From Gammaproteobacteria bacterium GWF2_41_13 (GTDB taxonomy: Bacteria; Pseudomonadota; Gammaproteobacteria; UBA12402), in contig MGXI01000008.1 of the NCBI GenBank assembly GCA_001801315.1, positions 1 through 47,092 on the forward strand: DNA of 47,092 nt, in the 5' to 3' direction. Numbering within the stretch: position 1 is the stretch's first letter; the number at the start of each line of letters is the position of its first letter. Under the pieces are notes generated by a model. It ran no database searches and had not been told where the DNA came from. It worked only from the letters and a program-made list of their open reading frames with translations. Made by a program: the position numbers and the translations under genes. Shown here in pieces: positions 1 to 47,092 of the stretch.

Positions 1-1
1 A

Positions 2-358
2 ATCGATTTTATTGCAACGGGTAAATATCCTCATAATCCTTCTGAGTTATTGATGCGCGAACATATTGGAAAATTTCTCAATGAAGTTTCCGCCCGATAC
101 GACATTGTTTTGGTTGATACCCCACCTGTGCTAGCAGTTACCGACAGTACTATTTTAATGCAGCATGTCGGGACTAATTTGATGGTGGTTGGTTCAGGCA
201 AGGAAACCTTAAGTGAAATTTCGCATGCTATAAAACGAACGAAGAAAAATCAAATTACGATACAGGGGTTGATTTTTAATAATATGGTAAAACAAAAGCA
301 TGCTTATGGGTATTATAATTACTATTATTATGATTATCGGTCGAAGGATAAAAAATAG
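2..358 (+). CDS. wzc: Tyrosine-protein kinase Wzc-type, C-terminal fragment
   Basis: Only the last 118 codons are in the window; the frame is open to the left edge, so the gene is cut by the window. The fragment begins with the BY-kinase motif GKYPHNPSELL, followed by a Walker-B-like IVLVDTPP. It ends in a tyrosine cluster (YGYYNYYYYDY), the autophosphorylation tail typical of Wzc/EpsB/CpsD kinases. Such inner-membrane kinases control chain length and export of capsule or exopolysaccharide, normally in Wzy-dependent systems. It sits 50 bp upstream of the cupin gene, reading into the sugar cluster. Family identification is firm; how many domains lie upstream cannot be seen. Confidence 0.9.
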   Translation: MDFIATGKYPHNPSELLMREHIGKFLNEVSARYDIVLVDTPPVLAVTDSTILMQHVGTNLMVVGSGKETLSEISHAIKRTKKNQITIQGLIFNNMVKQKHAYGYYNYYYYDYRSKDKK

Positions 359-408
359 TCAGGCTAATGTTTGGTATAACGTCCAGTTAAAATTTAAGGT
401 GGAATGCA

Positions 409-846
409 ATGTTGTCTAAGGATTACGAGGAGATTAAAAACAACGGGGATCTGATCGCTATTATTTTGCGCGCTAATTATACTTCGAAAGAAACTATTTT
501 TTTTGGCCTTCCCGATTTTTCACAACAACTGGGTTATATTGTGTATAAAAAAGGTGGCGTCATAAAGTCACATTTTCACAAAGAAAATCATCGAAAAATC
601 ATGCTGACTCAAGAAGTACTCTTTATTAAAAAGGGTAAAGTGAGAGTGATGCTTTATACAGCCGATCAAGCCTATATCACCTCGAGAGATTTGAATGCTG
701 GGGATACGATTTTTCTTTGTTCGGGCGGGCATGGATTTGAAATGCTTGAAGATGCCGAAATGATTGAAGTCAAGCAAGGCCCTTATTCTGGTAAGGAAAA
801 GGATAAAGTGCTATTTCAGGGAGTTGAAAATGATTCCGGTCAATGA
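409..846 (+). CDS. Cupin-fold protein of sugar-nucleotide locus
   Basis: A 145-residue protein with a single cupin-like beta barrel. The region around GGVIKSHFHKENHRK resembles the metal- or ligand-binding cupin motif 1, and the GDTIFLCSGGHGFEM region resembles motif 2. Its 3' end overlaps the aminotransferase start by 17 bases, so the two are probably translationally coupled. Cupins of this size next to DegT aminotransferases are often sugar isomerases/epimerases or small binding proteins; here the substrate is not evident. The start at 409 follows a GGTGGA ribosome-binding site at 398-403. The fold is fairly secure; the function is open. Confidence 0.75.
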   Translation: MLSKDYEEIKNNGDLIAIILRANYTSKETIFFGLPDFSQQLGYIVYKKGGVIKSHFHKENHRKIMLTQEVLFIKKGKVRVMLYTADQAYITSRDLNAGDTIFLCSGGHGFEMLEDAEMIEVKQGPYSGKEKDKVLFQGVENDSGQ

Positions 847-1948
847 ACCCTCGCTCGGTGAAAAAGAATTTGAATATGTCAATGACTGCTTAAAAACGGG
901 TTGGATTTCATCGGCTGGAAAATATATTGAAGCTTTTGAAGAACAATGGGCGGCTTACTGTGGGATGAAATACGGTATTGCAGTGAGCAATGGGACCGTG
1001 GCGCTGCAAGTGGCTATGGCTTGTTTTGATTTGGCGCCTGGCGATGAAGTGATTATGCCAACTTTTACCATTATTTCTTGTGGTCAAGCTATTACGTACA
1101 ATGGGTATCGTCCGGTGTTGGTTGACGCTGAGCCAAGAACGTGGACGATGGATGTTTCACAGATCGAAAAAAAAATCACCCAAAAAACCAAAGCGATTAT
1201 GCCGGTGCATATTTATGGTCATCCTTGCGATATGGATCCCATTTTGAATTTAGCAAAAAAATATAATCTCGTTGTTTTAGAAGATGCTGCCGAGACGCAT
1301 GGTGCTGAATACAGAGGTAAAAAATGCGGTGGGTTAGGCGATATCAGTTGTTTTAGTTTTTATGCAAATAAAATTATTACAACGGGCGAAGGCGGTATGA
1401 TATTAACTAATAATGATGATTACGCGAAAAAAGCAAGGTCTATCAGAAATCTGTGCTTCAAGCCGAATCGACGTTTTTATCATACGGAGTTAGGCAATAA
1501 TTTTCGACTGACCAATTTACAAGCGGCCATTGGTCTTGCGCAATTAGAAAGAGTTGATGAACTAATTGAGAAAAAACGATGGATGGGGAAAGCTTATACG
1601 GAGAAATTACAGGATATTTCAGGATTAACGCTCCCAGTCGAAGAATCCTGGGCGAAAAATGTTTATTGGATGTATGGGATCGTTTTGGATGAAAGTGTGG
1701 GTTTGGATGCCGTTGAATTTGCCAAGCGGTTATATGCACAAGGGGTAGAGACAAGGCCCTTCTTTTTAGGCATGCATGAACAGCCCGTTTTGCATGCGAT
1801 GGGATTATTTCAGAATGAGCGCTATCCAGTTTCAGAAAGAATTGCGAAAAATGGATTATATCTTCCGTCTGGGCTTACGCTCACCGAAGATCAAATGGAT
1901 CGGGTAGCGCTTGCTGTCAAACAAATAATCAGAGAGATGAAACACTAA
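830..1948 (+). CDS. per: DegT/DnrJ/EryC1 aminotransferase, GDP-perosamine synthase-like
   Basis: A 372-residue PLP-dependent sugar aminotransferase. The likely PLP lysine is Lys181 in YANKIITTGEGGM, and an EDAAE motif at 151-155 supplies the pyridine-contacting Asp. The N-terminus (PVNEPSLGEKEFEYVNDCL), the TGWISSAGKYI segment and the HIYGHPCDMD segment read like GDP-perosamine synthases (PerA/RfbE), which aminate GDP-4-keto-6-deoxymannose. That substrate would come from Gmd at 44389. The start at 830 is chosen because GGGAG at 819-823 precedes it; an upstream non-ATG extension would run deep into the cupin gene. A LegC-type role is less likely because a separate LegC candidate lies at 5106. 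Aminotransferase class certain, substrate probable. Confidence 0.85.
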   Translation: MIPVNEPSLGEKEFEYVNDCLKTGWISSAGKYIEAFEEQWAAYCGMKYGIAVSNGTVALQVAMACFDLAPGDEVIMPTFTIISCGQAITYNGYRPVLVDAEPRTWTMDVSQIEKKITQKTKAIMPVHIYGHPCDMDPILNLAKKYNLVVLEDAAETHGAEYRGKKCGGLGDISCFSFYANKIITTGEGGMILTNNDDYAKKARSIRNLCFKPNRRFYHTELGNNFRLTNLQAAIGLAQLERVDELIEKKRWMGKAYTEKLQDISGLTLPVEESWAKNVYWMYGIVLDESVGLDAVEFAKRLYAQGVETRPFFLGMHEQPVLHAMGLFQNERYPVSERIAKNGLYLPSGLTLTEDQMDRVALAVKQIIREMKH

Positions 1949-1949
1949 A

Positions 1950-2780
1950 ATGAAAAGTGAAAACACACTGATTATCGAAGCGGGGCGAGCTGAAAAGCAT
2001 TATTGGCTAGATCTCTGGCGATATCGGGAATTATTTTATATTCTAAGTTGGCGCGATATTACGGTTCGTTATAAACAGACGGTGATCGGTGTGTTATGGG
2101 CGATCTTAAAACCATTTTTAACCATGGTTATTTTTACGATAATATTTGGGCGATTAGCCAAGTTACCCAGTGATGGAAATACGCCGTATGCCATAATGGT
2201 TTACGCCGCGATGATTCCCTGGCAATTTTTTTCTTCGGCGATATCTGATGCTAGCAGTAGTATCGTAGATAATGCGCAGCTAATTTCTAAAGTTTATTTT
2301 CCTCGGATCATCGTTCCTATCAGCTCTATTGTGACAAATTTTATCGATTTTCTCATTTCTTTTGTGATATTGATTATTTTGATGATTTATTTTCGGTTTA
2401 TGCCGAGCTGGCATATGGTGTTTTTACCTGTTTTTTTTATGATTGCTGTTCTCACAGCAGCGGGTATCGGCACTTATATTACTTCGTTGAATGTGAAATA
2501 TCGCGATTTTCGTTATATCATTCCTTTTCTTGTTCAGCTAGGTTTGTATGTTTCCCCGGTTGGATTTAGCAGTAGTGTTATTCCGGGGAAATATCGCTTG
2601 TTATATTCTTTGAATCCTATGGTCGGTGTGATCGATGGTTTCAGGTGGGCAATTCTTGGTGGAAAATCGGCTATTTATTTACCCGGTTTTTTGATGTCTT
2701 TGGGGGTGATGCTGTTTTTTTTAATACTGGGTGTTTATACTTTCCGAAAAATGGAAAAAACGTTTGCAGATGTTATTTAA
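1950..2780 (+). CDS. wzm: ABC-2 type polysaccharide exporter permease Wzm
   Basis: A 276-residue inner-membrane protein with about six hydrophobic segments. It has the Wzm/TagG hallmark near the N-terminus: WLDLWRYRELFYILSWRDI followed by VRYKQTVIGVLWAILKP. It would form the channel of an ABC exporter that moves undecaprenyl-linked O-polysaccharide across the inner membrane. It begins one base after the aminotransferase stop and is followed 9 bases later by its ATPase partner wzt. Length matches the family. Substrate specificity cannot be read from this subunit. Confidence 0.95.
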   Translation: MKSENTLIIEAGRAEKHYWLDLWRYRELFYILSWRDITVRYKQTVIGVLWAILKPFLTMVIFTIIFGRLAKLPSDGNTPYAIMVYAAMIPWQFFSSAISDASSSIVDNAQLISKVYFPRIIVPISSIVTNFIDFLISFVILIILMIYFRFMPSWHMVFLPVFFMIAVLTAAGIGTYITSLNVKYRDFRYIIPFLVQLGLYVSPVGFSSSVIPGKYRLLYSLNPMVGVIDGFRWAILGGKSAIYLPGFLMSLGVMLFFLILGVYTFRKMEKTFADVI

Positions 2781-2789
2781 GGAATCAAC

Positions 2790-4061
2790 GTGAGCGATGT
2801 TGTAATCAGAGCAGAGCATATTGGAAAAGCTTATTTTATCGGGCATCAGTCCAATGAGCGATATGCTGCTTTACGGGATGTTATTGCAAATAAAACAAAA
2901 GGAATATGCACTAAATTGTGTGGCCGTCCTCATCATACCCATAAAACGACAGAAGAATTTTGGGCGCTTAAAGATATAAATTTTGAGATAAAACAAGGCG
3001 ACAGGGTCGGCATTATCGGCAGAAATGGGGCAGGAAAATCAACGCTCTTAAAGATTTTGAGTAGAATTACCGAACCGACTAGCGGCAGAATTTCTATTAA
3101 AGGCCGAGTAGCTAGCCTGCTTGAAGTGGGAACAGGTTTCCATCCGGAACTGACTGGACGCGAGAATATTTACCTCAATGGTGCCATACTCGGTATGACA
3201 CGGCAGGAGATCAAGCGTAAATTTGATGAAATCGTTAATTTTGCTGAAGTTGAAAAATTTCTTGATACACCTGTAAAGCGCTATTCAAGTGGCATGTATG
3301 TGCGTCTAGCATTTGCCGTAGCAGCGCATCTTGAGCCGGAGATATTGGTTGTAGATGAGGTCTTGGCTGTTGGTGATACACAGTTTCAGAAGAAATGTCT
3401 CAGCAGAATGAATGAGGTGTCCCGGGAAGGACGAACAGTGTTATTCGTAAGTCATAATATGGCGGCGATTTCTTCCTTATGTCAAAAAATAATTGTTTTA
3501 AAGGCGGGAAAAATTGGTTTTGCAGGAGATGTGGAAAGTGGTATTGATCATTACTTGGACGATGCAGACCATGCAAAAGGTTTTGCTGACTTGCGAGATA
3601 AGAAATCAAAATTATGGAAGCAACATAACATTATTTCGAAATTATTGAGCATTGAGACGCTTGATGAAATCGATAAAAGGCAAAGCTCTTTCAAGATGGG
3701 AGGTTGTCTTAAAATTAAAATACAGTTGGAAGTAATGGATGATAAGCAAGATATTGAAGTGGGTATTTTTATTCGCGACAACAGGGAATCTATTGTGGGC
3801 TTATTGTTAAGTGCGGCAGAAGGATTTAAAAACATGAAAAAAGGAGTTAATAGTTTTCAAATAGATATGCCTGAAATAAATTTAATGCCTGGTGACTACA
3901 ATTTGGGAATTTGGGTTGCGTCTCAGAGGGAAGTTGATGATGCGTATGAAAACGCAATTTCTATCGATATAATTTCTGGCGGTTTTGATGGAAATTATGT
4001 CGATTATGACCGATTTCATGGGTATGGTAGCTTGATTCATAGTAGATGGAAAGCTATTTAA
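2790..4061 (+). CDS. wzt: O-polysaccharide ABC exporter ATPase Wzt with C-terminal sugar-binding domain
   Basis: A 423-residue ATPase of the polysaccharide-exporting ABC family. Walker A is GRNGAGKS (77-84), the signature is YSSGM (165-169), Walker B is ILVVDE (185-190) and the switch His is His222. Residues from about 265 onward form a separate beta-rich domain of the Wzt C-terminal type, which in E. coli O8/O9a recognises the modified non-reducing end of the glycan. A long version like this implies export of a completed, capped chain, so the chain terminus may carry a modification made in this locus. The GTG start at 2790 follows an AAGGA site. It partners with Wzm immediately upstream. Confidence 0.95.
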
Positions 4062-4114
4062 CGTTAAGACTATCCTGATAAATAAACAAGGATAAAATTG
4101 TATATGAGGAAAAC

Positions 4115-5113
4115 ATGGAGCTTACAAATAAAAAAGTTTTAGTGACAGGCTCTGATGGTTTTATAGGTAGTCATCTTGTAGAAGCACTTCTGAAAGAGGG
4201 CTGTGAGGTTAAGGCTTTTGTCTATTACAACTCTTTTAATTCATGGGGCTGGTTGGACACGCTCCCTAAAAACAAACTAAAAGACATTGAGATCTTTTCA
4301 GGTGATATTCGGGATCCTAACGGAGTACGTACTGCCATGAAAGGGTCTGATATTGTTTTTCATCTTGCCGCCTTAATTGGTATACCTTTTTCTTACCACT
4401 CTCCCGATTCCTATGTTGATACCAATGTAAAAGGCACGCTTAATGTGTTACAGGCTGCGCGGGATTTTGGGACAGAAAGAGTGGTGGTTACTTCTACCTC
4501 TGAAGTATATGGTACAGCAAAGTATACACCTATAGACGAAAAACATCCGCTCCAGGGACAGTCTCCGTATTCGGCTAGCAAGATAGGCGCCGACAAAATT
4601 GCCGAGTCCTTCCATCTTTCTTTCAATCTGCCGGTTATTACGGCTAGGCCTTTCAATACTTATGGACCGCGTCAATCAAACAGGGCCATCATTCCGACTA
4701 TAATAACCCAGATTCTCAGCAATACACGAAAGATTAAACTGGGCTCTTTGCGCCCAATGCGGGATTATAATTATGTAACTGATACTTGTGCTGGTTTTAT
4801 ATCTTTGGCTAAGTGTGATTCGGCGGTGGGGAAAACTGTAAATATTGGTTCCGGTAAGGAGATATCTGTGGGAGAGCTTGCTCATTTAATCATACTATCT
4901 TCTGGGAAAAAAGTTGATGTGGTTTCTGATGACATACGTAAGCGCCCTTTGAAAAGCGAAGTTGAGCGTCTACTGTGCGATAATACTCAGATTAAGCATT
5001 TGACCGGGTGGGTACCAAAGGTTTCTTTGGAAAAAGGTTTGTCTCAGACTATAGATTGGTTCAAATATTCGAATAATATCAAAAAATATAAGTGGGATAT
5101 TTATAATGTCTAA
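4115..5113 (+). CDS. legB: LegB-like NAD-dependent 4,6-dehydratase (extended SDR)
   Basis: A 332-residue extended short-chain dehydrogenase with a Rossmann motif TGSDGFIG (11-18), an active-site region TSTSEVYG (126-133) and the YSASK catalytic pair (152-156). The RPFNTYGPRQSNRAIIPT region is typical of NDP-sugar dehydratases. It overlaps the LegC-type aminotransferase by 8 bases and leads a run of nonulosonic-acid genes, which matches LegB, the NDP-GlcNAc 4,6-dehydratase that opens legionaminic acid synthesis. The call rests on both sequence and context; the nucleotide preference (GDP or UDP) cannot be read from sequence alone. Confidence 0.85.
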   Translation: MELTNKKVLVTGSDGFIGSHLVEALLKEGCEVKAFVYYNSFNSWGWLDTLPKNKLKDIEIFSGDIRDPNGVRTAMKGSDIVFHLAALIGIPFSYHSPDSYVDTNVKGTLNVLQAARDFGTERVVVTSTSEVYGTAKYTPIDEKHPLQGQSPYSASKIGADKIAESFHLSFNLPVITARPFNTYGPRQSNRAIIPTIITQILSNTRKIKLGSLRPMRDYNYVTDTCAGFISLAKCDSAVGKTVNIGSGKEISVGELAHLIILSSGKKVDVVSDDIRKRPLKSEVERLLCDNTQIKHLTGWVPKVSLEKGLSQTIDWFKYSNNIKKYKWDIYNV

Positions 5114-6287
5114 AAAGGATTTTATACCGCTTTCAGAGCCCTGCATAACTGGAAATGCTTGGAAGTATGTCAAGGAATGTTTGGATACAGGTTGGGTTTC
5201 TAGTGCTGGCGACTACGTTGAAAAATTTGAAAAAGCCATGTGTCATTATACCGGAGCGAAATATGCTGTTGCTGTTGTAAACGGAACTGCAGGTCTACAA
5301 ATTGCACTGAAGCTTTCAGGGGTGGAAATTGGCGATGAAGTTTTAGTTCCAACACTGACTTTTATAGCGCCCGTAAATACAATACGCTACCTTGGAGCGG
5401 AACCTGTATTTATGGATTGTGATGAGTTTATGAATCTAGACCCTATTAAGATGGATGAATTCATAAAAATCTCTTGCAGGAAGACTTCCCGAGGTTTGGT
5501 TAATAAAAACACTGGGCGATGTGTAAAAGCAATATTGCCAGTTCATGTCTTTGGCAATCCCTGCGATATGGAGGCCATCATGAGTTTGGCGGATAAGTAT
5601 GACCTTAAAGTAATAGAGGATGCCACTGAAAGTTTAGGATCGCGTTATATCTCAGGTATTTATAAAGATAAATTTACCGGGACAATCGGAGAAGCAGGCG
5701 TATTTTCATTTAATGGCAATAAAATCATTACCACTGGTGGTGGTGGAATGATTGTCACTAATAATAAGCGTTTAGCGGAAAAAGCAAGGTATTTAACTAA
5801 CCAAGCTAAAGATGATCCAATAAAATATATTCATCATGAGATTGGATATAATTTTCGTCTGACAAATTTGCAGGCTGCATTGGGTTTGGCGCAGCTTGAA
5901 CAGCTAAAGAAATTTATAAGAATTAAAAAAAATAATTATGAATTATATCGAAATCTTCTGGACTCTGTAAAAGGTATTCAAGTGTTAGGAATACCGAGAG
6001 GAACTTCTCCTAATTATTGGTTTTATTCATTATTAGTGGAAAAAAAAGAATATGGTATCAGCGCAGAAGAATTAATGAACCACTTAACCAAAAAGAAAAT
6101 TCAATCCAGGCCTGTTTGGTATCTGAATCATTTGCAACGTCCTTATCGCAAGAACCAGGCTTGTAAAATTGAAAAGGCCCCATGGTTTTGTAAAAGGGTT
6201 TTAAATTTACCTTGTAGCACTAGCTTGCAGGAAGAACAAATAAATCGTGTTGTTTTAGCCATTGATGATTTCGCCGCGAGGAAATAA
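5106..6287 (+). CDS. legC: LegC-type sugar 4-aminotransferase
   Basis: A 393-residue PLP aminotransferase of the DegT family, related to the product at 830 but clearly different in sequence. The PLP lysine is Lys206 in FNGNKIITTGGGG, and the DATE segment near 172 carries the conserved acidic residue. It has an insertion around residues 120-140 (KISCRKTSRGLVNKNTGRC) absent from the perosamine-type enzyme, as seen in LegC proteins. It would aminate the 4-keto sugar made by LegB, giving the bacillosamine-type intermediate. It overlaps legB and is followed 25 bases later by the acetyltransferase. Substrate assignment follows from the pathway context. Confidence 0.88.
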   Translation: MSKKDFIPLSEPCITGNAWKYVKECLDTGWVSSAGDYVEKFEKAMCHYTGAKYAVAVVNGTAGLQIALKLSGVEIGDEVLVPTLTFIAPVNTIRYLGAEPVFMDCDEFMNLDPIKMDEFIKISCRKTSRGLVNKNTGRCVKAILPVHVFGNPCDMEAIMSLADKYDLKVIEDATESLGSRYISGIYKDKFTGTIGEAGVFSFNGNKIITTGGGGMIVTNNKRLAEKARYLTNQAKDDPIKYIHHEIGYNFRLTNLQAALGLAQLEQLKKFIRIKKNNYELYRNLLDSVKGIQVLGIPRGTSPNYWFYSLLVEKKEYGISAEELMNHLTKKKIQSRPVWYLNHLQRPYRKNQACKIEKAPWFCKRVLNLPCSTSLQEEQINRVVLAIDDFAARK

Positions 6288-6312
6288 ACGTGTTAGCGCA
6301 ATGGGGTGATTT

Positions 6313-6924
6313 ATGCAAAAGCTTATTTTGATCGGTGGTGGAGGCCATTGCCGAAGTTGTATTGATGTTATTGAAGCGACAGGTTTTTTTGATATTGTTG
6401 GGATTTTAGATGTAGCTCAAAAAATTGGTGAGAAGGTTTTTGATTATTCTATTGTGGGAACGGATAATGATATAAGCAAATTTGTGGCATCGGGGGTGAG
6501 GTTTTTGATTACGTTAGGCCAAATTGGGGCAGGTGAACGCCGCGCAGAAATCTTTATGAAAATTAAAGCGGCTGGTGGTGAGCTGGCTACAATTATTTCT
6601 CCGCGAGCGTATGTTTCGTCGCGGGCATGTGTTGGAGAAGGGACTATCATTATGCATGGCGCGCTTGTTAATGTAGGCGTATCTATTGGCGCAAATTGTA
6701 TTATCAATACAAAAGCGCTTATTGAGCATGATGTCCAGATTGAGGATCATTGTCACATCGCGATAAGGGCTGCTCTTAGTGGAGGCGTATGCGTTGGAAC
6801 AGAAGCTTTTATCGGAGCTGGGGCTGTAGTAGCGGAATATAGAGATGTCCCAGTAAGAGCGTTTATAAAGGCCGCTAGCATATGGTCTGGGTTGAAGGTG
6901 GGGGATGGGAACGCAGATGTCTAA
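6313..6924 (+). CDS. NeuD/PglD-family sugar O/N-acetyltransferase
   Basis: A 203-residue protein with a small N-terminal Rossmann-like domain (LILIGGGGHCRSCIDVI) and a C-terminal left-handed beta-helix of hexapeptide repeats, seen as IIMHGALVNVGVSIGANCIIN and following turns. This is the PglD/NeuD architecture. In PglD the N-terminal domain binds the UDP-4-amino sugar and the helix binds acetyl-CoA. Next to legC it most likely acetylates the 4-amino group (the LegH step); a NeuD-type O-acetylation of the nonulosonic acid is the alternative. The catalytic His is probably in ALIEHDVQIEDHCHI. Its 3' end overlaps the next gene by 20 bases. Confidence 0.85.
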   Translation: MQKLILIGGGGHCRSCIDVIEATGFFDIVGILDVAQKIGEKVFDYSIVGTDNDISKFVASGVRFLITLGQIGAGERRAEIFMKIKAAGGELATIISPRAYVSSRACVGEGTIIMHGALVNVGVSIGANCIINTKALIEHDVQIEDHCHIAIRAALSGGVCVGTEAFIGAGAVVAEYRDVPVRAFIKAASIWSGLKVGDGNADV

Positions 6925-7702
6925 CAGAGAGACGGTTTTTTTTACAGTATGTTATCCAAAGGCTCTCCCCTATATGGATGGCTTTTTTGAATCCTTGATG
7001 AATCAGACAGATCAGGATTTTGATATCCTTGTTGTTAATGATTCTTGTGGGTCATTGGAAGCTCAATTAGAACGCTATCGGAAGACTTTGCGGATACATG
7101 AACTTCAGGCCACAGGGAGTTTGGCAAATGTCCGGCAAGTTGGTTTTGAGGAGATTTTTGCAAGAGGATATAAGCAGGTCGTATTTGGGGATTTTGATGA
7201 TTGTTTCATGCCCGACCGAGTGGCAAAAGTCAGGATGCTTTTACGGGATTTCGATATCATTGTTAATGATGTTAGTTTGTTTGGGGATCGAGAGGATGAA
7301 ATCTATTTTTCTCGACGGATTAAGGATAGATCTCAAATATGTCTGGAAGAGATCTTTACAAAGAATTTCATGGGATTTTCGAATACAGCCGTGCGAGCTG
7401 AATGCTTAAAAGATATTATTCTTGCCGATACAATAGCTGTTGATTGGTATTTGTTCTCGCGCTTGCTCGCCAGAGGAGCTAGAGCAGTTTTTTGTGCGGA
7501 GCCCTTAACGAACTACAGACAGCATGCAGATAATATGGCAACCTTTGTTGGCGACAAAAGTAAAAGAGCTGAAGTCAAGCTCGTTCACTATCAATCTTTG
7601 AAAAGGGATTGTCCTGAATTGATTTCTGCGATTGATAGATTGGGAAAAAGAACAGATGAATTAGAAGTCGTAGTAACAAACCCTTTTTGGTGGGAGGATT
7701 AA
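6905..7702 (+). CDS. GT-A fold glycosyltransferase in the legionaminic block
   Basis: A 265-residue protein with GT2-like features. It opens with FFTVCYPKALPYMDGFFESL and LVVNDS, and an acidic cluster DFDDC near residue 100 stands where GT-A enzymes bind the metal-nucleotide complex. The fold match is partial, so the donor is uncertain. Its position between the acetyltransferase and neuB suggests a role tied to the legionaminic residue, either adding it or adding its acceptor. The ATG at 6905 has an AAGG site at 6895-6898; a second in-frame ATG at 6917 is also possible. The enzyme class is moderately secure. Confidence 0.7.
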   Translation: MGTQMSNRETVFFTVCYPKALPYMDGFFESLMNQTDQDFDILVVNDSCGSLEAQLERYRKTLRIHELQATGSLANVRQVGFEEIFARGYKQVVFGDFDDCFMPDRVAKVRMLLRDFDIIVNDVSLFGDREDEIYFSRRIKDRSQICLEEIFTKNFMGFSNTAVRAECLKDIILADTIAVDWYLFSRLLARGARAVFCAEPLTNYRQHADNMATFVGDKSKRAEVKLVHYQSLKRDCPELISAIDRLGKRTDELEVVVTNPFWWED

Positions 7703-7703
7703 A

Positions 7704-8759
7704 ATGAAGCTACAGTTGAAATCAGAAGTTGTTATAGCTGACTATAGTCAGCCTTATATCATTGCCGAGATCGGCGCGAATCATAATGGGGATATGGATT
7801 TGGCGCGCCATATAATAAAGGTAGCGAAAGAATGCGGTTGTGATGCGGTAAAATTTCAGTCATGGACACCTGATTCTTTGGTTGCGAAAGAAGAATATGA
7901 TCGCAATCAGAAATATGAAGATTCACCTAAAAAACATTTTGGTTCCCTTAGAGATATGGTGGAAAAATACTATTTGCGAGAGGACCAGCATTGGGAACTC
8001 AAGCGATATTGTGACAATATCGGCATTGAATTTTGCTCCACTCCTTTTTCAAAAGAGGAAGCAAATTTGTTGGAAGAAATGAAGGTGCCGTTTTATAAAG
8101 TGGCGTCTATGGATATAAATAACCTGGGTTTTCTTAGTCATGTTGCACGCAAACAGAAACCAATTTTATTATCAACAGGAATGGCTACGCTTGCTGAAAT
8201 TGAAAATGCGATCAGAACAATAGAAGCCGAGGGAAATTCGCAAATTATATTGCTTCACTGCATTTCCATATATCCGCCTGCATATGAAGATATTAATTTG
8301 AATAATATACCGATGCTGCGTCAGGCGTTTGGTTTTCCTGTGGGTTTTTCGGATCATACTATAGGCATTTCGATTCCGCTCGTGTCAGTAGCCTTGGGTA
8401 GTTGCCTCATAGAAAAGCACTTCACGCTAGACAAAAATATGCCTGGCTGGGATCACGAAATTTCTGCTAACCCAGATGAAATGAAAGCAATAGTTGAAGA
8501 ATCACGCAACATTATTAAAGCGCTTGGATCATTTCGTAGAGTGGTTTCGCAGGCTGAAGAAGGGAAAAAATTAAAATTCAGAAGGAGCATAGTGGCATCG
8601 ACCCATTTGGAAAAAGGGCATGAAATAATTCCTACGGATCTTATCTTTAAAAGACCAGGGACTGGTATACCTCCAGATAGGCTAGATTGTATTTTGGGTA
8701 GAAAAGTTAATAAAGATGTAAAAGCAGGCGAGCTCTTGAAATGGGGTGATTTATTATAA
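7704..8759 (+). CDS. neuB: NeuB-family nonulosonic acid synthase (LegI-like)
   Basis: A 351-residue NeuB protein: a TIM-barrel condensing domain from about residue 18 (IAEIGANHNGD) to 280 and a C-terminal SAF/antifreeze-like domain from about 288 (RRSIVASTHLEKGHEI). The VKFQSW and SDHT motifs are typical. It condenses PEP with a 6-deoxy ManNAc-type sugar to give a nonulosonic acid. The neighbouring LegB, LegC, PtmE and LegF point to legionaminic rather than sialic or pseudaminic acid. It starts one base after the previous stop and is followed by ptmE after 16 bases. Family certain; exact product inferred from context. Confidence 0.92.
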   Translation: MKLQLKSEVVIADYSQPYIIAEIGANHNGDMDLARHIIKVAKECGCDAVKFQSWTPDSLVAKEEYDRNQKYEDSPKKHFGSLRDMVEKYYLREDQHWELKRYCDNIGIEFCSTPFSKEEANLLEEMKVPFYKVASMDINNLGFLSHVARKQKPILLSTGMATLAEIENAIRTIEAEGNSQIILLHCISIYPPAYEDINLNNIPMLRQAFGFPVGFSDHTIGISIPLVSVALGSCLIEKHFTLDKNMPGWDHEISANPDEMKAIVEESRNIIKALGSFRRVVSQAEEGKKLKFRRSIVASTHLEKGHEIIPTDLIFKRPGTGIPPDRLDCILGRKVNKDVKAGELLKWGDLL

Positions 8760-8775
8760 TATATCTGGGTAAAAA

Positions 8776-9837
8776 ATGAAAAATATTGAGCGATACACTG
8801 TAAATCACAAGTTGAATATCCGTCATGCTGTAAAGAGTATAAATGAATCTGGTGTTGGATTTGCGGTAGTAGTTGATGGGAAAAATAAAGTCATTGGCGT
8901 GATAACAGATGGTGATTTTAGGAGAGCTATTTTGAATGGGGTGGATTTGAATGAGAGTGTATTGAAAATAACCAACAAAACATTCGAATATGTTCAATCA
9001 GGCTTTTCTAGAGGTGAAGCTATTAACCTACTGAAAAGTGGTAAGATTGAGTTTTTACCCGTATTGGAAAAAAGCAAATTAATTGATATCCTTAGGGAAG
9101 AGGACATTAGAGAGATTACAAGTAAATCTTTTTCGGCTAAGAAAATAAACTTGCCTGTGATCATAATGGCAGGCGGGAAAGGGACTCGATTGGAACCGTT
9201 TACCAAGATACTTCCAAAGCCATTGATTCCGATTGGCGATAAATCTATTATGGAAATAATTATGGATGAGTATGCTAAATACGGAATGACGAATTTTTAT
9301 CTTTCCTTGTTCTATAAAGCAAATATGATTAAATCGTATATGGAGTATCTCGAAAGCGATTATAAGATAGAGTATATTCACGAGCTAAAACCTCTTGGTA
9401 CGGCAGGGGCGTTGAAGTATCTTGAAGGCAAATTGAATACGCCGTTTTTTGTATCTAATTGTGATATTATTATCAAAGAAAATTACAATAAAATATTCGG
9501 GTTCCATAAAAATGGGAATTTTATGTTGACGATGGTGACTGCCATGCGGCATGTAAGTATTCCCTATGGTGTATGTGATCTGCATAAGAATGGTACGTTG
9601 AAAAAGATCAATGAAAAACCCGAATTGGATTTTCTTATTAACTCAGGAATGTATATTTTAGATCCGAAAGCGCTTGAGTATATACCAAAAGATACATTGT
9701 TTGACTTTACGGATTTGATACGGTGCATAACTGATAGAAATTTGAAAGTTGGAGTGTATCCCGTTACTGAAGATGCTTATATTGATATTGGCCAATGGGC
9801 GGAGTATAAAAAGGCCGTAAGCATTTTACAGGTATAA
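8776..9837 (+). CDS. ptmE: PtmE-like CBS/nucleotidyltransferase (GlcN-1-P guanylyltransferase)
   Basis: A 353-residue two-domain protein. Residues 1-118 hold a pair of CBS motifs (GVITDGDFRRAIL; FLPVLEKSKLIDILREEDI). Residues 127-353 are a sugar-1-phosphate nucleotidyltransferase with MAGGKGTRL at 131-139 and LPKPL just after. This CBS plus NTP-transferase layout is that of PtmE of the Campylobacter legionaminic pathway, which makes GDP-glucosamine from glucosamine-1-phosphate and GTP. Its presence argues for the GDP-sugar version of the pathway. It lies between neuB and legF. The CBS domains may sense a nucleotide, but no ligand can be read from sequence. Confidence 0.88.
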   Translation: MKNIERYTVNHKLNIRHAVKSINESGVGFAVVVDGKNKVIGVITDGDFRRAILNGVDLNESVLKITNKTFEYVQSGFSRGEAINLLKSGKIEFLPVLEKSKLIDILREEDIREITSKSFSAKKINLPVIIMAGGKGTRLEPFTKILPKPLIPIGDKSIMEIIMDEYAKYGMTNFYLSLFYKANMIKSYMEYLESDYKIEYIHELKPLGTAGALKYLEGKLNTPFFVSNCDIIIKENYNKIFGFHKNGNFMLTMVTAMRHVSIPYGVCDLHKNGTLKKINEKPELDFLINSGMYILDPKALEYIPKDTLFDFTDLIRCITDRNLKVGVYPVTEDAYIDIGQWAEYKKAVSILQV

Positions 9838-9859
9838 GATAACAATTTTTGAGGAAAGC

Positions 9860-10558
9860 ATGAAGGTTGTAGCAGTTATCCCTGCGAGGGGAGGTTCGAG
9901 GCGTATTCCGCATAAAAATATAATAGAATTCGTTGGTAAGCCATTGATTGAATGGACAATTGAAGCGGCGATAGCGTCACAATTATTTGACAAAATAATT
10001 GTAAGCACTGATGACGTCGCGATCGCAAAGGTTGCAGAAGAATGTGGGATAGAGGTCCCTTTTTTGCGCCAAGCGGCCAGCGATGATATAACACCTGTAA
10101 GCATGGCGACAATTGAGGCAATAAAGCAAGCGCAAAACTATTGGAACGATGAGTATGATGTTGTTGTTCAACTAATGGCGAATTGTCCTACACGAGGAAG
10201 TCAAGAGATAGTGGATTCCTATAATCATTTCACTCAAGCCGAAGTTAATTATCAATTAAGCTGTTTCAAATTCGGGTTTATGAATCCTTGGTGGGCAGCT
10301 AGATTGGACGAGAGCTCCAAACCTGCATTTATATTCCCTGAGTCATTGCAGATGAGGTCACAGGATTTGCCAGATTTATATTGTCCGACAGGCGCTATTT
10401 GGATTGCGAGAGTCCCCAATTTAATTAAAGAAAAAACATTTTATGGGCAAGATCACATATTTTATCCGATTGGGTGGAAAGAAGCATTGGATATTGATAA
10501 TCGAGAAGATCTGGAATTAGCAGCGATTATTTTTAAGTCTAAATTATTTAAAGTATAA
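9860..10558 (+). CDS. legF: CMP-nonulosonate cytidylyltransferase (LegF/NeuA-like)
   Basis: A 232-residue CMP-sugar synthetase with the signature VIPARGGSRRIPHKN at the N-terminus, where CTP binds, and the later DNREDLELA segment conserved in PtmB/LegF enzymes. It activates the free nonulosonic acid made by NeuB to the CMP-sugar used by the glycosyltransferase. It is about the usual length for the single-domain form. It starts 22 bases after ptmE. The family is clear; legionaminate preference follows from its neighbours. Confidence 0.9.
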   Translation: MKVVAVIPARGGSRRIPHKNIIEFVGKPLIEWTIEAAIASQLFDKIIVSTDDVAIAKVAEECGIEVPFLRQAASDDITPVSMATIEAIKQAQNYWNDEYDVVVQLMANCPTRGSQEIVDSYNHFTQAEVNYQLSCFKFGFMNPWWAARLDESSKPAFIFPESLQMRSQDLPDLYCPTGAIWIARVPNLIKEKTFYGQDHIFYPIGWKEALDIDNREDLELAAIIFKSKLFKV

Positions 10559-10621
10559 TGCATAATTATTATTGTGAGTAATTATGTGAGCAAGAGTTAT
10601 TGAACAAAAGGAGAATAAAGG

Positions 10622-11758
10622 GTGAAATATTGTAAAATATGTTTGCAAACCGATACAAGACCAGGCATTTCATTTAGGAAAGATGGTATTTGTTCTGCCT
10701 GTGATTATCGGAGTAAAGAATTTCAAGAGATAGATTGGCTAGAAAGGCAGAAACAGTTAAAGGCGATAGTTGATTGGGCAAAAGAAACTTCAAAAGGGGG
10801 GTATGATTGTGTTATCGGTGTGAGCGGAGGAAAAGATAGTACTTTCCAAGCTTTTTATGCAAAAGAACAACTTGGCCTCAATGTTTTGCTAGTTAATGTT
10901 GCGCCAGATAATCTAACAGATGTCGGTCGCCAAAATTTAGAAAATTTGGTACAAAAAGGATTTGATCTTGTTTCGTTTCGGCCAAATCCAGTTGTGATGA
11001 AAAAACTAACCCGACAATCTTTTTTAAAATATGGTAACCCAGTAAAACCTTCTGAATATCCGTTGTTCGCCGTGCCATATCAAACAGCAATGATGTATAA
11101 GGCCCCGCTAATTATTTGGGGTGAAAATGTCGCTATTACTTTGGGCGTTACGAAACTTGGAATTTCTGGTGATGCCTTAAATGTATTGGGTCATAACACT
11201 CTTGAAGGGATTGAATCGAAAGATTACTGGCTTCATGATGATCTTGTATTAACAGATTTACTGCCGTATAAATTTCCTGAGGTACACGCACTCAGGAAAA
11301 ATCATAAGGCGATTTATTTGAATTATTATGCTAGAGAATGGGGATGGAAAAATAATACAGATTTTTCTGTATCCAAAGGACTGAAAGGAAGAGAGGATAG
11401 GCCTGAATTGACAGGTAGAATAAACCCTTATAATTCTGTTGATGGCGATATCCAAATCGTTAATCAAATGATTAAATATTACAAATTGGGGTTTGGTTTT
11501 GTTACGGATGAAGTTTGTTATTATATTAGAGAAGGCGTAATGTCGAGGAATGAAGCTATCGATCTCGTAGAAAAACATGATGGTAAATGTGGAGAGTTAT
11601 TCATTGAGGAATTTTGCAAATATATAGATATTACTGTCGATGAGTTTTGGAGTCATATGGATAAGCACGTTAATAAAAAGCTATTTTATAAGAATGCTTT
11701 TGGCAAATGGATACCAAAATTTAAAGTAGGCGATGATTTTGAAGAACGTGAAGACTAA
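10622..11758 (+). CDS. N-acetyl sugar amidotransferase (PseA/WbpG family)
   Basis: A 378-residue PP-loop ATPase. The ATP-pyrophosphatase motif is SGGKDS (68-73), and two CxxC pairs (Cys4/Cys7 and Cys24/Cys27) form a likely zinc knuckle. This family converts an N-acetyl group to N-acetimidoyl (acetamidino) on sugars, as in PseA and WbpG. After legF it would give an acetamidino form of legionaminic acid, as found in Legionella LPS. WbpG works with HisH/HisF-type partners that supply ammonia; none is in this window. The GTG start at 10622 follows a strong AAGGAG at 10608-10613. A six-G run lies in the gene at 10796-10801. Confidence 0.85.
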   Translation: MKYCKICLQTDTRPGISFRKDGICSACDYRSKEFQEIDWLERQKQLKAIVDWAKETSKGGYDCVIGVSGGKDSTFQAFYAKEQLGLNVLLVNVAPDNLTDVGRQNLENLVQKGFDLVSFRPNPVVMKKLTRQSFLKYGNPVKPSEYPLFAVPYQTAMMYKAPLIIWGENVAITLGVTKLGISGDALNVLGHNTLEGIESKDYWLHDDLVLTDLLPYKFPEVHALRKNHKAIYLNYYAREWGWKNNTDFSVSKGLKGREDRPELTGRINPYNSVDGDIQIVNQMIKYYKLGFGFVTDEVCYYIREGVMSRNEAIDLVEKHDGKCGELFIEEFCKYIDITVDEFWSHMDKHVNKKLFYKNAFGKWIPKFKVGDDFEERED

Positions 11759-11786
11759 TTCAGATGTGTTTTAAATGGAGTTATTT

Positions 11787-12806
11787 GTGAATAATCAAGA
11801 GAAAGAAATATTTAGAGAAACAGATATTAGACCCGATGAAATGATTGAAAAACAAGAGGCGTATATCGAGGCTGATCGTGAAAAATTATTAAGGCAGGAA
11901 AAAGACTTTGTAGAAATATCTTGCCCAGCCTGTAATAGTGGCGGTTCGGAGTTGATTTTTGTTAAAAATGGGTTGAGATATGTTACCTGTAAGGCCTGTA
12001 AAACTTTATATGTCAATCCACGACCTACAGCTGAAATTTTAGGCAAATTTTATTCTGAGTCTGCCGTTTATGAGTATTGGAATAAATCCATATATCCTGC
12101 TTCGGACAATGCAAGACGCGAGTTTGTTTTTCGTCCTCGTGTAGAAAAAATAGTCAATTTTTGTAAAAAATACGGACTAGAAAATGTAGCAATGATGGAG
12201 ATTGGAGCGGGATATGGCACTTTTTGCGATGAAGCTCGTACATCAGGTTTTTTTAAAGATGTCATTGCCATTGAGCCTACGAGGGCTGGAGCAGAAAGCT
12301 GTAGAAAGAAAAAAATCAATGTGTTAGAGCAGCCAATTGAAGCTGTTTCATTAGATTCTAGTGTTATTGATGTTATTGCTTCATTTGAAGTTATCGAGCA
12401 TTTGTTTTCCCCAAAAGAATTATTAATCAACTGTTCACGATTATTGAGGAAGGGTGGTTTAGTTGTTTTTTCATGTCCTAATATTGTAGGATTCGATAAT
12501 TTAGTGTTGGGTTCTGCTTCACCCACGATAGATCATGAACATCTAAATTATTTCAATCCACATTCATTAGAGCACTTGGTTACAACCTGCGGTTTTAATG
12601 TCCTTGAAATATTAACCCCTGGAAAGCTCGATGCCGAAATTGTAAGAAAACAAGTGTTAAAAGGAAATTATACTTTAGACGATCAATCTTTTTTACACCA
12701 TATTTTGATAGAGAGGTGGGACGAATTAGGCCTGAATTTCCAAAATTTTCTAGCCGATAATCGATTGTCCAGCCATATGTGGATTGTTGCATCAAAGAAA
12801 GGGTAA
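11787..12806 (+). CDS. Class I SAM methyltransferase with N-terminal zinc ribbon
   Basis: A 339-residue protein. An N-terminal zinc ribbon has CPAC about residue 43 and CKAC about residue 70. The SAM-binding motif is EIGAGYGTF (about residue 136), followed by the FEVIEHL segment and LLRKGGLVVFSCPN. The layout resembles sugar C- or O-methyltransferases of polysaccharide loci. It directly precedes the LIC12162-type gene and the phosphoramidate block, a position held by methyltransferases in the C. jejuni MeOPN cluster, so its target could be a sugar or the phosphoramidate. The GTG at 11787 is preferred because GGAG at 11777-11780 is correctly spaced; an ATG at 11775 would add four residues and lacks a site. 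Confidence 0.82.
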   Translation: MNNQEKEIFRETDIRPDEMIEKQEAYIEADREKLLRQEKDFVEISCPACNSGGSELIFVKNGLRYVTCKACKTLYVNPRPTAEILGKFYSESAVYEYWNKSIYPASDNARREFVFRPRVEKIVNFCKKYGLENVAMMEIGAGYGTFCDEARTSGFFKDVIAIEPTRAGAESCRKKKINVLEQPIEAVSLDSSVIDVIASFEVIEHLFSPKELLINCSRLLRKGGLVVFSCPNIVGFDNLVLGSASPTIDHEHLNYFNPHSLEHLVTTCGFNVLEILTPGKLDAEIVRKQVLKGNYTLDDQSFLHHILIERWDELGLNFQNFLADNRLSSHMWIVASKKG

Positions 12807-12818
12807 AAAACACTTAAT

Positions 12819-14660
12819 ATGGATCAACAAATTAATAAAAAAATTTATTGTAAAAATATTCGGGCTACGGCTTTATATGAATTTTGGGGTGAAAAATACT
12901 CTGAATCGTTGTACTTATGGGAGGGGGCGAAACATAATTTCACGCTAAGCGAAATGGAAAAGATAGCAGAGGAAACGCTGGATGACCTTTTTGCTGCCCC
13001 GGAAGATATTATAGTCGCTAGTGAGTATTGCAAGCAGGTTTATTACAAGATTTTGCCCAAACTTGCTATGAAGTTAAATGAAATATCAGGGGTCAATTTG
13101 CCGGATTCTTTTTGGAGAACGGCCTTTGGTTATTGGTTCTTTAGACATATTTGTATAATGTATGAAAAATACGCCTATCTTTCCAAAGTCGATATAGATC
13201 ATACAAGTATTAAGCTACTTAATAAGAATTCATTCTATATTCCATATGATCATTACGATTATGTCTATTGCTTTTGTAATGATTTTGGGGTGCAGCAGCT
13301 GGTGAGCCTCTATTATTATTTATTCAAGAAAAGCGAGTTTCCTTCTGTATTAATGGAGTTCAATTTAATACCGGCGGAAGCAAATAAGGATATGCGTTCT
13401 GATGATATGGTGCTGTATAAAAGGATCTTTGATTATGGGAAAATTTTAGCGCGAAAAGTATTAAAGGCTCCAAAATGGGTTTTTAGAAAAATAACGCCAA
13501 TTCCCAATATTGAGCCGAGTATAGCTCTATGCGGCGTCGGTTATACGACTAATGTAGCTGCAGCATTATTTTCCGGATCAAAAGGAATGATTAGCCCTAT
13601 TAGTCCTCCCGTTATTCGCATTGACCGTTCTGTGAATATCGAAAGCCGTCAAAAATTATTGGGTATTGAATTTGAAAGTGATTTTGAATATTTTCTTGTT
13701 CAATCTTTATATTATTGTTTGCCCCAGATGTTTCTTGAGCAGTTTCATAATTATTATAATGTCTTTCTAAAAGACATCAAGCGTAAAAAATTCACCCATA
13801 TTGTATCTGAGTATTGGATAAGTGACATTCCTTCGTCAATCTATATTGCAATTGCTCAAAACGAAGGGAGACGATTGATATGCCACGAACATGGTTCTGG
13901 AACAGTGTTTGATAGAACATTCTTGTATTGGATAGAGATACAGGCTTCTGATAAATATCTAACGGTTGGGTGGAAAATCAATGATCAGAAAGTCATCCCT
14001 GGTGGTTTTATATGCCGGGATATAAAACCTTATCAATTCCAGCTAGAGAGGAAAAATATTCTCTATGTGGCGCGTACGAATTTCCCTTATCTTATGGAGT
14101 TCAATGTCTATAATGCCCCAAATACAAAATGGGTTAAGGCGCTTCAGAGAATTCGTGATTTCCACGATTTATTGCCGAAATCGCTTCGTGATAGTTTTAT
14201 TCTTAGGCCAAGGAGAGAAGATTATTTTTGGGATACGGAGTATACATTAGAGACAAAAAATAAAAATATCCGTGTGGATACTGGAGATTTCTCGGATAGC
14301 ATATCAAATGCAAAGATTGTGATTATTGACCATCTTTCTACTGGTGCTGCTGAAATTTTACTCAGAAAAATCCCGTGTCTGATAATACAGGAAGAGCAAC
14401 ATAGCCCCTCTTTTCTAGAGGAAATTGATGAAATATTTGACGAGTTGGAACGTTGTGGCGTAGTGCATAATTCTGCACACTCTGCGGTTTCCCATCTGAC
14501 TAACATTTGCGAAAATGTTCAGCAATGGTGGAACAGTGAAGTCGTTAAGGCGGCTATTGATAAATTAATTTTAAAGACTTTAGCGCCGCCTTCAAAAACA
14601 ATTGACTATCTTCTGTCGTGTTTAAAGGATGATTCCGCATGCCCAAATCAAAGAAAATAG
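12819..14660 (+). CDS. LIC12162-family putative surface-glycan transferase
   Basis: A 613-residue soluble protein resembling the LIC12162 family, first defined in Leptospira O-antigen loci. The start has the family-style TALYEFWGEKYSESLYLWEG. A central part carries RLICHEHGSGT, and near the C-terminus IVIIDHLSTGAAEILLRKIP resembles the nucleotide-binding end of GT-B enzymes. Catalytic function is not established for this family as far as I know. It overlaps the glutamine kinase gene by 22 bases, so co-translation with the phosphoramidate enzymes is likely; it is thus a candidate phosphoramidate or glycosyl transferase. Family placement is from motif memory, not a search. Confidence 0.65.
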   Translation: MDQQINKKIYCKNIRATALYEFWGEKYSESLYLWEGAKHNFTLSEMEKIAEETLDDLFAAPEDIIVASEYCKQVYYKILPKLAMKLNEISGVNLPDSFWRTAFGYWFFRHICIMYEKYAYLSKVDIDHTSIKLLNKNSFYIPYDHYDYVYCFCNDFGVQQLVSLYYYLFKKSEFPSVLMEFNLIPAEANKDMRSDDMVLYKRIFDYGKILARKVLKAPKWVFRKITPIPNIEPSIALCGVGYTTNVAAALFSGSKGMISPISPPVIRIDRSVNIESRQKLLGIEFESDFEYFLVQSLYYCLPQMFLEQFHNYYNVFLKDIKRKKFTHIVSEYWISDIPSSIYIAIAQNEGRRLICHEHGSGTVFDRTFLYWIEIQASDKYLTVGWKINDQKVIPGGFICRDIKPYQFQLERKNILYVARTNFPYLMEFNVYNAPNTKWVKALQRIRDFHDLLPKSLRDSFILRPRREDYFWDTEYTLETKNKNIRVDTGDFSDSISNAKIVIIDHLSTGAAEILLRKIPCLIIQEEQHSPSFLEEIDEIFDELERCGVVHNSAHSAVSHLTNICENVQQWWNSEVVKAAIDKLILKTLAPPSKTIDYLLSCLKDDSACPNQRK

Positions 14661-17488
14661 CCTACACCTTTGTTATTGCCGATCTGTTGCACTTCGGGCA
14701 CTTGCAGCTTTTGATAGCTGCAAAACAATCTTGTAACAAATTTATTTGCGGTGTGTTGACGGATGAGGCTGTTATGTCGTTTAAGGGGCGGCCCATCTCT
14801 GATTATGAGGAGAGAAAGAGCGTCGTGGAGTCGATAAGGTATGTTGATGAGGTTATGATGCAGTGTAGCCAGGACCCCACCGAAAACCTAAAAAAAATAC
14901 AAGCTAAATATCCTGATGCTGAAATTTTATTTGTATATGGAGATAATTGGAAAAATGTGCCCGGCGCTGATTATATTAAGTCCGCTAATGTGAAAACCAT
15001 ACGGCAGCATTTTTATGAGAAACTTAGTAATGAAAATATTTCTTACAAAATCATAGAAACAGTATTGCCTGATAAATCGGGTTTTGAGACATTTACCTCC
15101 GAATTTACCGTAAAAGATTTTGATGTGTTCCGAGGGGAGCGACCACGCCACGTTATTACGACGAAAGCTAAGACACTTCAAACATTAAAGCCTCTTTTAA
15201 AAAAGTCCTATATAGAAAAAACGTATGTCATTACGGTAAAAGAATGGCTGGATTATAAAAACGAGATTTTATACAGTATTCGCGAAAAATTTCGCGGCGG
15301 CAAAATAGTTGTTAGAAGTTCAAGTATCAATGAAGACTCCCTAATTAATTCTAAAGCAGGGTGTTATCATTCTGAGCTCAATGTAGATCCGGACGATTTT
15401 GATCATATTCATCGGGCTATTAATAAAACAATTGCTTCCTATGAAGGGGAAAAATATCTTGAGCAAGTTTTGATACAACAGCAGGCTATAGATATTTATA
15501 TGAGTGGAGTTATTTTTACCCACGATCTAGAAACGTCAGCACCATACTATGTGATTAATTATGACATAACCGGGAAGACTGATACGGTAACAGGAGGCGC
15601 TGGTGGTTCTCTGGCGAAAGTATTTAGAAATACTGAAACCTTTAAATTGCTTCAACCATGGAGGGACATAATAGAAGCCGTCAAGGAAATAGAGGAGATA
15701 ATTCCCGGTTTTGATCTTGATATAGAGTTTGGTGTTAAAAGAAACGGACAAATTGTGCTCTTTCAAGTTAGGCCCTTAGCGGCTAATAGGGACGCGGTAA
15801 AAGTAGAGGTGAATTTAGTTGAAAAAAGTCTTTGTATGGTTGAGGAACATTATTTAAAACTATCTCAATCATTTAAGCAGGCAAACGAAAATACTTTAGT
15901 ATTCAGTGATATGTTATTTTGGAATCCTGCTGAACTTATTGGTCATTGTCCTTCGAATTTGGCTTATAGCATTTTTGAGAAAATTCTTATGGTAAAGGCA
16001 TGGCATCTTGGTATTCAACAGTTGGGATATCCTACCCTTCCTTCGCTTCGACTACTTGAACGTTTTCTGTATAAGCCCTATATTAATGTTAACCTCGCTT
16101 TTCTTGCTCTAATACCAGGTACGGTACCCATAAAACTCCATCAGCGCTTGCAATCTTATTATTTGTCGAAGCTAGATTCTGATCATTCTTTACATGATAA
16201 GGCTGAGTTCGAAATCATGTTCACCTGTTACGATTTTAACCTTCCCTCCAGATTGTGTGCGCTCGAAACTCATGGGTTTTCATCTGAGGATATTCAATCG
16301 ATTCATGATGCTCTGTTGGATTTTACAAAAGATATTTTTAAAAATTATCGAGCTATTTACGATGCACTTAAGGATAAAATAGAAAAGCTCGAAAAATTCA
16401 ACCTTATTCCGTTAACTCAACTTGTCGAGAAAATGAAAGCTGGTCAGGGCATGCAGCTAGTTAATGAGATGTTGGAAAAATGTGAGGAGCTCGGAACGGT
16501 ATCTTTTTCTGCTGTTGCACGCCTTGCTTTTATAGGAGATGCATTGGTGAGAAGCCTTGTCACTTCAGGCGTGATTAGTAGGGAGGATAGAGATCTGATT
16601 ATGAATTCTTTCTCGACAATTGCGACGAGTCTTACAAAGGAGATAAACGAAGTCGCAAGCGGATATGTGCCGATAGAGGCATTTCTTGATAAATATGGCC
16701 ACCTTCGTTCTGGAACCTACGATATACAAAAAGATAGATATGATCGTATTGATCGAAATACTTGGCTGCAAGCAAGAAAAATTTCTAGGGCTGTTTCGAG
16801 TATTAAATCGGAACTTAAGAACAGGATTAATGCCTTTATTTTGGATTCCCCCCTTAAGATTGATTATGAAACTCTATATGACTTTGTAGCTTTATTCATA
16901 TCGGCAAGAGAACACTTCAAATTTATCTATACAAAAACGGTAAGCAATATATTAGAACTGATTGCGGAGGCGGGGAACTCAATGGGTATTTCAACCCGCG
17001 ATTTATCTTGTTTAACGCTTGATCATCTCGATCTGCTTTTTTCCGGAAGACCTGATGAACTATTGCACGCGATCTCTGTGGCTAAACAGGCGTTGTTGAA
17101 AACTTCGCTGATAGACCTTCCGCCACTTATTTTTAGTACTGAAGATTTTAGAATTATTGAGTATCTTTCTTCTAGGCCTAATTTTATTACAGGGAAATCT
17201 GAGATTGGCGAAATTGTTGTATTGGATAATAAAACCAATCTCCAAATAGATATCGACAATAAAATAGTTTTTATAGAAAATGCTGACCCGGGTTATCACT
17301 GGATCTTTTCAAAAAACATAAAGGGTTTGGTGACAAAATATGGTGGGGCGGCTTCACATATGGCTATTTGTTGTGCGGAATTTAATGTTCCTGCAGCCAT
17401 AGGTTGTGGAGAGAAGTACGATAAACTTGCAGCTTGTAAAATGATATCCTTAAACTGCGCTGAAAAAATCATTAAAGAGGCTTTATGA
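14639..17488 (+). CDS. Fusion: TagD-like cytidylyltransferase domain + Cj1418-like L-glutamine kinase
   Basis: A 949-residue protein with two parts. Residues 6-145 are a TagD-like nucleotidyltransferase with HFGH (18-21) and SDYEER (54-59), but the usual C-terminal GTSST-type motif is not recognisable. Residues from about 170 to 949 form a PEP-synthase-like enzyme: ATP-grasp motifs VRSSSINED (225-233), DIEFG (361-365) and QVRPL (376-380), a long helical linker, and a swivelling phosphohistidine domain with GGAASHMAI. The likely phosphorylated His is His907, about 40 residues from the end. This matches C. jejuni Cj1418 (about 770 residues), which makes gamma-glutamyl phosphoramidate from glutamine and ATP. 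It overlaps its neighbours on both sides. Pyruvate phosphate dikinase or rifampicin phosphotransferase function is less likely given the next two genes. Confidence 0.82.
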   Translation: MPKSKKIAYTFVIADLLHFGHLQLLIAAKQSCNKFICGVLTDEAVMSFKGRPISDYEERKSVVESIRYVDEVMMQCSQDPTENLKKIQAKYPDAEILFVYGDNWKNVPGADYIKSANVKTIRQHFYEKLSNENISYKIIETVLPDKSGFETFTSEFTVKDFDVFRGERPRHVITTKAKTLQTLKPLLKKSYIEKTYVITVKEWLDYKNEILYSIREKFRGGKIVVRSSSINEDSLINSKAGCYHSELNVDPDDFDHIHRAINKTIASYEGEKYLEQVLIQQQAIDIYMSGVIFTHDLETSAPYYVINYDITGKTDTVTGGAGGSLAKVFRNTETFKLLQPWRDIIEAVKEIEEIIPGFDLDIEFGVKRNGQIVLFQVRPLAANRDAVKVEVNLVEKSLCMVEEHYLKLSQSFKQANENTLVFSDMLFWNPAELIGHCPSNLAYSIFEKILMVKAWHLGIQQLGYPTLPSLRLLERFLYKPYINVNLAFLALIPGTVPIKLHQRLQSYYLSKLDSDHSLHDKAEFEIMFTCYDFNLPSRLCALETHGFSSEDIQSIHDALLDFTKDIFKNYRAIYDALKDKIEKLEKFNLIPLTQLVEKMKAGQGMQLVNEMLEKCEELGTVSFSAVARLAFIGDALVRSLVTSGVISREDRDLIMNSFSTIATSLTKEINEVASGYVPIEAFLDKYGHLRSGTYDIQKDRYDRIDRNTWLQARKISRAVSSIKSELKNRINAFILDSPLKIDYETLYDFVALFISAREHFKFIYTKTVSNILELIAEAGNSMGISTRDLSCLTLDHLDLLFSGRPDELLHAISVAKQALLKTSLIDLPPLIFSTEDFRIIEYLSSRPNFITGKSEIGEIVVLDNKTNLQIDIDNKIVFIENADPGYHWIFSKNIKGLVTKYGGAASHMAICCAEFNVPAAIGCGEKYDKLAACKMISLNCAEKIIKEAL

Positions 17489-18171
17489 CTCCAATGATTA
17501 TTTTTATTAGTCAAAAGACAATAATGGATAGGCATGGTGTGGAGCTGGATGCGCTTGAAACAACCTACATCAATTTTTTTGAAAATGAAAATATTTTCCC
17601 TAAAGGGGCCGTTTTTATACCGGTGCCCAATAATCCTGAGATTACGGCGCATATTGCACATACGCTAATGCCAAATATGATAATCCTGACGGGTGGGAAT
17701 AATGTTGATCCAAAGTTATTTGGATCTGATGCTGCGTTGGGTGATTTGGCCCATAATAGGGATATAACAGAAAAAAGTCTTTTTGATTATGCTGTTTCGA
17801 ATGCCGTGCCAGTATTAGGAATATGTCGTGGGTTTCACTTCATTAATGTATTACTTAAAGGTAAATTGACGTTAAATATTAACGACCATCTTCCAGCTGC
17901 CCAGCATGCCTGTTTATATGAAGGCAAGAGATATATCGTTAATTCATTTCATAATCATGCAATACACTCTGAAGATCTTGCCGCGGAATTGAGTCCCATT
18001 GTTGTAGCCGAGATGACTGATATTGTTGAAGCTTATAGTGGAAGGATATTGAGTAAGGTAGGGATGTCATCTGTTCTTGGTGTTCAATGGCATCCTGAAC
18101 GACCTGGTGGAGATATTGATTTATTCAAAAAGCTAGTCAAACAATTTTTATTTGAAGAAGGCCAACCGTGA
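17485..18171 (+). CDS. Class I glutamine amidotransferase-like hydrolase, Cj1417-like (gamma-glutamyl-CDP-amidate hydrolase)
   Basis: A 228-residue class I glutamine-amidotransferase fold. The triad is visible: Cys114 in GICRGF, and His203 and Glu205 in WHPE. The LTGGNNVDPKLFG segment and SFHNHAIH are typical of the gamma-glutamyl hydrolase (PuuD-like) branch. In C. jejuni the homologue Cj1417 removes glutamate from gamma-glutamyl-CDP-amidate to release cytidine diphosphoramidate. The start overlaps the upstream stop as ATGA, and its stop overlaps the next GTG, so the three genes are probably translationally coupled. Alone it could be read as a PuuD-type polyamine enzyme; the flanking kinase and cytidylyltransferase make the phosphoramidate role far more likely. 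Confidence 0.85.
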   Translation: MTPMIIFISQKTIMDRHGVELDALETTYINFFENENIFPKGAVFIPVPNNPEITAHIAHTLMPNMIILTGGNNVDPKLFGSDAALGDLAHNRDITEKSLFDYAVSNAVPVLGICRGFHFINVLLKGKLTLNINDHLPAAQHACLYEGKRYIVNSFHNHAIHSEDLAAELSPIVVAEMTDIVEAYSGRILSKVGMSSVLGVQWHPERPGGDIDLFKKLVKQFLFEEGQP

Positions 18172-18941
18172 AGGCTATTATTCTTGCAGCAGGGATGGGT
18201 ACCCGGATGGGTAAATACGCCAAAGAAATTCCTAAAGGGATGGTGTCGTTTAATGGGAAGCCGCTTCTTCAATGGCAGATTGAAAGGCTAAGAGCTGTTG
18301 GAATCAGTGATATCAGTATTGTAACTGGTTATGAGGCTAGAGCTATAACTTTCCCAGGTATAACTTACTATCACAATTCTAACTATGCAGTAACGAACAT
18401 GGTGGAATCGTTGATGTGCGCGCAAAGGGCTCTGCACGATGATGTGCTGATATCCTATGCTGATATTATTTATGATTTAAAGTTAGCGAAATTAATGGTG
18501 GAAAGCCATTTTGATATTGGTGTTGCTGTTGATGAATTATGGCGTGACTACTGGATGATGAGATATGGGGGTACGGAGACTGACCTTGAAACGCTAACAG
18601 TCTCCGATAACGATAGGATCGTTGAGCTAGGGAGGCCGGTGAATTCTTCCGAGGGGATACACCATAGATATATAGGGCTTATCAAATTCTCAGCACTAGG
18701 AATTAACAAGGCGATAGAGCTATATAACAAAAAGAAGGTGAAAAATGAGAGTTGGATCCAATCAGGAAAATCATTTGCTCAGGGGTATATGACTGATTTG
18801 CTTGATGAGCTGATTGGCGACGGGAATGTCGTGCGCCCTATTGTCACGCGGAACGGGTGGCTTGAGTTTGATACCGTTCGGGATTATGAAATGGCAGCTG
18901 AGATGTTAGCGATTAGAGGGAACAGGAGTATCGTTTCGTGA
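18168..18941 (+). CDS. NTP-transferase, Cj1416-like CTP:phosphoglutamine cytidylyltransferase
   Basis: A 257-residue nucleotidyltransferase with the signature LAAGMGTRMG (6-15), KPLLQWQIERL and a metal-site-like SYADIIYD near residue 97. It resembles the LicC/Cj1416 branch, and the length is that of Cj1416, which transfers CMP onto the phosphoglutamine made by Cj1418. Gene order here (kinase, hydrolase, cytidylyltransferase) is the same as the transcription order of Cj1418-Cj1417-Cj1416. The GTG start overlaps the previous stop by 4 bases. A choline-phosphate cytidylyltransferase (LicC) is the main alternative, but no choline kinase or choline transporter is present. Confidence 0.82.
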   Translation: MKAIILAAGMGTRMGKYAKEIPKGMVSFNGKPLLQWQIERLRAVGISDISIVTGYEARAITFPGITYYHNSNYAVTNMVESLMCAQRALHDDVLISYADIIYDLKLAKLMVESHFDIGVAVDELWRDYWMMRYGGTETDLETLTVSDNDRIVELGRPVNSSEGIHHRYIGLIKFSALGINKAIELYNKKKVKNESWIQSGKSFAQGYMTDLLDELIGDGNVVRPIVTRNGWLEFDTVRDYEMAAEMLAIRGNRSIVS

Positions 18942-20272
18942 AATCTTTGCGTTCTAGTATTTATCGAAATGCCGCATATGGGATATTCGTTTTCGTTGTT
19001 GGGGCCTCAATGATAATTTTTACAAAGTCTCCAATTGCCTTTTTATGGTTCATCGGCTTGCTGTGTTTGGTCGAAGTGGGGTCGTATTTTTTAGTGTGCT
19101 TTGTAAGAAAAAACTTCCCGTGGTTTATTATGCCAAAGGATTTTTTTCCTCCTATAGACAAACAAGGGCTCAAAGAGTTTATTAAGCACGGTTATGATTC
19201 TGAGCTGGGATGGGTGCGGAAGCCGCTTACACAAAAAGATGAAATAGGTCAGAACGGTAGCAGAACCCAGTATACCATCAATGCTTTTGGTGGCCGCTCA
19301 AACCCCGGTCATGAAGAACTGAAAAGCCTCATTTCATGTTATGGAGACTCATTTACTTTTTGTAGGCAAGTAAATGATCATGAGACTTTTGAGTGGTACC
19401 TTTCAAAAATCACAAAAACGAATGTGTTGAATTTTGGTGTGGGTAACTACGGTCTTGATCAATCCATTTTAAGACTTTTTCGCGAATATCCATCAAATAA
19501 GACAAAAATCGTGATTATGGGTGTTGTGCCATCTACGATAGTGAGAATTTTATGCGTATGGAAACATTATAACGAATTTGGTAATGCGCTTGGTTTTAAG
19601 CCGAGATTTCAATTTTCAGCGGAAGGTATTGAATTGGTAAGGAACCTCATCGATACTGAAGAAAAACTGGATCATTATAAAGATTTTATTTCAGAAATAA
19701 ATAAATATGACGAATTTTACGAGACTAAATTCAAAAAGGAAATGCTTGGGTTTCCATATTTTATTTCAATTATGGCAGATCCTATGAGGAATATCTCGAT
19801 TATAGCTATGGTGTTATGGAGAAAATTTCTTAATAAAGGAAAGAAAGGGCAACCCTATCCTCCCGCGATGAAGGTGATAATGGACCGTAATTTGAAATTG
19901 CGGGTTTCTCTTTTTAATAAAAATCGTGAAGCGGTAGCTCTGCTGCAGCAGCTTATTGAAAAATTCATAGAATATGGAAAGAAGAATGATTTCACTCCTG
20001 TTTTTTTATGGATGCCTCAGAAGGATGATATTTTGCACATACGGGAGAAAAAAGATGTCTTTTATGGCCAATTTATATCACAAATTCAAGAAAAATTAGT
20101 TACTATCGATCTTACTGATCTAATTCTTCATTATGAAGAATTAGATGAACTGTACAGCGATGACAATCAATACGGGGGGCATCATACTAAAAAAGCAAAT
20201 TCGATAATCGCCGATTTTATAAATACAACATTGATGCAAAGGGGAATTTATGAAAATAAACAAATCAAATAA
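18938..20272 (+). CDS. Membrane-anchored SGNH-hydrolase-like protein
   Basis: A 444-residue protein with two hydrophobic segments near the N-terminus (about 12-29 and 33-55), then a soluble region with SGNH-like blocks: YGDSFTF (135-141, possible nucleophile Ser138), NFGVGNYGLDQ (block with Asn170) and a late GGHHTKKAN (His416). The usual Asp three residues before the catalytic His is not obvious. SGNH proteins in such loci transfer or remove O-acyl groups. The GTG start overlaps the cytidylyltransferase stop by 4 bases, so it occupies the position of the CDP-amidate kinase gene Cj1415 in Campylobacter, but it is not a kinase. A six-G run lies at 20174-20179. Its role in the phosphoramidate module is unknown. 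Confidence 0.68.
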   Translation: MKSLRSSIYRNAAYGIFVFVVGASMIIFTKSPIAFLWFIGLLCLVEVGSYFLVCFVRKNFPWFIMPKDFFPPIDKQGLKEFIKHGYDSELGWVRKPLTQKDEIGQNGSRTQYTINAFGGRSNPGHEELKSLISCYGDSFTFCRQVNDHETFEWYLSKITKTNVLNFGVGNYGLDQSILRLFREYPSNKTKIVIMGVVPSTIVRILCVWKHYNEFGNALGFKPRFQFSAEGIELVRNLIDTEEKLDHYKDFISEINKYDEFYETKFKKEMLGFPYFISIMADPMRNISIIAMVLWRKFLNKGKKGQPYPPAMKVIMDRNLKLRVSLFNKNREAVALLQQLIEKFIEYGKKNDFTPVFLWMPQKDDILHIREKKDVFYGQFISQIQEKLVTIDLTDLILHYEELDELYSDDNQYGGHHTKKANSIIADFINTTLMQRGIYENKQIK

Positions 20273-20285
20273 AGGAGTTGACAAG

Positions 20286-21287
20286 ATGGATGCGAAGACA
20301 TTTTATGGCACCGAACAGAGAAACACTATCACTTATCTTGAGTTCGGAGAAATTGATATTGTTGAAGGAGAAAAGAAGATTTGGAATTTTCAATTGCATC
20401 AAAAGGCTTATGATTGGCTAATGCTGGGGCGCTATAGCAATGATTTGTTTAATACAATGAAAATGGAGGAATTGTTGGAGTCGGGAAATATGCAAGAAAT
20501 GATAAATCTTTACAATGAAGAAATCCATCATGAAGACGAAGCATCGTTAAATCTTGCTAAATTAATCGCCGTTGCCGTAACACATAAAATTCCGGTTTTG
20601 CCGAAGCCTTCTTTTTATGAGCTTGGGCAAACTATTTTTGGATGTATTGAAGGCATGGAGTTTTATAAAAATTTATTGAAATGTGCTAACATTAAATTCC
20701 CGGATGTAAATTTAAAAAATGTCACATGGTATGGGGTCGATATTTCGGAGTTATTTAATTATCTTTCACTTGTATTACACCAAAACTACAATGTTGTTAC
20801 CATGTTAACGACGGAATCGCTTCCATCCAAAATGGATGTTTTTTTTGCGAAAGGAATTTCAATTTTGTATGCAGTTCGCACATTGGATCAATTTTTCGCT
20901 ACGATACGTAAAGGGAAACTTGCTGTTTTTGATTATTCTTTCTCGTTAGGAAAAGAGGAGGATACAACGATCGGCAGCGGTAAAACCGTAAGGTATTTGA
21001 ACTATTCTGATTTCTTGAATGCGCTGAAGAAAGCGGATGAAGTCATGTACGTGAAAAAATCAAATTCAAAAATCATAAAAGATAAAAATCGTATTTGGCT
21101 TGATTGTATATTTGGTGAAAAATCGTTATGTGAAGAATATATTAAGCTAGATACATCCGTGAGGATTGCTCTTGTGCAGCGTTTTGAAGGAATACAAAAC
21201 ACGGGGAAATTTTTAAACAATGATATAAGTCCGGAATGGGTCGCTGTTGAGAATTATCATCATTGTAATACAAAGGATAGGTTATGA
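20286..21287 (+). CDS. Unrecognised protein, weakly methyltransferase-like
   Basis: A 333-residue protein I cannot place in a family. The middle (about 165-240) has a weak Rossmann-like rhythm: NVTWYGVDIS, then MDVFFAKGISILYAVRTLDQFF, then GKLAVFDYSF, which recalls motifs I-IV of SAM methyltransferases, but the glycine-rich motif I is not clear. No signal peptide or membrane segment is visible. AAAGGAG at 20271-20277 sets the ATG at 20286; an earlier in-frame start at 20250 would overlap the previous gene and lacks a site. Its stop overlaps the LicD-like start as ATGA. Co-transcribed with the phosphoramidate genes, so a decoration role is likely. Confidence 0.6.
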   Translation: MDAKTFYGTEQRNTITYLEFGEIDIVEGEKKIWNFQLHQKAYDWLMLGRYSNDLFNTMKMEELLESGNMQEMINLYNEEIHHEDEASLNLAKLIAVAVTHKIPVLPKPSFYELGQTIFGCIEGMEFYKNLLKCANIKFPDVNLKNVTWYGVDISELFNYLSLVLHQNYNVVTMLTTESLPSKMDVFFAKGISILYAVRTLDQFFATIRKGKLAVFDYSFSLGKEEDTTIGSGKTVRYLNYSDFLNALKKADEVMYVKKSNSKIIKDKNRIWLDCIFGEKSLCEEYIKLDTSVRIALVQRFEGIQNTGKFLNNDISPEWVAVENYHHCNTKDRL

Positions 21288-22015
21288 TTGCATGGATGAA
21301 AAGAAAACTTAGGTGGGTTAAGAGGGCTTTTCGTAAGATAACTTTCCGGTTGGACAATTTTGAAAATATATCCAGGGATGAGCTTCTTTGTAGGGAATAC
21401 ATTGAATATGCCTTGATCGATAAAAGTAAAAGGCCGCGAGAAAATCTTATCAAAACGATGTCGAAAGGATGTGGGGTGCTTGAGGAGATTGGGGTGAAAT
21501 ATTGGCTTGGGAGAGGAACTCTGTTGGGGTTTTATAGAGATAATGATTTCCTCCCAAACGATATAGATATTGATATAGATGTTTATACCGATAAAGATAT
21601 ATACAAGATTATCCAGAAAATGCCCTTTGAAGTATTATTTGTGACTAATTGTAGAGGGCATTATATGCAGTTAGCTTTTTTCGATAGAGAAACAAACATA
21701 ATCTTTGACATATTTTTTTATTTTGAGAGTGGCGATAAATGGTATAACAGGAATTGTTTTGGATATTTTTGGCTGCCGTCTAATCAGTTTGATAAGTTAG
21801 GGATAATGAATTTTGACGGGCGAAATTATCCGGTGCCTCTTGATTCTGAGTGGTATTGTCGATTCTGGTATGGTGAAGACTGGAAAACTCCAAAAAAACA
21901 GAGTGCGGATTGGACAATTGAATATAGAAACAATTGTAAAGGTTTCATTTTTGAAGGGGTGAAAAATGTGACGGATCTTTGTTATTATAGGGATGATGCA
22001 GAAACGAGATGTTAA
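21284..22015 (+). CDS. LicD/fukutin-family phosphotransferase
   Basis: A 243-residue protein with the LicD nucleotidyltransferase-like fold signature: WLGRGTLLGFYRDNDFLP (75-91) and the acidic metal-binding run NDIDIDIDV (92-100). LicD enzymes move phosphocholine, and fukutin relatives move ribitol phosphate, from a CDP-linked donor onto a glycan. Here it ends a block of overlapping genes whose predicted product is CDP-phosphoramidate, also a CDP-linked phospho group. It is therefore a good candidate for the step that attaches phosphoramidate, or a phosphoalcohol, to the polysaccharide. No choline genes are present. Fold assignment good; substrate is inference. Confidence 0.75.
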   Translation: MIAWMKRKLRWVKRAFRKITFRLDNFENISRDELLCREYIEYALIDKSKRPRENLIKTMSKGCGVLEEIGVKYWLGRGTLLGFYRDNDFLPNDIDIDIDVYTDKDIYKIIQKMPFEVLFVTNCRGHYMQLAFFDRETNIIFDIFFYFESGDKWYNRNCFGYFWLPSNQFDKLGIMNFDGRNYPVPLDSEWYCRFWYGEDWKTPKKQSADWTIEYRNNCKGFIFEGVKNVTDLCYYRDDAETRC

Positions 22016-22123
22016 GCTAAAATTAAATAACGGAGACTACACAAAGTAAGCGGGGTTTTAATAACGAACTTTATAGATAGTCTCATGAAAGGATAAACTT
22101 TATTAGGAAAGCAAATTTAATAG

Positions 22124-22249
22124 ATGAATTTATCATTTCGCTTGTGGCTAGATAAATTTTTGATAAACGTCAAGAGATGTAAGTCCAAGAGGGGTTTTTG
22201 GCGATCTATTATTTTTGTGAAGCGGCTGCTATTTGAAAGGAGGGATTGA
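22124..22249 (+). CDS. Possible small cationic ORF before the WbsX gene
   Basis: In the 233-base stretch between the LicD-like and WbsX genes, an ATG at 22124 opens a 41-codon frame rich in Arg and Lys (for example KRLLFERRD at the end). It ends in TGA at 22247-22249, sharing a base with the WbsX ATG (TGATG), a usual coupling arrangement. No good ribosome-binding site precedes it. It could be a real small protein, a leader, or the worn end of an older glycosyltransferase gene. I do not recognise it. The rest of this gap shows no gene, repeat or clear terminator. Confidence 0.25.
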   Translation: MNLSFRLWLDKFLINVKRCKSKRGFWRSIIFVKRLLFERRD

Positions 22250-23325
22250 TGCAAAAAGCACGATGTATAGCGTTTTATTTACCGCAATTTCATCCTATTC
22301 CAGAAAATGATGAATGGTGGGGTAAGGGATTCACAGAATGGACTAATGTTACGAAAGCCGTTTCATTATTCAAAGGGCATTATCAACCGATATTACCTGC
22401 TGACCTTGGATTTTATGATCTGAGAGTACCGGAAACAAGAATTGCTCAAGCTGATCTTGCAAAAGAATATGGGATAGAAGCATTTTGCTATTGGCACTAT
22501 TGGTTTGGGAATGGAAGACGTATTTTAGAAAGACCTTTTCAGGAAGTGTTGGAATCTGGAAAACCAGATTTTCCATTTTGCTTGGCATGGGCCAATGACA
22601 GCTGGTCTGGGGTTTGGTATGGTGATTCGGATAGGGTGCTCATCAAACAAACATATCCAGGGAATGAAGACTATAAAAATCATTTTTATAGTTTATTAAA
22701 GGCCTTCAAGGATAGAAGATATGTGTTAGTTAATAATAGATTACTATTTTTAGTGTATAATCCTAAAGAGCTTCCGAATGGTAAAGAATATACTGATTTA
22801 TGGAGAAAGTTAGCGGATAAAGAAGGGCTGCCTGGGTTCCATTTTGTAGGGGTGTCAGATGGTGGTTGGAATCCGTTAGAAAATGGGTTTGATGCTGTTG
22901 TCCAGGATTCTCCTTTTGCGAATTTGATAGATTACAAGAATCAATTTTATAGGCTATTAAAAAAAGTCGGATTAGATTTTATTAGGAAGAGAATTTTAAA
23001 AAGGCCAAGAATATATCGTTATAAAAACTTAATAAATTTTTTAAAGAATAAAAAACTTGAGGATATAGAGTACCCGCTTGTTATACCAAATTGGGATAAT
23101 ACTGCTCGTAGTGGACTTAATGGCCTTGTGCTAGATAAATCCACGCCGGAGTTATTCGAGGAAATGTTGGAAAATGCATTATCCTCAGTGGAACACAGAA
23201 GTAGAGAAAGTAATCTTATCTTTGTTAAATCATGGAATGAGTGGGCAGAAGGTAATTATGTAGAACCTGATAGAAAATTTGGATTAGGATATCTAGAAGT
23301 TATTAAAAGAAACATTTTTTATTAA
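22249..23325 (+). CDS. WbsX-family glycan enzyme (glycosyltransferase WbsX-like)
   Basis: A 358-residue protein with the strongly conserved WbsX/GH99-like start: AFYLPQFHPIPENDEWWG followed by GFTEWTNV. Further family blocks are FCYWHYWF (about 84), LAWANDSW and the C-terminal FVKSWNEWAEGNY. WbsX proteins are common in O-antigen loci and are annotated as glycosyltransferases, though the fold relates to GH99 endo-mannanases, so transferase versus hydrolase activity is not settled. A strong AAAGGAGGG site at 22236-22244 sets the ATG at 22249. It opens a new sub-block after a 233-base gap. Confidence 0.85.
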   Translation: MQKARCIAFYLPQFHPIPENDEWWGKGFTEWTNVTKAVSLFKGHYQPILPADLGFYDLRVPETRIAQADLAKEYGIEAFCYWHYWFGNGRRILERPFQEVLESGKPDFPFCLAWANDSWSGVWYGDSDRVLIKQTYPGNEDYKNHFYSLLKAFKDRRYVLVNNRLLFLVYNPKELPNGKEYTDLWRKLADKEGLPGFHFVGVSDGGWNPLENGFDAVVQDSPFANLIDYKNQFYRLLKKVGLDFIRKRILKRPRIYRYKNLINFLKNKKLEDIEYPLVIPNWDNTARSGLNGLVLDKSTPELFEEMLENALSSVEHRSRESNLIFVKSWNEWAEGNYVEPDRKFGLGYLEVIKRNIFY

Positions 23326-23334
23326 AGTTACTGA

Positions 23335-23490
23335 CAATTAAAGCCTGATTCTAAGTGTTGGCATTGTGGCTATAGGAAGAGCTGTGGATGTAAAAATAGC
23401 GAAAGGGACACGCTTTTTAGGTTGTTTGAAAACAACTTGCTGAAATATTTGGATGATGGGTTAAACTGGTTCGTAAACTGTATATACTGA
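23335..23490 (+). pseudogene. Possible gene remnant with Cys-rich (zinc-knuckle-like) start
   Basis: Within the 197-base gap after the WbsX gene, one frame stays open for 51 codons without a usable start. It encodes a Cys/His pattern (CWHCGYRKSCGC) followed by a plausible amphipathic stretch (LFRLFENNLLKYL), ending at TGA 23488-23490. The lack of an ATG or GTG and the truncated length suggest a decayed fragment of a zinc-knuckle protein, or a chance open frame. The source family is not recognisable. An imperfect hairpin (GTATATAC/GTATAC) overlaps its end at about 23480-23500. Confidence 0.25.
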
Positions 23491-23522
23491 GAAGTATACG
23501 TAAATGAAAGGAGATTTTGTGT

Positions 23523-24560
23523 ATGGAGGTTAAGCAACAGTTAGAAGCTTCGGTTATTATTGCGACATACAATCGTAGTGCCGGTCTGGCGCGTGCGCTG
23601 CGTAGTCTCAATGAATTAGATTATCCGCGTGATCAGTGGGAAATTATCGTTGTTGATAGCAGTTCGAACGATGATACAAAGCATGCTGCTGAAGCTGCAC
23701 GTAATAGCACGGGCTTAAATGTTAAATACGTGAAAGAAGAGCGTTTATCGTTTACGGTAGCCAGGCATACTGGCGCTGCGGCTGCAGAGAGCGACATTTT
23801 GCTTTATATTGACGATGATGTAACTGTTGAACCAGGGTGGATGCGAGCTGTAGTTGAGTGTTTTCGGAGCGATCCAAATGTTGGTATGGTTGGGGGCCCG
23901 GTAAGGCCTATTTTTGAAGTACAACCGCCTGAGTGGGTCCTAAAGATGGACGGTATTTGGTTAAGTCTATATGATCTTGGAAGTGAAACTCAAGAAGCTG
24001 GAGCTGTGGGACCGAATCTATGTGTACGAAAATCTGTGTTAAACAAGGTAGGGGGGTTTCCAGCAGATGCTATCGGTGTGGAGGCAAATGGAACGCCCGG
24101 GACTATTAAAAAAATATGTATCGGCCCTGGCGATGGAGGGTTATGTGATAAAGTTAGAGCGGCCGGCTTTAAAGTTATTTATGTGCCCGCTGCGGTTGCA
24201 TATCACCATATTCCACCAATCCGTGTAACTAAAAGTTGGTGGCATTCGCGTCTTGCTGAAGAGGGGCGTAGTAACGCTATTACTCATCAACAGGAGCACC
24301 ATTTTGGATCTATCAAATTATGTATCAAAGCTTTGCGTTCATTAATACGGATCGGTGAGATGGCTGTTCTTTGGCTAATCGCACCCTTGAGAGGAAGGCC
24401 TGCTAAGAAATACATATTTTGGATGTCTTATTATTTTTCGCGAATGAGGAATGAGTTTGCTTTAGCTCGTCATCCTGATTTGGCTGATCGTTTATGGGAA
24501 ATTGACTTATCAGGTATTTTACCGGGTGACTACAAGGAGTTGCTTAAACATATTCCTTAG
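23523..24560 (+). CDS. GT2 family glycosyltransferase
   Basis: A 345-residue GT2 enzyme. The nucleotide-binding start VIIATYNRSAGL, the IIVVDSSSNDDT segment and the metal-binding YIDDDV (about residue 99) are in order. A later GPGDGGLCDKVRAAGF region fits acceptor-side catalytic residues, and the C-terminus (about 270-345) includes a hydrophobic stretch, possibly a membrane contact. Donor and acceptor are unknown. The ATG at 23523 is preferred because AAAGGAG ends at 23513; the in-frame TTG at 23517 is too close to it. A six-G run lies in the gene at 24051-24056. Confidence 0.88.
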   Translation: MEVKQQLEASVIIATYNRSAGLARALRSLNELDYPRDQWEIIVVDSSSNDDTKHAAEAARNSTGLNVKYVKEERLSFTVARHTGAAAAESDILLYIDDDVTVEPGWMRAVVECFRSDPNVGMVGGPVRPIFEVQPPEWVLKMDGIWLSLYDLGSETQEAGAVGPNLCVRKSVLNKVGGFPADAIGVEANGTPGTIKKICIGPGDGGLCDKVRAAGFKVIYVPAAVAYHHIPPIRVTKSWWHSRLAEEGRSNAITHQQEHHFGSIKLCIKALRSLIRIGEMAVLWLIAPLRGRPAKKYIFWMSYYFSRMRNEFALARHPDLADRLWEIDLSGILPGDYKELLKHIP

Positions 24561-24620
24561 AGTGATTACGATAAAAGCAGAGAGGTTAGCAGATAGATTG
24601 TCGTATTATTGGAGGGCATG

Positions 24621-25628
24621 ATGACATTTTGGAATGGTGCAAGAGTGTTGGTTACAGGCGGCGCTGGTTTTATCGGTAGTGCTTTGGTTAAACGCTTGGT
24701 TATCGAAGGAGCGCGTGTTCAAGTAATTGATAATCTTTGGCGTGGTAGTCTGGATAATCTTGCAAGACCAGATGGATCCTATGTGATTGATATGGATCGC
24801 GATTTTCATTTGGCGGATTTGACGGATTATTCCGCGTGTGTTGAACTTATCCGTGATGTAGATTTTGTATATCATCTGGCCGATGTGGTAGGAGGTGTTC
24901 AGTTTGTGTTTAGCAATGAATCTTTTGTATTTCGACAAAATATCCTTATTAACACAAATGTATTGTCGGCTTGTGTCGCGAATGGCATTACCAATTATGT
25001 TTATGTTGGGACGGCGTGTAGCTATCCTAAGCATCTTCAAATGGCGCCAGGCATTGTTTCGTTGAGAGAAGATCAAACTTATCCGGCTGAGCCAGAGTCA
25101 GGCTATGGTTGGAGTAAGTTGATGGGGGAATATGAGGCGGAGCTAGCTATGAAATTTGGCAAGATCAATGTGGGTTTGTTGAGATTTCATAATGTCTATG
25201 GGCCTGGAACATCTTTTCAGGGCGATGGAGCCCAGGTCTTGCCTTCCTTAATATGCAAAGCAATAAAATTTCCTGATGAACCATTTATTGTTTGGGGAAG
25301 CGGGGATCAATATAGAGATTTTATTTATGTTGACGATGTTGTCGAAGCTTTATTGTTGGTCTCGCAATATGGAATGAACAAGGGATTGATTCAAATTGGT
25401 TCAGAGCAAGCCACTACGATTAGAGAAGCAGCGCGATTGATTATACAGATCAGTGGGAAATCAATCAATGCAATCTTTGATAACAGCAAGCCTGAAGGTG
25501 ATCGGGGTAGAATCGCTATTTGTGATAGGGCGCGTGATATCCTTGGTTGGAAAACGACAGTTAAGCTTGACGAAGGGTTAACACAAACTTATGAGTGGAT
25601 AGCGAGGTTGTCTGCGTTGTTGCACTGA
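24621..25628 (+). CDS. Extended SDR epimerase, GDP-mannose 3,5-epimerase-like
   Basis: A 335-residue NAD-dependent sugar epimerase/dehydratase with Rossmann motif VTGGAGFIGS near residue 10. The active-site region TACSYPKH recalls the ACIYPE element of GDP-mannose 3,5-epimerases, where the Cys acts in catalysis. The Tyr/Lys pair is in SGYGWSKLMGE, and FHNVYGPG is typical of the family. It could supply an L-sugar from a GDP-sugar, in line with the GDP-hexose pathway encoded at the right end. GGAGG at 24611-24615 suits the ATG at 24621; an ATG at 24618 is possible but close. Substrate is inference. Confidence 0.8.
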   Translation: MTFWNGARVLVTGGAGFIGSALVKRLVIEGARVQVIDNLWRGSLDNLARPDGSYVIDMDRDFHLADLTDYSACVELIRDVDFVYHLADVVGGVQFVFSNESFVFRQNILINTNVLSACVANGITNYVYVGTACSYPKHLQMAPGIVSLREDQTYPAEPESGYGWSKLMGEYEAELAMKFGKINVGLLRFHNVYGPGTSFQGDGAQVLPSLICKAIKFPDEPFIVWGSGDQYRDFIYVDDVVEALLLVSQYGMNKGLIQIGSEQATTIREAARLIIQISGKSINAIFDNSKPEGDRGRIAICDRARDILGWKTTVKLDEGLTQTYEWIARLSALLH

Positions 25629-25643
25629 TATAACCATTCTGGG

Positions 25644-25677
25644 AGATGTTTTTTCTCCTGAAAAAGGGGCAACATCT
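25644..25677. repeat. Inverted repeat in intergenic gap
   Basis: The 196-base gap between the SDR gene and the FkbM-like gene holds an inverted repeat, AGATGTT at 25644-25650 and AACATCT at 25671-25677. The internal GGAGA/TCTCC pair starting at 25642 could form an alternative hairpin. No uninterrupted T-run follows, so it is a weak terminator or an RNA structure at best. The rest of the gap shows no gene. Confidence 0.3.
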
Positions 25678-25824
25678 TGTTGATAGCTGGGAATTTATTA
25701 ATCGTGTTGGGTGTAATAATAAAAAAAGACTCTTGCAGGGTAACAAAAAATATTTTGAAGGTAGTTTTTTTGGTTAGAAGTGGAAAAATATGAGAATACG
25801 TGTTTAACGAGAAGGAAATATGAA

Positions 25825-26706
25825 ATGAAGTCTTTTATAAAAAAAGCCATAGGGAAATTTGGTAGAGTTGTTTTTGAGAATGCATTTTCTGAATTGGCTG
25901 AGCAAATGAGCAGTACGCAAGAAGTGCAAATATCGTTATTGCAGCAATATAAGAATATCTTGGCGCAAAACATAAAACCGTTGCCGACTTTTGATGAAGT
26001 TGGGTTTAGATGCCATTCGCAATTTGAAGAAGATGGCATACTGCTATATCTATTTGCAATGATTGGGACGACAAATAAGGTGGCGGTTGAGGTATGCGCT
26101 GGGGACGGCATCGTCTGTAATACGGCGAATCTCATTATTAACCATGGTTGGAATGGGTTTTTGTTTGATGGCGGAGTAGATAATGTGAAAAAAGGAAGAG
26201 CGTATTTTGCATCGCACAAAAATACATTGCTTTGGCCTCCATTATTTACGCATGCATGGATTACTGCAGAAAATATTAATGAGATCATCCAAAATGTTGG
26301 GGTTAGCGGAGAAATCGATCTATTATCTTTAGATCTCGATGGTATGGATTATTGGGTGTGGAAAGCAATTGACTGTATTCGACCTAGGGTCGTCGTCTGT
26401 GAAACGCATAACATCATCGGACCAGATGAGGCGCTAACAGTGCCCTATGATCCAAATTTTGTAGTAAAGACTCCTGATTATCATAGTGCATCACTGGCGG
26501 CAATGTCAAAATTGGCTTCTGAAAAAGGATATAGGTTAGTAGGGACACATCGCTATGGTTTTAATGCTTTCTTTATGAAAAAAGGTATTGCGGAAGACTT
26601 ATTTCCCGCTGTTATTCCCGCAGCTTGTTTACAACATCCCTATTCAAAACACGCGAGAAAGGTAAGATGGCCCAGCGTTAAGGATTTAGAGTGGCAGGAA
26701 GTATAA
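25825..26706 (+). CDS. FkbM-like SAM-dependent methyltransferase
   Basis: A 293-residue protein. The SAM-binding region is VAVEVCAGDGIVCNT (about residue 90), followed by NGFLFDGG, where an acidic residue would bind the SAM ribose. Then comes IDLLSLDLDGMDYWVWKAI, the acidic block characteristic of FkbM-type methyltransferases, and RVVVCETHN. These enzymes usually O-methylate a sugar hydroxyl. The ATG at 25825 has AGAAGGAAA just upstream; an in-frame GTG at 25780 is rejected for lack of a site. Its methylation target is not evident. Confidence 0.72.
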   Translation: MKSFIKKAIGKFGRVVFENAFSELAEQMSSTQEVQISLLQQYKNILAQNIKPLPTFDEVGFRCHSQFEEDGILLYLFAMIGTTNKVAVEVCAGDGIVCNTANLIINHGWNGFLFDGGVDNVKKGRAYFASHKNTLLWPPLFTHAWITAENINEIIQNVGVSGEIDLLSLDLDGMDYWVWKAIDCIRPRVVVCETHNIIGPDEALTVPYDPNFVVKTPDYHSASLAAMSKLASEKGYRLVGTHRYGFNAFFMKKGIAEDLFPAVIPAACLQHPYSKHARKVRWPSVKDLEWQEV

Positions 26707-26723
26707 GATTAAGAGAGGTTTTT

Positions 26724-27497
26724 GTGCCAGAAATTTTTAATGATTATGCCAGATACTACGATCTTCTTTATAAAGACAAAGACTATGTTGTTGAAGCTTC
26801 TTATGTTGATGGGTTGATAAAAAAATATCACTCTCAGGCAAAATCTATTTTAAATTTAGGATGTGGTACGGGCAGGCATGATAGCTATTTTCAAGAAATG
26901 GGATATTCGGTTTGTGGCGTTGATTTAAGTGAAATGATGCTTATCGAAGCGCGGAAACGAGCAATTCCAGGAAAATTAGAATTTTTTAATGGCGATGCGA
27001 GGAGTATTGATTTACATCAAAAATTCGATGTTGTGATGGCTTTGTTTCATGTAATGAGTTACCAGACGGCGGGTGATGATGTTCTTGCAGTTCTTGAGAC
27101 AGCCAAACGACATCTTGCTCCAGGAGGTGTTTTTATCTTTGATTTCTGGCATGGGCAAGGGGTTTTAAATGATCCTCCTGTTGTGCGAGTTAAACGTTTG
27201 GAAGATGAAACGATTAAAGTGATTCGTATTGCAGAGCCCGATCATTTAGAAAGCCAGCATGTCGTAAAAGTGAATTACCAAATTTTGATATGCGATAAAA
27301 ATTCTCGTCGATGGAACGAGTTGTGTGAAACGCATTCCATGCGATATTTTTTTCTGCATGAATTAGAGCGATATCTTTTGAAAGCTGGATTTTCTTCGAA
27401 AGAAGCCAGTGAATGGATGTCTCATAAACCACTTTCTTTGAATTGGTATGGGCTCATTGTCGCTGGGCGACAGAATATCATAAGAGGCCGAGAATAA
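26724..27497 (+). CDS. Class I SAM-dependent methyltransferase
   Basis: A 257-residue methyltransferase with a clean motif I, ILNLGCGTGRHD (about residue 44), VCGVDLSEMML for the ribose-binding acid, VMALFHVMSYQ and the LAPGGVFIFDF motif. The family is the one often seen in polysaccharide loci and tailoring clusters. Start: a GTG at 26724 with GAGAGG at 26713-26718; an upstream in-frame start at 26691 would overlap the FkbM-like gene by 16 bases. It is followed one base later by another methyltransferase. The substrate is unknown; modification of a sugar N or O is likely. Confidence 0.82.
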   Translation: MPEIFNDYARYYDLLYKDKDYVVEASYVDGLIKKYHSQAKSILNLGCGTGRHDSYFQEMGYSVCGVDLSEMMLIEARKRAIPGKLEFFNGDARSIDLHQKFDVVMALFHVMSYQTAGDDVLAVLETAKRHLAPGGVFIFDFWHGQGVLNDPPVVRVKRLEDETIKVIRIAEPDHLESQHVVKVNYQILICDKNSRRWNELCETHSMRYFFLHELERYLLKAGFSSKEASEWMSHKPLSLNWYGLIVAGRQNIIRGRE

Positions 27498-27498
27498 A

Positions 27499-28254
27499 AT
27501 GAGCATTCGATCTTTTGCCCGTTGGTCCCCCATCAATATAGTGACAAGTAACTGGCTTTTTAATTGTGTGAAATGGCGGCTGTTTTGTCTGCGATTAAAA
27601 AACAAATTAAAAAAAACAATTAAAAACAAAAATTATCCATTGTTAAACGATGCAGTAGCTGGCAACTCCCTTGCTCTTTTTATGAGTCAAGGATATACGA
27701 AAGTGAATATTGGAGGGGGTGGAAAAAATTTGATTGGATTCGTAAATATTGATTTTACGCCTCACCGGGGTGTCGAAAGAGAAGTTATCGCGAATATCCT
27801 TGATTTGAATTTTATCCCCGATTCTAGTCTTTCACATGTTCATAGTAATCATGTGGTGGAGCATCTATCTCCCATAGAATTTCAGGATCAGCTTGCGCAG
27901 TATTATAGGGCCATGAAAAAACAAGGGTTACTGACTATACGATGTCCTAATACATTGGGTGTTTGCTATGGCTTTTTGTTTGAGGTTGTTCCAGAGATCA
28001 ATAAAGATGAGTTTTTAAACTTAGGGTTTCCAGCAGATGAAGACTTTTACAATCCTTTGGATAAATGGTATCACAAAAATTTTTATGGTTTTCTTCATTG
28101 GGTTTATGGAGATGCTGGAAATATCGAAAATCAACATTTAAATATTTTTACGCCATCGAAGATTCAAAAGGCTATTACCTTGGCGGGTTTTAACGTGGTT
28201 AAAATGTCTGAGCCTGAGTCGAGTAATATTATCGTTATCGCGCGTAAAGAATAA
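27499..28254 (+). CDS. SAM-dependent methyltransferase-like protein
   Basis: A 251-residue protein with a basic N-terminus (LKNKLKKTIKNK about 30-45). The later region is methyltransferase-like: KVNIGGGGKNLIGFVNIDF (motif I and ribose-binding area), VHSNHVVEHL, and a MKKQGLLTIRCPN motif. The glycine pattern GGGGKN differs from the usual GxGxG, as in the subgroup of predicted methyltransferases found in LPS and capsule loci. It begins one base after the previous stop and ends one base before the next gene's first possible ATG. Third methyltransferase in a row, so the polymer may be heavily methylated, or one may be inactive. Confidence 0.75.
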   Translation: MSIRSFARWSPINIVTSNWLFNCVKWRLFCLRLKNKLKKTIKNKNYPLLNDAVAGNSLALFMSQGYTKVNIGGGGKNLIGFVNIDFTPHRGVEREVIANILDLNFIPDSSLSHVHSNHVVEHLSPIEFQDQLAQYYRAMKKQGLLTIRCPNTLGVCYGFLFEVVPEINKDEFLNLGFPADEDFYNPLDKWYHKNFYGFLHWVYGDAGNIENQHLNIFTPSKIQKAITLAGFNVVKMSEPESSNIIVIARKE

Positions 28255-28281
28255 ATGTCTATATCATCAAAGGAACGTATT

Positions 28282-29514
28282 ATGCGTAAGTGCAATATTG
28301 GTCTTGTCTTATCGCTTTCTCGTTATGGCGGTGGTACGTATCAATGGACAATCAATATCTTGCATGTTTTAGAAGATTATCGTAAAGCTCATCCAGAAGA
28401 AATTCAGATCCATATTTTTTGTCCTACTCAAAATAAGGATAATAAGGATAATAAGGATAATGAGGATAATGAGGAAATAAGAAGAGTTTTTCCTTGTTTC
28501 CAAAGTAATCAGGTTAGTAAAGTAGCAATTTTTTTCACAAAAGCCATAATAAAGATTTTTATTGCGATGCCTTTCTTGCTTTTTTTCTTGCGTTATATTT
28601 TCCCTTTGAATTTTATCGCAGCGAAAAAGAAAGTAGATTTAATGATTTTTCCAGGGGCTTCTTTTGATGCAGCGCTTTATTGGGGCGAGCAGATTTTTAT
28701 GTTTACCGATATCGCTCACATTTTTTACCCGCATTTCCCAGAAGTTTCTAGTAACGGAGAACTTCGAAGACGCCATCTATTGTTTAACTATGGGATTAAA
28801 CAAGCTACACAGGTGGTGGTTGATTCAAATCAGTTACGCCTTGACGTAGGCGAGTATTATCATGCTAATCTTTCTAAGATAAATGTTCTTTATCAAACAA
28901 GATCTCAAACGCTAAATTTTGATGATAATAGCGATGACTGTGTTCAATTTAAGAATATCTTGCCGAAAAAATATCTGTTTTATCCTGCTCAACTTTGGGA
29001 GCATAAAAATCACAAAAATTTATTGTTAGCAATGAAGATTGTTTTAGAGGCTGATAATGATGTATTTTTGATTCTCTCAGGAGCTAAAAAAGAAGGCTCT
29101 GAGAAAATTTTTTCTCTTATTGAAAATTTGAATATTCCAAAAAACGTTAAATATCTTGGATATGTTACTGATCAATTTATGCCCATTCTGTATAAAAACG
29201 CTTTAATGTTAGTGATGCCAACGTATTTCGGCCCGACGAACATACCTACGTTAGAAGCCTTTTATTTTGGATGTCCCGCAGTTATTTCTGATTTGCCGGG
29301 AGTGAGAGAGCAAACAGGAAAGGCTGCATTATTGTTTGATCCAGATTCTCCGGAAGATATTGCGAACAAGATACAGCTTGTTTTGCAAGATAAAACAAGA
29401 CGGGAGGAAATGGTTAAGATGGGATATGAACGAATGAAATTATTCTCCTATGAGAAATATAGAACTGATTTGTTCTCTATTCTTGATAAGAGTTTAAAGA
29501 TTGGTGTGGAGTGA
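28282..29514 (+). CDS. GT4 family glycosyltransferase with repeat-containing loop
   Basis: A 410-residue GT-B enzyme. The N-terminal domain starts with GLVLSLSRYGGGTYQW, and the C-terminal donor domain has YLFYPAQLWEHKNHKNLL and the GT4 signature region MPTYFGPTNIPTLEAFYFGCP, where the E in PTLEA is the conserved donor-binding residue. A 9-bp in-frame tandem repeat encodes an Asn/Lys/Asp/Glu-rich loop near residues 50-65, between fold elements, and may vary in length. The ATG at 28282 follows AAAGGA at 28269-28274; an earlier ATG at 28255 abuts the previous stop. Donor and acceptor unknown. Confidence 0.88.
   Translation: MRKCNIGLVLSLSRYGGGTYQWTINILHVLEDYRKAHPEEIQIHIFCPTQNKDNKDNKDNEDNEEIRRVFPCFQSNQVSKVAIFFTKAIIKIFIAMPFLLFFLRYIFPLNFIAAKKKVDLMIFPGASFDAALYWGEQIFMFTDIAHIFYPHFPEVSSNGELRRRHLLFNYGIKQATQVVVDSNQLRLDVGEYYHANLSKINVLYQTRSQTLNFDDNSDDCVQFKNILPKKYLFYPAQLWEHKNHKNLLLAMKIVLEADNDVFLILSGAKKEGSEKIFSLIENLNIPKNVKYLGYVTDQFMPILYKNALMLVMPTYFGPTNIPTLEAFYFGCPAVISDLPGVREQTGKAALLFDPDSPEDIANKIQLVLQDKTRREEMVKMGYERMKLFSYEKYRTDLFSILDKSLKIGVE
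28432..28476 (+). repeat. Five-copy 9-bp tandem repeat inside a GT4 gene
   Basis: Five head-to-tail 9-bp units lie at 28432-28476: three identical copies of AATAAGGAT, then AATGAGGAT and a diverged AATGAGGAA. Being three codons long, changes in copy number keep the frame and only lengthen or shorten an acidic/basic loop (NKD NKD NKD NED NEE). Such repeats can change by replication slippage. Confidence 0.9.
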
Positions 29515-29515
29515 T

Positions 29516-30223
29516 ATGTCTATAGATATCGGCATAATATTGACAGGAACGATTGTCCCCAATTCAACTTTTGTAGTTCATTCTGATATAGATAAAAGAA
29601 GATTAGAATATCTTGAGGCTATAAAGTTTTATAAAAAATTTGCCCCAGTTTATTTTCTAGAAAATTCATCTTATCCCTTGTTATCAGACCCTGATTTTAA
29701 TGATATAAAAGGAGTTTTTTTAAGAAAATTTCCCGTGTCACAGTATTATAATCGTGGCAAAGGCTATCAGGAATTTGAGATGATTAAGCGATGGCTAGAA
29801 ACTGATAGTGATATCCCTCGGCGTTTTATTAAAATCACAGGACGCTATCGGATTTTAAATTTTAAAGATATGTTTGATGAATGCATGCGCTCGCAATCGA
29901 ATCATTTTTTGATCGATCGGTTTTTGAAAGATTCAAAGGCATTGACCCAGTTATTTTATGTTCATACCGATTACTATCGCGCGCTAAGCGATTTTTATTT
30001 GGACTGTAACGATGAAAATGGAGACTGGGCAGAGTTTGTCCTGCATAAAAAAATGCTTGCTTTACAAGTCAATTCTATGATTTTTCGTCATGAGCCGTTT
30101 TTTGCGGGGAGATCTGGGAGCACAGGCGCTAATCTTTATGATGGTTCAGTGAAGCACTTTGTTAAGAGTATGGTTAGGAAGATTAATCGTTGTTTGAGTA
30201 AGAAATATATACTTTTCCATTAA
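29516..30223 (+). CDS. Putative glycosyltransferase-like protein of surface-glycan locus
   Basis: A 235-residue protein without a family I can name with certainty. It starts MSIDIGIILTGTIVP, and the centre has KGYQEFEMIKRWLE followed by RRFIKITGRYRILN. This KGxxEF...KITGRY pairing recurs in small putative glycosyltransferases of LPS and capsule clusters. A possible acidic donor site is in FYVHTDYY. GGAG at 29508-29511 supports the ATG at 29516, two bases after the GT4 stop. It is followed by a 167-base gap with no gene. Transferase function is suggested by context and motif memory only. Confidence 0.55.
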   Translation: MSIDIGIILTGTIVPNSTFVVHSDIDKRRLEYLEAIKFYKKFAPVYFLENSSYPLLSDPDFNDIKGVFLRKFPVSQYYNRGKGYQEFEMIKRWLETDSDIPRRFIKITGRYRILNFKDMFDECMRSQSNHFLIDRFLKDSKALTQLFYVHTDYYRALSDFYLDCNDENGDWAEFVLHKKMLALQVNSMIFRHEPFFAGRSGSTGANLYDGSVKHFVKSMVRKINRCLSKKYILFH

Positions 30224-30390
30224 TAATGAATGCATCGATATCCTTTAACGGCATTTAAATGAGGTTGTTTAAAGAAATGATACATCAAATGATAAAAATG
30301 GTACTATTTGTCGACTATGGGCAAACAACTTCGTAATTATGATACCATGAGCAAATAATCTATGTTTTGGAGTTTAACGACGAGTTTTTC

Positions 30391-31641
30391 ATGAAAATTA
30401 ATGTTGTTTACATAAATGCAGCATATTTCTTATGGCTTGCTTTATTCCCCTCGTTTTTTGCTGTTTTTTTCTCTGCATCTTCTGGTACCCCGGGTTTGCT
30501 AATAGCTGCAATAGCAATCATTCCGGCTCTTTTACGATATGTTAAATTTACCAAAATCCCGATCAGCTGGACGGGCGTTTTGATAGCCATGTTGGTGTGG
30601 ATTCTTGTCGTAATTCCTGGTGTAGGCGGTGTTTCCTACTCATCAAAAGCTTATTTTTCACTTTTTATCGCTATTTTCTTGTTGTTTTTTATTTTTTTGG
30701 CTGCGACGTGGTTTGAGCAATGTAATAGTTCTCGGTTTTATCGTTTGATCAGTATGTTTTGGATGGCTTTTTTCCTGATAGGATGGATTGGGTTTTTTTT
30801 AAAAGTAAAAGTGTTTGGGTATAAAACACTAGCTGCTGCGGTATTCCCTTTTTCAGAGCCCTCCCATTTCGCGATAGTTGCGGGTCCTATTTATGTGATT
30901 TCTTTTTTTCTTGCTCCAAAGAAATTCAAGTTATTTATTGTGCTTAATATTATTTTTCAAGCCATGTTGCTTAAAAACCTTTCCTTGCTTCTTTATACGG
31001 GGATTATAGGCGCTATTGTTTTTCAAGTTTGCGTTAAAAATGTCCTCATGCCTATTATCTTTACAACTGTTATTGCAATTGGCGTAATTGTAGCTTTTAC
31101 TGTAAATCCAGCCTATGTAGCATATTGCACTAATCGGCTTACTCTTTCGTCTAAAAGTACTAGTTTAACAGTACTCGCAGCGCGGCAAGGTATTTATGCG
31201 GCTAAAGATTCTTTAGTGGATACTGTTGGAATAGGTCTCGGTTTTCAGATGCTGGGGACAGAAAAACCAAATGAAATTACTAAGATTATCGCCAGTATAA
31301 CGCATGGTATTGAATTGTCCAGGCCCGAGGGCGGATTTGTAGCAGCCAAGTTAATCGCCGAACTTGGTGTGGTTGGTGTAGCGTTGGTAATTCTTGTATT
31401 TGCACAAATGGTACGATCTTTCTTTTGGTTGCGTCAGTACTGGAGAAACTCTTTGCGGCGTAAATTTGATTGGTCGGGGTCTCAGCTGAAGTTGGTTGTT
31501 GCTCATTCGTTGATTGTAGCCTTTTTTGTTGAAATGTTTATCCGTGGGATTGGATATTTTTCATTAGGCGTTATTTTGTTTGTTTTTTCGTTACTATATA
31601 TTAAAAGGCACAGTCAACATGTTGATTATGATGTCACCTAA
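30391..31641 (+). CDS. Wzy/O-antigen ligase-like polytopic membrane protein
   Basis: A 416-residue protein with roughly ten hydrophobic segments and a larger loop around residues 245-310. That loop contains NRLTLSSKSTSLTVLAARQG and GIGLGFQMLG, the kind of periplasmic loop seen in Wzy polymerases and WaaL/O-antigen ligases. Such proteins polymerise repeat units or attach the glycan to its carrier in the periplasm. The ATG at 30391 gives a sensible membrane start; an in-frame TTG at 30367 would add eight residues and has no site. It is unexpected beside a Wzm/Wzt exporter, so it could be a ligase or serve a second glycan. Confidence 0.75.
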   Translation: MKINVVYINAAYFLWLALFPSFFAVFFSASSGTPGLLIAAIAIIPALLRYVKFTKIPISWTGVLIAMLVWILVVIPGVGGVSYSSKAYFSLFIAIFLLFFIFLAATWFEQCNSSRFYRLISMFWMAFFLIGWIGFFLKVKVFGYKTLAAAVFPFSEPSHFAIVAGPIYVISFFLAPKKFKLFIVLNIIFQAMLLKNLSLLLYTGIIGAIVFQVCVKNVLMPIIFTTVIAIGVIVAFTVNPAYVAYCTNRLTLSSKSTSLTVLAARQGIYAAKDSLVDTVGIGLGFQMLGTEKPNEITKIIASITHGIELSRPEGGFVAAKLIAELGVVGVALVILVFAQMVRSFFWLRQYWRNSLRRKFDWSGSQLKLVVAHSLIVAFFVEMFIRGIGYFSLGVILFVFSLLYIKRHSQHVDYDVT

Positions 31642-31662
31642 AAAAATGGTTGGGTTTGATAA

Positions 31663-32427
31663 ATGAACGATTTGGTTAGCATAGTTACCGTTGTATTTAA
31701 TGGTGCTAAAACCATAGAATGTTGCATAAAAAGTGTTTTAGCTCAGGATTATAACAAGATCGAATATATCGTGATCGATGGTGGATCAACTGACGGCACA
31801 GTAGAAATTATTCAGAAATACAGCGATAAAATAGCCTATTTTAGGAGCCAGCCGGATAGAGGCATTTATGACGCCATGAATATCGGCATAAAAATGGCCA
31901 AAGGAGATGTTATCGTTTTACTGAATGCTGATGATTGGTTCGAGACTGATGCGATTTTTGTCGGAGTGGATGTTTTAAGAAAACATAGAGATGTAGATAT
32001 TGTTCACGCCAACATCATCATTCATAAAAACAATCGACAGCAAATTTCTCGCCCAAAGAAAAGCGGTATCAATATGTTTTTTTGGAAGGGGATGGTTTAT
32101 AATCATCCAAGTTTTTTGGTGCGTAGATCGGTATATGAACGCATCGTATACGATGCGAGATATAAAATCGCTTCTGATTATAAATTCACTCTGATGTGTT
32201 TAAAGAGTAAAATCAATTTTTGTTTCTTAGATAAAGCGCTGGTGCATTTTACAGCAGGTGGTAAAAGTTCTTGTTTTTTGGCAAGAATTTATGAAGGGCA
32301 TCAAATCAGAATGGACGTTGGTTTTAATAAGGGATTGGTTTACTGTTCAACTCTGTTTCAATTTGCTTTAACGTTGGCGGTCATGTTGAAAAATCGGCTA
32401 AGACATTTGGTTTATGGCGAACAATGA
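31663..32427 (+). CDS. GT2 family glycosyltransferase
   Basis: A 254-residue GT2 enzyme, compact and complete. It has VSIVTVVFNGAKTIE at the start, YIVIDGGSTDGTVEI, then DRGIYDAMNIGIKMAKGD and the metal-binding LLNADDW (about residue 90). The SQPDRGIYDAMN segment is typical of the WcaA-like subgroup found in polysaccharide loci. It follows the Wzy-like gene by 21 bases. Donor sugar unknown. Confidence 0.9.
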   Translation: MNDLVSIVTVVFNGAKTIECCIKSVLAQDYNKIEYIVIDGGSTDGTVEIIQKYSDKIAYFRSQPDRGIYDAMNIGIKMAKGDVIVLLNADDWFETDAIFVGVDVLRKHRDVDIVHANIIIHKNNRQQISRPKKSGINMFFWKGMVYNHPSFLVRRSVYERIVYDARYKIASDYKFTLMCLKSKINFCFLDKALVHFTAGGKSSCFLARIYEGHQIRMDVGFNKGLVYCSTLFQFALTLAVMLKNRLRHLVYGEQ

Positions 32428-32461
32428 ACCTTTAATGGACTAAAATAAAGAAGCTAATATT

Positions 32462-34009
32462 ATGTGCGGTATTTTATTTAGCAATAAACGAGATTACACC
32501 GAGCTTCAATTTAAAAGGGCGCTCGCAGAAATGAGGCATCGAGGCCCAGATTCTTCTGACCATTATCTGTTTTGTCCCCGTGGGCGGATGAAATTAGGAC
32601 ATAATCGATTAAAGATTTTAGATTTAAATGATTCTGCTAACCAGCCTTTTTTTTCTCAGTCAAAAAAACACGTTATCATTTATAATGGGGAAATTTATAA
32701 TTTTCGTGAATTGACCCGGCAATTTAATCTTCATTTGCATACGTATTGTGATACGGAATTGATCATTGAGCTCTATGAGCTTATTGGTGTCGATTTGTTG
32801 CAATATCTTAACGGAGATTTTGCATTTGTTATTACTTCTTTAGATACTGGGGAATTTTTTGTCGCGCGCGATAGATTAGGGGTCAAACCCCTATATTATA
32901 TTGATGATCTCCAATATTTTACGTGCGCTTCTGAAATAGCGCCTTTAGTGACGCTTTTAGGACATGTTGAGTTTGATGAGGAAGGATTACGTCAATATAA
33001 AAAAATGCGTACTTTCTTTCATGGCAAAACCCTATATAAAAATATTAAAATGTTTTTGCCGGGTCATTATAGGGTGAATGATAAATTATATCGCTATTGG
33101 CAATTGCCAGAGCAGCCACAAAGTCCTCCTACGGATGAAGAATTGCGATCGCTTATTTCCACAGCAGTTGATTATCGATGTATTTCAGATGTTCCTGTTG
33201 GGAGCTACCTTAGTGGTGGGGTTGATAGCACGATAGTGGCATCCCTTTTGAACAAACCAGACACATGGACTGTTGGTTTTTCGGACATGAATGAGTTTGA
33301 GTGGGGAAAGTTAGCTGCGGAGAGTTGTAAGGCTCATCATACAGAAATTGTCATGCAAGATGCGGAGTTTTTTGAATTGGCACGAGCGATGATTATTCAG
33401 CGTAAAGAGCCTCTTTCTGTCCCGAATGAAGTCATGCTGTACAAAATGACTCGCGCTGCAAAAGCGCATAATACGGTTATTTTGAGTGGGGAAGGAGCCG
33501 ATGAGTTATTTTTTGGTTATGATCGAATTTTCCATTGGGCTAACCAATTTGAATGGAATGTAGAAGATTTCGAAGAACTATATACGTATGGGACCGAGAA
33601 AGATGTTGAAATTATCGATGCTGTTTTGGCGCCTTACTTTAAATATAAAAGAAATATTGATATGATCGCTCGATTTTTTCAACTGGATCATTTGCATGGA
33701 TTGTTAAGGCGCTTGGATAATAGCGCTATGTTAGCCAGCGTTGAAGCGCGAGTTCCTTTTGTTGACCATCGAATTATTGAACGAATGGTAGGTGTTAGTT
33801 TTGATTATCGCATGCAGGACGGTGTGGTAAAAGCGCCACTCAAACGCGCTTTTAGTGACTTGTTGCCAAAGGAAATTATTGAGCGAAAGAAAATAGGGTT
33901 TCCTGTTCCTTTGAATAGGTTGTTTCAGTTAGCGACGGATAATAAAAAAGCAGGGTTTGATGCATGGTTTGATTTTAATTTAAGTGTCATTCAGGAATGT
34001 TTAATGTAA
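32462..34009 (+). CDS. asnB: Glutamine-hydrolysing asparagine synthase family protein
   Basis: A 515-residue AsnB-type enzyme. The N-terminal glutaminase has the nucleophile Cys2 (MCGI), RHRGPDSSD and YNGEIYNF. The synthase domain has the PP-loop SGGVDS (251-256), SGEGADELFFGYDR and KKIGFPVPL near the end. It is shorter than many AsnB proteins, which are often 550-640 residues, but all catalytic blocks are present. In polysaccharide loci these enzymes are thought to amidate uronic acids or similar carboxyl groups, so a carboxylated sugar such as the nonulosonic acid could be the target. It is followed by tagD after 16 bases. Confidence 0.9.
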   Translation: MCGILFSNKRDYTELQFKRALAEMRHRGPDSSDHYLFCPRGRMKLGHNRLKILDLNDSANQPFFSQSKKHVIIYNGEIYNFRELTRQFNLHLHTYCDTELIIELYELIGVDLLQYLNGDFAFVITSLDTGEFFVARDRLGVKPLYYIDDLQYFTCASEIAPLVTLLGHVEFDEEGLRQYKKMRTFFHGKTLYKNIKMFLPGHYRVNDKLYRYWQLPEQPQSPPTDEELRSLISTAVDYRCISDVPVGSYLSGGVDSTIVASLLNKPDTWTVGFSDMNEFEWGKLAAESCKAHHTEIVMQDAEFFELARAMIIQRKEPLSVPNEVMLYKMTRAAKAHNTVILSGEGADELFFGYDRIFHWANQFEWNVEDFEELYTYGTEKDVEIIDAVLAPYFKYKRNIDMIARFFQLDHLHGLLRRLDNSAMLASVEARVPFVDHRIIERMVGVSFDYRMQDGVVKAPLKRAFSDLLPKEIIERKKIGFPVPLNRLFQLATDNKKAGFDAWFDFNLSVIQECLM

Positions 34010-34025
34010 TCGCAGAGAGGAAAAG

Positions 34026-34466
34026 ATGATTATAGGTTATACCACCGGTGTTTTTGATTTGTTTCATGTTGGACATGTACGCATTTTAAAAAATGCGCAT
34101 GCCATGTGTGATAAACTCATCGTTGGTGTTACTACGGATGAATTAATGACTAGTTATAAAAAAAAGAAAGCAGTTATTCCCTTTGATGAAAGATTAGAAA
34201 TTGTAAGTACTTGTCGATATGTTGACATGAGCGTGCCACAAGAGACAATGGATAAGTTAGAAGCTTGGGAGCGTTATAAGTTTAATATTATGTTTGTTGG
34301 GGATGATTGGTATAAGACAGAAAAGTGGGAAACTATAGAAACTCAATTTATAGAAAGAAATGTTCGGATCATTTATTTTCCTTATACGAAAGGGACTTCT
34401 TCCACGCTAATTAACCAAACTTTAAACATGCTGAGGGTAGAGGGAAAAGCAGTAATTCCGGACTAA
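34026..34466 (+). CDS. tagD: TagD-like glycerol-3-phosphate cytidylyltransferase
   Basis: A 146-residue cytidylyltransferase with every hallmark: TTGVFDLFHVGH with HVGH at 14-17, DERLEIV (54-60), VGDDW (91-95) and the C-terminal TKGTSST (121-127) that closes over CTP. TagD makes CDP-glycerol from CTP and glycerol-3-phosphate; relatives make CDP-activated polyols or ethanolamine. The next gene is a CDP-alcohol phosphotransferase, so the two may form a CDP-alcohol synthesis-and-use pair. Compare the TagD-like domain at the start of the fusion at 14639, where the C-terminal motif is degraded. Confidence 0.9.
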   Translation: MIIGYTTGVFDLFHVGHVRILKNAHAMCDKLIVGVTTDELMTSYKKKKAVIPFDERLEIVSTCRYVDMSVPQETMDKLEAWERYKFNIMFVGDDWYKTEKWETIETQFIERNVRIIYFPYTKGTSSTLINQTLNMLRVEGKAVIPD

Positions 34467-34475
34467 AAGTTTATT

Positions 34476-34500
34476 AAACACAACAAAATAGTGTTTTTCT
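34476..34500 (+). terminator. Weak rho-independent terminator candidate after tagD
   Basis: A six-base-pair stem AAACAC/GTGTTT (34476-34481 with 34491-34496) around a nine-base loop merges into a short T-rich tail. The stem is A+T-rich and short, so it would be a weak or partial terminator. It lies 10 bases after the tagD stop and before a G8 tract. Confidence 0.3.
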
Positions 34501-34523
34501 TTGCGCGATTGGGAATGATCAAA

Positions 34524-34531
34524 GGGGGGGG
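34524..34531 (+). repeat. Poly-G (G8) tract in the gap before the CDP-alcohol gene
   Basis: A run of eight G residues sits in the 143-base gap between tagD and the CDP-alcohol phosphotransferase, about 80 bases before the latter. It falls inside a tiny frame that starts ATG at 34515 and stops directly after the run. One added G would carry that frame on for about 17 further codons to a stop at about 34594. Runs of this length in A+T-rich DNA are prone to slippage. Confidence 0.85.
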
Positions 34532-34609
34532 CTGAGAAAAATGAATAAACCTGGAGTTGGTTTATCTATGAGTGCTAAAATAATTAAATTATAGGAAAGA
34601 GATTCTGAG

Positions 34610-35320
34610 ATGAAGTGGAAGGGGTTTAGTGACATTTGTGAGCAGAGTTTTTATACGAAAGGATCTACTTATTCTCATATTTTATCATTAAAGCTATCAA
34701 AAATTATCATTTTTGTGGCTTATAATTTAAAGCTTACGCCGAATATGCTAACGCTCTTATCAACGCTTTTTATGATGGTTGGTATGGGTCTGATTATTAT
34801 AGCGCCTCATTCATTATTATTTGCGATTATAAACATTCTTTGTCTTCAGCTTGGTTTCATGTTGGATTGTGCTGATGGGGCACTTGCTCGGATACAAAAT
34901 AAAAGTTCTTCATTTGGTGCTTTATTTGATATTTTTCTGGATCGCTTTAATAATTTTGTAGTTTTTATTGGATTTGGTGTGGCATGGGTTTTAAGAGAAT
35001 CTGGCCATGTTTCACTATATTTTCTCCTAATCTATATCTTATCGGCATCAGCTTATATATTATATACAGTTTTGTCTTTTATGCGGGGAGTTATTTTTAA
35101 AAATTTAGCGGGAACTATGGAGCGGTTTGGTAAAACCGCTAAGGAAAAAATCATAAAAATCCCCTATCAATTTATGAATACGAGCATGCACTTTTTTATT
35201 TTGGGTAGCGCTTATATTTTTGGCTACATTTTTTACGCGGTGCTTTTTTACGGAATCTTAAGCTTTATCATCATTGTTATTATGTTAGCTTATTTATACC
35301 GAAATCAAAAAACAATATGA
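34610..35320 (+). CDS. CDP-alcohol phosphotransferase (membrane)
   Basis: A 236-residue integral membrane protein with about six hydrophobic segments. It has the full family motif D-x2-D-G-x2-A-R-x8-G-x3-D-x3-D, running from Asp86 to Asp111 (DCADGALAR then GALFDIFLD). These enzymes transfer a phosphoalcohol from a CDP-linked donor to an alcohol, as in phospholipid synthesis, and some act in polysaccharide or archaeal lipid pathways. Directly after tagD it may use CDP-glycerol or a similar CDP-polyol to decorate the glycan or its lipid. Its preceding gap holds a weak terminator and a G8 tract, so its expression may be controlled separately. The start at 34610 is supported by AGGAAAGAG upstream. 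Confidence 0.88.
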   Translation: MKWKGFSDICEQSFYTKGSTYSHILSLKLSKIIIFVAYNLKLTPNMLTLLSTLFMMVGMGLIIIAPHSLLFAIINILCLQLGFMLDCADGALARIQNKSSSFGALFDIFLDRFNNFVVFIGFGVAWVLRESGHVSLYFLLIYILSASAYILYTVLSFMRGVIFKNLAGTMERFGKTAKEKIIKIPYQFMNTSMHFFILGSAYIFGYIFYAVLFYGILSFIIIVIMLAYLYRNQKTI

Positions 35321-35428
35321 TTGGTTTTTTTAGCGTTACGGCACACAGAAGAGATTATTCTCAATTTTAATTGAGCCTTGTATGGAGTGAGTGGATTTGA
35401 CAATGAAACGAGCGAGACAAGGATCTAT

Positions 35429-36556
35429 ATGAATGTAGCGATAGACGCATATAACATAAAAGAAGGGGGTGGTGTAACTCACTTACGTAATCTCATCAAA
35501 TATTTTAACCAGAATTATTTTTCCAAGGTATACGTCTTTTGCAATCGTCAAGTTAAAAGTGAATTAGAAAAAATGGCAAGAGATGGCATTATTTTGATTC
35601 ACAATTATTGTTTGGATAATTGTATTTTAAAAAAAATTTTCTGGGATATTTTTGTGTTACCACATGAACTGAAGAAATTTAATGCATCGGTTTTCTTTAG
35701 CCCAGGGGGATTGTTACCTTTTCGAAGATTAAGAAATATAAAATCAGTTACCATGTGCCAAAATGTCTTGCCATTCGATGATGTGGAATTAACCCGGGCA
35801 GGTGTATTCCTTGCGGCGAAAAGACTATTGTTGAAAACACTATTATTAAGAAGTTTTGATGCTTCTGACGGAGTTATTTTTCTATCTTCTGCTTCCAGAA
35901 ATAATGTCAAGAAATTATTGTGTCATACGCTTGTGGATACCATTATTCCCCATGCGGTTGATGTAAATTTTTTCCAACGGGAAAATACTGATAACTGTTT
36001 TGATGTAAAAAATATAAAATTGCTGTATGTTTCTAGCATTAAGCTCTACAAGAATCATAGAGAAACGATAAAGGCTTTGTCTATTCTTCGTGCGCGAGGG
36101 TATGAAAATATCAATATTCAATTTGTAGGGGCGCAAGATAAAAAAGTCATGAAGGATTTATCGAGATTGATTGGAAAATTAGGCTTGAATGACCATATAA
36201 AATTTCTTCATCAAGTGAGTTATGAAGACATGTGTCGGCTATATTTTAATTCATCCTTATTTGTATTTTCTTCGAGCTGTGAATCCTTTGGGTTTCCATT
36301 GTTAGAAGCGATGGCTTCCGGTTTACCTATGGCCTGTTCTAATAACGCGCCATTCCCTGAGATTGTAAAGGATGCTGCTATTTATTTTAATCCAAAAATA
36401 CCAGAGAGTATTGCCGATGCGATTGAGACTTTGATCAAAGATAACGGTATTAGAGGTGAATTAATTGAAAAGGCCGTAGCCTTGTCAAAAAATTATTCTT
36501 GTGAGAAAAATGCGGATAGCACATTTTCTTTTTTAAGGGAGATTGCTGAGCATTGA
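35429..36556 (+). CDS. GT4 family glycosyltransferase
   Basis: A 375-residue GT-B enzyme. The N-terminal domain has VAIDAYNIKEGGGVTHLRNL, the kind of glycine-rich acceptor-domain start seen in GT4. The C-terminal domain has IKLLYVSSIKLYKNHRETI and the donor-binding block FSSSCESFGFPLLEAMASGLP with the conserved ESFG...E pair. The ATG at 35429 follows an AAGGA site; a longer in-frame start at 35378 (TTG) is rejected as having no site. Donor unknown. Next gene is another GT4 after a 101-base gap with no gene. Confidence 0.9.
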   Translation: MNVAIDAYNIKEGGGVTHLRNLIKYFNQNYFSKVYVFCNRQVKSELEKMARDGIILIHNYCLDNCILKKIFWDIFVLPHELKKFNASVFFSPGGLLPFRRLRNIKSVTMCQNVLPFDDVELTRAGVFLAAKRLLLKTLLLRSFDASDGVIFLSSASRNNVKKLLCHTLVDTIIPHAVDVNFFQRENTDNCFDVKNIKLLYVSSIKLYKNHRETIKALSILRARGYENINIQFVGAQDKKVMKDLSRLIGKLGLNDHIKFLHQVSYEDMCRLYFNSSLFVFSSSCESFGFPLLEAMASGLPMACSNNAPFPEIVKDAAIYFNPKIPESIADAIETLIKDNGIRGELIEKAVALSKNYSCEKNADSTFSFLREIAEH

Positions 36557-36657
36557 TTGGGTCGAAAAAACAAATAAGCTCAGTTTTATAGGTAATTTGA
36601 GCGTATATGCTTTAACTAGCACACTCAAAGACAGCGTGACAATAAAGCAAAAGGTGT

Positions 36658-37809
36658 ATGGTGAAAATAGTTATTTTAAATATAACCGGTGGTGGGATGA
36701 GTGGAGGATACAAAAAGTATCTGTGTCATATGATCCCTAAGTTGGCGGTACGTTCGGAAGTTGATTCCATTTATTGTCTTTCATCGCCTTTGTTGAACAT
36801 GAGGAGTTGGTTTGATCTAATCCCCAAGGTCAAGTTTATGAACTTTAATTCGATGAGATTTGGGATAGGGAGTATTGATGCATTGCTAAAAGCTAAATTA
36901 GAGATGATTTCGCCCGATGTTATTTTTGTTCCAACGGAACGAGCCTTTTCTTTTAATAAAATCCCTGTTGTAAATATGGTTCAAAATATGGAACCGCTTA
37001 TGGGTATCAATCAAGGTCTTTCTTTGGCAGAACGGCTTAAAAATTGGCTTCGTGCTTATTATGCGGAAATCGCTATAAAAAAATCAGCAAGACTGATAGT
37101 TCCTTCTAAATTTGTTAAAGATTTTTTGGTGAAAACGTTGCATCTTTCAGCAGATAAAATAGCAGTTGTTTATTACGGAGAAGAGGTTTCTGCGAATATT
37201 AATGTTATTAGGCCATGTAATATACCTCAAGACTGGAGCGGGAGATTTATTTTCACTGCAGGATCGATTCGGCCGGCTCGAGGCTTAGAGGATATCCTTC
37301 AAGCCATGCATTATTTGGATACAATGAATAAAAATAACGTGTACTTGGTGATTGCTGGAGAGGCGTGCCCTAATTTGAAAACTTATCGAAAAGATCTGGA
37401 ACGATGGGTTGAAGAACGAGGACTGTCGAATAGGATTTGTTGGTTAGGGGATTTAACGTCGGAAGAGATGGCTTGGTGTTATGAGAATTGCGAGCTTTTT
37501 ATTATGAGTAGTCGAATCGAGTCGTTTGGCATGGTTATAGTCGAAGCGATGTCAAAAGGATGTATGTGTTTGGCAGCAGATAATCCCTGTTTGCCAGAAA
37601 TTTTTGAAGAAGCCGCGCTTTATTATCCACCAAAGGATATTAAAGCATTAGTCGATAGGATTCAGTTTGTTAGACACTGGGATGTGGAAAGCAAAAACGA
37701 AATGAAAGCTAGAGCAAAAAAAAGAGCCGCTGAATTTTCCTGGGATATTTGCGCCGAACAAACCACGTTAGAATTAAAAAGGGCTATAAGCGATAGGGAA
37801 TTATTATGA
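36658..37809 (+). CDS. GT4 family glycosyltransferase
   Basis: A 383-residue GT-B enzyme with N-terminal VKIVILNITGGGMSGGYKKYL. The donor domain carries FIFTAGSIRPARGLEDILQAM and the GT4 block IMSSRIESFGMVIVEAMSKGC. The N-terminal domain is distinct from that of the preceding GT4, so they are not recent duplicates. The stop overlaps the next SDR gene start as ATGA, which makes co-translation with the epimerase likely. Donor and acceptor unknown. Confidence 0.9.
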   Translation: MVKIVILNITGGGMSGGYKKYLCHMIPKLAVRSEVDSIYCLSSPLLNMRSWFDLIPKVKFMNFNSMRFGIGSIDALLKAKLEMISPDVIFVPTERAFSFNKIPVVNMVQNMEPLMGINQGLSLAERLKNWLRAYYAEIAIKKSARLIVPSKFVKDFLVKTLHLSADKIAVVYYGEEVSANINVIRPCNIPQDWSGRFIFTAGSIRPARGLEDILQAMHYLDTMNKNNVYLVIAGEACPNLKTYRKDLERWVEERGLSNRICWLGDLTSEEMAWCYENCELFIMSSRIESFGMVIVEAMSKGCMCLAADNPCLPEIFEEAALYYPPKDIKALVDRIQFVRHWDVESKNEMKARAKKRAAEFSWDICAEQTTLELKRAISDRELL

Positions 37810-38780
37810 GAATATTGGTAACTGGTGGATCGGGCTTTATCGGAACGAATTACATCAATTTTTTAGTGCAAGAAGGGAAGCATGAGTTTATTAATTTAGA
37901 TATTAAACCCCCTCGCAATAAGGCTCATCAAGCATTTTGGCGTGAATGTGATTTGCTAGATAGGCCACGACTCGAGCAAATCATAAAAGACTTTAAACCC
38001 ACTCATGTCGTTCATTTGGCCGCAAAAACCGGACTCGATGAAAAAGAACTCAGTGATTTTGCTGCCAATATAGAGGGTGTTGAAAATATGGTTCGGATTT
38101 TGAGGGAGACACCTTCCGTTGAACGGGCGATATTTACTTCTACATTACTAGTTTGTCAGATGGGTTATGTGCCTAAAGACGATACGGAATATAAACCAAC
38201 GACCTTATATGGCCAAAGCAAAGTTTGCGGAGAAAAAATTGTGCGTTCAGCAAAAGACTTGCCTTATGCATGGACGATTGTTCGGCCTATTTCTGTTTGG
38301 GGGCCTTATGCCGAAGAGCCGTATAGAAATTTTTTCCAATCAGTAGCGCGTAATTGGTATTTTCATATTGGTTCTGGGCATTACAAACGATCTATGGGTT
38401 ATGTGGAAAATATGGTGAATCAAATTCATCAGTTACTGTTAGTTCCTGCTGAAAAAATGGATCACAAGGTTTTTTATTTGGGAGATAGTCCGCCGATCGA
38501 TTTGTATGATTTTGCCAATGAGGTTCAAAAAAAATTGGGAGTGAAAAAAATTAGACGGCTGCCGTTATGGGCTGTTCAATGTATAGCTAAGTGCGGTGAT
38601 ATGCTTAAAGCGATGGGATGGAAAAAGTTTCCTTTAACCAGCTTTAGATTGAATAACATTCGTACGGAGTACGTATTTAATTTAAATCCGATTCTAGAAG
38701 TTTCGGGGCCGTTGTTGTACGATTACCAGACAGGTATTGAGCGAACTATTCAGCATATGTGCGAAATGGGCGAAATTTGA
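37806..38780 (+). CDS. Extended SDR sugar dehydratase/epimerase
   Basis: A 324-residue NAD-dependent SDR with Rossmann motif VTGGSGFIGT at the N-terminus, HLAAKTG, an active-site TSTLLVCQM region and the Tyr/Lys pair in TLYGQSKVCGE. The C-terminal half is less standard and contains a hydrophobic stretch (RRLPLWAVQCIAKCGDM), as in 3-beta-hydroxysteroid-type SDRs and some NDP-hexose reductases. First of three consecutive SDR genes. Substrate not evident. Confidence 0.82.
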   Translation: MRILVTGGSGFIGTNYINFLVQEGKHEFINLDIKPPRNKAHQAFWRECDLLDRPRLEQIIKDFKPTHVVHLAAKTGLDEKELSDFAANIEGVENMVRILRETPSVERAIFTSTLLVCQMGYVPKDDTEYKPTTLYGQSKVCGEKIVRSAKDLPYAWTIVRPISVWGPYAEEPYRNFFQSVARNWYFHIGSGHYKRSMGYVENMVNQIHQLLLVPAEKMDHKVFYLGDSPPIDLYDFANEVQKKLGVKKIRRLPLWAVQCIAKCGDMLKAMGWKKFPLTSFRLNNIRTEYVFNLNPILEVSGPLLYDYQTGIERTIQHMCEMGEI

Positions 38781-38821
38781 TTTGAGCGGTGTTATCAATT
38801 AAATGGAGGAGGCAAGAAGCC

Positions 38822-39742
38822 GTGTTGAAAATTTTAGTAACGGGTGGTGTAGGATTTATCGGGACTAATTTAGTCAATGAGTTGCGTAGTCGTGGGCATG
38901 ATGTTTGGACTTGTGATATTTTACAAGGTGAAGATCCGAAACACATTAAAGCGGATACAGGCGTGTATCAACAAATGGATTGGATTTTTCGTCATCATCA
39001 ATTCGATTATGTCTATCATTTAGCGGCAGAGTATGGTCGATGGAATGGTGAAGATCATTATGAAAATCTTTGGCGGACGAATGTGATTGGAACTAAGAAT
39101 ATACTTCGTCTTCAGGAGATTCATCGATTTCGGATGATATTTTTTAGCAGTGCTGAAGTGTATGGTGATTACGATCAGCTGATGACTGAATCCGTCATGG
39201 ATACCGTGCCAATTAAGCAGATGAATGATTATGCGATTTCAAAATGGGCGGGGGAATTGCAGTGTTTAAATTCAGCGACTATGTTTAAGACTGAAACCAT
39301 CCGTGTTCGTCCCGTTGGTTGTTATGGGCCTCATGAATATTACAGCCGTTATCGAGGCGTTATCCCGATCATTGTTTATAGCTGTTTGCATGGATTAGAA
39401 TTTACAGTGTATCGTGGTCACACACGTATTTTTGATTATGTCGAAGACACCTGCCGCACATTGGCTAACATTCTCGATAATTTTATTCCGGGTGAAGTAT
39501 ATAATGTGGGGAGTCGAGAAGATTGGACCATTAGCATTGAAGCGTTGGCTGATATTATTTTAAAGGAAACAGGGGCTAAATCTTCTTTGGCGAAATACAA
39601 AGGAGAGGAGAGCTTTACAACTCGTGTAAAGGTAGTCGATTTCAGTAAGAGCCGTAAGGATTTACAACATAATCCGACTATCGATATTCAGGAAGGGATT
39701 CGTCGATATGTTGCCTGGATGAAAAAGATTTATAGTATATAA
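38822..39742 (+). CDS. Extended SDR sugar dehydratase/epimerase
   Basis: A 306-residue NAD-dependent SDR: LVTGGVGFIGTN, YHLAAEYG, SSAEVYGDY and the Tyr/Lys pair in DYAISKWAGE. The RPVGCYGPHEYYSRYRGVIP region is typical of NDP-sugar dehydratase/epimerases. A strong GGAGGAGG site at 38805-38812 sets the GTG at 38822; an in-frame start at 38789 would ignore it. Middle of three successive SDRs, each with different active-site residues, so probably successive or parallel steps rather than duplicates. Substrate unknown. Confidence 0.85.
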   Translation: MLKILVTGGVGFIGTNLVNELRSRGHDVWTCDILQGEDPKHIKADTGVYQQMDWIFRHHQFDYVYHLAAEYGRWNGEDHYENLWRTNVIGTKNILRLQEIHRFRMIFFSSAEVYGDYDQLMTESVMDTVPIKQMNDYAISKWAGELQCLNSATMFKTETIRVRPVGCYGPHEYYSRYRGVIPIIVYSCLHGLEFTVYRGHTRIFDYVEDTCRTLANILDNFIPGEVYNVGSREDWTISIEALADIILKETGAKSSLAKYKGEESFTTRVKVVDFSKSRKDLQHNPTIDIQEGIRRYVAWMKKIYSI

Positions 39743-39766
39743 GAACACATATAAAGGAGATAGATG

Positions 39767-40807
39767 ATGGACGATTATAGGGCTTATTATAAAGGGAAAA
39801 CGATTTTAATTACCGGCGGAGCCGGGGCGATCGGATGCAATCTGACGAGGGAATTAAGCAAACTGGGCGCGGAGAAGGTTATCGTGTTAGATGATCTTTC
39901 CAGTGCTGAATTGTGGAATGTGCCGAACGAAAAAAATGTTCAATTTATACATGGCAACGTCGTTGATCAAAACGAACTGAAGCGAGTGTTTAATTTAAAG
40001 CCCACAATCGTTTTTCATTTGGCCGCTCTTTTTGCTAATCAAAATTCACTAGATTATCCAGAAAAAGATTTAGAGGTGAATGGTCTTGGGATATTGAGAA
40101 CATTGCAATTTTCGGCGATGTCAGGGCGTGTGGAACGTTTTGTTTATGCGAGTTCTGGATGTTCCATTTACGGATGTCACGGAAAATTACCGCTGACTGA
40201 AGATCAGATGTCTTTGCACCATACGACGCCTTATCAAATCACGAAGATGTTAGGTGAGCTTTATTGCAATTTTTTCTTGCATCAATATGGGTTGCCCATT
40301 GTTAACACTCGATTTTTCAATAGTTATGGTCCGGGGGAAGTCCCCGGTCAATATCGCAATGTCATTCCTAATTTTATTTATTGGGCGTTGATGAATAAAC
40401 CGTTGGTGATTACGGGCAATCCGCATGCGACCCGGGATTTTACGTGGGTTTTTGATTTGGTCGATGCGTTGTTGCGTTCGGGATATCACAAGGAAGCGAT
40501 TGGAGAAGCTTATAACCTGTCTCGAGGAGAGGAAGTGGAAATCGGCACCTTAGCAGAAAAAGTGGTCAAATATGCTGATAGTAAATCAGAGATTATTATC
40601 GGTTCGAAAAGAAAATGGGACACGAAAGATCGGTTACTCGCGAGTTCTGAAAAAGCTTCTCGACTGATTGGATTTAAGCCGAGTGCAGATTTTGATGAAG
40701 GCTTGAAAATCACCATTGCTTGGATGAAGGAGCATTGGGAAGATATTAAACTTTCAGCTAGATTTGCTCCAGGGGTAAGTAGCGCTAATGCTGATGTAAC
40801 TCAATAA
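39767..40807 (+). CDS. Extended SDR sugar epimerase/dehydratase (GalE-like)
   Basis: A 346-residue SDR with ITGGAGAIGCN, LDDLSSAELWNV, FHLAALFANQ, the active-site ASSGCSIYG and the Tyr/Lys pair in TPYQITKMLGE. The RFFNSYGPGEVPGQYRNVIPNF block is like that of NDP-sugar 4-epimerases and dehydratases. AAAGGAG at 39753-39759 fits the ATG at 39767 best; one codon earlier (39764) is possible. Last of the three SDRs. It could provide a galacto-configured or deoxy-sugar donor. Confidence 0.85.
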   Translation: MDDYRAYYKGKTILITGGAGAIGCNLTRELSKLGAEKVIVLDDLSSAELWNVPNEKNVQFIHGNVVDQNELKRVFNLKPTIVFHLAALFANQNSLDYPEKDLEVNGLGILRTLQFSAMSGRVERFVYASSGCSIYGCHGKLPLTEDQMSLHHTTPYQITKMLGELYCNFFLHQYGLPIVNTRFFNSYGPGEVPGQYRNVIPNFIYWALMNKPLVITGNPHATRDFTWVFDLVDALLRSGYHKEAIGEAYNLSRGEEVEIGTLAEKVVKYADSKSEIIIGSKRKWDTKDRLLASSEKASRLIGFKPSADFDEGLKITIAWMKEHWEDIKLSARFAPGVSSANADVTQ

Positions 40808-40819
40808 GAAAATTGTTTT

Positions 40820-42061
40820 GTGCGTATTTTAATTGTTTGTCAATATTTTTGGCCAGAGAACTTTCGAGTGAATGATCTGGCGTTGAGTTTGCATCAACGG
40901 GGGCATGATGTCGAAGTGCTTACGGGCATTCCAAACTATCCAGAAGGTAAATTTTTTTCTGGTTATGGTTTTTTTAAAAAGACCCGGCAAGACTATCATG
41001 GGGTGAAAGTTATTCGAGTCCCTTTAATTCCTAGAGGAAAAAGCAGTAATTTAAAACTTATTTTGAATTATTTATCTTTTGTGTTTTTTGGTGTGTTGAT
41101 TGCTCCTTTCGTTTGTCGTGGGAAATACGATGCCGTTTTTGTATATGAGACCTCACCTATCTTAATGGCGATACCGGCCATTCTTTTAAAAAAAATTAGA
41201 AAAATGCCATTGATTTTATATGTGTTAGATTTATGGCCAGAATCTATTTCTGCAGTAGGCGCGATTAAATCACCCACTATTTTAAATGGCGTTTCAAAAA
41301 TCGTACGATTTATTTATAAGCATTGTGATCAGATACTAGTTTCATCTCCCGGTTTTATCAATCGGATTAAAGTGCATGGCGTAGAAGAATCGCGGATTAA
41401 CTATTGGCCGCAATGGGCAGAAGATAATTATCAAATTATTCCACAGGAAAAAATTGCTGTGAACAGCGAAGAAATGCCGGCTGGTTTTCGTGTTATGTTC
41501 GCTGGCAATATCGGTGCGGCGCAGGGTTTTGAAACAATCATTGAAGCGGCAGATCAGTTAAAAAATCATCCTGCTATACACTGGGTAATTTTGGGAGATG
41601 GACGGATGAAACCCTGGGTTGAGGAGCAAATTCGGCTCAGAAAATTGGAAAACACTGTACATTTGTTGGGAAGGCATCCCATGGAAATGATGTCTCATTA
41701 TTTCGCTTTAGCCGATGTCTTGTTGGTCAGTTTAAAAAAGGATCCCATTTTTGCCTTGACAATCCCAGCAAAAGTGCAATCTTATATGGCCTGCGGGCGT
41801 CCTATTTTAGCGTGTTTAGATGGGGCAGGTGCCTCGGTTGTCGAAGAAGCCGAAGCGGGGGTTTCTTGTCCGGCGGATAATCATGAATTATTAGCGGAGG
41901 CCGTTTTAAAGATGTTTAATCTGACGGATAGCCAACGAACAGAAATGGGTCTACGCGGCAGAGCCTATTTTGAAAAGCATTTTGCACGCAATATTTTATT
42001 GCTGCAACTAGAGCAATGGATGAGTGAATTGTCCCAAACCTATGGTGCAAGGAAGAAATAA
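40820..42061 (+). CDS. WcaI/WbuB-like GT4 glycosyltransferase
   Basis: A 413-residue GT-B enzyme that opens with the WcaI/WbuB hallmark ILIVCQYFWPENFRVNDLA, then GIPNYPEGKFFSGYG. The donor domain has VMFAGNIGAAQGFETIIEAA and ACGRPILACLDGAGA. A hydrophobic patch at about 85-105 and the KKIRKMPLILYVLDLWPES segment suggest contact with the membrane, as expected for a WbuB-type enzyme acting on a lipid-linked acceptor. WbuB adds N-acetylfucosamine in several E. coli O-antigens; the exact donor here is open. It starts at GTG 40820 and is followed by wecB after 4 bases. Confidence 0.88.
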   Translation: MRILIVCQYFWPENFRVNDLALSLHQRGHDVEVLTGIPNYPEGKFFSGYGFFKKTRQDYHGVKVIRVPLIPRGKSSNLKLILNYLSFVFFGVLIAPFVCRGKYDAVFVYETSPILMAIPAILLKKIRKMPLILYVLDLWPESISAVGAIKSPTILNGVSKIVRFIYKHCDQILVSSPGFINRIKVHGVEESRINYWPQWAEDNYQIIPQEKIAVNSEEMPAGFRVMFAGNIGAAQGFETIIEAADQLKNHPAIHWVILGDGRMKPWVEEQIRLRKLENTVHLLGRHPMEMMSHYFALADVLLVSLKKDPIFALTIPAKVQSYMACGRPILACLDGAGASVVEEAEAGVSCPADNHELLAEAVLKMFNLTDSQRTEMGLRGRAYFEKHFARNILLLQLEQWMSELSQTYGARKK

Positions 42062-42065
42062 AACC

Positions 42066-43211
42066 ATGAAAGTCATGCTTGTATTTGGGACTCGACCCGA
42101 AGCCATCAAGATGGCCCCAGTGATTGAGGCACTCAAAAAGCAAAAGCGTCAGTTTCAGACGATTATTTGTGTCACCGCGCAACATCGAGAAATGCTCGAT
42201 CAGGTTTTGCGTATTTTTGATATTCATCCAGATTATGATTTGGGCATTATGAATCCAGGTCAGGATTTATTTGATGTGACCTCTCGTTGTTTAAGTGCCA
42301 TGAAACAGGTTTTAGCGAGCGAAAAACCAGATGTTGTTGTCGTGCAAGGAGATACCACCTCTGCATTTATTGCTGCGCTAGCGGCATTTTATAGTCGGAT
42401 CCCTATTGCTCATATTGAAGCGGGATTGCGTACGCATGATAAATATAGTCCCTATCCGGAAGAAATGAATCGACGTTTATTAAGCGTGCTGGCTGATATT
42501 CATTTTGCGCCAACCGCTTGGGCAAAATCAAATTTGCTCAAAGAAGGGATAGCGTCTTCAAAAATAGTGGTGACGGGTAATACGGTTGTAGATGCGTTGT
42601 TAACCATTCAGCGAAGACAAAAAACTAAAGCGGCTGGAGTGGCATGGAAGAAGTATTTTCAAAACTCGTGGGGTCTGGAAATTCCTGATAAACGTGCGAA
42701 GAAGAAAATGATTTTGGTGACAGGGCATCGTCGTGAAAATTTCGGAGAGAATTTTAAAAATATTTGTTTTGCATTAAAGGAAATAGCCGAGCGAAGAGAA
42801 GTAATGATCGTATATCCAGTGCATCTGAATCCTAATGTGCAGAAACCGGTTAAGGCGATATTAAGCGGCATTGACAATGTTTATCTGATTGAGCCTTTGG
42901 AATATGAGCCGTTTATTTATTTGATGAGCCACGCCTATTTTATTTTAACGGATTCTGGAGGGATACAAGAAGAGGCGCCATCCCTAGGGGAACCAACTTT
43001 AGTGATGCGCGATACGACAGAGCGACCCGAGGGGATCAAAGCGGGGGTTGTAAAACTGGTAGGTACCGATAAAAAAACCATTATTAATCATGCTTTGGCA
43101 TTGCTTGATAATGAAAAATTATATATAAAGATGTCGCAGGCAATTAATCCCTATGGTGATGGAAAGGCTGCTGAGAGAATTGTAGAAAAGCTGAGGGGTG
43201 TTTTTTTGTAA
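42066..43211 (+). CDS. wecB: UDP-GlcNAc 2-epimerase (non-hydrolysing)
   Basis: A 381-residue WecB family enzyme with VMLVFGTRPEAIKMAPVI at the start and HIEAGLRT, YPEEMNRR and TDSGGIQEEAPSLG further on, the classic non-hydrolysing 2-epimerase blocks. It interconverts UDP-GlcNAc and UDP-ManNAc in the cytoplasm. AAGGAAG upstream fits the ATG at 42066; a longer in-frame start at 42024 would overlap the preceding gene. It could also feed ManNAc-type sugars into other residues. It is not the hydrolysing NeuC/LegG type expected in the legionaminic pathway. Confidence 0.92.
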   Translation: MKVMLVFGTRPEAIKMAPVIEALKKQKRQFQTIICVTAQHREMLDQVLRIFDIHPDYDLGIMNPGQDLFDVTSRCLSAMKQVLASEKPDVVVVQGDTTSAFIAALAAFYSRIPIAHIEAGLRTHDKYSPYPEEMNRRLLSVLADIHFAPTAWAKSNLLKEGIASSKIVVTGNTVVDALLTIQRRQKTKAAGVAWKKYFQNSWGLEIPDKRAKKKMILVTGHRRENFGENFKNICFALKEIAERREVMIVYPVHLNPNVQKPVKAILSGIDNVYLIEPLEYEPFIYLMSHAYFILTDSGGIQEEAPSLGEPTLVMRDTTERPEGIKAGVVKLVGTDKKTIINHALALLDNEKLYIKMSQAINPYGDGKAAERIVEKLRGVFL

Positions 43212-43322
43212 GTTAAGTATTGATGCCATTTTTTTAAACAAATATTTGCTGTCTATAGGCACAGTGAATAGGCTGTTAAAGCAGCAGGAAATTTATAAAA
43301 GTGTTTTAGAAGGTGTTTTAGG

Positions 43323-44342
43323 ATGTTGCACTTCACATTTGTGTGTTTAGCTGTTTTTTTAATGACTTTTTTTTCTATTTTACTGTTTCGTCCAATCGCT
43401 ATTCGTATTGATCTCGTAGATTCTCCCGATACAAGAAAATTACATCAAGGAGATGTCCCTAAGGTGGGCGGTATTGCCATGTTGGTTGGCTTTTTAGTGG
43501 GAATGTTGATGTTGCATGATTTCTTGTTAAGTTATGAGGCTTTGTTCGCATCAATGGCCATACTGGCTTTATTGGGATTTTTTGATGATTTTTGCGATAT
43601 TAGGGCCGGTAAAAAATTTTTGACGCAAGTTTTTGCTGCAACATTGATGGTTATCGTTGGCGGGGCCTGCCTGAACTCCTTGGGAAATGTATTGTTTATT
43701 GGTAATCTCTCATTGGGATGGTTGGGTATCCCTTTCACCATTGTTGCCATTGTTGCGGGTATCAACGCAATTAATATGTTGGACGGTGTTGATGGATTAA
43801 TGGGTAGCGTTTCGCTGATACAGTTCATCTACTTAGCCATAATCGCTTTTTTAGCAAAAGATATGGCCGATTTAAAAATATTGATGGTGATTGTTAGTTG
43901 TTTAATGGGCTTTTTATTTTTTAATTCTCCTCTGTCCAGCAGCAAATTTAAAGTTTTTGCTGGAGATATGGGAACGATGCTTATGGGCGTTTTGCTCATG
44001 TGGTTCGTCATTCGCTTGTCACAAACGCCTGGCGCAAAGCCAGTTGTTTTTTTATGGATTATAGCTGTACCGGTCTTTGATTTATTCAATGTGGTTTGTC
44101 GTCGTTTACGACAAAAAAAATCTCCTTTCGGCGCCGATCGAGAACATTTGCATCATATGTTACAAAATGCCGGTTTGAAAGATAAACACGTGGTGTTGAT
44201 TATTGCGGGAGGTGCCATCGTGATGGGATTGATTGGAATTATTTCTTTAGTATTATTGATTCCAGAAGGGGTATTGTTTTTCTTCTATGTTTTTATTTTG
44301 GTGGCCTATTTATGTCGATTCGGCTATTTATGTAGAGATTAA
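43323..44342 (+). CDS. wecA: WecA-like undecaprenyl-phosphate sugar-1-phosphate transferase
   Basis: A 339-residue MraY/WecA-family membrane enzyme with about ten or eleven hydrophobic segments. Family blocks are GDVPKVGGIAM, FDD (Asp88/Asp89), INMLDGVDG (150-158), FAGDMGTM and ADREHLHHML. It moves GlcNAc-1-phosphate, or a related sugar-1-phosphate, to undecaprenyl phosphate and so starts O-antigen assembly. It stands 111 bases after wecB, in a gap where I see no gene. Family certain; donor sugar (UDP-GlcNAc versus a deoxy analogue) not determined. Confidence 0.93.
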   Translation: MLHFTFVCLAVFLMTFFSILLFRPIAIRIDLVDSPDTRKLHQGDVPKVGGIAMLVGFLVGMLMLHDFLLSYEALFASMAILALLGFFDDFCDIRAGKKFLTQVFAATLMVIVGGACLNSLGNVLFIGNLSLGWLGIPFTIVAIVAGINAINMLDGVDGLMGSVSLIQFIYLAIIAFLAKDMADLKILMVIVSCLMGFLFFNSPLSSSKFKVFAGDMGTMLMGVLLMWFVIRLSQTPGAKPVVFLWIIAVPVFDLFNVVCRRLRQKKSPFGADREHLHHMLQNAGLKDKHVVLIIAGGAIVMGLIGIISLVLLIPEGVLFFFYVFILVAYLCRFGYLCRD

Positions 44343-44388
44343 CTTTGCTGTTTACCTTATGTTTATTTTTCAAGAAGGATGATTAATT

Positions 44389-45480
44389 ATGAATAAAGAA
44401 AAAATCGCCTTAATTACCGGCATTACAGGTCAAGATGGGTCTTATTTAGCTGAGTTTCTGTTAAACAAAAGCTATATCGTGCACGGTATTAAACGAAGAG
44501 CCTCTTCGTTTAATACAGATCGCATCGATCATCTTTATCAAGATGCTCATGAAACTGGTCGACGCTTCATTCTTCATTACGGTGATATGAGCGATAGTAC
44601 AAATCTCATTCGAATTATTCAGCAAGTACAGCCCGATGAAATTTATAACTTAGCGGCGCAAAGCCACGTCCAAGTTTCTTTTGAAGAGCCGGAGTATACC
44701 GCTAATGCGGATGGAATAGGCGCTTTGAGAATTTTAGAGGCGATTCGTATTTTGGGCCTCGAGAAAAAGACGCGGTATTATCAAGCATCGACTTCCGAGC
44801 TGTACGGAAAAGTGCAAGAAACGCCGCAGACAGAAAAAACCCCTTTTTATCCGCGCTCTCCTTATGCGGTAGCGAAATTATATGCGTATTGGATAACTGT
44901 GAATTACCGAGAGGCTTATGGCATTTATGCATGCAACGGTATTCTATTTAATCATGAATCTCCAAAGCGAGGGGAAACATTTGTCACGAGAAAAATTACT
45001 CGAGGTTTAGCTCGTATTAAATTAGGACTACAGGATTGTTTATACTTAGGGAATATCGATGCCAAAAGAGATTGGGGACATGCCAAAGATTATGTCGAAA
45101 TGCAGTGGTTAATGTTGCAACAGAATGAACCAGAAGATTTTGTGATCGCGACAGGTATCCAATATTCAGTCAGAGAATTTATAGAAACGGTGGTAAAAGA
45201 ATTAGGGTTGTCTATTACTTGGAAAGGGGTTGGCGTGAATGAAAAAGGATATGATGCAGAAGGGCGTTGTATTGTAGCGATCGATCCCCGTTATTTTAGA
45301 CCGACCGAAGTAGAAACGCTCTTGGGTGATGCCTCTAAAGCGCGGGAAAAATTAGGTTGGCAACCAAAAATAAGTTTTGCAACTTTAGTCAGCGAAATGG
45401 TAAAAGAGGATTTAAACATAGCGAAACGGGATGCTTTGATTAGAAAAAATGGCTATAAGACATGCGATTATCATGAGTAA
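44389..45480 (+). CDS. gmd: GDP-mannose 4,6-dehydratase
   Basis: A 363-residue Gmd: [44 protein letters not shown], the active-site STSELYG and [12 protein letters not shown], and [14 protein letters not shown]. It makes GDP-4-keto-6-deoxymannose, the branch point for GDP-fucose (by Fcl, next gene) and GDP-perosamine (by the aminotransferase at 830). Its stop falls just after the fcl start. Length and all motifs are as expected. Confidence 0.96.
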
Positions 45481-46444
45481 TATTCTTTCAAAAAATGATT
45501 GTATTCTTGTGGCCGGTGCTCGAGGACTGGTTGGTAGCAGTATCGCCAGAGCATTACACGCAAAAGGCTTTGAGAATATTTTAATGCCGACACATACTGA
45601 GTTGGATTTGATGGATGCCGAAACGGTTAAGTTATTTTTTAAGCGCTATCAACCGCGCTATGTGTTTTTAGCGGCAGCGAAAGTCGGCGGGATTCATGCC
45701 AATAACACCTATCCGGCCGATTTTATTTTTAATAATTTAACCGTTCAGAATAACGTGATACATGAGTCATGGCGCCAAGGTGTAAAACGATTAATTTTTC
45801 TAGGGTCTTCTTGCGTATATCCTCGCAACTGTCTGCAGCCTATCAAAGAAGAATATTTGATGACGGGAGATCTCGAGCGGACAAACCGGCCTTATGCAAT
45901 CGCTAAAATCGCTGGGATTGAGCTATGCTGGGCTTGTAATCGCCAATATGGAACACAGTTTTTATCGGTGATGCCAACTAATTTGTATGGGCCTGGGGAT
46001 AATTTTCATTTGGAGAATTCGCATGTGATGCCTGCGCTTATCCGTAAAATGCATGAAGCAAAAATAGACAACCGACAGGAAGTTGAAATTTGGGGAACGG
46101 GAAAGCCGCGCCGTGAATTTTTGTATGTAGATGATTTGGCAGAGGCTTGTTTTTTTCTTATGAATTTACCCGAAGATCGATATGTTAATTTGTTGAATAA
46201 ACAAGAGGGCCCTTGGGTTAATGTAGGCTGTGGAGAAGACCTAACTATTGCGGAATTGGCCAAGTTAGTTGCAGAGGTTGTCGGTTATTCTGGCAAATTT
46301 TGTTGGAACACGAATCAACCCGATGGAACTTTCCGTAAACTTTTAGATGTAAATCTTCTGAGGTCATTAGGATGGAAACCCAAGGTCAATTTAAAGGAAG
46401 GCATTCAAAAAGCTTATGAAGCTTATTTGGCGGGTTTAGAATAA
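45473..46444 (+). CDS. fcl: GDP-L-fucose synthase (epimerase/reductase)
   Basis: A 323-residue Fcl/Wca[35 protein letters not shown], the active-site SSCVYPRN with the catalytic Cys, [12 protein letters not shown] and [12 protein letters not shown]. It converts GDP-4-keto-6-deoxymannose to GDP-L-fucose. The ATG at 45473 gives the family length (E. coli Fcl is about 321) and overlaps the gmd stop; the in-frame ATG at 45449 would add eight residues. It is the last clear gene of the operon. Confidence 0.95.
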
Positions 46445-46447
46445 TCG

Positions 46448-46484
46448 AAGGCGCTGGGGATTTGTTGTACGGGTAGCCTTTTTT
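46448..46484 (+). terminator. Possible weak terminator after fcl
   Basis: A short stem, AAGGC at 46448-46452 with GCCTT at 46476-46480, encloses a long loop and ends in a T6 run at 46479-46484. The stem is only five base pairs, so it is weak, but it is placed immediately after the last gene of the operon. It may end the long transcript. Confidence 0.4.
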
Positions 46485-46569
46485 AACAGAAGCAACCAAC
46501 TGTTTTTACCTCGATTCGTAGTAGCTGTTTTCTAAGGTTTGACCCATACTTCCATCAGTTATTATTTTT

Positions 46570-46605
46570 TAGAATAAAAAATAGGAAGTACGCAAAACGC
46601 TTCCT
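46570..46605 (-). terminator. Rho-independent terminator reading on the minus strand
   Basis: Read on the minus strand, GGAAG (46605-46601) pairs with CTTCC (46588-46584) around an eleven-base loop, then a T-rich tract TATTTTTTATT follows. This is the form of a terminator for a transcript coming from the right. It therefore implies a minus-strand transcription unit in the last 480 bases of the window. Confidence 0.5.
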
Positions 46606-46608
46606 TCA

Positions 46609-46725
46609 ATGTTATGCAAGATGCCTAGTGCAGTGCATAAATCTTGGTGGAGAAGATTTATTACGGGTGTTCGTAATTGGCTTGAACGATACAGAGAGAG
46701 AACGAAAACCGTCGTTTTCACCTGA
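46609..46725 (+). CDS. Possible small cationic Trp-rich ORF
   Basis: A 38-codon plus-strand frame from ATG 46609 (a second ATG at 46621). The peptide has a basic, amphipathic centre including SWWRRF and NWLERYRER. No ribosome-binding site is evident, the start abuts the minus-strand terminator hairpin, and the frame crosses the region where minus-strand transcription is implied. It may be a chance open frame; I report it as the only plus-strand coding-like stretch in the 650-base gene-free tail. Confidence 0.2.
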   Translation: MLCKMPSAVHKSWWRRFITGVRNWLERYRERTKTVVFT

Positions 46726-46753
46726 AGTAGTCGCGACTTATATCTGACGAGTC

Positions 46754-46952
46754 TCATGAAGAAGAGAGAGTTCCCAGTGTTGATTGTTGAGGGGCGTGTT
46801 TATAGGCATCATTGAAAAAACCTATTTTCTCTGGCAAAGCTTTTTTGTAATCTTCTCTTGAGAGACTTAAATTACATTGAATCGATAATTGCCCAGCGTC
46901 GGATGTAAAATTTAAATTTATCCAAGAGCCGCTGCCGACACCCCCCTTGCAT
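46754..46952 (-). pseudogene. Minus-strand small gene frameshifted at a G6 tract (candidate)
   Basis: On the minus strand, AGGA lies nine bases before an ATG at 46952-46950. The first codons run straight into six G residues (C6 on the plus strand, 46941-46946). As written, the ATG frame stops after 26 codons. Removing one G gives a 65-codon open frame with protein-like composition (GSGSWINLNFTSDAG; LSREDYKKALPEKIGF) ending at 46754, upstream of the minus-strand terminator. This is either a slipped or phase-variable small gene, or a chance frame. The protein family is not recognised. Confidence 0.3.
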
Positions 46953-47092
46953 ATTATATTTTCCTACTGTGTAAAATGGTCTGCCAAGTCTAGTGATTAA
47001 ATCTTAAGGAAAGATTAAGGAAAAATTTAATCGCACTGTTTTTTATTTGTAATTTCTATCTTCGCGCGCTTCTTTCAGTGCCACTGATGCTC

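What the first reader, a model, noticed from the sequence alone, without database searches (positions are those of the whole stretch)
14639..18941. A phosphoramidate (CDP-NH2) pathway like Campylobacter Cj1418-Cj1417-Cj1416 inside an O-antigen/LPS-type locus
Three consecutive, overlapping genes encode a PEP-synthase-like kinase with a C-terminal phosphohistidine domain, a class I amidotransferase-fold hydrolase (Cys114, His203, Glu205) and an NTP-transferase with LAAGMGTRMG. In C. jejuni the same three families, in the same order, make cytidine diphosphoramidate from glutamine, ATP and CTP for the O-methyl phosphoramidate capsule modification. Finding the set with Wzm/Wzt, legionaminic acid and Gmd/Fcl genes in a likely gammaproteobacterium suggests an uncharacterised phosphoramidate-decorated surface glycan.
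Basis: partly seen in the sequence, partly recalled or inferred. Interest (0 to 1): 0.92.

Follow-up and report, generated by a model that had tools for sequence, protein, structure and literature searches.

The report
Glutamine-kinase phosphoramidate gene set, fused version
Inside a surface-sugar gene cluster, a bacterial genome carries a three-enzyme set like the one Campylobacter uses to make a rare phosphorus-nitrogen tag, in a fused form otherwise seen here only in archaea, which suggests that this odd surface chemistry is far more widespread than thought.

Summary
The three overlapping genes exist exactly as described. The first encodes a 949-aa kinase of family NF004508 (719 bits, cut-off 501), well separated from PEP synthases. 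The second hits 'gamma-glutamyl-CDP-amidate hydrolase' (NF045546) best, but far below its equivalog cut-off (72 vs 250 bits). The third is a LicC-like nucleotidyltransferase. Related kinases occur in at least 80 genomes of about 20 phyla; kinase, hydrolase and transferase keep that order in 53 of 82 loci, active-site residues are near-invariant, and kinase-hydrolase fusions exist in both orientations. Many of these loci add a Cj1415-like kinase; the window's 80%-complete genome has none. In the window the set lies in a seven-gene overlapping run with a GT-B-like, an SGNH, an unknown and a LicD-like protein. Best reading: glutamine to CDP-glutamine to CDP-NH2, then phosphoramidate transfer to a glycan. 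The first steps are supported by homology and context; the transfer step and the fused domain's role are inferred. Direct comparison with Cj1416-1418 was not possible.

The parts
12819..14660 (+). UP: 613-aa LIC12162-family transferase (TIGR04331), GT-B-like; candidate group transferase, first gene of the overlapping run
   Evidence: TIGR04331 242.6 bits, cut-off 225. Relatives at 45-47% in L071 and L073, immediately before the kinase in L073. Low-confidence model (pLDDT 59) matches GT-B glycosyltransferases.
14639..17488 (+). K: glutamine-kinase-type protein with N-terminal cytidylyltransferase-like domain, 949 aa
   Evidence: NF004508 718.5 bits, cut-off 501; tree; same fusion in L033-L038
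14681..14956 (+). N-terminal CTP_transf_like domain of K (residues 15-106; HFGH motif)
   Evidence: PF01467 46.2 bits; HxGH invariant in the seven fused proteins
17258..17461 (+). PEP-utilizer mobile domain of K; phospho-His 907 at 17357-17359
   Evidence: PF00391 46.6 bits; His in 83 of 84 relatives
17485..18171 (+). H: gamma-glutamyl-CDP-amidate hydrolase-like protein, Cys114/His203/Glu205
   Evidence: NF045546 best hit, 71.8 bits; catalytic residues invariant
18168..18941 (+). N: NTP_transf_3 nucleotidyltransferase, LicC-like, candidate CTP:phosphoglutamine cytidylyltransferase
   Evidence: PF12804 68 bits; best solved relative CTP:phosphocholine cytidylyltransferase 1jyk
18938..20272 (+). 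D1: membrane-anchored SGNH-fold protein, candidate group-transfer or modifying enzyme
   Evidence: Model pLDDT 82 with two long N-terminal helices and SGNH matches. Relatives at 36-53% in six other loci with the kinase, directly after the Cj1415-like kinase in five.
20250..21287 (+). D2: protein of unknown family, 345 aa
   Evidence: No Pfam hit; among the fetched loci, relatives only in L053 and L033, both carrying the trio
21284..22015 (+). D3: LicD-like phosphotransferase, candidate phosphoramidyl transferase from CDP-NH2
   Evidence: PF04991 27 bits, cut-off 22.6; NF045866 49 bits, cut-off 225. LicD in three of 38 trio genomes, each time within about 11 kb of the trio.
764..11758 (+). Context: legionaminic acid genes (LegB, LegC, NeuD-, NeuB-, nucleotidyltransferase, CMP-sugar synthetase, WbuX) and Wzm/Wzt at 1950-4061
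44389..46444 (+). Context: Gmd and Fcl (GDP-fucose genes)
   Evidence: TIGR01472 608 bits; NF047922 445 bits, cut-off 500

Best explanation
The locus makes an activated phosphoramidate and puts it on a surface glycan. K phosphorylates the side-chain amide of L-glutamine with ATP, via a phospho-His relay. A cytidylyltransferase (most likely N, possibly the domain fused to K) joins phosphoglutamine to CMP to give CDP-glutamine. H cleaves off glutamate with its Cys-His-Glu triad, leaving CDP-NH2. A co-transcribed transferase (LicD-like D3 first, UP or D1 second) then moves the phosphoramidate to a sugar of the O-antigen or capsule built by the surrounding legionaminic acid, fucose and Wzm/Wzt genes, without the 3'-phosphorylation that Campylobacter uses. 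Shown here: family assignments, fusion, conserved residues, conserved gene order, overlapping run of genes. Inferred: co-transcription, substrates, the division of labour between the two cytidylyltransferase domains, and the transfer step. The confidence given is for the CDP-NH2 route; for the direct LicD-like transfer it is about 0.3.
For: K belongs to NF004508 over its cut-off and is separated from PEP synthases with support 100. H's best NCBIfam hit is gamma-glutamyl-CDP-amidate hydrolase, and all 16 related hydrolases scanned match that model. K-H-N order is kept in 53 of 82 loci and active-site residues are near-invariant. A K-H fusion in L114 and an H-K fusion in L100 tie the two steps together. 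In other loci K-H-N sits beside an APS-kinase-like protein (31 loci), CysQ (7) and a methyltransferase, matching the Campylobacter set Cj1415-1418, which makes CDP-phosphoramidate 3'-phosphate (PMC11800397). In the window UP-K-H-N-D1-D2-D3 overlap end to end. D1 relatives lie directly after the Cj1415-like kinase in five loci. LicD genes in trio genomes lie near the trio. Unmethylated phosphoramidate is known on LPS of Xanthomonas campestris and Shewanella (PMC3907429; PMC8042644).
Against: H scores only 72 bits against an equivalog cut-off of 250, and its tree does not cleanly exclude PuuD. Cj1416-1418 could not be fetched for direct comparison. There is no Cj1415-like kinase in the assembly, though it is only 80% complete. 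The second cytidylyltransferase domain is unexplained by the Campylobacter scheme. D3 is a weak LicD match, and LicD is absent from most trio genomes (35 of 38).
Confidence: 0.7

Rival explanations
1. The gene set makes a different CDP-activated head group. K phosphorylates another amide or alcohol, the HxGH domain or N makes its CDP derivative, H trims a gamma-glutamyl group as PuuD does, and the LicD-like protein transfers the phospho group, as in phosphocholine decoration.
For: The HxGH domain resembles glycerol-phosphate and ethanolamine-phosphate cytidylyltransferases; D3 is LicD-like; H is only distantly in NF045546 and PuuD falls in the same unresolved part of its tree.
Against: K is in NF004508 over cut-off; K-H-N also occurs without any HxGH domain, and often with APS-kinase-like, CysQ and methyltransferase genes as expected for the Campylobacter-type route.
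Confidence: 0.18
2. A variant of the main reading: as in Campylobacter, the true donor is 3'-phospho-CDP-NH2. The missing Cj1415-like kinase lies in the unassembled fifth of the genome, and D1 or UP is the transferase. (This overlaps with the main reading on the first three steps; its confidence is for the last steps.)
For: D1 follows the Cj1415-like kinase directly in L040, L052, L068, L071 and L073. The archaeon of L036, with fused K and D1, has an APS-kinase-like gene elsewhere in its genome (106 bits). The assembly is 80% complete.
Against: No APS kinase of any kind in G000. Loci with a nucleotidyltransferase fused to K have that kinase in 4 of 29, against 18 of 25 for bare K (p = 1.9e-5, not corrected for kinship).
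Confidence: 0.3
3. The three genes are unrelated ordinary enzymes (PEP synthase, PuuD, LicC) that happen to be adjacent.
For: Individual Pfam domains are those of the ordinary families.
Against: Kinase tree, conserved order in 53 of 82 loci, fusions, family scores.
Confidence: 0.02

Closest known systems
Campylobacter jejuni Cj1418-Cj1417-Cj1416 (with Cj1415): L-glutamine kinase, gamma-glutamyl-CDP-amidate hydrolase, CTP:phosphoglutamine cytidylyltransferase, CDP-amidate 3'-kinase
   Same: Three protein families of the same described kinds in one run of genes in a surface-glycan locus; hydrolase best matched by the gamma-glutamyl-CDP-amidate hydrolase model; kinase with PPDK_N and phospho-His domains.
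   Different: K is fused to an HxGH cytidylyltransferase-like domain; no Cj1415-like kinase found in the assembly; LicD-like, SGNH and GT-B-like genes in the run. Cj1416-1418 and Cj1421/1422 could not be compared by sequence.
Fused kinase loci of Woesearchaeota, Nanoarchaeota, Altiarchaeales and a euryarchaeote (L033-L038, found here)
   Same: Same N-terminal fusion, H and N nearby on the same strand; kinases form one supported clade with the window; L034 also has a LicD-like gene, L036 a D1 relative, L033 a D2 relative.
   Different: Other neighbours differ; in L033 and L036-L038 reverse-strand genes separate H from N.
Phosphoramidate on Xanthomonas campestris LOS and Shewanella MR-4 LPS
   Same: Known phosphoramidate on gammaproteobacterial LPS, without O-methyl.
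   Different: Known chemically; no link to this gene set was established here.
LicC/LicD phosphocholine decoration
   Same: CTP-dependent activation and a LicD-type transfer to a glycan.
   Different: Kinase and hydrolase of different families; the activated group is inferred to be NH2-phosphoryl, not phosphocholine.

Membership tests
L-glutamine kinase (Cj1418 type) | Grouping apart from PEP synthase / rifampicin phosphotransferase | tested here: met
   NF004508 718.5 bits over cut-off 501, PEP-synthase and rifamycin-transferase models at most 47 bits; tree support 100 against PEP synthases
L-glutamine kinase (Cj1418 type) | Direct sequence relation to Cj1418 | not testable with these tools
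That NF004508 covers Cj1418 is not shown here.
L-glutamine kinase (Cj1418 type) | Phosphorylates the glutamine amide nitrogen | not testable with these tools
   needs an enzyme assay
gamma-glutamyl-CDP-amidate hydrolase (NF045546) | Score over the equivalog cut-off of 250 bits | tested here: not met
   71.8 bits, yet the best of all NCBIfam families for this protein
gamma-glutamyl-CDP-amidate hydrolase (NF045546) | Cys-His-Glu triad and adjacency to the kinase | tested here: met
   C114, H203, E205; 4-base overlap with K
gamma-glutamyl-CDP-amidate hydrolase (NF045546) | Separate from PuuD in a tree | tested here: inconclusive
   short, long-branched tree; PuuD falls in an unresolved part near the window
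CTP:phosphoglutamine cytidylyltransferase (Cj1416 type) | NTP_transf_3 fold with intact G-x-G-T-R and K residues | tested here: met
   G9, G11, R13, K23 invariant in 62 of 62
CTP:phosphoglutamine cytidylyltransferase (Cj1416 type) | Uses CTP and phosphoglutamine | not testable with these tools
   closest solved relative is the CTP-using LicC
MeOPN pathway of Campylobacter | Cj1415-like CDP-amidate 3'-kinase | tested here: not met
   none in the window or in the 80%-complete genome
MeOPN pathway of Campylobacter | Cj1421/Cj1422 transferase | not testable with these tools

The most novel reading that the evidence does not exclude
A second phosphoramidate pathway type exists, shared between archaea and bacteria. 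Glutamine kinase is fused to its own cytidylyltransferase, CDP-NH2 is used directly without 3'-phosphorylation, and a LicD-like or SGNH enzyme is a new class of phosphoramidyl transferase. Archaeal surface glycans would then carry P-N bonds.
Probability: 0.3. Interest if true: 0.85.

Novelty: new variant of a known kind. Interest (0 to 1): 0.66.

Why it matters
P-N bonds are rare in biology, and a 2022 review still calls the glutamine kinase 'C. jejuni-specific' (PMC9561416). The present evidence puts a kinase-hydrolase-transferase set of this kind in dozens of genomes of about 20 phyla including archaea, shows fusions that tie the steps together, and names concrete candidates for the transfer step. 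If the chemistry holds, phosphoramidate decoration is a general surface chemistry rather than a Campylobacter oddity, and the Xanthomonas and Shewanella phosphoramidates become a natural place to look for related genes.

Tried and rejected
Family NF045546 as a genome search term: too broad, it rings in all control genomes. 16S for taxonomy of the MAG: not in the assembly. Viral contigs: no relative; the single 'phage' hit (MT837632) looks like a bacterial contig. Idea that D2 is a methyltransferase like the one beside other trios: no profile match. UP structure: confidence too low (pLDDT 59) for more than 'GT-B-like'. Hydrolase tree: too short and long-branched to decide against PuuD. Idea that the fused domain replaces the Cj1415-like kinase: strong anti-correlation, but the fused forms are few clades, so kinship alone may explain it.

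Full report
What is there. Three + strand ORFs at 14639-17488, 17485-18171 and 18168-18941 overlap by 4 bases each and encode the proteins described. They are part of a longer run of overlapping ORFs: UP (12819-14660), K, H, N, D1 (18938-20272), D2 (20250-21287) and D3 (21284-22015), each starting before the previous one ends, followed by a gap of about 230 bases. The surrounding locus holds ABC-2 permease/Wzt genes, a legionaminic acid set, a WbuX amidotransferase, several glycosyltransferases, UDP-GlcNAc 2-epimerase, Gmd and Fcl. The window lies in G000, a 1.22-Mb, 80%-complete genome in 77 contigs. None of the six other genomes of its family has the kinase over the family cut-off, and only 2 of 185 genomes sampled in the class do: an accessory, probably horizontally gained set.

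The kinase. K matches NF004508 with 718.5 bits (cut-off 501), over residues 171-946; PEP-synthase models reach 47 bits. In a tree of 83 such kinases and four PEP synthases the two groups split with SH-aLRT 100 on a very long branch. The phospho-His (907) is kept in 83 of 84. The same fusion, in one open frame, is found in six archaeal loci (Nanoarchaeota, Woesearchaeota, Altiarchaeales, a euryarchaeote; L033-L038). Their kinases, the window's and the human-gut L114 kinase form a clade with support 100. The C-terminal motif of that domain reads (R/K)-(L/I)-S-x-x-x-I, where related enzymes have R-T-x-G-x-S-T (general knowledge), so activity is plausible but not certain.

The other two. H has its triad (C114, H203, E205), invariant in 62-63 of 64 relatives. 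Its best NCBIfam hit is gamma-glutamyl-CDP-amidate hydrolase, a model that all 16 related hydrolases scanned match, but at 71.8 bits against a cut-off of 250. A tree with E. coli PuuD did not separate them cleanly, so equivalence to Cj1417 is not established by sequence alone. N is a LicC-like NTP_transf_3 protein with the glycine-loop residues and the lysine intact in 62 of 62 relatives.

Relatives and context. A scan of one genome per species found 107 kinase relatives, 80 of them kept, in about 20 phyla (two short peptide patterns only, so a lower bound). K-H-N in that order on one strand holds in 53 of 82 loci. Two natural fusions join K and H in opposite orientations: L114 (K then H) and L100 (H then K). 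A further 34 kinases carry an N-terminal NTP_transf-like domain whose glycine loop and lysine are lost. APS-kinase-like proteins (NF004041 for L040) are found in 31 loci, CysQ in 7, a methyltransferase in 18 at a loose threshold. This is the set expected for making 3'-phospho-CDP-NH2, recycling 3'-phospho-CMP, and O-methylation; [quoted passage not shown] That Cj1415 is APS-kinase-like is from general knowledge. The APS-kinase-like gene is present in 18 of 25 loci with a bare kinase but 4 of 29 with a fused one (Fisher p = 1.9e-5). The test ignores kinship, and the fused forms are few clades. G000 has no APS kinase of any kind.

Candidate transfer step. D3 is LicD-like (27 bits, cut-off 22.6). 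Of 38 trio genomes only three have a LicD gene, and in each it lies within about 11 kb of the trio (distances worked out from the coordinates), one of them a fused-kinase archaeon (L034). Glycan genes cluster in any case, so this is weak support. D1 is an SGNH protein with two long N-terminal helices (pLDDT 82; Foldseek best E 8.7e-6). Its relatives are in six other trio loci, in five of them directly after the APS-kinase-like gene. UP is a LIC12162-family, GT-B-like protein that also stands directly before the kinase in a Chlorobiaceae locus (L073). D2 has relatives only in two of the fetched loci, both with the set. My order of likelihood for the phosphoramidyl transferase is D3, then D1 or UP; this is inference.

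Mechanism and known systems. The best-supported explanation is glutamine + ATP to phosphoglutamine (K), + CTP to CDP-glutamine (N or the fused domain), hydrolysis to CDP-NH2 + glutamate (H), and transfer to a surface glycan. It works like the Campylobacter route; membership is met for the kinase model, not met at cut-off for the hydrolase, and untested against the Campylobacter proteins themselves. Unmethylated phosphoramidate is known on LPS of Xanthomonas campestris and Shewanella (PMC3907429; PMC8042644), so the product type has precedent. The literature held here calls the glutamine kinase C. jejuni-specific (PMC9561416), though other Campylobacter species have Cj1416-1418 orthologues (PMC3907429). 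The original papers on Cj1416-1418 were not readable, so earlier mention of wider homologues cannot be excluded.

Verdict. A real, conserved gene set; new variant of a known kind, with a fusion shared with archaea and no 3'-kinase found. Confidence 0.7 in the CDP-NH2 reading, much lower in the transfer step.

Noticed in passing
window 34026-34466 and 34610-35320: A stand-alone cytidylyltransferase-like gene beside a CDP-alcohol phosphatidyltransferase-like gene: possibly a second CDP-dependent decoration system in the same locus.
   Followed up: partly
L114 (MT837632.1) 652-3687: A record labelled bacteriophage from human faeces carries a 1011-aa kinase-hydrolase fusion between bacterial housekeeping-type genes (thioredoxin reductase-, ribose-phosphate pyrophosphokinase- and Mur-ligase-like by eye); probably a gut bacterial contig.
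   Followed up: partly
L053, L054, L059-L061, L074-L111 and others (34 loci): Kinases with an N-terminal nucleotidyltransferase-like domain whose glycine loop and lysine are lost, usually with an intact separate copy downstream; the degenerate copy may bind rather than catalyse.
   Followed up: partly
L033, L034, L041, L043-L045, L049-L051, L062, L064, L095 and others: Two recurrent neighbours of the trio: a ~180-aa protein without family hits and a formyltransferase-like protein; function unknown.
   Followed up: no
L037:4923-7362: In a woesearchaeote an APS kinase-inositol-phosphatase-family (CysQ-like) fusion and a sulfotransferase-like gene (by eye) lie directly before the fused glutamine-kinase-type gene.
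   Followed up: no
L103, L105: MAGs titled Bifidobacterium breve have kinases nested among Solirubrobacterales sequences, so the titles are probably wrong.
   Followed up: no
window 764-1948 and 5106-6287: Two LegC-type aminotransferases in one legionaminic acid locus; only the second passes the family cut-off.
   Followed up: no
L001, L002: Lone hydrolases of the same family (164-180 bits to the trio profile) in genomes without the kinase over cut-off, so the hydrolase family is not restricted to this set.
   Followed up: no
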